From positions 19,468,001 to 19,532,000 of the forward strand of contig QCXZ01000137.1 of assembly GCA_025024175.1 (NCBI GenBank): 64,000 bases of DNA. The letters run 5' to 3'. The position numbers were made by a program, and so were the translations under genes. Every line of letters begins with the position of its first letter. Positions within the stretch are counted from its first letter, which is position 1. Under the pieces are notes generated by a model that saw only the letters and a program-made list of their open reading frames with translations, ran no database searches and was not told the origin of the DNA. The stretch comes from Rhyzopertha dominica. Taxonomy: Eukaryota > Arthropoda > Insecta > Coleoptera > Bostrichidae. Positions 1 to 64,000 of the stretch are shown piece by piece.

Positions 1-3000
1 CATCAACATCGTCCAGGCTGTCGTCGTCACATAAGTCATAGTCAGATGACGCTGTTTCCGATTCTGATAAACAATCTGATTCTATTTTTAGAGGCAATTG
101 CTGTTTAATTCCCAATTTTCTGACAGACCGCTTCGTCCTCGGCTTTGTCTTCGACTTTTTCCGAGGACGAGTTTGATTTGAAACCTTCTTTGAAGCAGTC
201 GATCTCGTTCTTGTATTGTTTTTGTTAACAGGGCGTGGTTTATCCTCGGGTTTATCTGTGGATGCAGATGTACTAGCCGATGTACACTTACTTTGAATAA
301 AACGTCTAACCCGATCGCTGCTAACTCGACCGCCTTTTTCGTCTAAAAGCCAGCAAAGTGAAGACTTTTTAATTAAGTATTGCTTCTCGTTTATAATAAC
401 CTGTAAAAATCTATGGTCGGCGATGGTTTTCTTGCCAGAAAAATCCCTAATCTGTAAATGTTGCCCGAAAGAAACGCAGTTTGAAAGTTTAAGTAAATCT
501 GCATGAATTTCATCAAGTGCATCGTTCCTTTCTTGAAAGTATTGGATTTCAATATCGTCCAGTATTCTAGCTTTTTTATTGTATAGGCTATCATTGTCAT
601 GCACATTCATCATTAGTGCATCGTCGATTTCGTTGTCCATCTCCTCACTGTCAGGATACTTTACTATATCCTCGGCCATATCCTTGTGTTTTAAAGGGAT
701 CGACAGAGTATGCACAGAATTCTTATCCACTGTGACTCCCATTGCTCCGGTATCCCTTATTGCGTCAGACATAGCGCGTTCAACGACTGCTTTTATCTCT
801 TCGTCTGTAGTATACTGGAAATTGCTGTAAACATTTGCAGACTGAGGCAAGGAACGTTTCTTCTCTCGTGGAAATATAAAACCGCACCTGCTAACCCGTT
901 CATCAACATCATCTCTACTACCCTCACTACTACCTGTTCGATCTGAGGTTAAATCGTTCATAATGTTGTTTATCATTTGAATGCGGTCAATTCGGTGTAA
1001 AATTTCTTTGATGCTAAAGTTAACTATCGTCGAGTAAGTTGACGTCATTGATCTTGTCACGCGAAATAGCTTTTCACAAGCTTGACTACTGAAAAGGTAA
1101 GGTGTAAACGATTCCGGCGATACATTTTGATCACGATAATGCCGAATAAGCCGTAAAAGTGAATGTCCATTCAGTTCAATACACAAGTAGCAGTTAGAAG
1201 ACAAAAAATTGTCCGCAATCGTGTATGAGGGATGTACCAAAATCCATTGCCTCCAGATTCTTAGACAGAAAATGGAATACCACAGATAATACAAACGAGT
1301 TGAAACGGACAAGTCCTTTTCTAAAAGAGCAGTGGTGGAAAAGTACATGATTTTCAGGAACATAACGGTCGCTTGACTGTCAGGTACGGTATCTATCAAG
1401 AGCTGGACGACTCTAGGTGAACACATTTTCTGGGCTGCGAGATAATTCATTTTGTCTTCCGACATAAGATCCGACGCTGTCAAAAGGTGTTGATCCTTCG
1501 AAACTGTGTCGATTAGACTTTGTAAATGGTTCACCGAAACGTAGTATTCTCCTATGGGTAGTTTGATATCGGGTTTAAGCAATCGAGTTCGCATTTTTGT
1601 TGCTATGTGGACACTGTCTTGTACATAGCTCACTTCGTGTTCGGCTTTGGAATCCTTAAAATCCATTAAATACCACGGCCAATTATTTAGCAATTTAGTG
1701 GAACTCATAGGCAACAACGAATTAAGACGCATTGCTTTTAATAGGCGCGTATCCCCGTCAGAAGAATATCCCATTACAGTAATTCCAAACTGCTGTGCCT
1801 TTTCTCCTATGTACTTCCATCTAGACTGAACATCTTTGAACGTAAATTTATTGTCAGTTCCGAACACCGCAAGACAAAATGAAGGAGCATTCTCACGTAG
1901 CGGTTGAGCCATGATGGCATAAGCATAATTCGATTTTGTGCTGTTCTGAAAATAACTCTGGATTTCCATCGCAGAGGTGGCCATAAATGAATTGGTTACA
2001 GGAATGCCATCCTTCAAGGGCAAAACAAACCCTAAAATTTTGTCTTCTTTGGAATCATACTCCACCTTGCCAGTTATTCGTGTGCCATCTTCACTAATCC
2101 AAATTTGCTTAGGTAGGTGGCGATCTTCCAAAAATTTATTAAGCTCTTCAAAGTAAAATACTCCTTCCGAATACTGGCTACTAGTCTCACGTGCGTATCG
2201 GTTTAAGCATGAAATCGATGGAAAAATACTAGTTAAATTGGCTTGAAGAGTTTCATATAGTAGTCGACCACCAGTGTAGAATATGTAAAGAGCAAATTTC
2301 TTAATAACATCGTCGTAAGTGTTGTGGTTAGGCGTCTTTAGTGCATTTTTGATAGAAATGTCGAGTAATACTTGTAAGAGATTGTTGGTAGTTTGTGCAC
2401 TTTTATATTCTGTACCATCTGAGGTATCTTCGAGGTGTTGCGTTTCGTTGTTGTAATGTAAGAGGTTTTCTCCCAAAGACTCTCTAAATTGCTCTGCTAT
2501 ATTTNGATTACCTGCCATAAAATCTTCAATGCGTCGCAAATAAGGAAAATATTCCGTGATTTTCGATTGATATTCATCAGTTTGTTCCGAGGTCCGGTCT
2601 CTTAGCCGCTTTTTCCTTTGGTTTCTTGAATACTTCTCATCCGCCCATTTTGATACGAGCTTTGGCTTCGAAAATCCCGTGGCAGTGACTTGTGGTAGTT
2701 CATTATTATCCGAGTGATTATCGCTTGAATTTGTTAGACTCGATACAAAGTCATTATTACTGGATGTTCGATGATTTAGAATGGAACCAGGATGGATGAC
2801 GTCGTCAGAAATGATGACTATTTTAGAAGATGATTCGGGAGGATTTTGCGAAATCTGAGACGAAATCTTGTAAACGCCTTTGGTACTGATTTGTTGATCC
2901 TCCATGGTGTTCGGAATTATCTCTTTCTGTGAATGGAAATCGAGCTGGAAATGAAAGATGTAGGTATCAGTACGTATACAGCGTTTTCGTGGGTAAAGTA

Positions 3001-4082
3001 ACTACATACCTGCCAAGATGAACCTCCACCACAGACCATGCTGCAATCAGCCGCTTCAGAATGTGAGGATCTTACTTCAGAACGTATATCCTGTGGTTTA
3101 TCCTCAACTATATCCAACACTCTTTCGTCTGCCCCCGAGTTTGCCTCTGGACTAGGAACATGACGCTTGTTAAAGGGTATAAAATACGACTGTATCGAAC
3201 GAGGTATCGAAGTTTGTTTGTCTCCTACTCGTTTTTTCATTTCTTTCTTTGTTTCTTTAGTTTCGATAAAGTGCTTTTTGAAATGACGATGAAAATTCGA
3301 AAGAATCCAACGCTTCTGAAATTTTTCGTTTTTGGCAAGTTTGTACACTGCTATTTGCCCCGCCGAACAATAGCACGTGATGTGAGCTGAAACAGTAATT
3401 TAAAGTCAGTTAGGTAGGTATATCCTCTAGAAATGTAAAATGAAATGGCCAGTAAAATGATTAACAAAAGTAAGTACTCACCTGAAATGTTGCCATTCTT
3501 GTCGCACACAGGTGCTATGTCAATGCCGTTCATGTTTTCTTGAATTCGAGGCCACTTCTCTTCGGGGCATTTTCCTTCAATCCAATGAAATACTGATCTC
3601 ATTAAGCTGTTTCTTTCCTCGGAGAGATCAGTTTTCTGAGCGACTGAAATTTTCGGCGTTTTATTTGGTTTTGTTAGTGTCTGTATCTTTGTATTATCTT
3701 CACAGGGACATGTAGACGTCACTAATTTGAAATCTATTTCGTAATAATTCGCGATTATCTGTAATACTTTCTTATGTCCATTCAGTATTTTAAATTGCTT
3801 CATATCGTTAGCAAAAATTCCGAAGTATTCATCACGTTGGAGTTTACATTTAAGTAATGTACTTAATGTTTCCTTTGCAAAATTTTCCATAGCTTTTATA
3901 TCTTCTTCTGTTATTTGTGCAATTACTTTTAAGTCCTTGTACCCATTCACAAATAAGAGTCTTTTCAGCTGCATTGGAATTTCAACCTTAATCGATTTTT
4001 CGACATCTTGCAGAAAACCGCGAAGCAATTCATCCGTCGGTAAGGTACTCGGTGAGGTAACTTCATCCATGATTTCGTCCAT
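1..4082 (-). CDS. Large uncharacterised protein, possibly transposase-derived (3 coding exons, C-terminus beyond the window)
   Basis: Coding exons are 4082-3482, 3386-3010 and 2944 to beyond base 1. Donors and acceptors are good GT-AG sites (introns of 95 and 65 bp) and the phases agree. The last exon is open for its whole 2,944 bp, apart from one N at 2505, giving about 1,307 residues here. Residues about 40-100 look like a small helical SAM-like segment. Around residue 609 a Ser-Glu-Asp-Gly-Thr segment, and around 722 a Ser-Ser-Asp-Gly-Asp segment, sit in beta-strand-like contexts that recall an RNase-H-fold nuclease. A basic lysine/arginine stretch near 1257 could be a nuclear signal, and the tail is acidic. 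From memory, similar large proteins recur in many copies in aphid, hydra and other invertebrate genomes without assigned function. The transposase link is inference. The intactness suggests a recent element copy or a domesticated gene. Confidence 0.75.
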
Positions 4083-4343
4083 GATGCTGAAAAGACGAGA
4101 AAAGATAGCGCCCTCCTATCGCGCTAAGTTGTGCAGCGGTTATGTTTTTGTGTTTGTTTTGAGTTCACGGTTTAATTACTAGTGTTTGTTGAGTTACTTG
4201 TTTTTTATTGGGTTTACGATTAGTTGTAAAAGCAACAAAAATATCAGTGAACAGACACTCATGCTGTAGTAATAAAAGTACCGATATGTTCGTGTGCAAG
4301 CAATTTGTTTTTGATTTGACGTAAATAAAAGATTTCGACTTAC

Positions 4344-4440
4344 CTACTATTAAACTTTCGACTGTGTCTACCTCGGCGTCCACTTTATGCTGGAACTCCT
4401 CTTGTAATTGGAATTTAGAACCACGACACTTCCGCACTTC
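4344..4440 (-). other. Probable 5' untranslated exon of the 1-4082 gene
   Basis: On the minus strand a consensus donor (G then GTAAG) lies at 4344/4343. A pyrimidine-rich acceptor precedes the coding exon at 4087-4088, four bases upstream of the ATG at 4082. The stretch carries no frame that joins the coding frame without a stop, so it would be untranslated. Its upstream limit is a guess. Confidence 0.4.
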
Positions 4441-4492
4441 ACCTCACATCGCATCTTAAACATAACCTCACTCTCACTCTGCGCTGACAGGC

Positions 4493-4504
4493 AGCGCATG
4501 CGCA
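4493..4504. promoter_or_regulatory. NRF-1 / Ewg-type palindromic site GCGCATGCGC
   Basis: A perfect palindrome GCGCATGCGC lies about 55 bp upstream of the putative 5' exon. This is the known binding consensus of NRF-1 (Ewg in flies), common in CpG-containing promoters. Its location fits a promoter for the minus-strand gene. No binding evidence exists here. Confidence 0.4.
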
Positions 4505-4511
4505 CTTATCA

Positions 4512-4646
4512 TTGATTTCCCCTGATTTCCCCTTGATTTCCTTGTGATTGCCTGTGATTTCCCCTGATTTCCCCCGATTACCCCTGATTGCCCCTTGATT
4601 TCCTTCGATTGCCCCTTGATTTCCTGTGATTACCTCATGATTTCCA
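4512..4646. repeat. Degenerate short tandem repeat (TGATTTCCCC-like units)
   Basis: About a dozen imperfect copies of a 10-13 bp unit built on TGATTTCCCC / TGATTGCCCC follow one another. It lies directly upstream of the putative promoter of the 1-4082 gene. Confidence 0.8.
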
Positions 4647-4739
4647 CAGTTTTGTACACCAGATTTCCTCTGCGGTTTACCCCTCGGTTATTATTATTCG
4701 ATAAATTTTCTCAGGTATGTATTTATTTGCCCGGTTGTA

Positions 4740-5593
4740 AGCTAACTTCTTAGGTCGATTACTGCGACAAGATGATGCCTTAATTTGATGGCGTTAGATA
4801 TACACCTTTAGTGTGTACCCAAAGCTATGCGAACCAAACTGAAGGTGTCCAATATCCCAGACGGTAATTATTTAATATACCTCTTCATCACCTATCGAGC
4901 TCAAAATGTGCGTACCCCTAGTAAGTGGCCTCCTGAACAGGTATATGAAATCCGTTTCTTACACTCGCGCTTAGTTTTCATAAAAGGTTTCAATTTGGAA
5001 CTGCTTTACGGCGCGGAGTGTTTTTCTTCTTAACGTCTGGTCGTCCTAAGCTGGTGCTTTTTCAGGCAGATTGGGGGGGGGGCGGGTGTTTGTTTTTTCA
5101 CTGCGCGATTTTTGAGGCATTTAGGCCCTGTCTTTTGCACGCGGCGCATGTTGTAACGCAAAATCTTGTGTTATAAAGCAAAATTTTATGTTAAAACGCA
5201 AAATTTTGTTTTATGACGCAAAATTTTAGGGACAAAATAAAAAACCCGGTGTCCCTTACACGCCTTCATAGTTGTTCGTAGTACTTGAATATTCATTGTA
5301 TTACTAAGTTGACTTAATAATTATAAGACGGATAAATTATTGCAAGGAAAAATGTAAAGAGTATCTGTGGCAAAAACTAAAACACATAAAGTAAGGTGGT
5401 TGATGCGTATCATCACGCAATATATTACTAGATTATTATTATTTCCACTCATAACATATAAAATATCGCGCGATTTTTACTTTTTCTGTAGTGTAGATTT
5501 CTATGTATGCAATGGTTACGCCCTCCATTAACCAACGCGAGAAACTTCGATAAAGCTATTTGTTATTTGGTAATGTTCTCCACTTAAAATAAA
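4740..5593. other. Intergenic, one short tandem repeat
   Basis: No gene recognised. A poly-G tract (about 5077-5085) and four tandem 20-bp units (5151-5230) are the only structures seen. Confidence 0.5.
5151..5230. repeat. Four tandem copies of a 20-bp unit
   Basis: Blocks beginning at 5151, 5171, 5191 and 5211 share the frame TTRWRACGCA AAATYTTRTG with a few substitutions, giving an exact period of 20. Confidence 0.75.
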
Positions 5594-6172
5594 ATGCTGA
5601 AAGCTAAGGGCTGGCCTTGGAACGCCTTGGGATTTAAACATAACTGTAACAAATATTATCAACAGCAATATGGCATTTATATTAGTAACGTAAAATTCGA
5701 ATTTGTAGGACAGCTTAAATATCTTGGAGTGGTGTTAGATCCTCAGTTAACTTTCACATGTTTTGTTGACGAAATATGTAAAAAAGTAGGGAGAAAGGTA
5801 GGATTTTTGTCCCGCATTTCAGCTAATTTGTCGCTGTACATTAGAAATTTAGTGTATAAAACCATAGTTTATCCTCATTTTGTGGACTGTATGTCCTTAC
5901 TAATTGTGTGCAAAAAAAAGAAGATACAAATCGAAATCGGCTGCAAATATTACAAACAATATTACAATATTCAACAGCAAATAGAGGCTGCGAATGTTAC
6001 AATTACTTTTAAATTAAGTAAAAGTATGTTGCCAGACTACTTAAAAAGACAATTACACACTAGAGCCGATGTACATTCCCATAATGTTCGTAATAAGCTG
6101 CATTACAATATAGAATTTTCGCGGAACACGCATGAGCAGAAACAACTATTTAGTGATGGTACGTTCTTTTAA
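5594..6172 (+). pseudogene. Non-LTR retrotransposon reverse transcriptase, C-terminal fragment
   Basis: The frame reads a C-terminal reverse-transcriptase region: Leu-Lys-Tyr-Leu-Gly-Val-Val-Leu-Asp, then a 'His-Phe-Val-Asp-Cys' step. The usual tail follows, with Leu-Pro-Asp-Tyr-Leu and a His-Asn-Val-Arg-Asn block that are standard in Jockey/CR1-group ORF2 proteins. The catalytic palm motifs lie upstream of what is preserved and the middle (about 5920-5990) is compressed. This is a 5'-truncated, internally deleted copy. Downstream to 6300 the sequence is AT-rich and could be its 3' end. Confidence 0.7.
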
Positions 6173-6584
6173 TTTTAGTGTTAAAGAATTGTATTTGACA
6201 AAATGTACTTGTACAGATAATGTATAATTAGTATTCTATTAGACTGTGCACTGTACTACCAGTTTTTGCTAAATAAATGCATATATACATTATACTTGCA
6301 TATAAACAATTTACAATTAAGTGAAGTAGCAGATAACAGATAAGAAAATAATTTTTGGCAAATATCTCAAAAACTGCTGAACCTGAACACTAAGCATTAA
6401 AAAAAGTGTAATTACTAGTGCCCTTCTTGCTCTACAAAATGGTGAACATAGTTCAGTTCTTTCTCCGTTTTCAAAAACATTTTTTTCGAGGTTGTTGAAA
6501 ACCTGACGTTTTTCGAAAAAACACGTGAATAACTGTAAAACTCATATTCAAATTCAGTAAGAAACCTAAAAATGCAATAATATA

Positions 6585-6770
6585 AAGGGTGTTCCATTTA
6601 AAATACAAAAGTTAGCATCTAACTCCGGCATAAGCGGAAGAGCGTGAAAGATGCCAATATTCTATTTCGATAGACCTTACTTGACATAACCTCTATGAAC
6701 AAAATTTCAGCATGATCAATTCGCACATTTCCATAAACTTCTAATAGTCAACCCTTCATGAATGACCCTG
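6585..6770. mobile_element. Possible short mariner-type MITE
   Basis: The segment begins with a TA-flanked AGGGTGTTCC-like end and finishes with GACCCTG next to TA, the usual ends of Tc1/mariner non-autonomous copies. Only about 10 terminal bases match in inverted orientation, so the call is weak. Confidence 0.35.
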
Positions 6771-7462
6771 TATACCAAAGTATAAATTTTCTTGTGTAAT
6801 TGCTAGTTTAATTTTTTACTTTTGCTGTTTTAATGTTTTTTCGTAAAACTACAGTTTTTTGTACTAGTGATTAGGTATTTATGGTTATAAAAATGAAAAT
6901 AAGTTTGCACCCTCTAAAATTTCAGTTCCCACTCTGATGCTACGTTCACGTGAAGACACAGATGTAGATACGGTCTGTAGATCGAATGTCAGCCTATGCA
7001 CATATTCTAGAGCAGTGTCACTACATCATGTGTATGAACTAGCAACGCTGCTCTAGTTTAAAGCTAGAGCAGTGATGAACGCACGATTTCGGATGTGTCG
7101 GGAGCCGCTGTAGTTGTACCGGCGTGTTGGAAATTTATTGCTAGAGCAGCAACCGAACATTAATTAATAATTTTAATTACAAAATTATGGCATAATCTGC
7201 ATTTTGGACCAAACAGCTTCGGGATTATGGGACATTAGTAGTAAATACTACCACGATAGAACAAAAGAAAAAAACACTACTCTGGATCTTGCAAGTTGAG
7301 CTCCACTTTTAAGTGACTGTATGTCCCTAGTTTTTTTATTCACTCTTATCGTCAAGACCGCTTTTTAGTTTTATTTCCAAAAATATAATGCAACACGTAA
7401 TTACAGTCGTTGCAAAAAGTGTTTTTTCTGGACATAGTTAAAAGTATACAAAAGGAAGGCAC
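6771..7462. other. No gene seen
   Basis: Unassigned sequence. A short motif around TCTAGAGCAGTG recurs in both orientations between 7010 and 7150, suggesting an old repeat, but no ends are visible. Confidence 0.4.
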
Positions 7463-7470
7463 TACTAGAT

Positions 7471-8128
7471 TAAGGTGACCAACCGTACGGATTTAGCCCG
7501 GACAGGTTTGTATTTTTGTTTACGAGTCCGTATTTAATATAGCATCCGGATTTGTCCGGATTTTAAAAATTTTTGTCTGGATTTGTCCGGTTTTTTGAGG
7601 GTATTTTACTTTTTCATTGTTGTCAGTCTTCTCATGCTTCAAGCTTCATGCAGTCAGGCGTTGCTAACTTCATAGTTTCATCTGTCACATTAATGTCAGC
7701 CACTGACATCTCATCTATTATGTAGATGGCTAATTGTTAGGGCATGAGCGAGAAAATATTGTGACGACCCGTAAGTCGCCATATTGCTCGTTCGTAGGGC
7801 AGCGAGTCTGCGCCGTAACTCCCTGGTTTGACAAAGTGAATGGCGATTGGTGAGGTGTGCGACAGGTCCTGTTGTTTGTTGTGACGTCATGACGTTTGCG
7901 TATTATTATCTTTACTGCGCATGCGTATGTCCAAGGATCATTTATCAAAAAATCTTATTAATATTACATTGAACTTCTAGGTATTTAGTTCTGTGGTGTN
8001 NGCGCGCAATTGCGTAGCCGGCATAACCTAATACCTGACCGTTCCTCTTTAACCTTTACTTTATCCTATATTATAAATAGCACCATGGAGGCTTCCGGAT
8101 TTTCTGGTATGGAAAGTTGGTCACCTTA
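7471..8128. mobile_element. hAT-like non-autonomous element (MITE), 658 bp
   Basis: The ends are inverted copies of TAAGGTGACCAAC. They are flanked by a perfect 8-bp direct duplication TACTAGAT at 7463-7470 and 8129-8136, the target size of the hAT superfamily. Subterminal TCCGGATTT-type motifs recur near both ends. No transposase is encoded. The interior carries a more GC-rich stretch (7740-7930) with another NRF-1-like TGCGCATGCG site and a two-base assembly gap near 8000. Confidence 0.8.
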
Positions 8129-8136
8129 TACTAGAT

Positions 8137-11100
8137 GTAATAATGATAATAAGAAGTTGCACTGGTAGTGTCCGTTTATTCATATGAAATTAAACTGTAT
8201 GTGTGAACATACTCTAGAGAAGTGTAGCAACTTTAATGTATGTTACTCTACGACATTACCCTATTTACTGCTCTTTGCAACAAAATGCTAGCTGCTGTAA
8301 ACATATTTCAGAGTAATCTAGAAACAAGTGTCGACATTTTAGTGTCTACGTGTACATATAGGTAACATGAAAGCAAAACCTAGCTACATAACTGGCAGCC
8401 TGGCAACATAACAAAGATTTAAAGACATGAACTCTTATTTTATCTAGCTTAATTAAGAAAAACGACACATAGTTACTGGTAAAGGGATTAACAGGATCAA
8501 ATCGCTAGTGTTTTTAATTTTGAAAATAAAAGAGTAAAGTCGGGTTTTCAGTAGGTTATTTTGTGACTCGGCATTTTGGCTGCTATGCTATTAACTTATT
8601 ATTCTAGGATTACGATTTAGTAATTCGACCTTCACAGGTTTACACTGTTGAAATGACAAGCTACGTTTCAGAAAGCAACTAGACCAGACAAAGCATTGTA
8701 TTTTGTCGATTGCGTAAAAATGCTACTCAAGAGCTCCAAAATTTGAAAGACCAAGCTGCCAATGGTCTCACGCAATTAAACAATGCGTTCATAAAAATAC
8801 AGCCTCTGTACGCCGAGTGCATTGTCATAGTACAAGCGCGAAGTACCCGGCACCTGCTTTTACGAAAGTACCCTCGGTTAAGAAACAACGCGCCCCATTT
8901 CCCACGAAATGCGGTAACTTAACCGTTCTGTTTAAAAAATTATACACCTTTTAACTTACAAGATCTTATCACGAACGTCTCTTATTAACGCCTTAATGCG
9001 CATGTGCGAGAGATGCGTATGAGGATCAGGAAGTATTGCTTACGTCTTCCTTATGGTACCTGATGCCGTAGCTGCATTGTTATACAGTGGGAAGATTGGT
9101 CTTTGTTATGTTTTCTCTTCCTTTAGCAAATCGCCCAATCATTCGTATAAAAGTATGCATTTCAGAGCGAGTAAATTACGCGAAGTTGATGCTTTCTAAC
9201 TGATGTTATTTATAAGTAACAAAGAAGCTGCAGTTGTGCGGATTATATCACTTCAATCCCAATTGTTTAAAAAACCAATACATCACACTTCCAACATTTA
9301 GTTTTGTAAAAGAGAACCATAATACCTGTATGTAGGTAATATAACTTTACTATGAATGTATATTGTATTGCAGAGCCCATAGACGGATACATAAGTTTAA
9401 AAATGATCGATGGCTATTGTATAAAATTAATTTTTATCGATAACGCATACCTGGGATTTTCATAATAAACTAATTTGTTAACAACGCTATAGAATGTATG
9501 AAAACTGACTTCATTGCACACCGAATTATACAAACGAAAACTTCTATACAAAGGACGCAATGGTGTATAGTATTTAGAGTATTGTAATAAAATGAAAGAG
9601 GACTTCTAGACAATAATTTAGGTACATTGACATATATCTCTCCCAACAAGTTAGGGTTAAAAATATTACCAAAACGTATATCGTGTAAGAAGAGAACACA
9701 TATTAAGTTTCATCTCGCTGTTATAGAATCTACCTTACAAATGTCTAAACTGATGACAGTGAATTTCCGGGAACAAGTTAAACATCTTAAATTACTGGTA
9801 CCGTCAGGTATCTGTGCGGGTGAAATTTTCGGATACCTGCATAGACGAGGGAATTGGGATAGACAAGAATAGCAGATAAGCGCTGGATCGGAACAACGTT
9901 TCTGGTACAAAGAGGGCTTAGCCCTAATTGTCATTACATTAGTTTAGGTTTGATAGTTGGATGTGGTTCCCTCTCCCATCTCTCGACATTATTTTGCCCT
10001 AAAATGGAGGACTCTTGCGGTACTGTAATATATTTAGTGACTAGAAATATCAAAGGATCGTTTCTTTCTCCAAAAAGTTGCAATACAATGTTGGTCTGAA
10101 ATAAACTCATTATGATCTATGTCCTAATAAATTATGTTTGAACATTTTTTTATAGTTGCTATGACAACGATAACAGGAGAGATAGTAGTTTCAAATCTTC
10201 AAAGCGGCAGTACTCAAGTGTGGTTTAATCAAATTTAGCGAAGGATAGCTTGTTTTAAAGTGCATTTTATGGTTTTCAATATAACCATAAATAATATATA
10301 ATTTATTGCAACTGTTTGATAACGGGGGCGTTAGTTTTAAATTTTTATATATGCTTGTTATAGACTTTTTTATTTGCTCATTAATCAAGCAAGATAAATT
10401 TGAAAATTGGAGGTCAATATCTCGAGCTTCATTAACTGCATTATCACCCTGATGTACGTGTAGTTAAAATTATAGCGATTTGAGCAAAGATCCATTTAAT
10501 TGTTCAATTTAAAATGAAGGCACTTATAAAAACAACAAAAAGTAAAGTTTATTATATAAAGTATAGTAAAGGTTATTACATGTGCCTAATATACGACGTT
10601 CTGTTATTATTGCACTAGTAGTTTAGGAGGACACTAAAGCATTATTAGTATAAAAAAATTATTATTGTATAATAAAGTTGGTAGGACAATTTTTTGTTAC
10701 ATCTACTGCGAAAAACACCCTGTTCCCTTTAATCGCACGTTTATTAGTACGAATGTAATTTAAAAAATTTTATTACGGTAATACTGGAGGTATGTAGTAC
10801 AAGCTATTATGCCTAATAACTGGTCCTAATTTACTGTCCTAATTAAACATCATTCTTGTGATTTCATATTAAGTCGCTAACAATTTATTCAGTTCTAAAC
10901 CAATTTTTTATTCATTACCTTATTAAAAAGTGTATGAAGAATAAGCGAAGAACAAGAATTATTGTGTGAGCGACTCAGAATTTCCATATGTTGAACTTGT
11001 GGATTAGTGGTTCAGTATATTGGAAAGTAAAACTTCAACCGGAAGATTATTTCCCATTATTTTTTCGATTTCGATACACAGCCACAAAATATTATTAACA

Positions 11101-12464
11101 GATAAGATCTAAATCTATGACTAGAACTGTATTTAATAAGATAAAATAAGGACGTTCATCTAGTTGCAGTCAAGAAAACAAATCTAAAACAACATCTATA
11201 AAAATATGCACTTATTTCTTGATTACATTTGTTCAAGATTCCATAACCATTTAAAAGGCAAAAAATTATTTGAATGCTATATAACTCTCTGGTTCTTTTC
11301 CGAAGAAGGAAGAACAATTCGTTTCCACAATATTGATTTGTCTAAAGAAGATGTACAATTTATATGTATCTAAAATTACAAACAAAAATTATTCTCAACA
11401 ATCCAATGTTCTCTAGACTTGCATGTTTTATCTAACCCGGCCTAAATTGGCTTCAGGATTACGAAATGCTACACCGGTAGGCAGGAAATTTATTGGACCT
11501 AGTCTTAGAAAACAACTTCACAAAATTTAACGCAATGTGATCCTTTGACATAATCGATTTGGAAATCATTGAAGAAGTTAACCAAGAAACAACACAGTAA
11601 GTGAAGAAGTCAGTTGATTAATAATTAAACAAATTTTGTTGAATAGTAGTACTTTAAGAACTTTTGAATCAAATATTGAAAATTATAAAATTGGTAATTT
11701 TCAGACAGTAACACATCGAAATCAAAATTTTTCTTCAAACTGTATGTATTTCTCCACCTGTTGTTACTGCCTCTTTGGTAAATGCAGAAACTTGAAAATA
11801 GGATTCCACCATCTGTGTTGAACTTACTGTTAGGGTACGTGAATACTATTTATAGTATGCTATGTCAAAAGAATTTTCAGATATTTGCATACAATGGAAA
11901 AATATGCAGTTAATGCATAAGTATACGCAATATGGGGCACTTTTAGTGGAAATTCTTGTTGATTGCTACTCTCAAAAGATTACCTACTTACGTTCTATTT
12001 GCCCACTATACGGTATTTAAAATATGTCGAATCATTTAGTGGCTTAGGAGTGAAATCTTGTTTTCGTCTCAAGTTGGGGAATAATTTTAAAATACCAATA
12101 GAACATTCTCATAAAGGCTATTTAGCTTTTGAGACAAANTAATCAAGGAACACACGTTGAATTAAGTTCATCNCGATTTCAAAAAGATATTGGAGCGACA
12201 TGTACAACAAGTACATGAAACACATTCAGACTTTCCTTCCAAGTCCCTTGTAGCAGTCAAATTTTATTAATTTTAAGCTTCTTATCTCTACAGTTGTTTA
12301 GAATAAAGAATTGAAATATGGCTTAAAATTTTTAGATATCTTTTTCAGACTTTTTCAGGAAAATTAGTTAATTGTGTCATATTAAAACTATTCCTTATAT
12401 TATTTAAAATAAAGTTCTAATTTTGTTCTAATAAAGAAAAACATAAGTGAGATAAGAAAGGATG
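8137..12464. other. Long AT-rich stretch without recognised genes
   Basis: I see no splice-consistent coding set, RNA gene or clear repeat. Short open frames (for example 8710-8922 and 9627-9872 on plus) show no recognisable family or codon pattern. Confidence 0.5.
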
Positions 12465-13511
12465 CACTGGATGTCCCGAATTCGTGTATCTTCTGGAGTA
12501 TCTCGCTAACTACAAGAGACAAAAAAAAGTAATAGACATGCTCTCATCAAACTTTGGGCTCAGTTCATTAGTCTAATCATATTTCCTGCATGACGTTTCA
12601 TTTCGCGGTAGATGTCAAACGTCGAATATCTTCATTATTTGGAAAGATATGAAAAAAGTGCACATTTTATACGGAGTTTTAAACTTAATTTGACGAATTC
12701 GATAAACAAATAAGTTCATTTGTTTCTGAGATATGATACAGTTTTGCTCTTTTAAATAGCAGTTACAGGTCGCTTTGACAGATTCCGATTTGCTATTTTT
12801 TAATCTTCCAAAATATAGGCTGTTTGCTAATGAAGTTATGAGACTAAGAAATTCAGTTTATCGTTTCTCATATTATCTGGTTAGCCATGACTAGCAAGAA
12901 ACGATGTAAACGCCCTAACATGTTGTTGTGAGAGAAAGATCGTGACAACCAACATCAGTGTTTGTTAAAAACCTCAACAGAAGTTTAGTTTAGTTTTACC
13001 ATACAAGGTAAGTAAGACATGTTTACGATATATATTGAAAACAGAAAAGGTCTGGAAGGTTTAAAAATATGAATTCGATAGATTTCCAGAATAGCGGCTA
13101 CCGGATCCTGGGAATGTTTCAGAAAATGGATCGCTAATTACAACAATATCTTAAGGGATTGCGACATCAAAATGCGTGAACATTTTGCTCAAACATAATT
13201 GAAACCGAGTTGTAAACCGTATAAAAGTTAGTAAACTACATAATTTGCACCCAGGAGACTCACAATGGCGCCTACGGTTCTGCAGGTGGTACTTGCGAAA
13301 ATGCAGCACCGAAGAAAACTTCCTGAACCTGATTATATAGTTTGATGGGTGTTATATTTCGAGCAATAACGTTTTCAACAAAAATATAAATCACTATTAG
13401 TCCCAAAAGGACCATGTAACAACGGCATTTATACAGCAAGGGCGTTTTGGCTTTGGAGTTTGTTGCAGTATTTTCGCTGACAGATTTGCAAGGCCTGTTA
13501 TTTATCACCAC

Positions 13512-13620
13512 AATTTAAATGCTGAGACTTTTGTTGAGATGCTGAGACACCAAATGATTGTCATTAAATGTTAGAGCAGCTGGCGTATGGTTTCAGCAAG
13601 ATGGTGCATCAGGAAAGAAC
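13512..13620 (+). pseudogene. Transposase fragment of the outer, older element
   Basis: The frame reads Asn-Ala-Glu-Thr-Phe-Val-Glu-Met-Leu and, after a stop and frame change, Val-Trp-Phe-Gln-Gln-Asp-Gly-Ala. That matches the second catalytic aspartate block of mariner-family transposases. Only these blocks are legible, so the gene is dead. Confidence 0.5.
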
Positions 13621-13828
13621 AACAATTTGAACATTGTTAATTTTTAGTTTTCTATAGTTTCAAACAGTTGAAGCGCTCAATTAAGCTAAATTTTAAAATT
13701 GTTGTAGGTTGCGATCCCATTTGTGAAGTATTCAAAGATTTGGTTGTCGCCTATATCGAAATCTATTGACATACATATTTCTGGTAGCTTCCACGTTTTT
13801 TTTTCAGTATTCAGTATATTTACATATA

Positions 13829-16110
13829 CCAGGTGATTTTTTGAAAACTTCACACCTTAAATAACTTTAAATAGAGGAAAAATTTAAAATTTTGCAAAAA
13901 CAGGTAAACTTTTGTTTTCAGGGGGACAACTTTTGAGATAAGTTTTTAATGGATAGCGCTTACCCTCTTAGCGGGGTAGATACCCCTTCAAAAATTTTAA
14001 ATGAAACTAATCATCTTACGATACATCATTTAAAAGCTTATTACACAAGGAGTCTTGCCATGTAATTAGTTTTACTATTTTTTACCCATTGACGGGGTAG
14101 TGGGTCAAAAAGTGCATTGTAGCAAGTGGCTTATAAAATGGAATATTTTGGACTTTTTTTAACAAAATTTATTGTCTTGCAGTTACAATAAAAATTGTCC
14201 TTACTTAAGCCTAAAAAAACTTGTTAAAAAATAATTGTTACACCTAAGCAAAATGCCAAAAATACCTAAAATTTTCTTTCGACATTACTTGATATTGCAA
14301 CTCGACAGTTTATACTGAATTGGCTAAATAATTATCTACTTTGTGTTTCCAATTTTTTGTTTCAACTTTTTGGCTACTTCTTTGGCACGACCATCTTTTT
14401 GTTCACATTCCTTTTTATAAATCGCGTGAAATTTTAAAGTGAGAGTCCAAGTGATAATGGTTTATTCAACTGCCGAAAGGGTAGAAATAATTTTTATTTA
14501 CGGTGCTGAGCATAGCTGTGCTAGTGCGTCAGCAAGGGTGTTTAACGAATGGCACCCCGATAAAAATGTTGACGCTAGGTACATTCTCGATCTCGTGCAA
14601 AAAGACACTGGATCTGTAGTAAACAAAAAAAGGGCAGGGAATAGAGTCGTTGATGAAATGGCCCAACTTGAAGTACTTGGTCATTTTGCAATGGATCCAA
14701 CTAGCTCTTTGCGTAACATTTCTACAGCCACTGGACTTTCTTATTCATTTGTAAGGAAAGTTACAAAACTGCACAAATTCCATCCCTATAAGATGAAAAC
14801 TCTCCAGGAACTCGGCGAAGATGACTTCGATAGAAGACTGCAATTCTGCAAAATTATGACAGAAAAGATTATAGTAAATCCAAATCTAATAAAAAATATC
14901 TGCTTCAGTGATGAATGCACATTTTTTTGAACTGTAAATAAACATAACGTCAGGTACTGGAGTGACGAAAATCCTTATATTTTTCGAGAAGGTCATACAC
15001 AAGTTCCTCAGAAGCTGAACGTCTGGGCTGGAATACTTGGCAACGCAATTGTAGGTCCAATTTTCATTGATGGGACGCTAAATGGGGGAATGTATTTAGA
15101 ATTACTTGATAACGCCGTTATTGATCCTTTAATCACAGAGCAATTAGAAAACCAACGTAACCCTGAAGGAAATCCAATGTTGGATGAATACGAATTGTTT
15201 TACCAACATGATGGAGCCCCACCGCATTACGCCATTAATGTGCGAAATTGGTTAAATCATAGATTGCCTCTTCACTGGATTGGTAGGCGTGGAACAATTG
15301 AATGCCCGCCACGATCACCCGATTTGACTGCTTTAAATTTCTTTCTATGGGGTCATTTAAAATCTGTGGTTTACAAAACACAACCTACTAGCCTGGACGA
15401 TCTGCGAGAAAGAATTATTAACGAGTGCAGGAGGATTCCACCTGAAACTTTCCGAAAAGTGCAGCAGAAGTTCGAAAACCGTCTGTATTATTGTATGGAA
15501 AGAGGTGGTGCACATTTTGAGAATCTATTGTAAGGTTTCTATGATTTTGTTCACACTGTTTTTGGAGTTACAAATAAATAATTTTTCCTTTTCGTTGACA
15601 TGGACTTTCTAAAAAATTACATGATAAATACTTTAATGTTAATAATAATGTTAAAAGAAAATTTTCAGTATTCTGGGAGTTTTTTTAAGTGTCATATTTT
15701 TTACAAGTTGTTTGTTTAAATTTTGGGTTCTCGTAAGGACAAATTTTATTTCCGCTCTAAAATAAAATACATTTTGTTGAAAAGAGTTCAAAATATTCAA
15801 TTTAATAAGCAACCTGTTTCGTAGGCACTATTAATCTATCACCCCGTCAATAAGTTAAACGTGGTAAAACTAATTACATGGCCAGACTCTTTGTGAAATA
15901 AGCTTTCAAATGATGTATCACAAGACGGATAGTTCCATTTAAAATTTTTAAAGGGGTGTCTACCCTGCTCAGAGAGTAAGCGCTATCCATTAAAAACTTA
16001 TCTCAAAAGTTGTCCCCCTGCAAACAAAATTTTACCTGTTTTTGCAAGTTTTTTAATTTTTGCTATATTTAAAGTTATTTAAGGTATGAAGTTTTCAAAA
16101 AATCACCCTG
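13829..16110 (+). mobile_element. Full-length D-D(41)D mariner element, 2.28 kb
   Basis: The ends are TA-flanked (TA at 13827-13828 and 16111-16112). The inverted repeats are long, about 300 bp, and include the GGGGGACAACTTTTGAGATA and AGCGCTATCCATTAAAAACT blocks on opposite strands. Between them lies one transposase gene (14457-15533). The high arm similarity indicates a fairly recent copy. It inserted into an older element whose halves flank it. Confidence 0.85.
14457..15533 (+). pseudogene. Mariner (D-D41-D) transposase with one internal stop
   Basis: From the ATG at 14457 the frame runs 358 codons with a single break, TGA at 14928-14930 (codon 158), after which the same frame continues to the end. 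It shows an N-terminal helix-turn-helix region, then Ser-Asp-Glu-Cys-Thr-Phe-Phe (first catalytic Asp, about residue 151). Next are Gln-His-Asp-Gly-Ala-Pro-Pro-His (second Asp, 252) and Ser-Pro-Asp-Leu-Thr-Ala-Leu-Asn-Phe-Phe-Leu-Trp-Gly. In relatives the residue at 294 is Asp; here it is Asn. The 41-residue spacing places it in the D-D41-D group of the IS630-Tc1-mariner superfamily. Both the stop and the Asn change predict an inactive protein. Confidence 0.88.
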
Positions 16111-16821
16111 TATAGTAAACATGTCATATTCTTCTTAAATGCAAAATTCTATTATCCTGAACTGAATTAGATATTTAACAAACACTATTATTAGCTATCG
16201 CGACAAGTCTGCTAAACATAGCTAACCAGATAATTGAAAAACTGAAAACAGAAACGCGGTTTTTTTTAAATTTTATGTTCAAACCTGTATATTGTGAAAG
16301 CTTAAAAATGGCAAATCAGAATCTATCAAAGCTAACTATGACTGCTGTTTAATAAAATATAACTGTGTAATACCTAAGAACTTCTTATTTGTTTATTTAA
16401 TTTGTCAAATTGTTAATTTTTCCTATCTTTCCAAATAATAAGTTACCTATTCTACTTTTTTAAATACCAAAATTTTGACTGCAGACATCTAGCTCCAAAA
16501 TGAAACGTCATGCAGTTGTGCTCAAAAATCTGATCCGGAACCTGTCTCTTAAGAGTTACCGAGATACCCCAGAAAACACCCTGTACACTGTTTTCAAGAA
16601 TATTGTCCTGTCATCACTGCTTGAACCCCCGGGAAAATAAAACCTCGCCGCCTGTGCGCCAATAAAGCGTTTACACGCTGTGTGTTCTCTATATCGCTAA
16701 ACAATTCAACCTCATTCATCTAACACAATAATCTTCACTTTCGTTCTGCGGCTTCCAGAGCTTCGATCTCGCGACTGGGCGTCTTCCAAGGTCGCCTCCC
16801 GCTACAGCGTTGCCCCAGAGA

Positions 16822-16857
16822 TATATATGAAAGTATATTCTTTCATGGTTTTCAGTC
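16822..16857 (+). promoter_or_regulatory. Core promoter of the cuticular protein gene (TATA box plus initiator)
   Basis: A TATATAT box starts at about 16822. An arthropod initiator TTCAGTCTGT has its A at 16854, about 32 bp downstream, the standard spacing. The ATG follows at 16890, giving a short 5' leader. Confidence 0.7.
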
Positions 16858-16889
16858 TGTTAAATCCTTCACACCCGGCACCTGCCAGC

Positions 16890-19140
16890 ATGGCAGTTTA
16901 CTACCAGGTAAGTTGACAACTATATAATATCGCCTGTCACAACTCATTATTAAACAAGAAAGCGTGACACGAGGATTTCACCGGTTAGCTCATCTCCGTA
17001 TTAAGATCCGTTGTTGTGTTTACCGGAAGAAGTAATTAAGTCGTTGAACTTTCAGAAAGTGTTCTGCGTGCTGCTGTTGATCTTTTACAATTGCGCTCAG
17101 GCTGAAAAGGAAAAGGAAAACAAGGAGGAGCTCGTGGCATCCGAGAGCAAGGACGGGCAACTAGAAATAGTTAAGCAAATTAAAAAAGTTAACGAGGACG
17201 GGTCGTACACGATTGGATATGAAGCTGACGATGGCTCCTTCAAGATCGAGAGCAGGGACGTTTTAGGCAACATCAAGGGAACATACGGCTTCGTAGACGA
17301 CGACGGGGAAATTAAAAGGGTATCCTACAGCACCAGCAATGCTAGTGAAATAGTAACAAGGACTGAAATTCCCCCAACTACAGTGGTACAACGAATTCCA
17401 AGGATCAATAGAACGCTAACTTCAACTACTAGAAAATTTTCGAGTGCAAATCCTACTACTCAGACGCCTTCGACTACTACAACAGTAATTCAAACAATTC
17501 CGAGGAGGAGAACGACGCAGTCTACAACAAGCTCAACAACATCAGCCACGACCGAGAAACCCAGTTATACTGAATTCATTAAAGCGGCAGTGGAAGCATC
17601 TAAAAAAACTCCTACTAAGCCACCTACGATTGTCTATGCTTCCCCAGTTCCCTTAAAATTTCAAGACCGAGCAAAGACTACTCCTTCCAGTCACGCAAAC
17701 AGCCAGAAATCGGAAGGGCAAATAATACGACCGGAAATCTCTACTGATATACCTTTAGTTGGACGTTTTATATTACGGAATCCCTCAGTGTTGGAGAGTG
17801 AATCGTCAATTATCAAACCTGTCACTGAAGAGCCCGAAGTACACGGAAATCTCCTGAGGAGGCAACTGCAACCCGACAACAGTTTCGATGTGCAGCAGCA
17901 CGTGGTTAATTTGAGACAGTCACATGGTGCCGATTCTACGGACGTGTATAGCGCATCGTTGACCACTGGAACTCCTAGACCTCTATTCACAACTACTTCA
18001 AGGCCTCAACTTCTTTCAAGTACTACAAGTCGATATCCACTACGATTTCATTTGGCTGAAGTTCCGACAACCCAAGCTCCACCTGAAGTAGCTCAAGAAA
18101 CATCAACACCTGAACCTTCTACCACACCAACTCCAGTGCCTGCAGTTCAAATACCAGCTAATCGGCCACCGCCACCTCAAGAACCACTTGTTGCCTTACG
18201 ACATCCTCAGAGAGGTACGATCCTGGTTCCCGTTAGCCAACTTCAAGGCCGGGACGTGCAAATCGAAAGAGTGCCAATTGCATATGTTCAACCACAGTCG
18301 CAATACGTCGTATCAAATGACAGATACGAGCCTCAAACCCAACAAGTCCCTGTATACATACGGAGAGTTCCTCCTCCTCCACTAAGATCCATGCCTGTTC
18401 AAGTTGATGAAAATGGCTATGTGAGAGAGCTGCCTCCAAGACCTACTTCAATTCCAATCGGAGTGACGCCAACTCCAGTGCCACAGTACATTAGTGACGA
18501 TTCTGAAAACGATATCGAAAACATCAAGCCCCCGGTTAGTGTCAAGGATTTCCAAAAACTGCTAGAAGAGCTCATAGTACGACAAACTCGGCTGGAACAG
18601 GTCAGTGCTCTCACACGTCGCAACCCATACTACAAAACAAGGGTGGTGTACCAGCAGCCGCCAGTTCCGTACGTTATTTCCAGAAACCCCGATGCACAAG
18701 CGGGTCCGGTGCAATTTATTCAGCAAGATCCTTCTTCGAGGCGGCAATACATCGCCGTGCCCGAGAGCCAAGCTAGTCAGTACCAGCAACAAGTGGTTGT
18801 AAGGCCACAAGAACGCCAATACGATCCTATCATTTACGAGGCCCAGCCGGTTGCATCCAGACGCTTCGCAAGGCTACATAATCCCAGATCAACGAGAGAA
18901 CAGGACTCCGACGATGGTTATTTACCTTCAGACGTCAGAGAAATGTTGCTATTAAAGATGCTGCAGCTCGCCATTAATCCCGCTTTGCCATTAGATGTTT
19001 CTGACGTAGAGGGACTAGAATCCGCGACAACTACTGAAGTTAGGAAAATGCCGGTAAGGAACGTTGAGATTTTAGGAGAAGAGACTGAAGACGGCAACAG
19101 AAGAACGAGGAGGGTAAAAAGGTATAGAAAAGATTATTAA
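16890..19140 (+). CDS. Cuticular protein with Rebers-Riddiford (CPR) domain, long Thr/Pro/Gln-rich form
   Basis: Exon 1 (16890-16907) encodes six residues and ends CAG before GTAAGT. Exon 2 (17056-19140) follows a TTTCAG acceptor in phase 0, giving 700 residues. This one-tiny-first-exon layout is typical of insect cuticle genes. Residues 1-22 form a signal peptide ending Ala-Gln-Ala. Residues about 52-101 match the chitin-binding R&R domain: Tyr-Glu-Ala-Asp-Asp-Gly-Ser, Gly-Thr-Tyr-Gly-Phe-Val-Asp-Asp-Asp-Gly, then Val-Ser-Tyr. The usual Ala-Asp-Glu-X-Gly-Phe-X-Pro ending is absent. The rest is low-complexity Thr/Pro/Gln/Arg-rich sequence ending in a basic Arg-Arg-Val-Lys-Arg tail. Most family members are 100-250 residues, so this is unusually long. 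It would be secreted into cuticle and bind chitin. Poly(A) signals AATAAA lie at 19334 and 19795. Confidence 0.9.
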
Positions 19141-19871
19141 AATTCTATTTTGTGTGGTGCCTTTAAAGACTGTGGAGAATTCATTGGGAATAGCGAAATA
19201 TGCATGAGAAAAGAAGAAGAAGAAGTAGATTGAAATTGAATTGAGGACGATAATTTTAATTGTTTTTGTTTTTTTCGTTATCTGTCATTATCAGTTTCAC
19301 GATATATAATTTAACATAAAATTTTTAAAATTTAATAAATTAAAAACAAAAGAGATGTAATTTTTATCGTTTGATAATTTTAATTTACTCGCAGTGAATA
19401 TGATTGCAATACATCTAATAAATGCGATTTTAGTTCAAATTTACTACGCACAATCAGTATTATCCAGCTTAATGCCAGTTACTGGTGATTGGTAGTCTAT
19501 AGGTTGTGTAGGAGAGGTTTTTTTGTATAACACAAGGTGCCTGAATGCTATTTTTACATATCTGTAGACCGCAGACTCGGACGATTCGTGATATAGATAA
19601 GCATGGAGCATTTATATTTATTATAGTTTTATATCTTCTATATACCTAATTAACATAAGTCTATTGTGTTATAGAGTACATTGTTTACATTTTTTTACTT
19701 GCCAGTTGTGTAACCCTTACGCAAAACGTTACCAAAGATCTACATAGGCCTGTGGGAACTATCCACTATTCAATTATGTTACCGCTATTACGATAATAAA
19801 AGCATTCTGTGAATATTCATGGTGTTTTCATTTCGTAAACGTGCTGAAACGACAGAGATTAGATGTTGGCT
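19141..19871. other. Convergent intergenic region between cuticular protein and transporter genes
   Basis: It holds the 3' tails of two tail-to-tail genes. Plus-strand AATAAA candidates lie at 19334-19339 and 19795-19800, and a minus-strand one (TTTATT on plus) near 19617. No gene is seen. Confidence 0.6.
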
Positions 19872-22800
19872 TCACTCTAGGACTGACTCCAGTCTAGAGG
19901 GTTCCTCAACAGGTTCCGGTTCTGGTTGAAAATCACCAGGTGCGTTCCAGTCCTGGACGGAGCCGCTTCCCATGGCCATGAAGAAGGTGGCTGTGGTCAG
20001 CAAAACGGCTGAGGAGACTCCGAAAACTAAACGCCACCATCCCGCAAACTGTATAAAAGTTTTTATTTTAGTTTTTATTACTAACCAATTCTTTAATAAA
20101 TTAATAAATAGTTTCATTTATTTTCACACTGATTTAATATTTTCATTTGGTACTGATTTAGATTTGGTTTTTCAACAATGTTAGCTTTAAAGAAAATCGT
20201 ACTGTGGTGAAGGAGAGTATTATTTACTCTTAAAGAATATTTTCTTACCGAACCATGCAGTCCTTCTGAAACTACGTAATTAGCTGCCAGTAATCCAGCA
20301 GCACCTATGGTTTGACACAACCCAAACACAGTTCCTGGAAAAAAATGCGTGAAAGGTTTGGGTACTTCACAAATCAATCTTGTGCATACAATACATTTAT
20401 CGACAGCGATTTGTTTCGATCCAGTGCTGGGACTAGGAATTACTAATTGCTAATACTGTTGGTAATTAACACAAAAAAACTACAAATTTTACAATGGTAA
20501 AAAAATAACATCAAATGTAGCTTCAACTCAATTTTCCATCAGCATAATATATTGCAATTCTGTATCTTTGTGAACTAAAATCACGTTCGTTAGTTTTCCC
20601 CGTTAAATGCTTTGCGCGTTAATTAAAAAGACAACCACTATTATGGTCTTTAGTCAAAATACAGAATTTTAAGAATCTTAACATATGTATCTCCTGTTCT
20701 CTGTGCCACCCGTAAAATGAAAGTTGTCTGCAACCTTGGAATCAATTTGTTTGCAAGAAAAAATAGATCGTATTAGTGCATCCTTACCGAACTAAAAAAA
20801 TTACTTAGCTTCACCTTATTACCCTAAATCATCATTAAACGCTGATGTTACTTCGACGTACTATTTTATTTACTGTCACCTGATGTTTTATATTTTCTAA
20901 AAACAAACTAGTTGGACATAACTTTTTTTCTGTTAGCAAACACGTCGTTAGTGAAAAGTTTAGAATGGGTGGTTTATTTCCGCTAACTTTTATAACAAAA
21001 AGTATTTAATAAAAGTGTATTAGCTTCCTTTCTTAGCACACTCATGGTTATTTATGTCTGCGCATTCATCTGGTAACAAGAATGGTTTCTTCAAATGGCC
21101 ACCAAACACTCTTTTTGCCGACTTGTATTCCATTTTGTTTATTAAAGAATCCTGGTGTTTTTCTAATATTCTTTGATAGTTTCATAACAAAATTTTTCTA
21201 GAAGAAATTCAAACAAACAACAAAATATATTGCCAAATAAAGTTTAACAATTCATAATACTACTTTATTCATTTTGTTTTATAAAAATAATGGTACAGGC
21301 TTTTGATTTTTGAATGTTACTTTTCGTGTCTTTTTGAGAAATTTCAATAATACATTAATTTAATAATAATTGTAATTTAACATGATGAAACTGAAATATG
21401 ACACTTAGAGAAACTAGATAATCGAAAAATTAAGGCCTTGATAATTATTGATATATTACCTAATGTAATAAATAATAACAAAAGAATGCAGTTTTACTAG
21501 TAATAATGGATGCTACCAATAACACTCCAAATTTTAGAATAACTTTATTTTAGAATAAATGTTTTTTCCCAAATACGTTTTTTTTTTGTTAAAATCCGCA
21601 TTGGTTGTGAAAGAGCACACTCATCACCTTCAAAAATTGAATTTATAGCTGGTACAATTGGGCAATACAGGATCAATCCGTACTTCATAAATATAAATTT
21701 AAAAGCATATAGCTACCTCAAACTCAAACTCAAATATTATACATTTATTTCCAGACAAATATCGACGCGGAATGTCAAACCGCAATGCTTGGTTTCAATA
21801 AGATGACGCTCCACCGCATTATGAAGTTTTTTCGTCTGTATTTAAATACGGTTTGTTTTCTTTAATTTCGAAACAAAATTTATACAAGAGCTGGAATCCA
21901 GAAACAAGTACAAAATTTAAGGAAAACCACCTAAATGCCTGCAAAATTGGTTACTTTGCGTTTATATTTAGAATTAATCCATCTCCCACAGATACGACAA
22001 AATTCTGGTCTTCGTGATTACAATTAATAGAATTTGAAGAAGGTATTTTAAACTCGCAGCTGCCGGATTGGTTATTGTTAAGAAACAAGGGGTCTCCAAT
22101 TTGGACATTTAATTTGAGTTAAAGGTTATTTAAGTAAATAAAGCACTGATAAAATTTTGTTACCAAATTATACAAAAGAAATAACACGTTGCTATGTAAC
22201 TGCGTTTGGATACCAAAAGTTAAGGGTGCGTTAAGAAGTAAAGAATAATTGATGAAAAAGATTTCGTTGCCAGCATTTTTCTCTAACGTTATAACGTTGT
22301 ATATAGGTAAAGGAGGCTGCTACATAGAGTGGTCACTCAGGGATAAGCTATATTTTCTTAACTTTGAGCACCGGATGTTTTATTTTATTTATTTAACAGC
22401 AGTAGAAAATACCTGTTACCCCAATTTACTGAAATTATAAAAGTCTCAGCAGCTATAAAGAGAAATCTTCTATTTTCTGTGTGTGATAAAGAATATTATC
22501 ATGCATATGTATATCGAATAAGTAATACAAGCTTTATACAGGGTCGCTACAAAGTATGGAACTAGCAGGATATTTCAGGTTCTATTCGACCGATTTTTCT
22601 GCAATTGTGCATGTGCCTAATTAAAATGCATTTTCTGGAATTTTTTGATTCCGTGTCAGCTCTCGTCTCCGAGATATCGGCACAAGTTGCATTCTTTTGA
22701 ATGAGAGGGGGGGTCAAAAGGCACGTCACTGAAAAGCATATTTTTCCTGATTTCAAAAATGTATACACTTCTACAATTTATTGCTTCTGAGTTGAGAATA

Positions 22801-25800
22801 GTGTAAATTCAATAATTGAGCCTGACAAAGTACGAAAAGGACGAAAACAATCTACTTTATCGCTAAAAGCCAGGTATTGCTACTTTGCCTTGACTGGTGT
22901 TAATTTTCGTCTAGTTTGATCAATTTATTTGGAATCGGGTACCCTAAAAGTAAAAAAAAATGATTCCGTGAAAAACGCAGTATTTTCTTCAGATTTACAT
23001 TACAGAAGATGCTCAAAATGTTCCTCATTTACTTCCTGGCAGTGATGCAGCCTTGAATAAAAGTTTTCTAATGTTCTTTGTAGCATCTTTGGAGGTAAGG
23101 TCTAAATTTCTGCCCTGATTGGTCCTTTTAAATCTTCTGCATTATGTGGCCGATCAGCATAAATATTTTTCAGATACCCCCACAGGAAAAAATCANGCGG
23201 CGTCAGATCAGGGGAACGTGCTGGGCATTCCGTCGCTCCGCGCCTACCTATTTGGAAATATCGCATTCAAATATCTACGAACGTTGACTGCAAAATGGGG
23301 CGATGCACCATCTTGCTGAAACTATATCTGTTCGGAAGGACGCACAGCATTTTCACGATTAGGGAACAGGCGAATAACTTCTGGTATAATGTATTCGCGT
23401 AAGAGTTGTAAATACTTGACCGCATTCAAATGTGCATCGATGAAAAAAGGCCCAATAATGTGCTCACCGATAATACCACACCAGACATTCACTTTCCAAG
23501 GGTGTTGTGTGTGGACTTGTTCCATCCAATGTGGATTTGTGCCCGACCAATATCTGCAATTGTATCTATTCACATTACCATTGAGGCAAAAAGTCGCAAA
23601 AAGTCGTTTCTATCTTCATCTATCATGTTCATAGCAGTTTCGCAAAATTCTACCCTACGATCGAAATCATCTTCGCTCAGTTTTTGTAATAAATGGATTT
23701 TGTATGGATGAAACTTCTCTTTTTTCAAAATTTTCTGAACAGGATCTTTTGCTAATGTGGTGACTGAGAGCACGCTGTTGTACGGAACACTTGGGATTCT
23801 CTTGCACACCTAAAAGGACATTCAAGCTACTTTCCTTACTCGTAGCAACTTTTGGACGTCCTGGTTTTTGATGATTTTTAACACCGCCGGTTTGTCACAA
23901 AGTTGCAATGTTTTACTAGCTATTGATCTGGCAAATGGCTCACAATCTTCATGAATTGCATTGTAGAGTGCAGCTACTTCCGAATAGCTTTACCTTCTAT
24001 TTCCATAACCAATCATCATCAAAATTTCGATACGATCATGTTCAGTTAACTGAGGCTTTGCGATTGCAAATAACAAAGTGAATGGAAATTATGCCACGAG
24101 GAAAATGGAGACACGTAGAGGTTCTTACTTAACGATAACGAAAATTGTTTTTATCCCGAAGTTTTTTGCAAGACCCAAGTTTTTTATCACACTTTTCTCA
24201 AATCAGAAGCACAAGAATGCACAGAATGCACAATTTCAGAAAAATAGAACCTAAAATATACTGCTGGTTCCATACTTTGTAGCGACCCTGTATAGCTACT
24301 TTTACTTTACTTTATTCTAGAAGGTCAGACTATCATAGAATTCATACAACTACTACTATTTTCGTTTAAAACCTCAATCTGTTTTAAATACCTGCAAAGT
24401 TTGGAGCGATGTCAGCTGCACTTGCAAATACCCCTGCTGGAGTAGCTCCAGTCATAGCCAAGGCAGCAGTATATAGGGCAGCTGGAGCAGCAGGGTCACA
24501 ACCTGTATATCCTAATACAAACATGAAAGCTGCAGGTGGAAAATGAGCTGAAAAAGAGTGTTTCTTGTCATTGTTGAATTCTGAAATGACGTGTACCACT
24601 TACAAAAGTAGACAAACAGCTTCCTTGCAGCAGTGGTAGAAATAATTTCCGACTGCCTTACGTGATCAACGACTATACCAAAGGTAATGGCAGCAAAGAA
24701 GTGTCCTATATGAGGTAGATATTGTAGTACGTCTTCCTAGAATTCATAATACCGTATTTATTTTTTACAAAAACACACATTCAGTGCATTTCTATACTTC
24801 ATATTGCACACCAAACTATCTATGGTTTTTCGCAATGAAAGTTACTAGTTATATCGCCTAAGACATTGTTGCAATGCGTTTGGCAAATAGAAAAACAGTA
24901 ACAGATTGTTAACAAAAGACTTGCACTGGCGAAATGGGCTTATTGTACGAATTTTTTATCTAGTTTCTTATGGAACTCATTAAAGTAGTAGTGGAAGCTC
25001 TAAACAAACTTTTACTAAGTCACCTACGATTGTGTATGCTTCCCCAGTTTTCTTTCCAGATTCATCAAAGATGATTCATTGCTCACATGATAAAACAGCC
25101 AGGAATCAAAAAGGCAAGTAATATGATTATATTTGCAAATGCTGCAAGACCTAAATTCTGTTCAGTCGGTAGATATAGCGACAACTTAGGCTTCTCAAGA
25201 ACTATTTCAATAAGCATTAAAGCCTGTAACTACTACAACAGTGTCAACAGGACAAATATCAGCTAATATAATTTTGGTATACCTACACTATTATTAACAC
25301 ATGCTTTAAAATTTAGAATAGATTTTATATTATCATTAACCTAATTTATACGATGAATATTAAAAATATAGTTATTTGGACTTAGACTGCCATAAAAGTA
25401 TACAACTGATTTAAAATTTACGTACTTTAGAGAGAAAAGAATGAAAGAGAAGCTACACTTTCACATGCAATATTAAGCCTCCCCCTAAACATAATGTAGA
25501 TCACCTTTCATGCGATTGTATTCGAAGACGGTCCCAATAAACTGAGGTCACATTTGACCTATGCCTAAAATTCCCTATAATAAAACCTAATAATGTTCTA
25601 AAGGCTGAAATGATTGGTTTATTATAATGCTGTACTAGTACTGGCTTGCGTATTTTAAGAATTTTCCAAGAAAACTGAACTCATCAGCGAATGCTGGAAC
25701 TTCGCATTATTTATGTGGTATACAAATTGAGAAACCTAAGATACGCCGCTATCGAAACCTTACAAAAGAATCTAAAGAATAATTTCAAACAAATGAACGC

Positions 25801-28800
25801 CAGACACTCCGTAGAATATTTTAACTATTATTAGGTAAACAAATAACATATTTTACACTTGTACTGTTCTACAGTATGTATTATTAAATTTAGCATTAAA
25901 TTTTACATCGTCAATAACCTAAGAAGAGAATTTTTTAGCATACCTAATTTTCTGTTATCAAAACAAAAAAATTCTTCAGATATAAATAACATACTGTTGA
26001 TATGATGTTTACACGCGACCATGGATATTCAAATACTACGGTCGGTGGTTCGAAACTACATTACTTACATAGTCGAGGTAAAATCCGTAGACGAGCTTCA
26101 GATATTTAGTAACTCCGAGCATAAGTGTAGCATCTGCCCATTGGCTTCCCACCACTGCTATTCCGCAGGCCCACGCTGGTCTCGAGAGGAGAAGTCTTCT
26201 CCACGGTAAATGTCGATGTTCCTATACGAGTTTGAAAATTTAGAATGCATTAGAATTTAAAGTGTCTGCATTTGCCTTACATCACGTTTTGGTCGATTAG
26301 GATGCAGAGATTCTTCAACGAATCTCCACCATAGGAGGTACCAGACGCTAGCACAGATAGCAATAACGTAGCTCAGCCAATCTCGACCCAGCTTCCTCAC
26401 CAGGATGGTTCCAAGTATGCCAACAATAGCGTAACCGAGGTTAACAGCTAATAAAATCGAGAGATTAGTTTAATAAAATTCGAGGATGTAAGCGACAAGA
26501 AAACTTTTGTGAGTTACAAGGAACTAAAACCTTCCCAAAATTAGTATGTATATATACTTGTAATTTTGAGAGCCTTCCTTCTTCCTGTAGCCATCACAAA
26601 TAAAACAATTCGTTTAGATTTTAACTTAAAGAATAAATTTAATAGCCATCAGAACAGGATCTACTTTTGAATCGTTAAACAGCAAAGTCGAACACCAATC
26701 AGTTATATTAATTTTATTCTTAATATATATTGAATTAATTAAACACTAATATTGGTCTTCCAAGTATCATTAAATCGAATACAGCATTCAAACATTTAAT
26801 TGTTCCTAATTTGGTAGGTACTGAAAAAATGACAAATACCTACTACTCTGAAAGAAGTGATAATATTAGATTCATCAGTGGCAATTCAGAATGCATTTTA
26901 CAGTACTAAAACGATCACGACATGGCTCTTTTAATTAGTCAAAAGTTGTCGTGTCGTTCTTGAAGGTACTTTAATACCGTCTAAGATTGTTTTTACAGGG
27001 GTTTCGTGTCCCAGTCAGTAGAAAGAATTCAAACTAAACGTAAATTCAAAGTATAGTGGGTAATTATGTTTATCCCATACCGTTAGAAAGTTCATTTCAC
27101 GTAGGAAGTAAATATTTTTGCACAGCTTCTTCGTTTTATAAGTGTGAAAACAGTTTCCGCGATTTCATAAAATTCCACTTTTATACACAGTATTTAAAAC
27201 TTTAATAAACAGACCTGTATAGCAAGACACGAAACCACTGAGATGCTTTGGTTTGAACCACGTGACTGCCAACATGTGTGCTGCAGGCCAGGTAGCCCCC
27301 TAAACAAAAAAAAATATTTGCACGCTTCTTTCTTAGGTGTACCTATACATTTTATTACCATGAATATTCCCTGTATTATCCTGATGGCGACGTGATACGG
27401 CGTCAACCAGGATGCCGGGACCATCACCGCAAACGCCCCTGTTCCTAAAACTCCTGCGCCAAAAAGTCTTTCGGCTCCAACTCGTGCTGCTACTCTGCTA
27501 GCAGCTAGTGGAGATACTAAAGTACCCCACATAAAGGCCTCACGTAAAACAGCTTCCGTTTCATCTGTTCTTGTCATCGGAATCTAACATTAGGGAAGCC
27601 TTATTTTATTTTTCTTTTAATAATATAATGATGGTGAAGAACTAGAAAAAGCATTATGAAGTCTATCCAAAAGAGGGAAAGAAAACAAAGTCTAATTCCA
27701 CTGATTTTATTACCAAAAATGCAGATCGCAGTCGGTCACGATGTCTGGATATGTTACTCGTATTATAATACTGTTACGCTAAAACTTCGTTATTTTTCGA
27801 TTTAAAATAGCATAGCATACCAGGGCATAAACTNACAGAACAGGATTCGAATGCGNGCCGGTGCAAAAGATCTTTTTNCATAAAAATGCCTTTGTACCAA
27901 AAAACTTGACAAAATTACATGTCGACTATCACGATACTTTTATGATTTATAGCAGCGTGCTTTAAACTGGGTAATAAGAAGCAAAATTTAAAAAATGAGA
28001 TTCGATTGCTTCATTACTAAAATAGACTAAAACGCGTTAGTACAATAAAAGATCGTAAGAATGACGACAAATAAATGCATATAATAAACAATATTAGCGA
28101 GAACTGAAAAAGGAGTACAGAGTATATCCGAAGAACGAAAATGATACAATAGCGGACGACAAACAGTTACAAATGGTATCAAATTATTAACCAGAGGCAT
28201 GAAACGGGTCCTTTTCAGCAAAGGAGCATTAACATTCTGTTAGCGACAACATTCACAATTATAAACAATGCTAAGTTCAGCTGTGACCAAAAGATGTGGA
28301 AAGCTAAATATCCAGGAACTGATTTTGTTGGTATAGTTAATTGGACATAACATATAACGTTCGACTATAACGCATTATATTGTTTCGGCATGTAAAACAA
28401 AAAAAGACAACAAGTAAANGGTGTAGATGCTACTAATTATTGGAAGTACGTAAAAAACCGATTGGGAAAGGGAGAAGAGCAATGTCAGAACAATATGGTA
28501 GTATGCAAGCGGAGAAAGATTGTTAAACTATCTGTTAACGTTTCGTAGGTACATGCTCTGTACAGAAAAAATTAGAAAATAATTGCGTTAACTAGTTAGG
28601 TAGTTTGATAACAAGCTGATTGTTTGATTGTATTTTGTGTCACGAGTTTTATCAGATAATATCTTGACCACAACGGTAATTTTCAAAGAAAATAAAAGAA
28701 TAAACTACACTAAACTTAAATGCGCATAATATTGCCATGTCTGGTTGTAAAATTTAGTTGTAAAAATCCCTGGCCTGGGTTTCAAGGTCGACTTTGTAAA

Positions 28801-30932
28801 CAATTTTGGTTATATCAAAGGCGAATTGGACGTGAAAATTTCCTTTTCGCAATTGCCAAATGTTATTTTTTCAGGCGTTTTATTTTTTTAATTTCCAAAT
28901 TTTTCAGTTTTACTTTTTACCTTTTTGTTCCGCAATGTAACAATTTGATGTAGCTTTGGTCCAACCAGTAATTATTAAGTTTAATGTTATGGTTAGAAAA
29001 ACCTATTGCACCTTTATTTGAGTTTATTAGCCGCAACGTGTTCTTTAATACTATTTTGAATGTCTCTACCTGATTGTCCTGTGTATAGTAGCTTCAGGCA
29101 ACGAAGAAGCATTGACTCTAGCTCCCCACGAAGTTCAATAAGTATAGTTGGGGTGCACAATAAGGGTTATTTACAATGTTTATATTTGTGCACCTTTTGC
29201 GGTAGTTATGTGCAGTCTTATTTGCGTATGCAAAAAGTCAGGAAATGTAAACAATGTAAATTACCCCAATAGTACTTATGACACTTTGTGGCAAGGAGTT
29301 ATAGTCTATATTTGTTAGTTCCGTGAAGCTAATATATACATCACACTGCATGCATTGGTAAATTTTGCCTTTGTTTAACGTATTGGCTCATGGCTTGTTA
29401 AAATTACACTAATTTACCCCTATTGCTTTCAATTCCTAATCTATGTAGCCTTCTTTATAACGCAAACTGCTGCGGTGAAAATATGTTCTTTGTTATGTTA
29501 GCACTGTACATCATTCTTTCTATTCAAACTTTACATTGCTTTTTAAGCATCCGGTTCATAATCTTTGTATGGTATCCGTTTTAAAGGCATGCTTTCTCAC
29601 TTTTCCTCTTTATGTGGTAAATTTATCAGTCTGTTTATTAAACTATAAAAAAAGGATCGCTTAATTTGTAATAATTGATTTGAGCATAGCGGGATTATTA
29701 CATCTGACTGTGTTTGATTGTTATAAATTTCGAAGTCAATTGTTCTCGACCAACATATATATGTAGGTCCAGGAAGTTTCGAACTCTATCCTTTCATTTC
29801 TATAGCGTAAATAGGATAAGTTTGTTTACTGGATTTAAGAATTCTTAAATTTGCATCTCTCCAAATACAAAACATATCTGGTCCAGAATAATACATTCTA
29901 TATAATTTATAAATTCCACAGAGACAGAGTCTATCGTCTTACTTGTAGAATATGTCAATAAAGCTAAAATAACTTTAATCTATGCATATTTGAACTATTA
30001 TTAAATACTTTAGCTTTTTCTGTGTTTTATAGATGTGAGTTATTTATGTATTTTTTAGAAATTAATATAAACTTATTTGGGGTGATCGAAGTGAAAAGAT
30101 TACATACGCAAAGGAAACAAATAGAGCATTATTTGGCACTGATAATTCTTGTGCTTTGTATTTAGATTAAGATTCAGCTGATCGCGTTAGAATGTTTTTG
30201 GCGAATTTGCATAATTTATACGATGGACCATTAACGTAAAAAACGCCCGATCTCCAAGAGATTCCTTTTTTTTGTTAATTTTTGATAGGCTATGTAGAAT
30301 TGAAGGCTGTGGATTCATTATCCTTAATTTGTATTATCCCTCGTTCGACATTAGGAAGGTTTTAAAATTATAGCGACGTCTTTCTGGAACTACACATTTG
30401 CAAATACGAGCTCAGCATAATTTGAAAATGACCGTTATGGTAGATGCAGTAGTCAGAACTATATGTTAAAACTGGTGAAACAAAGAACATTCAAATAATG
30501 CTAAGCTACCTAATTAACAAATGCCTATGTATAGCAGATCCTTAACAAAAGTTGATTCGATTTACCTACCTCAATGTGTGGTATTGATCTTACGACATAA
30601 ACTGTAGTTTGGTTCTCGTCTGGAGGTTGACAGTACCTAGTGATGTAGCTTGTATTTTCCACATATTCAGCGAATTCTTCGTCAGAGTAACTCGTGGTAC
30701 TATTCGCCCTCAGAGTGACTGATGCGCTTTGCTCCACCACCCCGCATAGTACAAATCCCGTAATCACGAAAATAATCAGCACTTGTCTCGAGCCAATCTG
30801 TTCTTAAAGATGTGAAACAATTTCAAATTATTGATAATATACAGTATTCCTATCGTTATTACCATTCACAACTTTAGCTGCACGCTGCACTTGAATGCTC
30901 CCCCTTTTGAGGGTGGAAAGCCCTGGGGTCAT
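19872..30932 (-). CDS. SLC17-family (MFS) anion/phosphate-type transporter, 10 exons
   Basis: Exons are 30932-30863, 30802-30570, 27583-27359, 27299-27215, 26447-26281, 26221-26069, 24736-24604, 24547-24392, 20334-20249 and 20048-19872. All junctions are GT-AG, all phases close, and the total is 1,485 bp (494 residues plus stop). The protein has a first membrane helix near residues 30-50 and an exposed loop with three N-glycosylation sequons (Asn-Ser-Thr, Asn-Thr-Ser, Asn-Gln-Thr). Next come family blocks Phe-Met-Trp-Gly-Thr, Ile-Arg-Ile-Ile-Gln-Gly-Ile-Phe-Met-Gly-Ala-Thr-Trp-Pro-Ala-Ala-His, and Ala-Asp-Ile-Ala-Pro-Asn-Phe-Ala-Gly late on. These are typical of insect 'inorganic phosphate cotransporter' proteins. 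The usual Glu-Arg after Trp-x-Pro-Pro is His-Leu here, so the substrate is uncertain. Introns of 56-60 bp alternate with long, mostly repeat-filled ones. An acidic Pro/Glu-rich tail ends the protein. Confidence 0.9.
20335..22536. other. SLC17 intron sequence with a faint mariner remnant
   Basis: Mostly AT-rich and featureless. At 21780-21850 on plus a Trp-Phe-Gln-stop-Asp-Asp-Ala-Pro-Pro-His-Tyr reading recalls the second catalytic block of a mariner transposase. No ends could be found. Confidence 0.4.
22539..24290 (-). mobile_element. D-D41-D type mariner element, 1.75 kb, within an SLC17 intron
   Basis: The terminal inverted repeats begin CAGGGTCGCTACAAAGTATG on both strands and extend about 75 bp. 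TA flanks lie at 22537-22538 and 24291-24292. The interior carries a decayed minus-strand transposase. The element lies inside the large intron 20335-24391 and is antisense-neutral to splicing as predicted. Confidence 0.85.
23000..24075 (-). pseudogene. Mariner transposase, frameshifted
   Basis: Reading the minus strand gives a helix-turn-helix start (Leu-Thr-Glu-His-Asp-Arg-Ile-Glu-Ile-Leu). It then gives Phe-His-Pro-Tyr-Lys-Ile, Tyr-Trp-Ser-Gly-Thr-Asn-Pro-His-Trp, Val-Asn-Val-Trp-Cys-Gly-Ile-Ile-Gly and Ile-Gly-Arg-Arg-Gly-Ala-Thr-Glu-Cys-Pro. The last blocks are Ser-Pro-Asp-Leu-Thr-Pro and Asp-Phe-Phe-Leu-Trp-Gly. These blocks sit in changing frames with stops between them and one N near 23185. 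The order and spacing match the transposase at 14457-15533, so the two elements are relatives. It is inactive. Confidence 0.75.
24966..25267 (+). pseudogene. Decayed partial duplicate of the cuticular protein gene, inside an SLC17 intron
   Basis: 24969-25130 aligns with 17576-17730 of the cuticular protein exon, sharing CACCTACGATTGT and TATGCTTCCCCAGTT and the following blocks. 25150-25267 aligns more loosely with about 18000-18165, including ACAAATATCAGCTAAT versus the ATACCAGCTAAT region. The intervening 250 bp is missing, and stops and frameshifts abound. It is on the opposite strand to the host transporter gene. Confidence 0.7.
25280..26068. other. SLC17 intron sequence, nothing further recognised
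   Basis: Part of intron 24737-26068. No repeat with ends and no coding segment seen. Confidence 0.5.
28950..30000 (-). mobile_element. Penelope-like element remnant within an SLC17 intron
   Basis: On minus, 29010-29110 reads Leu-Leu-Tyr-Thr-Gly-Gln-Ser-Gly-Arg, then Ile-Lys-Glu-His, the core of a GIY-YIG endonuclease domain as found at the C-terminus of Penelope-like elements. Further upstream, around 29700-29790, a Phe-Leu-Asp-Leu-His-Ile block recalls the segment after the reverse-transcriptase palm. Many stops and frameshifts are present. Boundaries are approximate. Confidence 0.45.
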
Positions 30933-32196
30933 TGTGTTAGTGTGAAACACATGTTACATAAGAATGGAAGTTGTTTTCGGACGTTGTAGTTGGTCAGTGA
31001 GCACTCCAAGGAACAATTTAAACGCATTGCTTAATAAGGTAATTGCGGTTATTTATACGACGCGTGGAATAAATTTTATTAACCACCTACATGGAAGATC
31101 AAAATATGATTGCCGATGACGTATATTGCTAAATACAAGAACTTTGTAGAATGACGTTGTAAAGAAGTCTGATAATCCCCAATATTGTTGTATTTATACA
31201 ATTCGAAAATGTGCGGTAGATCCCTCTATTGTAGATTCCTAGAATCTTCATCCATATATTTGCAACGATACCTAAGAGATGGCGCCAGCCACCTTAATAA
31301 GGATTTTAGAGTTTTGCCAAGCAATGTTGCTAAATTTATTAGACCTTCATTGTATTGATAAATATAGGAGAGGAAACATAATTGCATTAAAAAAATGGAA
31401 TTAGGAAATTGGTACCTTAACTTACGGCATAAAGAAAATGCGATAAGAGTAAGCTTAACATAGAAAATATTTAGTATTGCTGTTTGCTGTAATGTTCTAA
31501 ATGCTATTTTTTTAATTCAACAGTGTCAGTAACACAATAATAACGAAAATATGACTGCTGAATGCTTAGTTATTAACATTACCGGCCAATAATGCAAATA
31601 TTATTAGTTTATTACATTATGGAAGGCTTCTTACGGCATTTATAAGGCAAGTGTTTTTAACAGGTGCTGTATTATCTAAGAAGAGTTGGCAACCTTCAAT
31701 ATATGTTCCAGTACGTTGACCAATGAGCGCGGATAACCGTTTCGGTTTAAAATTTGTTAAATTTGTAGTGTTTTCTTTACTTGTGTACGTTTTATAATTT
31801 TGTGTGTGAGAAGAAGTGGGTGTGCTGTGTTTTTGTTTGTTTTTGGACTAACAAAGCTTGCTAACGGCGGCAATGATGTGAGTTATCAGCTGTGCATCCA
31901 CTTGTAGCCTACAGGTTGTTGTTTATTTACTTGTTTCTAACCTCACTTTCTTGTTTCAGGTTTGTAATATTCAGAAGTTAGGGTAAGTGTTTTTTAAAAG
32001 GCATATTTTCAGTAACTATACATGGGCAAACATATAATATAGTAATTGCGGTTCTCACAAGAACAGATTACTTTACCAAAGAAATCCTAATTACAATGGT
32101 GCATACATAATTACTACTTCCTAATTAGACCACAAACAAGTAGTATAATTAAATGATAACTACTAGATTAGTGTAAGTAGGACACAAACGGAATAC
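30933..32196. other. Intergenic region upstream of the SLC17 gene; possible plus-strand non-coding exons
   Basis: A stretch from about 31700 ends in a donor-like AT|GTGAGT at 31878-31879. A TTTCTTGTTTCAG acceptor near 31960 precedes a roughly 23-bp segment ending at GTAAGTG near 31983. These could be untranslated exons of a plus-strand transcript, but no coding exon follows within view. The remainder is featureless. Confidence 0.25.
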
Positions 32197-32466
32197 CTAT
32201 TTTACAAAATAATTATAGTGCTTTTTAACTGTAGTTCTTGGAATGAATATTTCCATTATCGTACAGGTGTAATTGTTTGTATAATCCACAGTCACATCAT
32301 TTGTAGTGGCATGTAACGCTTGTTTATTAATCTTGATCTTACGTTGCTCTCTCAAATATCTATTAAACTCATCCCGAAAGTAATTGTGGATCACATTCCA
32401 TACACTGATTGTATATGCTGCGATAACAGACAGGAACAACACGCTCCTGAAAATTATCCCGAACAT
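32197..32466 (-). CDS. Small single-pass membrane protein, downstream ORF of a probable bicistronic transcript
   Basis: The 89-residue frame starts two bases after the stop of the upstream ORF, with TAA, AA, then ATG at 32466. Residues about 8-26 are strongly hydrophobic (a membrane helix or anchor) and a Lys/Arg-rich segment follows (Arg-Glu-Gln-Arg-Lys-Ile-Lys-Ile-Asn-Lys). I do not recognise the family. The short N-terminal anchor followed by a charged tail resembles small mitochondrial or ER membrane proteins, but this is inference. No acceptor lies between the two ORFs, so translation would need reinitiation or leaky scanning. Confidence 0.5.
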   Translation of the reverse strand: MFGIIFRSVLFLSVIAAYTISVWNVIHNYFRDEFNRYLREQRKIKINKQALHATTNDVTVDYTNNYTCTIMEIFIPRTTVKKHYNYFVK

Positions 32467-32468
32467 TT

Positions 32469-32735
32469 TTAACTGTTGTTTTCACCATATATGATATATT
32501 GGGCAGAAATGAGTGCTTCCCTAATATTAGGCCATGACATAACTAAGAATACCACAAGGGAGTTTCCGATTACAAACAATTTCATTAGTTCGGTTCCTTC
32601 GCCTTCACGCCACCACTTGGAAAATCCACCTTCATCTTCTGAATCGTATACTTCTTGTAGTGCCGTGGATGTTGAAGGTTGGCCTTGTGACGGAAGAGAC
32701 TTCGTAGGTTTTTTTCTGTGAGAACCTTTTGACAT
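32469..32735 (-). CDS. Small single-pass membrane protein, upstream ORF of a probable bicistronic transcript
   Basis: The 88-residue frame starts with ATG at 32735. A TTTCATTTCAG acceptor ends at about 32763, so a 5' untranslated exon probably lies upstream. Residues 1-35 are polar and basic, then acidic (Asp-Ser-Glu-Asp-Glu). Residues about 50-68 form one hydrophobic helix, and a short Pro-Asn-Ile-Arg and tyrosine-containing tail ends the protein. A 3-codon uORF precedes the ATG in the same exon. The codon pattern and clean length argue for a real gene, but I cannot name the family. Confidence 0.55.
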   Translation of the reverse strand: MSKGSHRKKPTKSLPSQGQPSTSTALQEVYDSEDEGGFSKWWREGEGTELMKLFVIGNSLVVFLVMSWPNIREALISAQYIIYGENNS

Positions 32736-32764
32736 GATCAGCTGCTTAAAGGGACATTAGCTCT

Positions 32765-33409
32765 GAAATGAAAACAATGTTTTTAGTTAATGTTAATTTT
32801 TGTTGTATCAGTAGCATGGTTTTCGAGTATCCAAAGTATATCAGATCTCTGAAAATCTTTGACCCCCTTCTATCCAAAATAACAGTCTTATTAACTTTTT
32901 AGAGGCTAATATAGTTTATACAAAAACGCAAAAGCTTTATTATATGATATCAAAGTTAATGAAAATATATAGTTATAATAGTATGCACACTGAGGTGTTA
33001 GTATACTTTATTGCCAGTACTACACAGTTGCAGTACATTAACGTGGCTGATCTACTGAAATGATGTCAAAGTATATGTCGTTAAGTCTTTTGATTCTGTA
33101 TAATATTTCAGAACAGAGCGGTAATTTTTACTTACAAACTCTTTAGCTGTATATATGACTCTTAAGCTTCTAAGTCAATTGCGTTAGTAAATAGCAATGA
33201 TGTAGCTAAGATTGAGATATTTTCTGGTGTAAAAAGTCTCTTTTGATTTGGAAAATTTATACTATAGTTATATACATATATTATAATTATTACATAAACA
33301 CAAAAATCATTTGAAATATATGAGAAAAGAGTACATATGAGCTGGAAGGAGGAACTGTTCAAAAACCAACGATATGTGATTCTTTGAAAATTTTCTCACA
33401 AATGGTAAT
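32765..33409. other. No gene seen
   Basis: AT-rich sequence upstream of the bicistronic gene and downstream of a retroelement tail. A 5' exon and promoter for the 32.2-32.7 kb gene should lie here or further right, but I could not locate them. Confidence 0.4.
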
Positions 33410-34450
33410 AGTTAATAGTAATAATAATAAGGTTTTATTTAGGAATAGCGTACAGCCTTGTATAATTCCTAATAAGGCAAAGTCTAGCTTTAGCTATTCA
33501 GCTTAATCTTTCCAAAATGTACAAAAAATAGCCTCAAGAAATAACACATGCTTAATTATAATCAAGTTATACAAAACAATCAGCCCAAGTTTTGCTTCAC
33601 TAAGTTGACAAAAGAATATTTTTTGTTTTCTTACGAAAAGCATTTGAACACCATTCTTGAATTTTGTCAGGAACAAAGTTGTACGTAATGAGAGAAATGT
33701 TTGAAAACGATTTTTGAAACGTGGCCACCTGATGGAGAGGTAATGAAAGCCTGTTAACATTGCGTACATTTATGGTATGCAGATCACATACTCGTTTATA
33801 AAACAGTTTGTTATTCAGGTAGGATGGAGAGGAGGTAAGCAGCACATTATAGATAAATGTTAGGTTATATTTAAAAATATTTTGAACTCTCAACCACTTC
33901 AGTTTATTTAACCTAGCAGATACTTGATCATATTTTCTAATAGGACACAAAAACCGACAGCAACTATTCTGAATTTTTTGCATGCNATCCCTGGTGTATT
34001 TGTCTAAGCAACTATAATACTCGATGTTACAATAATTCATGATTAGTAATACTAGACTCTCGTAAAGTTTTTTCCTCAGCTTGAAATTTCTAATATTTGT
34101 GTTATTATACAGCAGGTTAAAGAAGCGGTAACATTTTTTCATTAACATATTGACATGCTGTTCAAACCTCAAATTTTTATCAATAATCAGTCCTAAGCTT
34201 TTAGCATTCACAATAGCCCTATACCTTTTATGGTAGAAGCAGATAACAGAACACTTATGAGTGTAACAGTAAATTATGGTCTTTAGAATATCTTTCAATT
34301 TTGTTGAAGTCTGTCTATATATTCGACAGCAAAATTAGTTTGTTTAGGATTAAATGCATAAGTGAGTTGCGTGTCATCCTCGTAAAAATGAGTCTTAGAG
34401 AATCTTACATTATNTAAAATATGAGCGGTATAAATAAGAATCAAGTTCTT
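33410..34450 (-). mobile_element. Non-LTR retrotransposon (Jockey/CR1-type), 5'-truncated
   Basis: On minus, 34440-34380 reads a damaged reverse-transcriptase palm: Tyr-Glu-Asp-Asp-Thr-Gln-Leu where the active motif is Tyr/Phe-Ala-Asp-Asp. After a frame change, 34298-33600 reads 232 codons of thumb and C-terminal region (Leu-Gly-Leu-Ile-Ile-Asp, Asn-Tyr-Cys-Asn-Ile-Glu-Tyr-Tyr, Asn-Val-Arg-Asn). The copy ends near 33420 with an AATAAAACC-then-(TTA)n tail, the usual 3' end of this class. Defects include the altered palm, one N and stops. Confidence 0.75.
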
Positions 34451-36185
34451 TTGTCCACTGCTCACGAGTTTTTCATCTTTTGATACTGGAAAAACAGTAT
34501 AAAATGTTTACTTAGTGCAATCTACAACGTGGAAATTAATGGCATGACTATTTAAAATTTTCAAACCTGCAACAGTGTTCGTGCACCAAATTTTCGGACA
34601 GAGTCAACCTACTCATATTTTGGTCAGAATTGAATAGTAATAGATTTGTATAATGACAATAGTAACTACCCAACCAAAATTATTATTAAAAACGTTTTTG
34701 TCTTCCATATTCTCCCACAATAATTTGTGTGTTATTCTTGTAAAACTTTTTATATTAGACAAATATAGGATTTTCTTGGTCAGTATTTACCTGTATGATT
34801 CTGTAAATACTTTGATTATTAGGCATTTATTGGTCACATAGAAAATTCATTTACAAGGTGAACGCCAATTTTTCCACCAACTTTGTTAGAATGTTGTCCC
34901 GAGCCACGTAAAAACGGGAGTTTAACTAATATCTAAGCGAAATGAGTTTTTTCGGTTGAGAAAACTCGTTTTAAAAGTCATTTGCATTATTAGATTATGA
35001 ATTGTCATCTGCAGCAATGGTACATATTCCATTAAATTAAATTTTCATCTCGGGGCTTGTAAATGGAGCTTTTGGAAATGCAAAAACTGCACAATTTCAT
35101 TCCTGGAACTAATGTAAATGTTTGCAGCTTCTTTTTGCCGCCGCTTTCACGGACTTCGTGTTTTAACGTTGAGAGCCGCCGATTTTTATTGGAATCTACC
35201 CAGTTGGATTAAAAAGCTGTGTTGCCGTCGCTTTGTGCACTAACGAAATTATTTCAACCTTTTATCTGGTAGATGCAGTTTTCGATAAAAGGTTCGAGCG
35301 AATTATAATCTTGTTTTCTCGTTGCTTATCGCGTCGCATTTTCTTGTCATTCGATTAGGGGGACGGGTTTTATTTAGGAAGTGAACAGAAGTTTTACATC
35401 AAAGGAATCTTTTGGTGACTAGTTTTATTTACAAGTGCCTTCTGAACTTAACCCTCAAAATATAATCGGGATCAATTTAAATGGATGTAAAGTTTACTAT
35501 CCAATCTTGTAATTTTATAATAGCTAAAAATTTATTCTCGAACTAGCACTGTAAAGTAGGTATCGTTTATTGTTCACAAAACAGCCTAAAAACTTGGGAA
35601 ACTTTGAAATATCCATATTGCATTAAATGATGCGTTTACGAGTACTATACGCTCAATATTGGCCTACTGAATAACCCGAAAGGCCCCAAACTTATTAGGG
35701 ATCTTCATATTCAGGACACATATTTATGTTTAGTTTAATACAAGATTTATGCATTGATGTGGTATTGATCTTAAGCCATATACGGTACTGTATACTGGTT
35801 AGTTTACTTTAACACTTCGTTGAACAACTTCCTGCACCACTGTAGTAAAGAGCAGTGGGCTGTCTCAATATGGTTTTATTAACAAGAAATTTACATGTTC
35901 CATGTATTACTCTTACACCGTACGTGCCAGTTAAAACGAGCCACCTTCAATAATTCCGATGGGAGACCGATTCGACCAAACAAACAAGATAGGCCTACAT
36001 CTTGTGATTCGAAGCTGTCAGAACTTCTGTTGACCTCTAGCAGCACTCATACTTAATAATTTAACAGGAAAAATATAAAAAAGGTTTTTTTGCGACATGT
36101 TTAATTTTTATCGCGATTGTTATCAAAAGCTGTGTGTGAAATTACATCAACCGCCTCGTAAAGTCGCGCCTCAAAAGCTTGTCTG
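34451..36185. other. Non-coding; includes a less AT-rich island at 35030-35420
   Basis: No coding sequence recognised. The island at 35030-35420 has balanced composition, intact-looking non-repetitive sequence and no open frame. It could be conserved non-coding DNA, but only comparison with other species can tell. Confidence 0.3.
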
Positions 36186-36189
36186 ATAT

Positions 36190-36830
36190 TTATGAACAAT
36201 TCAGAGGTCAACAGCTGGAATTCAAACACAATTCTTGGCGCAATAAGGATGTTGGTTGAGTTTCGAAAACTTTTGACTTATTCCCAAATGAAAAATTCTA
36301 GGGGTGTAATATCGGAGGACCTTGTCGGTCATTCCCTCTCCGTCCAATTATTGCTGGAAGTTTTCACTATATAGCTGACCGTTGAGATTTTCCTCAAGGA
36401 AGGAAGGACCTGCAGTGATCACCTAATATTCCAGCCCACAAATTAAGTTTATTTTTTGTCTCTGAGTTTGTACGTCCAGCATCATGTGTGGATTACTATC
36501 GCTCCTGTTTCTGTAGTTGAAGTTGTAGTGCGCGAATCAAATATTGTAAAGAAAACATGGATTAATGTCGATACGTTCCGTTAGGTTTTCACAGAATTCC
36601 AGTCGTTTATCAAAATCGCTTTCGTTTAATTCATGTGTCAAGCAAATTTTGAAAGGATGAAGAGATGAAGGAAGGATGGAGAATCCTGAAGACTGATGAC
36701 ATGTTGATTCCTGAATCATTCAAACAGATTGTGCATTTTCTATGGCAGCAACATGACCCATAACGGCAAGAACTTAAGCTTCATCAATAATAACTCGGGC
36801 GGGTTTACGAGTATATATCGGATTCTGAAA
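36190..36830 (-). pseudogene. Mariner transposase remnant
   Basis: Reading minus from 36800 gives Pro-Ala-Arg-Val-Ile-Ile-Asp-Glu, then Leu-His-Pro-Phe-Lys-Ile and Glu-Ser-Asp-Phe-Asp-Lys-Arg-Leu-Glu-Phe-Cys-Glu, the block just before the first catalytic Asp. A Gly-Pro-Ser-Phe-Leu and Leu-Asn-Gly-Gln-Leu-Tyr stretch follows. Stops and frame changes are frequent. No terminal repeats were found. Confidence 0.5.
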
Positions 36831-36839
36831 ATTTATTCA

Positions 36840-37790
36840 GCCAACATTTCCTATACTCATGTAATGATATAATTATCCACGTGGTGTCAACGAATTCACT
36901 TTCTTTTACGTCAACTAGATATTAGCTGTTCATTTTGTGTAGTTGTAATTGATATATCGCTAGCTATAGTGTCTCACCGAACATATTACTCAGTTTGTCA
37001 GGCTAACATATGAAGACGGCCAAATAACAGCTGGAGCAACACAAGTAATTCCAGAATCCATCTGATTGATTCTTGTCCCAACTGGCGCCTGTATTTTATA
37101 TAACTGAACGTTAACAGAAAATCGATAAATTCTATTCCGGCGTTACATTCCGAACACATTGTGGTATAGAGAGTGCTTGTCAAATTAACAATATATTACA
37201 AACACGGAGTCTGCCATAGCTCTGATACCAGCTGGGTGTGTACACATTCGTTCTTGTACAATTGAAACAATATTTGCTTCTGAATAATAGTAAAGCTCGT
37301 CTTTGTCGCTGGCAGCCCGAGCATAAACGTTGCTCTTACGCTAACGAAGATTAATCTCATCACATGCATTTCCGTGTTTTAATTACGTCTGCAGATTCCG
37401 ACGTACGCAGCTTTTAATTTACAGTCCTTAATTTTCTGCCGGCTTAGTTTGCACTTGTTACGTCGGTAAGCCCGTAACTTGGGGGGTTTCCGGCGGTTTT
37501 CGTTTTACATGCGCACCCACTGAATTAAAAGTTTTCGCTCTGTAGACAGCAAATGAAGAATCAACATAAGGCTTGAGCTAGGCGCGGATGAAGTTCGGAA
37601 GCATTACGTATTTAATAAACTAAAATTATGTCAGTCTAGGTAGGTAGTACTCGGTAGGTACACATTTCGACTTATTAGTATATAGTTCAAATTTATAAAA
37701 CCAACTTAATTTGCAAATGTTTGTCCCAACAGGAGCGTTGGATTTAATTTAAAAGGAAAACACATTTATTTTTTTAATTAAGCATTTTTG
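36840..37790. other. Non-coding; possible regulatory island at 37330-37560
   Basis: No gene. The 37330-37560 stretch is less AT-rich and carries several homeodomain-type TTAATTA / TTTAATT cores and one GGGGGGTTTCC (Rel/NF-kB-like). Function is unproven. Confidence 0.25.
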
Positions 37791-37811
37791 TTTCAACATA
37801 AATAGTTCCGA

Positions 37812-38460
37812 TTAAACGTGAAATACAGCATCAGGCAAATGGCCACCATGAAACCTCTCGCATTCTTTTATTCTTTTGTTGAAATTTTGAATAACGCTTT
37901 CGCATAAATGTGTATGTGGTTCACTAATAACGCGCCGTATTTCCTCTTTAAGATCTTGAACTGTTTTAGGCCTATTCGCATACATCTTTTCCTTTACATA
38001 GCCCCAAAGAAAAAAGTCAATCGGTGTTAGACCGCACGAACTTGGTGGGCAATTTTGATCGCCATATCGAGAAATGACATGGCCTGATAACTTGGTCTGC
38101 AGTAACTCCATTGTTCCATGTGCTACGTGGCAAGCCGCAGCGTCTTGTTGGAGAAACATGTCCTTCACATCAATTACATCCAATTCGGGCCACAAAAACT
38201 CCGTCAACATTTGATGATACCGCACACCATTAACAATTAGCGCATTTCCAGCAGCAATTTCAAAGAAGTATGGCCCAATCAATCCGCCAGCCCAAAATGC
38301 ACACCAAACAGTTACTCCCATTACTTGCTTGAGTATCACAAGGGGATTTTCAGCACCCCAAATCCGACAGTTTTGCTATAACTTGACGTAATTGACGAAC
38401 TGTTTACGCAAAACGTTCGCCATTTTTGTAATGTGTTTTTACAATAAGTAAACGTCGTTC
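37812..38460 (-). pseudogene. Mariner-type transposase, C-terminal half
   Basis: A 175-codon frame (38339-37812) reads Val-Thr-Val-Trp-Cys-Ala-Phe-Trp-Ala-Gly-Gly, Phe-Leu-Gln-Gln-Asp-Ala-Ala-Ala-Cys-His and Leu-Thr-Pro-Ile-Asp-Phe-Phe-Leu-Trp-Gly, to a Gly-Gly-His-Leu end. The spacing between the last two catalytic aspartates is again 41. The usual Asp-Gly-Ala is Asp-Ala-Ala, and Cys-Asp-Leu-Thr is Cys-Gly-Leu-Thr. About 120 bp upstream, out of frame, more of the same protein is legible (Asn-Cys-Arg-Ile-Trp-Gly-Ala-Glu-Asn-Pro). It is 5'-truncated and dead. It belongs to a different lineage from the 14.5-kb copy. Confidence 0.75.
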
Positions 38461-38599
38461 TTTTAATACTTCCTTATATTCTTAAATTGCGTAGTCGGTA
38501 GAACTGTATACAGCTCGCTATACAGGTTTTTTCTTCTATTGGCCTCCTCGAGCTTATTAAACAATATTGTAAGGAGCTCTTAGTCTAGAATAGTGATGT

Positions 38600-38860
38600 C
38601 AACAGTGATCACCATATCCGGTTTGGCGGTTACGATGAATTTATTCGGTTATGAAAAATAACCTGTTTTCATAATAATGATCAAACCGTCGGTTAACCGG
38701 TTTACTTTAACAGTTAACCTTCCTATGTTAACCGGCTAACCGATTAAAAGTAACCGTTAAACGGGGTTTAAATTGACCGGTTAACCAGTTCCAGCTTACC
38801 AGTTAATCGGTTTTATGTTAATCCATTAATAGTCTTCCCCTTAGTCGATTAGCATATATT
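38600..38860. repeat. Palindrome-rich block of (C)GGTTAACCG motifs
   Basis: GGTTAACCGG, GTTAACCGGCTAACCG, ACCGGTTAACCAG and similar self-complementary words recur about every 20-30 bp, spelling a potential multi-stem fold. It begins near a TAGTGATGTCAA sequence that resembles a hAT end. The opposite end was not found. Confidence 0.5.
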
Positions 38861-39101
38861 CTATACCATCTCATACTTGAAAATTAAAAAATGACGTTTT
38901 TTCCAATATATAATATACATAATTTAAGCGGTTAGGAAAAACATGTTTACATTGAAATGAAAAAACCGTCTATTATAAACGGTTTAATGGATATTTATTT
39001 GAACCAGTTTTGCGTTTAACCTAACGCGATGAACATACCTCGGAACGTACGTAATTGTCAAACAAAATTTAAATTGTTAATTTATTAAACATACCAACCT
39101 T

Positions 39102-39313
39102 TAAGATAATATTTTGTCGGATAGATCGCTGTCTCTTGAAAACACTGACAAAAAGTTAATAGTCTGACGTTTCGATTACACCTGTAATCTTTGTCAAAGA
39201 CGAAGAACCTCAAAATTTGCCTCAAAATTACAGGTGTAATCGAAACGTCAGACTATTAACTTTTTGTCAGTGTTTTCAAGAGACAGCGATCTATCCGACA
39301 AAATATTATCTTA
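39102..39313. repeat. Perfect 87-bp inverted repeat with a 38-bp spacer
   Basis: 39102-39188 and 39227-39313 are exact reverse complements over all 87 bases. The arms contain TGTAATCGAAACGTCAGAC, which resembles a hammerhead 3' half (helix II strand, GAAA, CGUC). On the minus strand from the spacer, a degenerate Uuga-c-aa core plus GUCU/AGAC stem I can be drawn. A diverged third copy lies at 42556-42672. Confidence 0.85.
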
Positions 39314-39411
39314 TATTATGGACGCTGAAAGCATTCACCCTCGTATACCAACCTTTACCATTATTATTGTTTCTTTCGGGGCATAATGGCCGTGGTCCAA
39401 GCGAAGATAAA

Positions 39412-39452
39412 CTTAACGTTTCACCCAAAACTGTGTTGGGCATCATCAGAAG
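39412..39452 (-). ncRNA. Candidate minimal hammerhead ribozyme
   Basis: Minus-strand order: CUU (helix I), the invariant CUGAUGA, a U, then helix II (GCCCAA pairing with UUGGGU around a CACAGUU loop), GAAA, a self-complementary ACGU as a very short helix III, U at the cleavage position, and AAG closing helix I. All catalytic-core bases are present. The extra U before helix II is non-standard. Penelope-like elements are known to carry minimal type I hammerheads with tiny helix III, which fits the neighbouring repeats. Confidence 0.5.
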
Positions 39453-39540
39453 GAGAAGAAAAGCTAGGCGGTCTTTCGCAGCTGGCCGAGCCAGTTCCAG
39501 TTGTCGTTTCATTGATTTAAAATTAAATGATGACGCATAA

Positions 39541-40180
39541 TTCTTAATTTTTTATTTAGTCCAACACGTTTTTTGGTTTTGTTTTGCTACAGTAATTTGA
39601 ACCACAGTGTATTCATATTCATATTCAACTTCGTGATATCATGATATATTTACGGAACCTACATTTAAATCAGTTTTTAGCATTTCTCTAAAGATGGGCA
39701 GGGGGGAAAGGAATTATCAATTATTTCTTATATCATTTCCATCTTCGAAATGAGTTAAATTTCAATTATGAAACTTTTTAATGTCTTTCCTACATATTTA
39801 TTTGCAATTTCATTTTGAACAGGAGTTAGAAGTATATAGGTACGCTAGTGTTAGACAAACTGCGGCTGTCTGTGTTCATTTTGCTTTTAAGTTGTGTTTA
39901 GCTGGGGTAGTTTTTCAATATAGGTGTGTTAAATGTCAATTTTTGTATCTATGTTATTATTAAAATAAAAGGTGTTTTTGTACGTTTATTAATTTCTTGC
40001 TATGTCTAGAGTCGCTGTTAATAAGATAAAAACTAAAATAAAAGCGAATGCGTATGCGTGCGATTAATTGTTTTGGCGAGAAATATCAGCGTCGCGAGGA
40101 GATGCAAAAGTAGGCAATGAGTATTGATGTGTCATTTTTGATAGAGAGAAATATTCTTGATTTTGGCTCAGAGAGCGCGA
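39541..40180. other. No gene seen
   Basis: AT-rich; the short plus-strand frame 39781-39963 has no recognisable features. Confidence 0.4.
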
Positions 40181-40362
40181 GGTCTTTGGCCATGATGTGC
40201 CTCAGGCAGTGAGAGTAAGGTCTTTGGCCATGATGTGCCTCAGGCAGTGAGAGTAAGGTCTTTGGCCATAATGTGCCTCAGGCAGTGAGAGTAAGGTCTT
40301 TGGCCATGATGTGCCTCAGGCAGTGAGAGTAAGGTCTTTGGNCATGATGTGCCNCAGGCAGT
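40181..40362. repeat. Five tandem copies of a 38-bp minisatellite
   Basis: Units begin GGTCTTTGGCCATGATGTGC at 40181, 40219, 40257, 40295 and 40333. They are almost identical: one G/A change in the third, and two N bases in the last. Confidence 0.95.
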
Positions 40363-40830
40363 TTTAAACCCCTAGCGCAGAGTGCCCGGTTAACAGCCGT
40401 GGTTCCTTCGAGTGGGTGACTTGCATTCCGGGGGGTAATGCGGGCTACTCGAATGACATAGTTCTGGTGGAGAGGGTAGCCTTATTAGGTGCCCCCGATC
40501 CGGGCTATTGGAATGCGACCCTATAGGCCTTAGGGTGAGCGTTCGGGGAAGCCTCTACTATTTCAGGTTGACACTAGCTAGTTGTTGAAGAGAGAAAGCT
40601 AACCATTNATAAAGATGTAATCTCAGGGATGAAGCCANAGACAGGACAAGGATGAGGCCCTGGGGTGAAAACCCCTCTGTGAGTCTTAAATGTATCTGTT
40701 TGAGTTTAACGGATGAGTAACTTATGTTTTGTTTTTGCATCTCCCGCGCATATGTGAAACCGCCTTGTCTGTCCACCGGAGTGACCGCATTGTTATGACC
40801 CACGGATGAAGGCGGTGATCATGTAAGTTT
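40363..40830. other. GC-rich block following the 38-bp array, possibly a retroelement 5' region
   Basis: The composition jumps to clearly GC-richer than the flanks, with two related sub-blocks around GCATTCCGGGGGG and GATCCGGGCTATTGGAATGC. No coding frame. Tandem repeats leading into a GC-rich untranslated stretch resemble 5' ends of some non-LTR elements, but no downstream ORF is present. Confidence 0.3.
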
Positions 40831-43490
40831 TTCTTGATTATTCCCGCATTAGTTTTTCTATGTTTTTCAGGTGTAAGATGGCTCGTTTCATTGTTTTTTT
40901 TTCTGGATATGTAGGTGGTTAGAGTGTGTGATGAGTTTAGAGTCAAGTTGCAGAAACGTTTAGTGCAAAGCAAAATCGTCTCTGATAACTTTTGCCAATA
41001 GTGTTAAATAACAATTATCACCGCCTCTAGTTATGGAATATTCAACCAAACACGTCGCATTTAATTATCCTCCAATTATTCTACAATCCACGTGCTATCG
41101 GTGTCGCAATAAATAACATTTCTTTTTGTGACTGGACGTTACGTTTCATAGAATTCGAGTGCAACAAATTACAGTTCCTGAACTCGGCTAACAGCAAACC
41201 AAACCGCTGCAGCTAACCATTATTAATGCGTTCCTGCCTAGTTTGGACTATTCATTCGGCCAACGGAATTGCCAGGCGTCGAAGGGTGCAAATTAACGAA
41301 TAAATTCTCATCTGGCGTAAAAGAGCGTGGGAGGTCCGACAGAGGCGTATCCAGAGTACAGAGAAAAGGGGAAATTATTATTCACGTTCTTCCTTAGTGA
41401 AGGTACTCTTTTTCGTTTTCGATGCTTCTATAATTGATTTGGATGACGCTGTTTGTGCTAATGCTTGTCAATCTCAAATTACCTCGTAATACTGCGACAA
41501 TGAAGGGCGTTGTATATATCGGCAAATAATGTTTTCTATTCTGCCTCAAAGGTAATACTAATTTCCTCTAGTAATTTGATAAAGGTACTTCAAATATTAA
41601 TTCAAATAATTCAAATATTAATTAGATAGATATTGCATATCGCAACTCCAAGCTACGCCTCTGCTTATTCACAATTACAATGGATTGTTAAAGGCCTTCC
41701 GATTATCGGAGTTTAAAGATCCGGGGCTGGTTCTAGTCAAAATTTACTTTTTGATTGTTAGATAATTAAAACTTAACGATTTAGTTGGTCTCAAAAGAGG
41801 AAAATCATATTTGTAAACAGCGACGTAATCTACAGCCGTTACGCAACAACAGTATGTGACAGTCACAAATAAATAATGTATAGAAATAGACTAGGAAAAA
41901 TATGTAATACTAATCTATTAAGGAAACCTAATCATACTGATGCGGAATGAAAATAAGTAGTTACTACTCTGGTTCAAAATTCAAACCTGGGGTATTTCAT
42001 GTTAAAAATATTTAGAAAGTATGATAGTTGTTGAGAAGACATAATTTAGATAAAATTTTATGTTCTCCTAAAGATAAAGCACAATTANAAAGCGAAGGTG
42101 TTTACAAAATGATTTGTNTCATACTAAAAGAAATTGGGGACGTGTTAGAAAGAACTCATACTTATGTGCTACTAGGCTGCGACGGATAGATAAATCTTCC
42201 GTAGCTGAGCATTCGAATTTAACTAAAATATGATTAACTGATAAAACAAAAATTTTACACGTAGAAAAATATTATTACAAAAATTTAATAAAAGAAGCTC
42301 TAGAAATTTCTAGAAATGCTAATAATTTTAAATTATGAGTTGGATGATATTTAGAAGGCTATTTGGTAGTTTTCTTTCATCAAGTAGTTCAGTGTACATG
42401 GTGGCGCTTGTTCAATACTGCCATATCTAGTAGGTAGATCCTTTCTTCTCGGTCGTTTAAATTTTATCAGGTTCGCACATGGTTTCTATGACGTCTCGCT
42501 CCTTTGGCCATTTGTTTATTTAAATTAAAATTTGTATTTAAATTCGTGTCAAAGGGTTTTTTGATGTTATCTTTTTTGACAAAGATTACAGGCGTAATAT
42601 AAATGTCAGGGTAATATTTTTTTCCGTATTTGATAGTGACAGCGTTTTATCCAAAAAATATTATCATTTAATATGCTATACGTAACCTCTCCTTTAATAA
42701 AAAAAACCTTTTAATGGTGCAGTAACGATTTTTTAGTTTAGCCGTGCGCTATATTATACAAGTACTTATAAAACCCATGGTCTTTAATCACGTCTGTTGT
42801 ATATTATTAAGATAAAAATGAACACATAAAATATTTACTTACAGAACTGTGATTAATTTCAAATCTTGTTGTCGGCGTATTCCTAACCCAATAAACTGAA
42901 TCACTGATGTAGTTCATTATATAAATATTGCGATTTATTTGTTAGATTTTTCTCTAAAATTTCCAGTGTTCCCAGAACAAACACATTTATACTGTTTGCC
43001 GTATCTTCAGAAACAAGGGAAGCTGCTTTAACTCACAAACGACGCAAACTGGCCGCAATAGTTTTCCCACGACACCCCAACACGCGCCGCCATTCAGCCG
43101 GCAAGGCAAATATTTTCTCTTTTTCGCACGACTTATACTGAAACATCTTGAATCCCTACTCAGGTCGCACGTGTATATTTTTAAAACCCAATTTAGCTAC
43201 GTAAATATTGGGTATATGAGAAATATCATGAACTTGCGTGATGTAATAAGGCGCGAGCTGTTTATTTGGATATATGTAACTCTATATAACTTTTAGAGCT
43301 GCCACAGAGGAATGGATTATAGGGCTCGAGAAGTTTGCGTTCTGTTTGCGAAAATAGCTAGAAAAGATGTTTACACGTGGGGAATGTGTAAATGTGTTTC
43401 GTGTAAAACCTTTTTTCCAACTGCAAATTACCCATGACGGATAGGTTATTTTGCAGTTTTTCCTTTTAATTTCATTTTATATAATTAATT
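40831..43490. other. Non-coding; composition island at 41020-41400 and a diverged repeat at 42556-42672
   Basis: No gene recognised. 41020-41400 is a balanced-composition, non-repetitive island and might be regulatory. 42556-42672 is a decayed copy of one arm of the 39.1-kb inverted repeat (shared GACAAAGATTACAGG and GACAGCG). 43000-43440 is another unassigned island. Confidence 0.3.
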
Positions 43491-43536
43491 CTTGTAAAAT
43501 AACTTCACCAAGTTAAATCCACAATACATATATTTA

Positions 43537-43574
43537 GGTAAAGCGTTTTCGGCTAATATGCCATCGTCAGTACC
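43537..43574 (-). ncRNA. Hammerhead-like motif in Penelope tail (minus copy)
   Basis: Read on minus: GGUA, CUGACGA, U, GGC-AUAUUA-GCC helix II, GAAA, ACGCUU, UACC. Helix I is GGUA/UACC. Helix III would be a single A-U pair closing an ACGC loop. The extra U before helix II matches the 39.4-kb candidate. Confidence 0.45.
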
Positions 43575-43839
43575 ATATAATAAATTTCAGAAAAAAATTA
43601 TGACATTGTAAAATTAAAAATCTAAACAATCTTGACTAAAAATGGAAAAACTACATTCAAACCAGCAACGTAAAAATTAGCGTTCAAATAAAAAATTTAT
43701 AATGGGACAACTGAAATTGCAAAAATCATTTAGTATTGTCCAATTTTGGTCATTTAAATTTATATCTCTAATATTTCTAAATAGTTTAATTTTGATGATT
43801 TATTACAAAAATGTAAACTTTTTAAATTGTCCAAAGTAG

Positions 43840-44300
43840 AAGTATGTTTATATGGTAATAAATGATTCGCGAACGAAGAGTTTGTAGTTACAATGTCTGT
43901 ATTTTTGTACTTATTAAATTGTTTTAGATGCTCATTTCCCCTAATAAGAAAGGATCTTCCCGTCTGTCCAATATAAACGGAGTTACAGTCGTTACATGAA
44001 AAGCTATATACACCTGAATGATTTAAGACTAAAATTTTATCTTTATTATGGACAAAACGGGAACAGACTCTGCCTACAGTAGAAAAGGCAATATTTATGT
44101 ATTTAGATGCAAATAATTTAGAAAGGAAAATCGAGACTTGACCAATAAACCTAAGGGGGTACCAAATTTTTACTTTTTTATCACATGTGATGGTGTTAAA
44201 AGACTTAACTTAAATTTTGTCAGGTATTTGAAGTACAATTTTTCTATTAAGTAATTTGGAAAACCGTTATTATAAGCAATTTGAAGAATTACAGTTCTTT
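43840..44300 (-). pseudogene. Penelope-like protein, GIY-YIG endonuclease domain fragment
   Basis: The minus strand reads Ser-Lys-Leu-Phe-Ala-Ser-Lys-Tyr-Ile-Asn and Gly-Arg-Val-Cys-Ser-Arg-Phe-Val. It then reads Ser-Gly-Val-Tyr-Ser-Phe-Ser-Cys-Asn-Asp-Cys-Asn, Val-Tyr-Ile-Gly-Gln-Thr-Gly-Arg and Gly-Asn-Glu-His. This is the Gly-Val-Tyr / Tyr-Ile-Gly pair, catalytic Arg and Glu-His order of the Penelope endonuclease, with the usual cysteine pair ahead of it. A frameshift lies near 44150 and the reverse transcriptase is absent. Confidence 0.75.
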
Positions 44301-44548
44301 TTCGAAGGCAATAAATCATCAAAATTAAACTATTTAGAAATATTAGAGATATACAAAATTTTAAATTACCAAAATTGGACAATACTAAATGATTTTTGCA
44401 ATTTCAGTTGTCCCATTCTAAATTTTTTATTTGAACGCTAATTTTTACGTTGCTGGTTTGAATGTAGTTTTTCCATTTTTAATCAAGATTGCTTGTTTGG
44501 ATATTTATTTTTGACAATGTCATAATTTTTTCTGATAATTTATTATAT

Positions 44549-44586
44549 GGTACTGACGATGGCATATTAGCTGAAAGCGCTTTACC
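44549..44586 (+). ncRNA. Hammerhead-like motif in Penelope tail (plus copy)
   Basis: Mirror of the 43537-43574 motif: GGUA, CUGACGA, U, GGC-AUAUUA-GCU, GAAA, GCGCUU, UACC. Helix II closes with a G-U pair and the loop reads a palindromic GCGC. The core bases are kept despite substitutions elsewhere. Confidence 0.45.
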
Positions 44587-44931
44587 TAAATATATGTATT
44601 GTGCATTTAACTTGGTGAAGTTATTTTACAAGTTTCAAGTTTCAATCCATGTAGAGCACAATGGATCAGTTTTCAACGTTTAATCTTATATAAGCATTAA
44701 AGAAAGTTTGCCACAAAACCTGTTGTCGGTTCCTTCAGATAGTATGCGAGTGTTTGTGTTTACTTATCTTTATATACCTATAGGGCGAGGTTTTTTTTGG
44801 CGTCGTGTCACTTGGTTCGTGACACTTACATACAAGCCAAAATCTGTGACATTTGCGTGCAGACCAACGGTTATCTAAAGCAGGAAGTCTATGGCTTTAT
44901 CTCGAGATGTGACACTTGCATACAACTAGGG

Positions 44932-45440
44932 CTGCGCGATTCAGCAACTTGTGAATCAAAAATCGATTCATCGTCAGTATCGATTTTACCCGATTAATAG
45001 ATTCGGATCGATTCACAACGACTCCATTTGAAACGATTCACAACGATTCGAAGCAATTCACACGATTCCATTCGAATCGAATAGTTGTCCATCGATTTGG
45101 ATGGAAGCGATTCTAAACGATTTGCATTGATTCAGTTGGCATTAATTCGAATCAAATTCAAAGTCAAAGGCAGTTCCATTTTTAATATGATGTATCACAA
45201 ACGTTATTAGAATGTAAAGTGTAAATGATTCATTTCATTAAACACACATAGTAAAAATTAGTTTGTTTTATATAAAAAAAGTTTCACAACTGCACCCCTG
45301 CGCATTTATTTACTGGGGTATTTATTATAGGTTTGATGGATGGTCATTTGTTTGAATTCTTAAATTCTCAGAAAATCGATTCGAATTGAATCGAATCAAT
45401 CGTTTAGAATCGAATCAATCGAATCGAATATACCCAACAC
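44932..45440. repeat. GATTCRAATCGATT-rich palindromic repeat block
   Basis: Words such as GATTCACAACGATTCG, ATTCGAATCGAAT and AATCGATTCGAAT recur densely at 44940-45170 and 45360-45435, with a plainer centre between. The block starts TAGGGCTGCG and ends CCCAACACCTA, weakly matching in inverted orientation, which hints at a hAT-like MITE. No target duplication could be found. Confidence 0.45.
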
Positions 45441-47469
45441 CTAATTGATAAAAACTCGAAAAAGATGGTCCGGATATATCTCCACCTAATTTCTATCTTC
45501 TTGGATGGACAGTCAGATTTTTGTATATCGAAATTTTAATACGAAGATGATGTCACATAATGAAATTCCACATCAATCACAATAGTTCATAGACTTAGAG
45601 AAGATAGAGAAAATAGAGAAATAGTGCAAAAAAATCACATACATATTGCAGTTAAATAAAAGGTTATAGCCTATTCCAGTTTATATTTAAGAGTTACCAA
45701 AGTAGCAGACTATCTTTCTAATTTTCGAATTTTATGGTTCAAAATATTTTAGATAAGCTAAGATTAGTTCAAATAATATTTCAGTATTTTATCTGGTGAC
45801 GTTTTGTCTTGTTTAAAATCTAAGCTTGCAGCCTTTCGAATCGATATAAAAATCCACCAATCATTATAATCCAAATGTTACACACAATTTAGTATCTCCA
45901 ACATCACTGTGAAAATATCGAGCCAGCAAACCCTGTTAGCTTAATACACTTGTCCTTCCATTTCATCATATTTATGGTCTTCGATGACCAAAAAACATTT
46001 GCCCTCAGCGTAACACAAGAGCANTCGTCGCTTTGACATGACCGTGTCAACCTAACCTATATCCTCCCAAATAAATTATTCGCAGCATGGTCATCCGTAC
46101 CGAAAATATCAGACGTGTACAGATCATAATGAAAAAAATTCTTCAATATTATAGCACTGTGCATTTGCCTAACAAAACAAACGTTAGATTGATTTAATTT
46201 TATAAAGTGTATTCCTAAATACTAAATATTCTGTTTCAATTTCTCTCTATTGATGATGATGATCATGATGTTTTATTTTCAACAGGTAAAAAATATCCAA
46301 TTACGGAAAATAGACTAAGTTAGAGATTTACATATAAGTAAATAACATTCATGCAAATTACAATTAGAAAATTGGCACAAGAATACAAATACATACTAAT
46401 GGGGTTGTTGCCCTTGACAGTAAATCGTTATTATAACACATGTGCGACTTTGTTTGGACCTAATGAAGGTAGAAGCTGGCAANAGAAAAAATATTTTTAA
46501 TGTTTTTGTATCTTATTTTTACCTTTAAAGGTTTACCGCCAAATTCAAAAATTTCGTGATACGTCACCGTTCCTGGAGACGCACTCCGCTATTGCGCCGA
46601 TGCGCTGGATGCCCTGTTGCATGCTTGACACCTTTGTCGCTGTTGAACACGCGTATGTTCTGTGGTTCTGTGCCTTTGTACCTTTGTTTACGTTTTGGTT
46701 TGAGAACGGAGGACGCGTTAGTTTTGTTTTTATTTACTTAGTACGTTGTTGTTCAAACATAGACTGTGCAAGATTATGTGAAGGGATCTTCGGACAATTT
46801 ACCAAAAATTGACTTACACGTGATTGACGAATTTTACATGAATGGAAACTCGTGTGGCCAGATCGTTCGATTTTACGCAAATTAGACGATTTTGCTATTT
46901 AAAGGTTGCGACTTGAATAAAATGATATAATGGCAGCTACACATGCTGTAACTCAGGTTTAAACAAGTTTACCTACTTAATAAATAGTTGTTCCAGTTTT
47001 AATATCACTTGAAATATGGACTTATCTTGCGGCTGCCATAAAATGAATTCTGTTTGCGATATATCCGCTACAAGTTATAATTTTAATTTATTTTACGTTT
47101 TATTATTTACAATGAAAACGACTAACAACGAATCGCGTTTAACACATCCATTCGCGTGTAGGTTTTCATAATTCATAATTACGACTGCTAGTTTGGAATA
47201 AAATGGCAACGCTGCTGCGACTTCGATTTCAGAAACTTCATCTCGGCCGACAGGATTGCCAGGATCAGAAAATGGCATGGCAACATCACACAGTTACACC
47301 GCACTAAGCGAGCCAGCGAACGCTGACGTCCAGAGATTCAAACTTTAAACATAAACAGTCTTTTTTTAAGCATTAACTAAGCGCTTTGCAAAAAAATAAA
47401 AAATAACAGGGTCTATATTTTTTCATGTAGAATATTCTGCAATAAAAAAATGGGGGCAACAGGCCCATT
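45441..47469. other. Mostly non-coding; CpG-containing stretch at 46540-47340
   Basis: At 45450-45560 a plus-strand Pro-Asp-Ile-Ser-Pro-Pro-Asn-Phe-Tyr-Leu-Leu-Gly-Trp reading looks like a worn mariner transposase end. 46540-47340 has more CpG than its surroundings. On minus, 47278-47093 is a 61-codon frame beginning with a good ATG context, but no family, splice donor or partner exon is evident. Confidence 0.3.
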
Positions 47470-49090
47470 ATAGGGCACAAATTATACAAATAAATCTATA
47501 TTGCCAGTGTTTTCGCTACTTCGGCACCAACCTCCACGAAACTGTCAAAGTTGATATCACAATTCTGCGATGATGCATTAAAATGATCAACGGTAAGGTT
47601 GAAGTACAATTTTTTACACGGTTTTGACTAGAAAGTCAAATTCCATCCAGTATGGAAACGAGGAACATGAAAAAACAACTTAGCCAAAAGTCGGGGACCA
47701 TCGATCTTATTGTTAACTATATTGTAAAGAAATTTCATCACCAAAAGATGTGAAACGCGGTTTGGGAAAAAATGGTTTTGCATAAATAACAAAATTTTTG
47801 CGCACTTATGAAATATCTCTGCTGTTTATGAAAACTCATTTCTATAAAAATATTTTTTTACAAAACTTTTTAAAATAAAACTATTAAATGTAAAACCTTT
47901 ACAATATTTAATAAATATAAAAAATTGTTATTTATTACGATCATTTTTATCCCAAACGACGCTTAATAAAAAGAAATCATCCTGTATTTAAAGAATTAAG
48001 ATTAAATCTTGTCAACAGTTGTACCTGTACCCTGTGGTATAAATACTATCCTCAAAGTAACTAAATATTTTAAGAACTTTCTTAGAACCGATTCAATTAA
48101 ATCAGTATAGAGACTTATAAAGAGGAAACCAAATTAACGCTCCGTATTCAAGTTTCGAACGAACTAACGAAACAAAAAAATTTCAATGTGTTGCTACGCT
48201 GAAAGTATTTATGACACGTTCATTGAAAGTTAGTATATAGTCAAACGTAACAGGTAAGTCCCTAATCCTAATAGAAAGTTAAATGCTATTAATGCAGTAA
48301 GTATAAGTTGGAACCAACTGTTTCCTTGAAGATTTAACTATAACGCGTTTGGTTATGTTCAGAGACACCATTAAGAACTCGAAGCAAATCCTCCTGTAGA
48401 ATATGGCAGTCGTGAACAGAGTTAATGTCGCTATATGCTTTCAAGTCAGCAGCAAAAATCAGCTTGTTACTATTAATGATACTTGTAATATCATTAGTAA
48501 ATAACGAAAACAGCAAAGTACCAAAATTCAATCTGAGAGATACCTGAGGAAACAACAAACTCATCCATTGGCGAAATAGTTTATGCTGGTTTAATTCTAA
48601 TGATAGTGTTGGTAATGTATTGTATTCTCCTTATGCTTGAAGAAGAAACAAAATACAATTCCAAAACGTTACCATTAAATGAATTGTGTCTTTGCATCGC
48701 ACACCCTTAACAACGTTTTTAACGAGTGGTCATAAACCAAAGGTAACAAAGATTGGAAAATTCTAATTCAGAAAGATTTGAAGTTATTTAGGATTACGAC
48801 ATACTTGTCCATGACATCGTTCACACATGCTTGAGTATTAAAATCATCTAATATAATTATACTATATTTATGACACTCANTATAAGAACTAAGGATATTG
48901 AAAAACAATTCATGATCCGCATATGAAATACTGGGGGGAATGTATACAGGTTATCTAGATAAAAGCACTTAAAATTATTTATTCTAATCCCCAACACCAA
49001 CAATATCAACAGAAGGGACAAGTCGCAAAGTCCTTGTAAAATCAAACTGAAAACAGATGCAGTCATTTCTAACATCGAAGAGAATTGTCG
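47470..49090 (-). mobile_element. Non-LTR retrotransposon with endonuclease and reverse transcriptase pieces
   Basis: On minus, 49050-48700 carries an endonuclease-type segment (Tyr-Ile-Pro-Pro-Ser, then Ile-Ile-Leu-Asp-Asp-Phe-Asn). 48564-48334 reads a palm region (Asn-Phe-Gly-Thr-Leu-Leu-Phe, Phe-Ala-Ala-Asp-Leu-Lys where Phe-Ala-Asp-Asp is active). 48200-48020 reads thumb remnants (Leu-Glu/Asn-Tyr/Thr-type, Arg-Lys-Phe-Leu-Lys-Tyr-Leu). 47750-47500 reads the C-terminal block (Asp-Gly-Pro-Arg-Leu-Leu-Ala). Frameshifts and a deletion between endonuclease and palm make it dead. It resembles the Jockey group and is cut by a small insertion at about 47748-47985. Confidence 0.7.
47748..47985. 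mobile_element. Possible MITE inserted in the non-LTR element
   Basis: The ends match imperfectly in inverted orientation around CGGTTTGGGAAAAAATGG and its partner near 47940-47970. The right end finishes ATCCTG before TA; the left end seems truncated. It separates two adjoining parts of the retroelement protein. Confidence 0.35.
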
Positions 49091-50718
49091 ATATTATACC
49101 AAAATTTAATTTAATTATTGATTGGGGTGCTCCGATGCTGCTTGTTTATATGAATGAACTAATGCGAATGGTACTTGACCTTGTTGGCCCCATATTAATT
49201 GTGCAAGTTTGTCTGTAATCCACAAAAATCTATTTATATCTGTTATATCTCGTCTCAGGTAATCATTTTTTCCAAACTATTAGTCTTTGACTAATGTTCA
49301 GCAAACAACTACGTACTTATTACGAGTAGTGCATCAATGCTGTTTTGCTTAATTAATTTAAAATAATTGTAACTGCACTTACATCACTCACTGCTTAGAC
49401 CGACTAAAACTAATTAGTGAAATTCCTATTCCTGTAATTTACGTTTAACTACAGTTAGGGATGCGCTCTAGTAAATGCGTTGGGATCTACTATGCATGAG
49501 CTTGCACATTTAGCATTTTATATTTGTTTATATTATATATAGGACTTCGGTTTACTACCGAACTTTTTGTTCTGTTGCTCATTATTTCGTCTCCAACAGA
49601 TCATATTTTATATAAAATTGAAATATATTTGGTGTGCTGACTGTACATACATCGGTAAATTGATTACAGAGATACAAACGAAATAATACAAGGCATGCTT
49701 TTCTGTATTTACAAATGCACAAATAGCAAAATATATATATACAGTAAGTTCTACTTTAGATATTTTTCAATTGTATACGTATGCTTGGCTCATATTAGTC
49801 AGACAATTTACTGCAAAGAAATAAACCAAAATAAGTAGGACACTCTTGTATGTTAAGTATTGCTCGATTTATTTAAATAAAAGTCTGATTGAAGAATGCG
49901 AATGGGAATTATGGTAAATAAACTGTACATTTTCATATTTTATGCTCCTTAAAAGGACGTCAAAGATGACCTTCACAATTTTAAATAAATTTAAATAAAT
50001 TAAAATAAAAAGGTTTTCTTATGCATTGTTTTGTGATAATAAATGAACAACTCGACAATCCTTTCAAAAGTGCACAAAGCTGTGTAGCATCAGCGGCGCT
50101 ACTAGCATTGAAGGTGTGCTTTAGATATCGTATATCACGTTTTCATCATTATCATCTAAACATGCTTAGTACCTTAAAAGTTAGTTCGCTTGCTTTTTTC
50201 CAATCCTCCTATTTTAAACCCTACAACATACAAAGGATCAAGTAGCATTATCTTTGAACAGGAAGAACTGACAATTTTCCCTTTTGGGATAGAGATCGTT
50301 TCTTAAAGATTATTTTAAGAAGTCTAAAAGTAAAAGTAGAAGGGATTCGAACGCCTACTTACAATGCTCGTTGCCGTTCATTATAACGAACTCGTAATTA
50401 TTCAAATTACAGTGACTAACAAGCAAATGCAAACTCAACAAAACAAGTTATGCATTACTGCATTTTGGATATATGGGGTAATGAACTGGAAGCTTTTATA
50501 TATTTTTAGTTACTACAAAAAATCTCTTCCATAAAATTAATCCTAAAGAAATGTTGTATAATTACAAACATATTGCAGGTACGAGGTACACCTTCTCCAT
50601 CAAGACGACAGGCTTAAAATCGGCGCGACATGCTATTTATGCGGTTATCTAGTGCCTGCTGGTCCAGATTATCCCACTCGTCAGTTGCAGCACCACGAAG
50701 CTCTCATTACAGTGTTAG
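49091..50718. other. No gene seen
   Basis: AT-rich. A short Trp-Cys-Ala-Asp-Cys-Thr-Tyr-Ile-Gly reading at 49630-49690 recalls a GIY-YIG domain scrap, but is too short to call. The rest is unassigned up to the foldback element's target site. Confidence 0.4.
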
Positions 50719-50727
50719 GCGGTATTC
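50719..50727. repeat. Left 9-bp target-site duplication GCGGTATTC
   Basis: GCGGTATTC directly abuts the foldback element's left end and is repeated exactly at 58307-58315. Confidence 0.9.
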
Positions 50728-53700
50728 GGGTGCGTTAAGCTGGCCCGGCAGTTTTTCATTTTTCAAAATATTTTTACACAACTGAAGAATGCTAGGCAAA
50801 TGCTAGCGAATGCTGTCATTTTTAAGAAAAATGCTAGGTATATAAGGTAAAAAAAATAATTTAATTTTCCGGGCCAACTTAACGACAGCCCGGACATATT
50901 AAATATTTACAAAAATCTTTTGCTACATATAGAATGCTAGCGAAATGCTAGCGAATGCTGGGGTTTATTTCAAAAATGCTACGTAAATAAAGCCGTACGG
51001 ATAACTCAAAGTTGCCGGACCAACTTAACGCCAGCCCGGACCTGGTTATTTTTTGCAGTTTTTGTCATCAGTCCGTGAATGCTAGCGAAATGCTGGCGAA
51101 TGCTGGAGTTTATTTCAAAAATGCTATGTAAATAAGGCCATACGGATAACTTAAAGTTGCCGGGCTTAAATAACGCCAGCCCGGACCTGGTTATTTTTTT
51201 GCAGTTTTTGTCATCAGTCCATGAATGCTAGCAAAATGCTGGCGAATGCTGGGGTTTATTTCAAAAATGCTATGCAAATAAGGCCATACGGATAACTTAA
51301 AGTTGCCGGGCTTAAATAACGCCAGCCCGGACCTGGTTATTTTTTGCAGTTTTTGTCATCAGTCCGTGAATGCTAGCGAAATGCTGGCGAATGCTGGGGT
51401 TTATTTCAAAAATGCTATGTAAATAAGGCCGTACGGATAACTTAAAAATGCTGGGCCTAAATAACGCCAGCCCGGACCTGGTTATTTTTTGCAGTTTTTG
51501 TCATCAGTCCGTAAATGCTAGCGAAATGCTGGCGAATGCTGGAGTTTATTTCAAAAATGCTATGTAAATAAGGCCATACGGATAACTTAAAGTTGCCGGG
51601 CTTAAATAACGCCAGCCCGGACCTGGTTATTTTTTGCAGTTTTTGTCATCAGTCCGTGAATGCTAGCGAAATGCTGGCGAATGCTGGAGTTTATTTCAAA
51701 AATGCTATGTAAATAAGGCCGTACGGATAACTTAAAAATGCTGGGCCTAAATAACGCCAGCCCGGACCTGGTTATTTTTTGCAGTTTTTGTCATCAGTCC
51801 GTGAATGCTAGCGAAATGCTGGCGAATGCTGGGGTTTATTTCAAAAATGCTATGTAAATAAGGCCATACGGATAACTTAAAGTTGCCGGGCTTAAATAAC
51901 GCCAGCCCGGACCTGGTTATTTTTTGCAGTTTTTGTCATCAGTCCGTGAATGCTAGCGAAATGCTGGCGAATGCTGGGGTTTATTTCAAAAATGCTATGT
52001 AAATAAGGCCGTACGGATAACTTAAAAATGCCGGGCCTAAATAACGCCAGCCCGGACCTGGTTATTTTTTGCAGTTTTTGTCATCAGTCCGTGAATGCTA
52101 GCGAAATGCTGGCGAATGCTGGGGTTTATTTCAAAAATGCTATGTAAATAAGGCCATACGGATAACTTAAAGTTGCCGGGCTTAAATAACGCCAGCCCGG
52201 ACCTGGTTATTTTTTGCAGTTTTTGTCATCAGTCCATGAATGCTAGCGAAATGCTGGCGAATGCTGGGGTTTATTTCAAAAATGCTATGTAAATAAGGCC
52301 GTACGGATAACTTAAAAATGCTGGGCCTAAATAACGCCAGCCCGGACCTGGTTATTTTTTGCAGTTTTTGTCATCAGTCCGTGAATGCTAGCGAAATGCT
52401 GGCGAATGCTGGGGTTTATTTCAAAAATGCTATGTAAATAAGGCCATACGGATAACTTAAAGTTGCCGGGCTTAAATAACGCCAGCCCGGACCTGGTTAT
52501 TTTTTGCAGTTTTTGTCATCAGTCCATGAATGCTAGCGAAATGCTGGCGAATGCTGGGGTTTATTTCAAAAATGCTATGTAAATAAGGCCGTACGGATAA
52601 CTTAAAAATGCTGGGCCTAAATAACGCCAGCCCGGACCTGGTTATTTTTTGCAGTTTTTGTCATCAGTCCGTGAATGCTAGCGAAATGCTGGCGAATGCT
52701 GGGGTTTATTTCAAAAATGCTATGTAAATAAGGCCATACGGATAACTTAAAGTTGCCGGGCTTAAATAACGCCAGCCCGGACCTGGTTATTTTTTGCAGT
52801 TTTTGTCATCAGTCCGTGAATGCTAGCGAAATGCTGGCGAATGCTGGGGTTTATTTCAAAAATGCTATGTAAATAAGGCCGTACGGATAACTTAAAAATG
52901 CTGGGCTTAAATAACGCCAGCCCGGACCTGGTTATTTTTTGCAGTTTTTGTCATCAGTCCGTGAATGCTAGCGAAATGCTGGCGAATGCTGGGGTTTATT
53001 TCAAAAATGCTATGTAAATAAGGCCGTACGGATAACTTAAAAATGCTGGGCCTAAATAACGCCAGCCCGGACCTGGTTATTTTTTGCAGTTTTTGTCATC
53101 AGTCCGTGAATGCTAGCGAAATGCTGGCGAATGCTGGGGTTTATTTCAAAAATGCTATGTAAATAAGGCCGTACGGATAACTTAAAAATGCTGGGCCTAA
53201 ATAACGCCAGCCCGGACCTGGTTATTTTTTGCAGTTTTTGTCATCAGTCCGTGAATGCTAGCGAAATGCTGGCGAATGCTGGGGTTTATTTCAAAAATGC
53301 TATGTAAATAAGGCCATACGGATAACTTAAAGTTGCCGGGCTTAAATAACGCCAGCCCGGACCTGGTTATTTTTTGCAGTTTTTGTCATCAGTCCGTGAA
53401 TGCTAGCGAAATGCTGGCGAATGCTGGGGTTTATTTCAAAAATGCTATGTAAATAAGGCCGTACGGATAACTTAAAAATGCTGGGCCTAAATAACGCCAG
53501 CCCGGACCTGGTTATTTTTTGCAGTTTTTGTCATCAGTCCGTGAATGCTAGCGAAATGCTGGCGAATGCTGGGGTTTATTTCAAAAATGCTATGTAAATA
53601 AGGCCATACGGATAACTTAAAGTTGCCGGGCTTAAATAACGCCAGCCCGGACCTGGTTATTTTTTGCAGTTTTTGTCATCAGTCCGTGAATGCTAGCGAA

Positions 53701-55100
53701 ATGCTGGCGAATGCTGGGGTTTATTTCAAAAATGCTATGTAAATAAGGCCGTACGGATAACTTAAAAATGCTGGGCTTAAATAACGCCAGCCCGGACCTG
53801 GTTATTTTTTGCAGTTTTTGTCATCAGTCCGTGAATGCTAGCGAAATGCTGGCGAATGCTGGGGTTTATTTCAAAAATGCTATGTAAATAAGGCCGTACG
53901 GATAACTTAAAAATGCTGGGCCTAAATAACGCCAGCCCGGACCTGGTTATTTTTTGCAGTTTTTGTCATCAGTCCGTGAATGCTAGCGAAATGCTGGCGA
54001 ATGCTGGAGTTTATTTCAAAAATGCTATGTAAATAAGGCCATACGGATAACTTAAAGTTGCCGGGCTTAAATAACGCCAGCCCGGACCTGGTTATTTTTT
54101 GCAGTTTTTGTCATCAGTCCGTGAATGCTAGCGAAATGCTGGCGAATGCTGGAGTTTATTTCAAAAATGCTATGTAAATAAGGCCATGCGGATAACTTAA
54201 AGTTGCCGGGCTTAAATAACGCCAGCCCGGACCTGGTTATTTTTTGCAGTTTTTGTCATCAGTCCGTGAATGCTAGCGAAATGCTGGCGAATGCTGGAGT
54301 TTATTTCAAAAATGCTATGTAAATAAGGCCATACGGATAACTTAAAGTTGCCGGGCTTAAATAACGCCAGCCCGGACCTGGTTATTTTTTGCAGTTTTTG
54401 TCATCAGTCCGTGAATGCTAGCGAAATGCTGGCGAATGCTGGAGTTTATTTCAAAAATGCTATGTAAATAAGGCCATACGGATAACTTAAAGTTGCCGGG
54501 CTTAAATAACGCCAGCCCGGACCTGGTTATTTTTTTGCAGTTTTTGTCATCAGTCCATGAATGCTAGCAAAATGCTGGTGAATGCTGGGGTTTATTTCAA
54601 AAAGCTATGTAAATAAGGCCGTACGGATAACTTAAATATGCTGGGCCTAAATAACGCCAGCCCGGACCTGGTTATTTTTTGCAGTTTTTGTCATCAGTCC
54701 GTGAATGCTAGCGAAATGCTGGCGAATGCTGGGGTTTATTTCAAAAATGCTATGTAAATAAGGCCATACGGATAACTTAAAGATATTGGGCCTAAATAAC
54801 GCCAGCCCGGACCTGGTTATTTTTTGCAGTTTTTGTCATCAGTCCGTGAATGCTAGCGAAATGCTGGCGAAAGCTGGGACTTATTTCAAAAATGCTATGT
54901 AAATAAGGCCCTACGGATAACTTAAAGTTGCCGGGCCATCTTCAGCTCTCACTTCCTAAATGCCAGCAAGAAACTGTTTGTCATTACAATTTTTTTAATC
55001 ATTCCATTAATGCTAGCGAATGCTGGGATTTGTTTGAAAAATAAGGCGTAAATAACTGCCGGTCTATCTTAACGTCAACCCGGTCCTGATTTTTTGCACT
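50728..55100 (+). repeat. Left foldback arm: terminal module plus about 27 tandem 145-bp units
   Basis: The CCAGCCCGGACCTGGTTATT block recurs at 51031, 51176, 51322, 51467 and onward every 145 bp to 54803. Two unit types differ at the end (GTTGCCGGGCTT versus AAATGCTGGGCCT, linked with CCATACGG versus CCGTACGG). They mostly alternate from 51322 to 53932, making a 290-bp higher-order repeat; a run of one type ends the array. Within each unit, 10-11 bp words GAATGCTAGC / GAAATGCTGGC / GAATGCTGG form a mini-array. The innermost unit (54930-55100) is strongly diverged. Confidence 0.93.
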
Positions 55101-56956
55101 TTATATCATCAGTCTGTGAATCAAAATAAAAACATAAACAATAAAAAAAAGTTACTAACGATAAAGGTACTTCTAATTGTTTTTTTTTGGCGCAACCCAA
55201 TATACGTATTGTCACAACTGTTTGGTTTCAAATTTGAATCCACGACAGCTATTAGTTTTGTCACTTTGACATTAAAAAAATATTATTATTATTTATGTCA
55301 GTACAATTATGCCTTTTCTCCAAATTCCTTTATTCTAAATACAGTAATCAGTTTCGAAGTAATTAATGCAACCCCATCCTCGGACCATCGGTTACAAAAA
55401 GAAGCATAGATCTACATACATTTAAATTTTACCATCAATTTAGCTTACAATAAACCATTGTCATTCTGACGTTATTAATTTAACATAAATATCATTGCCA
55501 CCTGAACGCTAAACTTTTTCTGAAAGAGACTGTTAATTAGTGAAGCAGGTTCAAAATTTACTTGAGAATTTTGATGTTTTTATTCTTTTATTCTTGTTTT
55601 ACAATCTTTTTAAAGTTCCACCTATACATACACAGTTACAGTCATCGCATCGTAATTTGTACACCCCACATTTATCAATCATTGGTACTATATCTTTATT
55701 ATTAAATATAGCTTTTTCCAAAATTAAGGCAGGTTTAAAAATAATTAATATATTATCTTTATTTAAAATATCTTTAATTTTGCTGCTAATGTTACCGACA
55801 TAAGAAATATTTTTTAATACATTGCAAAACATTCATATTTGGAAAATATTCATATATTAATTTATTATATAATTTCTTATTTAATAATGTATCAACTATT
55901 TTTGTTTTTATGCCATTAATTTCTGCTATTTGTTTTATTATATTTGGCTCATTACTAAATTTGGTGTGATTTAAAGGTACTTTTAATAATCTATTTAAAT
56001 TACTATCTAAAACAGCTATTTTGTGTTGCCATGGGTGCAAAGACTTACTGTGTACAGATATTCCTGTAGAAGTTGGTTTTCGAAATATATTAAATTCAAT
56101 TTTAGAATTAACCTCTAATATATAAAAAATTAAATTGTTCTCACATTCAATTTCTACATCAAACTGAATATTAGATTTCTTAGCATTCAGGTGGTTAACA
56201 AATGTTTTTCATTCTTCTAAATTATCTGTCCAAATACCTAAAANATCACCCACATATCATTTGTAAAATAAAATTTTATTTCTGTAAATATTTGAATCGT
56301 TCATGATATAATTGCTTTTATAACTGTCGACATATACGTATATCAGCTAGAACGGGCGACAAAGGACTGCCCATTGCTAAAGATTCTTGGGCGTAAGTTA
56401 CATTGATGTATTTGAAAAAATTTTGTTCCAGACAAATACGAAGTAATTTTAATAAATCATCAGCTGTATCACTTGATAAGTTGCTATTATAAAAAAAATC
56501 ATTTAGAATTGATAGTCTTTCATTAACCAGGATTCTTGTATACAAATTTTTAACGTCTAACGAAAAAAATGTTGCGTTAAATGGGAGATTATTTCTTTCA
56601 AATTACTAATTAAATCAATAGAATTTTTAATAACGAACTGAAATTGTAAATTAATATTTTCTTTTATATATGAATTTAAAAAATTTTGTACATCATATGT
56701 AGGAGATTTTATATAAGATACCACTGGCTGAATAGGAATTAAATCAGGAATAGTGCTTTTTTGTAATTTTAATAAACCATACATTCTTGGTATTGTGGTA
56801 TTATCTGGTGCAAATTTTTTGTTTACCTCTGGAGATATTAGTTGAATTTAGTGTTGTTTTAACTTGTCTGATATTCAAATTATTGCTTTCCATAAAATTT
56901 TACTTCTTTTTATGGTAATCTATCCTATTGAGATTAACTAAGTTATTGCCATTATC
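55101..56956 (-). other. Central loop of the foldback element
   Basis: Non-repetitive, very AT-rich sequence between the arms. Its main content is the decayed Penelope-like gene at 55600-56850. 55110-55590 has no recognised coding sequence (a plus-strand 97-codon frame at 55116 has no features I can assign). Confidence 0.6.
55600..56850 (-). pseudogene. Penelope-like reverse transcriptase with partial GIY-YIG domain
   Basis: Minus-strand readings in order begin with Met-Tyr-Gly-Leu-Leu-Lys-Leu-Gln-Lys, then Val-Ser-Tyr-Ile-Lys-Ser-Pro-Thr-Tyr. Leu-Tyr-Thr-Arg-Ile and Leu-Ala-Met-Gly-Ser-Pro-Leu-Ser-Pro-Val-Leu-Ala-Asp-Ile follow. Then comes a worn palm Tyr-Val-Gly-Asp where Tyr-Val-Asp-Asp is expected, followed by Ile-Phe-Arg-Lys-Pro-Thr and Leu-His-Pro-Trp-Gln-His-Lys. 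Near the end are Lys-Cys-Gly-Val-Tyr-Lys-Leu-Arg-Cys-Asp-Asp-Cys and Cys-Ile-Gly. This is the domain order of Penelope-like elements. Both ends are missing: the finger region at the start and the endonuclease after its first motif. Frameshifts and one N are present. It is not closely similar to the 44-kb copy. Confidence 0.8.
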
Positions 56957-58306
56957 ATTATTAAAAATAACCAGGTCGGGGCCGGCGTTAAGCTGTCCGG
57001 CAACGTTCATTCATCCGTACGGTCTTATTTACATAGCATTTTTGAAATAAACCCCAGCATTGGCCAGCATTTCGCTAGCATTCACGGACTGATGACAAAA
57101 ACTGGAAAAAATAACCAGGTCCGGGCTGGCGTTATTTAGGCCCAGCATCTTTAAGTTATCCGTATGGCCTTATTTACATAGCATTTTTGAAATAAACCCC
57201 AGCATTCGCCAGCATTTCGCTAGCATTCACGGACTGATGACAAAAACTGCAAAAAAAATTACCAGGTCCGGGCTGGCGTTATTTAGGCCCGGCAACTTTA
57301 AGTTATCCGTACGGCCTTATTTACATAGCATTTTTGAAATAAACCCCAGCATTCGCCAGCATTTCGCTAGCATTCATGGACTGATGACAAAAACTCAAAA
57401 TAATAACCAGGTCCGGGCTGGCGTTATTTAGGCCGGGCAACTTTAAGTTATCCGTACGGCCTTATTTACATAGCATTTTTGAAATAAACCCCAGCATTCT
57501 CCAGCATTTCGCTAGCATTCATGGACTGCTGACAAAAACTCAAAATAATAACCAGGTCCGGGCTGGCGTTATTTAGGCCGGGCAACTTTAAGTTATCCGT
57601 ACGGCCTTATTTACATAGCATTTTTGAAATAAACCCCAGCATTCGCCAGGATTTCGCTAGCATTCATGGACTGATGACAAAAACTNAAAGTAATAACCAG
57701 GTCCGGGCTGGCGTTATTTAGGCCGAGCAACTTTAAGTTATCCGTACGGCCTTATTCACATAGCATTTTTGAAATAAACCCCAGCATTCGTCAGCATTTC
57801 GCTAGCATTCACGGACTGAAGACAAAAACTGCAAAAAAATAACCAGGTCCGGGCTGGCGTTATTTAGGCCCGGCAACTTTAAGTTATCCGTACGGCCTTA
57901 TTTACATAGCATTTTTGAAATAAACCCCAGCATTCGCCAGCATTTCGCTAGCATTCAGGGACTGATGACAAAAACTGCAAAAAATAACAAGGTCCGGGCT
58001 GGCGTTAAGTTGGCCCGGCAACTTTGAGTTATCCGTACGGCCTTATTTACGTAGCATTTTTAAAATAAACCCCAGCATTCGCTAGCATTTCGCTAGCATT
58101 CTATATGTAGCAAAAAATTTTTGTAAATATTTAATATGTCCGGGCTGTCGTTAAGTTGGCCCGGAAAATTAAATTATTTTTTTTTACCTTATTTACCTAG
58201 CATTTTTCTTATAAATGACAGCATTCGCTAGCATTTGCCTAGCATTCTTCAGTTGTGTAAAAATATTTTGAAAAATGAAAAACTGCCGGGCCAGCTTAAC
58301 GCACCC
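56957..58306 (-). repeat. Right foldback arm: about 9 inverted 145-bp units plus terminal module
   Basis: The reverse-complement block begins CCAGGTC at 56971, 57115, 57262, 57407, 57552, 57697 and 57843, with a variant at 57988 and the terminal module to 58306. Units differ more among themselves than in the left arm (small indels in the poly-A and CAAAAT segments). Confidence 0.92.
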
Positions 58307-58315
58307 GCGGTATTC
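58307..58315. repeat. Right 9-bp target-site duplication GCGGTATTC
   Basis: Exact copy of 50719-50727 immediately after the element's right end. Confidence 0.9.
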
Positions 58316-60900
58316 TGTATGCCAGGCTACCTTTTTTTAGTTGATAGCATTGCGAGCACAATTAATAAAAATTATGGATTATTGTCTTGTTAAACTGGTC
58401 ACCAAATTCTTGGCGGAGTGACAGCAGTCGGAACAGTACCTCTTTCTGGCTCAGATATATTCGGGCGAGGAATGATATTATCGCGGAGCTTTTTTGAATG
58501 ATTTGTTTTCATGGCGCCTTACTTTAATTAAAAGTATGACTATCGTAAGATATAAAAATAAATAAAACTAATATATCTTAATTATTCAATTATTATTTTT
58601 TTACTTTCTTTGCTTAAATTAAATCGGATACGGCCACCGGCATATCCTTTGCACTTTGCATTTTGCTCTGTATTTGTCTTTTATTATTCTGTCAATTTGA
58701 TGCTGCCAAATTTTACTTTCATACTGATACCGCAAGATAATTCGATTCTTCCGCAGAAGTAAATTCAGACGGAGCATTTGTGTTAAATGGAAACCATGCA
58801 AATGTATTTTTCAAACTGGATAGTTACATAGTTGTTATAAATGCACTTTAAACATTGTTTTTAATTCTTGGAAAACATCAGGTTTATTTGACGTCAAAAA
58901 TCTTTTGCCTGCATCTACACTCCATTTTCTTCCCCCATAGCATTTTATAAAAGCTGTATTTTTTCCGTTTACCTCAAAAGGTGCATCTTGTTTCCCCGCA
59001 AAAAGATACTAAGAAAAGTCAGCTTTTTAAAAATGATGCTCAAATGCGCGCTTTATTTTAAAAAATCGACATTAGCTAAATCTTCTATATCTATAAAGAA
59101 TTGCCACGAGAGAGTCATAGCACTGCACTGTCATAGTACAACAAAGAAGAATGTTCGGCTCCATATCATCAAGCAGTTCTTTTTAAAGCCTTACTTTCAG
59201 TGGACCAGATTTTACAAAATTTACCGCATTCACCACACGTCCTAACACGCCTGATTCAATGCAGGACTCGTGTGATTTAACGCAAGCGCTTCTTTATTAA
59301 TAATGCAGTGGGGTCTACAGTCCACAGTGCATTTGGTAATTTGCTTCGGATAGGTGCCTGCACCGGTATACCAGATGCATTTCCATAAGTCCTTTGACTT
59401 TAAGCAAGATTGCACGGCGTGACGATGTTTGGAAGGGGGTGATATGCAGCAAACATGAAAACATTGGTTTTTACGTTTCATAACTATACCCAAAATGCTT
59501 ACTAATAGCCCATTAAATACATGAACAGACACGATCTCAAAATATTGCACTCAATTTGTTTTGATAACTTTTTTATAGAAAGGTAACAATTAAAATCTAG
59601 ACTTGAAACAATGTCTTCAATTGTAATTACTTCCACATCCAACGGATGGGAAGTATTGTATCGCAAAAAAAATTTTCAAAAATTTTTATTTGCTCGCTTT
59701 AAAATGGTCGAAAACGCAAAAAAAACAAAATTTGAGCACAAACAAATTTCTTGTATGTGTGTCTGTGTCTGTGGTATTGTTTGTTGGCACCATAACTTTC
59801 GAAAGACTTAATATATGAACTTAAATTTGGCAGTTGTATAAATCTCAAAAAAATTGAGGGGTAACTACCCCTTTTGCAAATTTTTATTTTTTATTCGTTT
59901 TAGTATGTGATTAGTAGTATAACTGCGAGTATTATTCATTCTTATAAATTTTCGGTGCAGCAAACTGTTTAGAAGATATTAGCAAACAAGCGTCACTTAA
60001 AGAAGACGGCTTGTCCTAAATATCTCCGAATATATTAAATATATTCAAAAAACGGAAATACGTCAGATAGAAAATAAAATTTCTCACAAAAAGTGTCAGA
60101 AAATTTATTCAAAATTTTGACATTTTCGAAATATTTCCAAAAAACCTATTTTGCACCCTGCTCGTACGATTTTTTTTTAATTTTTGTATTATATAGAAAA
60201 TCAAATTTCTGATCAGAAAGCACTCTTGTAATTTTTTGTTAAGTTAATAATTTTCGAGTTATTTGGAAAAACGATTTTAAAATCTGTTCGTCTTAGAAAA
60301 AATGTATAGATAGGAACCTGATTACTAAACGTATAGTATAAGAAATAAAAACGTAAATATCATTTTGACAATTGGATGTGGAAGTATTGATTCAATTTGC
60401 AGCGGTTTTTTTAGAGGTCATTGACACTTGTTGGAACTTCTTCGGTCTGAACAAACCACAACGGAGCACGCTCGCGCATGTGGGAAGCGTTACAGATAGT
60501 TATGCCAGCGTTGCCCAAGCTGTTTGACCGGTATTCATATTTATGTGAACCTATCCATTTGGTGTCGATTTATTAGCCTTTATTTGTGAAAGGTAGCTTT
60601 CCAGTTGAAATCACAGACAGTAATGGCCATCTAATTATCCCTTAATGGAAAAGTACGGTTTGTAACAAAGTTGTATAGACTGGTTATAAATTGTTGCAAC
60701 TGACAACCGCGCAAAGGAAATGTTTTTTAGGAACGTCTTTCTCCAAAGAAGACCGAAATTCGTCTGTTGCACATTTAAATTCAAGCGACACTAGAAATTG
60801 CGTGAGCTTTACCGACACCAGCGCACTTAGACCAATTCAAATTATTTTCAGACGTGAATATGTCAATAATCTTGAACCGTACATAGCATTTTCAAATGAG
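58316..60900. other. No gene confidently seen
   Basis: AT-rich. On minus around 58700-58810 a Phe-Pro-Phe-Asn-Thr-Asn-Ala-Pro-Ser-Glu-Phe reading hints at a worn hAT-type transposase end. The minus frame 59550-59242 is open for 102 codons but has no recognisable motifs. Confidence 0.35.
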
Positions 60901-60905
60901 CATCG

Positions 60906-60907
<2 letters not shown>

Positions 60908-60957
<50 letters not shown>
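60908..60957. repeat. (ATT)n microsatellite
   Basis: About 16-17 uninterrupted ATT triplets. Such tracts often mark 3' ends of non-LTR elements, but no ORF2 remnant is clear next to it. Confidence 0.95.
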
Positions 60958-63783
60958 CCGCAGCCTCAACTAGCTGCAGTTCAGATTCACTCCTTTATTT
61001 TTTTATTTTTTTTCACTTTGATATCCTTCACCATATGTTGTATTCTTCGATTTTAAAAGTAGCTCTCCAGCAGACTCATCAACCATGATGTTCACCATAT
61101 CTGCAGCAACCGATAGAATAAACTCTTCTGCGATGGTATAACACTTTTTATACATTTCGTGATTGTGTAAATCATCTTGTAAAATGCTAGTAAACCGTTA
61201 TTTCAAATCTTTCAACTTCCTGGCAAAAAAATCACTAGCTTTGCCTACAATACTACGTCAGTTAGCTTCTGAATGGCTCTTCAACTTAGAGGCGTACACT
61301 ACGCCGCCAAATCTTCCATGCACCATACATATTATGGTCTCTCTTCACCGTAAACTTCTATTAAATATATACAACTCTAAATAGTATTTCTCTTTTGATT
61401 TTTGTGGCAGCATATTTAGCAATGCAACCTTTGACGCATCGTCCACAGTCAGTTTATTCATTTTATCAGGAAAGAAGCCGCGGTAAAACAAAAACAACGT
61501 TCACAGATTAAAAATTTTTTCACTTACAATTGTTTATTTATAACGTTTCCATTGAGGGCCATGGATACTAACACGGAACGAGCTTGAAACCTACTCAGTA
61601 GATCCCCATTTTTGTACTTCGATCCCAAAATCCAACTTTTAAATACAGCTTTCTGTTACACAGAGTAGAAAAAACAATATTTATATATACGAGTATATCG
61701 CGTGAGGTAAATGCGATTCGGTCCATTTTGTAATTACCTCCCTTGATATACTAGCTATTGTTTATGTCACGCAAATGAAGTAGTAATTATAAAGAAATTA
61801 TTTTACTACACATTAAGGAAAGATGATTTTTTAAATACGTATTGTTCTTTCGATTTAATTATTCACTAACAGTAATAATTGAACACCACTCACCACAAAT
61901 ATCCTCCGGATCAGCCACCGAATTATTAATTGTACGGTCGACAGTTCGTGACTGGCAGCGTGGACAAAGCACATAGAGGGCGAATCCATAAACAAGCGAG
62001 CCGGGGGCAGTTCGAATTCAGTAATCCTATTACAATGACTGTGTTACGAAAGGGACCTTCAAGCGAAGCCTTACAAATTAGAAGTTGTAGCCGGGGATTT
62101 GCGATGACTGAGAATTTTTGCGGCAGGTCGATAGGTGGATGCATTAATATAATAACTGGAAAGCTGCTTGGCCTTTAACCCCCGTAATGCCTTTACAGGT
62201 GCATTTCGCGTGGGCCAGTATCGTGACCACAAACCGGGATTAGGGTTTAATGACGAAGTTTTGAAGCCAGTTGGTTCTGGATTTAGAAGCAATTTTCCTC
62301 GTATGGAGACAGCACATTGATCGCAGGGCAGTTATGTCTTTTTTTCAGAACATCATTTGAGGGTATCTTATCCATTACGTACTTTTACAAGGCATAGCTT
62401 TTATTGACAGGGAAGAATCAAATTATTAATAAATTTATAGCGTGCTCAGAAGTTCTTGTAAGACAGTTTTTCCTAATTGGTTCAATTACATTACTTCAGC
62501 AGTTTTAATAACTTATTTTTGTCAATTTTTATGAATTTCGCACCCGTAACACAAGTGGATGTGTCATTCTGGCGGTAATTCTATCATTTCGTCTTTTTAG
62601 TTATTTAAATTATCTATTGATTGATTCAACCAGTATTACTCCAACTCCTGTATATATCCCAGGGCCGGCTGCATCTGCGCTGGGTTAGAAAGGTACATGT
62701 TTGATTTTTAGTAGAGTGCTTCCCTAGAACATGTTAAGCAAATTTGAGGAATGGAGCGTTAAGGTTGCGTATTATACATCCACCCTGTGGGTGTTTTCTA
62801 TGATATATTGTTTGGATCATTGGTCCATCAAAGAAAAACTTGTTTCCGGTACTTGCATCTAGCCCTATTGATTTTTGTTTGTTTGCTTTGTTGCTATTTC
62901 TGATTAATGTTCTACGTTTATTACTGATTTTATTCTATTGTTTCTACGTCGCTTGCCATGTCTTCATATTTTTAAATTGTTTTTTTTGTTATGTTTACTT
63001 CTCTCCACTGGCTATATGCCCAATATTTTCTTACGTGTATGTTATTTTTTTTATCATCTTGTAATCTTAGAGTTTTGCTGCGCATTTTTCTCCTCTGTCG
63101 TTGACTGCCTAGTTGGTAACATATGTACCTAAATATTTCATATTGTTTGTTGCGAGAGTTCAAGTTCGATTAAGTACTCAGTGCGCACTTCTGTCTCCTG
63201 GTAGTTTTTTTTTGCACCCAAGTGGTATGCTGCCTTTTTTGCACTGTCGGTCCTGAAAAAATGTTTGAAAAGATGACGGTCATGTTACCAGGTTTTATTG
63301 TTTATTAGAATTGATCAGTGCCTGATGTTGTTTTCATTTTTGTATCTAATTACTGTACTATTTACTTTGCAAAGACTTGCCTTTAAGAAGACGACAAAAA
63401 AGAGAATGGAATTAAAATAAAATTATGATAAAGCTATTTTTACTTTGAACAATATCCAGTGTAGCCCCGTTTTAAGAGTGCGTTAGATAAATAGTAGTTT
63501 AAAAGCTATTTTGAGTGCACTTTAGATTCTTTGTAGGTCAGGCAGTTTTACGTTTTGTTTATGGTGTCCCATCTAATTTCTGTATCTTTGCTACTAGCAG
63601 GCCTGTGCGAAATATTTTCGGCCACACGACTAAATTTACCCTGCTTTTATGATATGTATTTTGTGTAATACAGATTCTGTAGCTGTGCCTTATTGTGCAT
63701 AATTGTAACGAGTACGAGTTCGAAAACTGCAGATTTCTAACTTAATTTTTTTAGTCAAAGATAATTTCACCATTTGCAATAAA
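60958..63783. other. No gene seen; balanced-composition island at 61900-62310
   Basis: 61900-62310 stands out as less AT-rich, without open frame or repeat structure, and could be conserved non-coding DNA. 62830-63240 is T-rich low-complexity sequence. No RNA gene or mobile-element ends were found. Confidence 0.35.
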
Positions 63784-63784
63784 C

Positions 63785-63859
63785 AGCAGCATTAGTGCAG
63801 TGGTTAGCACGTTTGGCTAGCACTCAAAATGTCCCGGGTTCAATTCCCGATCAAAGCTA
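63785..63859 (+). tRNA. tRNA-like sequence with AGC anticodon loop, probably a SINE head or tRNA pseudogene
   Basis: An A box (TAGTGCAGTGG) and a B box (GGTTCAATTCC) lie at tRNA spacing. A five-pair anticodon stem TTTGG/TCAAA (one G-T pair) encloses the loop CTAGCAC, giving anticodon AGC (Ala). The T stem keeps four of five pairs. The acceptor stem does not pair properly, so it is unlikely to be a working tRNA gene. Confidence 0.5.
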
Positions 63860-64000
63860 TAGCAATACCTTTTCATGACATATATTATTGGACTATTACC
63901 AACTAACAACTTCTTATGTTTAAATACTAGTACAGAAATACACTAATTCCAAACACAACTAGTTCAAAACACTAATCATTCAGTAAACCACCATTTAGAA

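Follow-up and report, generated by a model that had tools for sequence, protein, structure and literature searches.

A probable Mutator foldback transposon family of Rhyzopertha dominica with arms of 145-bp tandem units and a Penelope-like remnant in its loop

Introduction

Foldback elements cause genome rearrangements and can seed satellite DNA. The FB-NOF element (FB4) of Drosophila melanogaster has repeat-built inverted arms, a 9-bp target site duplication and a loop that occurs with or without the NOF gene; its arm repeats are short (10-31 bp). Target site duplications of the Mutator (MULE) superfamily measure 9-11 bp whereas those of P and hAT elements measure 8 bp, and Galileo is a foldback of the P type. 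Exact inverted ends with duplications of fixed length are the mark of cut-and-paste elements.

Rehavkus-1_TC of Tribolium castaneum is described as having inverted termini built from tandem units of 164 bp (PMC10218199), and the available text on the Rehavkus group lists 9-bp duplications, a minisatellite, a PHD finger and arthropod hosts (PMC6446971). Rehavkus serves as the outgroup in a 2026 survey of arthropod MULEs, in whose accessible text the words 'foldback' and 'tandem' do not occur (PMC13359780). Tetris, a foldback of Drosophila virilis, is reported to have a 220-bp tandem unit in its inverted repeats, derived partly from the terminal domain, and duplications of 8-10 bp; it was assigned to Mutator, no transposase copy being found for it according to the portion of the article at hand (PMC4079207). 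The same source reports secondary transposase-binding sites in the arm repeats of Galileo. Ssk-FB4 is presented as a multicopy foldback (Pack-TIR) with captured foreign gene sequence that has been amplified (PMC8277862).

The element described here lies in a window of 64,000 nucleotides, which is the whole stretch of Rhyzopertha dominica DNA that was analysed. It resembles FB-NOF in its repeat arms and 9-bp duplication, and the transposase found in one copy of its family, L030, has a relative that bears the label NOF-FB; the element differs in having units of 145 bp instead of 10-31 bp and in a common loop that is a fragment of a Penelope-like element (PLE). Like Rehavkus-1_TC, which is 9.5 kb long (PMC6446971), the window element has inverted termini of tandem units, but the unit is 145 bp (27.6 copies in the left array) rather than 164 bp and the window copy has PLE cargo and no transposase, a comparison made by description and not by sequence. 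Tetris lacks a transposase copy whereas a broken one is linked to the window family, and the cargo of Ssk-FB4 and other multicopy Pack-TIRs is host gene sequence whereas here it is a retroelement fragment. Rehavkus-1_TC and Tetris are earlier examples of foldbacks made of tandem units, and Ssk-FB4 is one of foldback cargo; what is unusual here is the type of cargo. Notable in the family are the dead PLE cargo in 14 copies, the broken but linked transposase and an arm expansion that looks one-sided.

Structure of the window element

One element occupies positions 50728-58306 of the window (7579 bp) between two identical 9-bp target site duplications, GCGGTATTC, at 50719-50727 and 58307-58315 (0 of 9 mismatches). 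It begins with GGGTGCGTTAAGC and its 3' end is the reverse complement of that start. The left terminal domain (50728-50931, plus strand, about 204 bp) starts GGGTGCGTTAAGCTGGCCCGGCAG and includes a 201-bp match common to the family. It is followed by the left array (50932-54936, plus strand), in which TRF finds 27.6 units of 145 bp as assembled, with 96% matches, and by degenerate inner units recognised from partial unit matches (54937-55121, plus strand). The loop (55122-56962, minus strand, 1841 bp) contains the PLE remnant and is about 96-99% identical to full-loop copies where they align. The right array (56963-58101, minus strand; TRF) consists of 7.8 units of 145 bp as assembled, with 93% matches, inverted relative to the left array. 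The right terminal domain (58102-58306, minus strand) repeats the left end in inverse orientation, with 98.0% identity over the outer 201 bp. Including terminal and degenerate parts, the arms measure 4394 bp (left) and 1344 bp (right) and have opposite orientations. The window copy thus has the long inverted arms of tandem units, able to pair, that define a foldback, and a tandem repeat directly inside both ends, as the Rehavkus group has with its minisatellite beside the terminal repeat.

The foldback anatomy and boundaries proposed in the first-pass annotation, made from the letters alone, agree with direct reading, TRF and the comparison of ends; its arm sizes of 4.3 and 1.35 kb are close to those measured, and the 9-bp duplication is perfect, as it had said. 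Isolated N bases are present within the element at 56244 and 57686, and the window sits on an 82.9-Mb contig of a 479-Mb assembly. Rfam gave 0 matches in window positions 50000-59000.

Distribution of the family in the genome

A 23-base end motif, with two mismatches at most, occurs at 55 places in the 479-Mb genome (25 forward and 30 reverse), and the reversed pattern, used as a control, at none. This difference, together with duplications at 16 of 18 copies, rules out chance as the source of the observed structure. The first 210 bp of the element as query gave at least 81 matches (40 scored among 93 candidates). Sorted by position, the 55 termini make up 18 pairs that face inward, plus 19 single ends; the analysis covered every pair and seven of the single ends (L017, L026, L029, L030, L031, L032 and C64:31042507, the last with 61 bases).

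An exact 9-bp duplication flanks 13 of the 18 two-ended copies (window, L010, L011, L014+L015, L016, L018, L019, L020, L021, L024, L025+L034, L027 and L028) and a 10-bp duplication three more (L012, L013 and L023), while L009 and L022 have none. Duplications within the 9-11 bp typical of Mutator are thus found at 16 of 18 two-ended copies. Comparison of flanks at fixed positions gave 9 exact matches in 16, and reading the flanks directly added five more positives to these; the fixed-position comparison had missed these because of a mutated first base at two ends (L011 and L027) and three 10-bp duplications. That other copies should have the same ends and 9-bp duplications had been expected from the window alone, and both are seen, with the addition of the 10-bp cases.

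Arm lengths vary widely from copy to copy, and unit numbers are unequal not only among copies but also between the left and right arms of a single copy. Of 16 copies, 15 have whole units in each arm, the exception being L023, whose right arm has none. L028 has arrays on both sides, the right arm of L025 is only about 100 bp, and that of L027 is 4.0 kb. Loops range from none (L020) and 5 bp (L023) to about 2.4 kb, nested insertions aside. In L027 the loop agrees with bases 1-219 of the window loop, after which the sequence runs into the middle of an arm unit; it was considered as an empty loop predating PLE capture, and the junction is just as consistent with a deletion. L031+L036 shares with the L009 loop no more than the first 158 bases of the latter, and a transposase looked for there by match was not found.

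L009 and L010, on different contigs, have 7.2 kb of left flank that is 99.7% identical, the homology stopping at an N gap in the contig of L010. The two may be one insertion represented twice, and the shared flank ending at a gap points to duplication of some pieces of this family by the assembly. L009 was also considered as a recombinant or composite element, but an assembly duplicate is likelier since the homology with L010 ends at the gap. On C64, two outward-facing single ends separated by 4.8 kb each lie next to GAATTCGGA, the pattern that a single inserted copy would leave after being split by a rearrangement or tandem duplication.

The linked transposase and the superfamily

The one-ended copy L030 has the family end, 145-bp units of the family and a transposase gene of NOF-FB/MULE type that contains two in-frame stops. 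A DDE transposase of MULE/IS256 type is linked to the ends of the family. No second copy of the L030 transposase query piece was found in the assembly, the next match having 47% identity. The first-pass annotation had proposed a link to Mutator and mobilisation in trans: the link is borne out by L030 and by the fold of a relative, and a transposase copy of the expected kind exists, but the sole copy found is broken by the two stops. A profile search retrieved P0067, labelled NOF-FB transposable element protein (E=6e-63), which relates the enzyme to the NOF-FB branch by the source's own label and not through the Drosophila NOF sequence. In the fold comparison, carried out on a relative, ISCth4 ranked above P and Hermes.

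Regarding the PHD finger, a C-terminal cluster of cysteines and histidines was seen by eye in the relatives P0015 and P0066; the L030 frame beyond position 5508 has no match to relatives. A PDB sequence search with the single protein gave three weak matches (E 0.47-0.87) that were judged unrelated, a PDB search with the profile gave 0 matches and NCBIfam returned nothing informative on the transposase. A first structure model (alignment A2) was set aside (pLDDT 41).

A single genome here ties together the ends, arms, inner deletion derivative and transposase copy, which places the family by evidence and not by analogy. Matched to no named family here, the copies are best explained as a new foldback family of a known kind, the comparison with Rehavkus being one of descriptions.

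The Penelope-like cargo

The window loop contains, on the minus strand, pieces of a reverse transcriptase (RT) and of a GIY-YIG endonuclease. The RT piece (56321-56847), with the motif MGSPLSPVLADI, runs in two frames and matches RVT_1 at E=0.0022, below the Pfam cut-off; a middle piece in a frame different from that of the RT end lies at 55795-56208, and the endonuclease remnant at 55536-55832, all on the minus strand. The L028 counterpart of the endonuclease is an unbroken frame of 168 codons that matches Pfam GIY-YIG (E=8.5e-6). RT and GIY-YIG endonuclease together are a combination known for Penelope-like elements, and from this pairing and the RT motif we take the loop to be of PLE origin.

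The PLE loop is present in 14 copies (window, L009-L013, L014+L015, L016, L018, L019, L022, L025, L028 and L029), 13 of which are among the 18 two-ended copies; the other, L029, is not two-ended. It is absent from five two-ended copies (L020, L021, L023, L024 and L027). Directly after the RT motif the frame breaks at the same place in 14 of 14 loops, a further stop in the continuing frame is common to 13 (L028 differs), and an intact PLE reading frame is found in none of the 14. The identical break in every loop indicates that the fragment was already dead in the common ancestor and multiplied as passenger DNA. As read from these lesions, a dead piece of retroelement was spread as the cargo of a DNA transposon. 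The first-pass annotation, right about the anatomy, had overlooked this remnant and its presence in 14 copies. Among the titles listed by literature searches on Penelope and foldbacks, none concerned a PLE-carrying foldback, which does not establish its absence from print, and the word Penelope is absent from the available text on Tetris (PMC4079207).

L021 and L024 have a 649-bp loop that matches the interior of L030 at 98.5%. It is conceivable, if somewhat doubtful, that the arms alone are the mobile unit, with the loop as a swappable cargo bay and the arm units as an expandable array of putative transposase-binding sites. In the same tentative reading, the bay would hold the transposase gene (L030), its deletion derivative (L021 and L024), a retroelement body (14 copies) or nothing (L020 and L023). 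Class I (reverse transcriptase) sequence would then have been spread by class II cut-and-paste transposition.

Variation among arm units

The units compared, 255 in all, were aligned from 15 copies; L018, L025 and L028 were left out, L018 on account of arm lengths and a loop that match those of L016, from which it is nevertheless a separate insertion. Units of the same arm differ by a mean distance of 0.053, those in opposite arms of one element by 0.060 and those of different elements by 0.064. By rank across arms, the two outermost units (0.050 and 0.045) are more alike than the next two (0.059 and 0.071). In the left arm of the window element two unit variants alternate over much of the array, and the lowest distance, 0.016, falls at a six-unit spacing, as a duplicated six-unit block would give; no alternation is apparent by eye in the right arm. 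The alternation and six-unit period on the left, the former not apparent on the right, suggest that the long arm probably grew on its own side, and unit variants allow arm growth to be traced.

Inside the terminal domain the end motif recurs in inverted form with a score of 15; 500 shuffled versions of one arm unit score 7.0 on average (sd 1.15) and 13 at most. The arm units score 9.5 on average (7.7 in the other orientation), which is weak against the shuffles, and the idea that every unit is a clear transposase site was dropped. By analogy with Galileo, the arm repeats may be putative secondary transposase-binding sites.

Alternative explanations and proposed mechanism

The PLE sequence, RT and GIY-YIG alike, that lies between or beside the arms of 14 copies might mean that the element is itself a Penelope-like retroelement, with its own repeats as arms, spreading by reverse transcription. 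This is barely credible given that all 14 PLE copies have the same frame break, that the five PLE-free two-ended copies keep the same ends and 9-10 bp duplications, and that exact inverted ends with duplications of fixed length point to cut-and-paste. A foldback of another superfamily, of P type (as is Galileo) or hAT, whose resemblance to Drosophila FB would be convergent, is very improbable: the linked transposase has relatives that carry the labels NOF-FB and MULE, ISCth4 precedes P and Hermes in the fold ranking, and the duplications are of 9-10 bp and not 8 bp.

The remaining concern is the assembly, which may have mis-sized or misjoined the left array such that there is no true 4.4-kb arm. 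Repeat arrays are prone to mis-sizing, and the two isolated N bases and the common flank of L009 and L010 ending at a gap add to this, but 16 of the 18 two-ended copies, with very different arm lengths, preserve the ends, the inversion and the duplications, and L027 also has a long arm, on the right. An artefact of this kind is quite unlikely.

The window element is thus in all likelihood a non-autonomous Mutator (MULE) foldback DNA transposon of a NOF-FB/Rehavkus-like branch, mobilised as follows. Transposase from an L030-like copy would bind the element ends, and perhaps inner end-like motifs also, and the bound enzyme would cut the element out and insert it elsewhere, in trans. The PLE fragment would have been captured once, or inserted once and then truncated, and would have ridden along afterwards; its entry may have been by ordinary insertion or by template-switch capture, for which the available text on Pack-TIRs gives gap-filling and FoSTeST models (PMC8277862). 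The arms would lengthen when blocks of units are duplicated within one arm by unequal exchange or replication slippage.

Not every foldback has yielded a linked transposase copy (Tetris has not), and one is linked here. The common lesion shows that a retroelement fragment has been multiplied as DNA-transposon cargo. Elsewhere in the window, the frame at 17005-19140 contains Chitin_bind_4, an insect cuticle-protein domain (E=8.4e-10), which fits the insect host that the first-pass annotation had supposed.

Related transposases and other family copies

NOF-like relatives of the broken NOF-FB/MULE-type transposase in a one-ended copy of the foldback family (L030), a piece of which served as the query, occur at 47% identity at C1:18130469, C41:44614919, C136:69929452 and other places in the genome. 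Open frames of 809 codons are present at three of these places, and at several a second match lies 5-8 kb off.

In a two-ended family copy (L014+L015, C64:30293342-30304296), the right arm contains a nested retroelement that appears, by eye, to be BEL/Pao-like and has an open frame of 1773 codons. On the same contig, at C64:31047085-31060000 (L017+L035), a family end of 205 bp adjoins a 3.35-kb inverted duplication (748-4095 and 5958-9306, 98.8% identical), and a second family end in the opposite orientation lies 4.8 kb upstream of the first with an identical 9-bp flank, GAATTCGGA. Judged by eye, a reading frame inside the inverted duplication looks like a C-type lectin; its sole Pfam match, to Y_Y_Y, is weak (E=0.052). 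The left flanks of two further two-ended copies, L009 and L010, are 99.7% identical over 7.2 kb on two contigs, and the identity stops at an N gap in one of them; this match is probably an assembly duplicate.

Other reading frames in the window

A 711-codon open frame on the plus strand (17005-19140) encodes the insect cuticle-protein domain Chitin_bind_4 (E=8.4e-10). Frames at 14430-15533 (plus) and 37812-38375 (minus) look by eye like mariner/Tc1-type transposase remnants; Pfam at 0.01 matched nothing in 14931-15530 or 37815-38375. A Penelope-like GIY-YIG fragment at 43760-44209 (minus; E=0.0026, sub-threshold) differs in sequence from the Penelope-like piece in the foldback loop.
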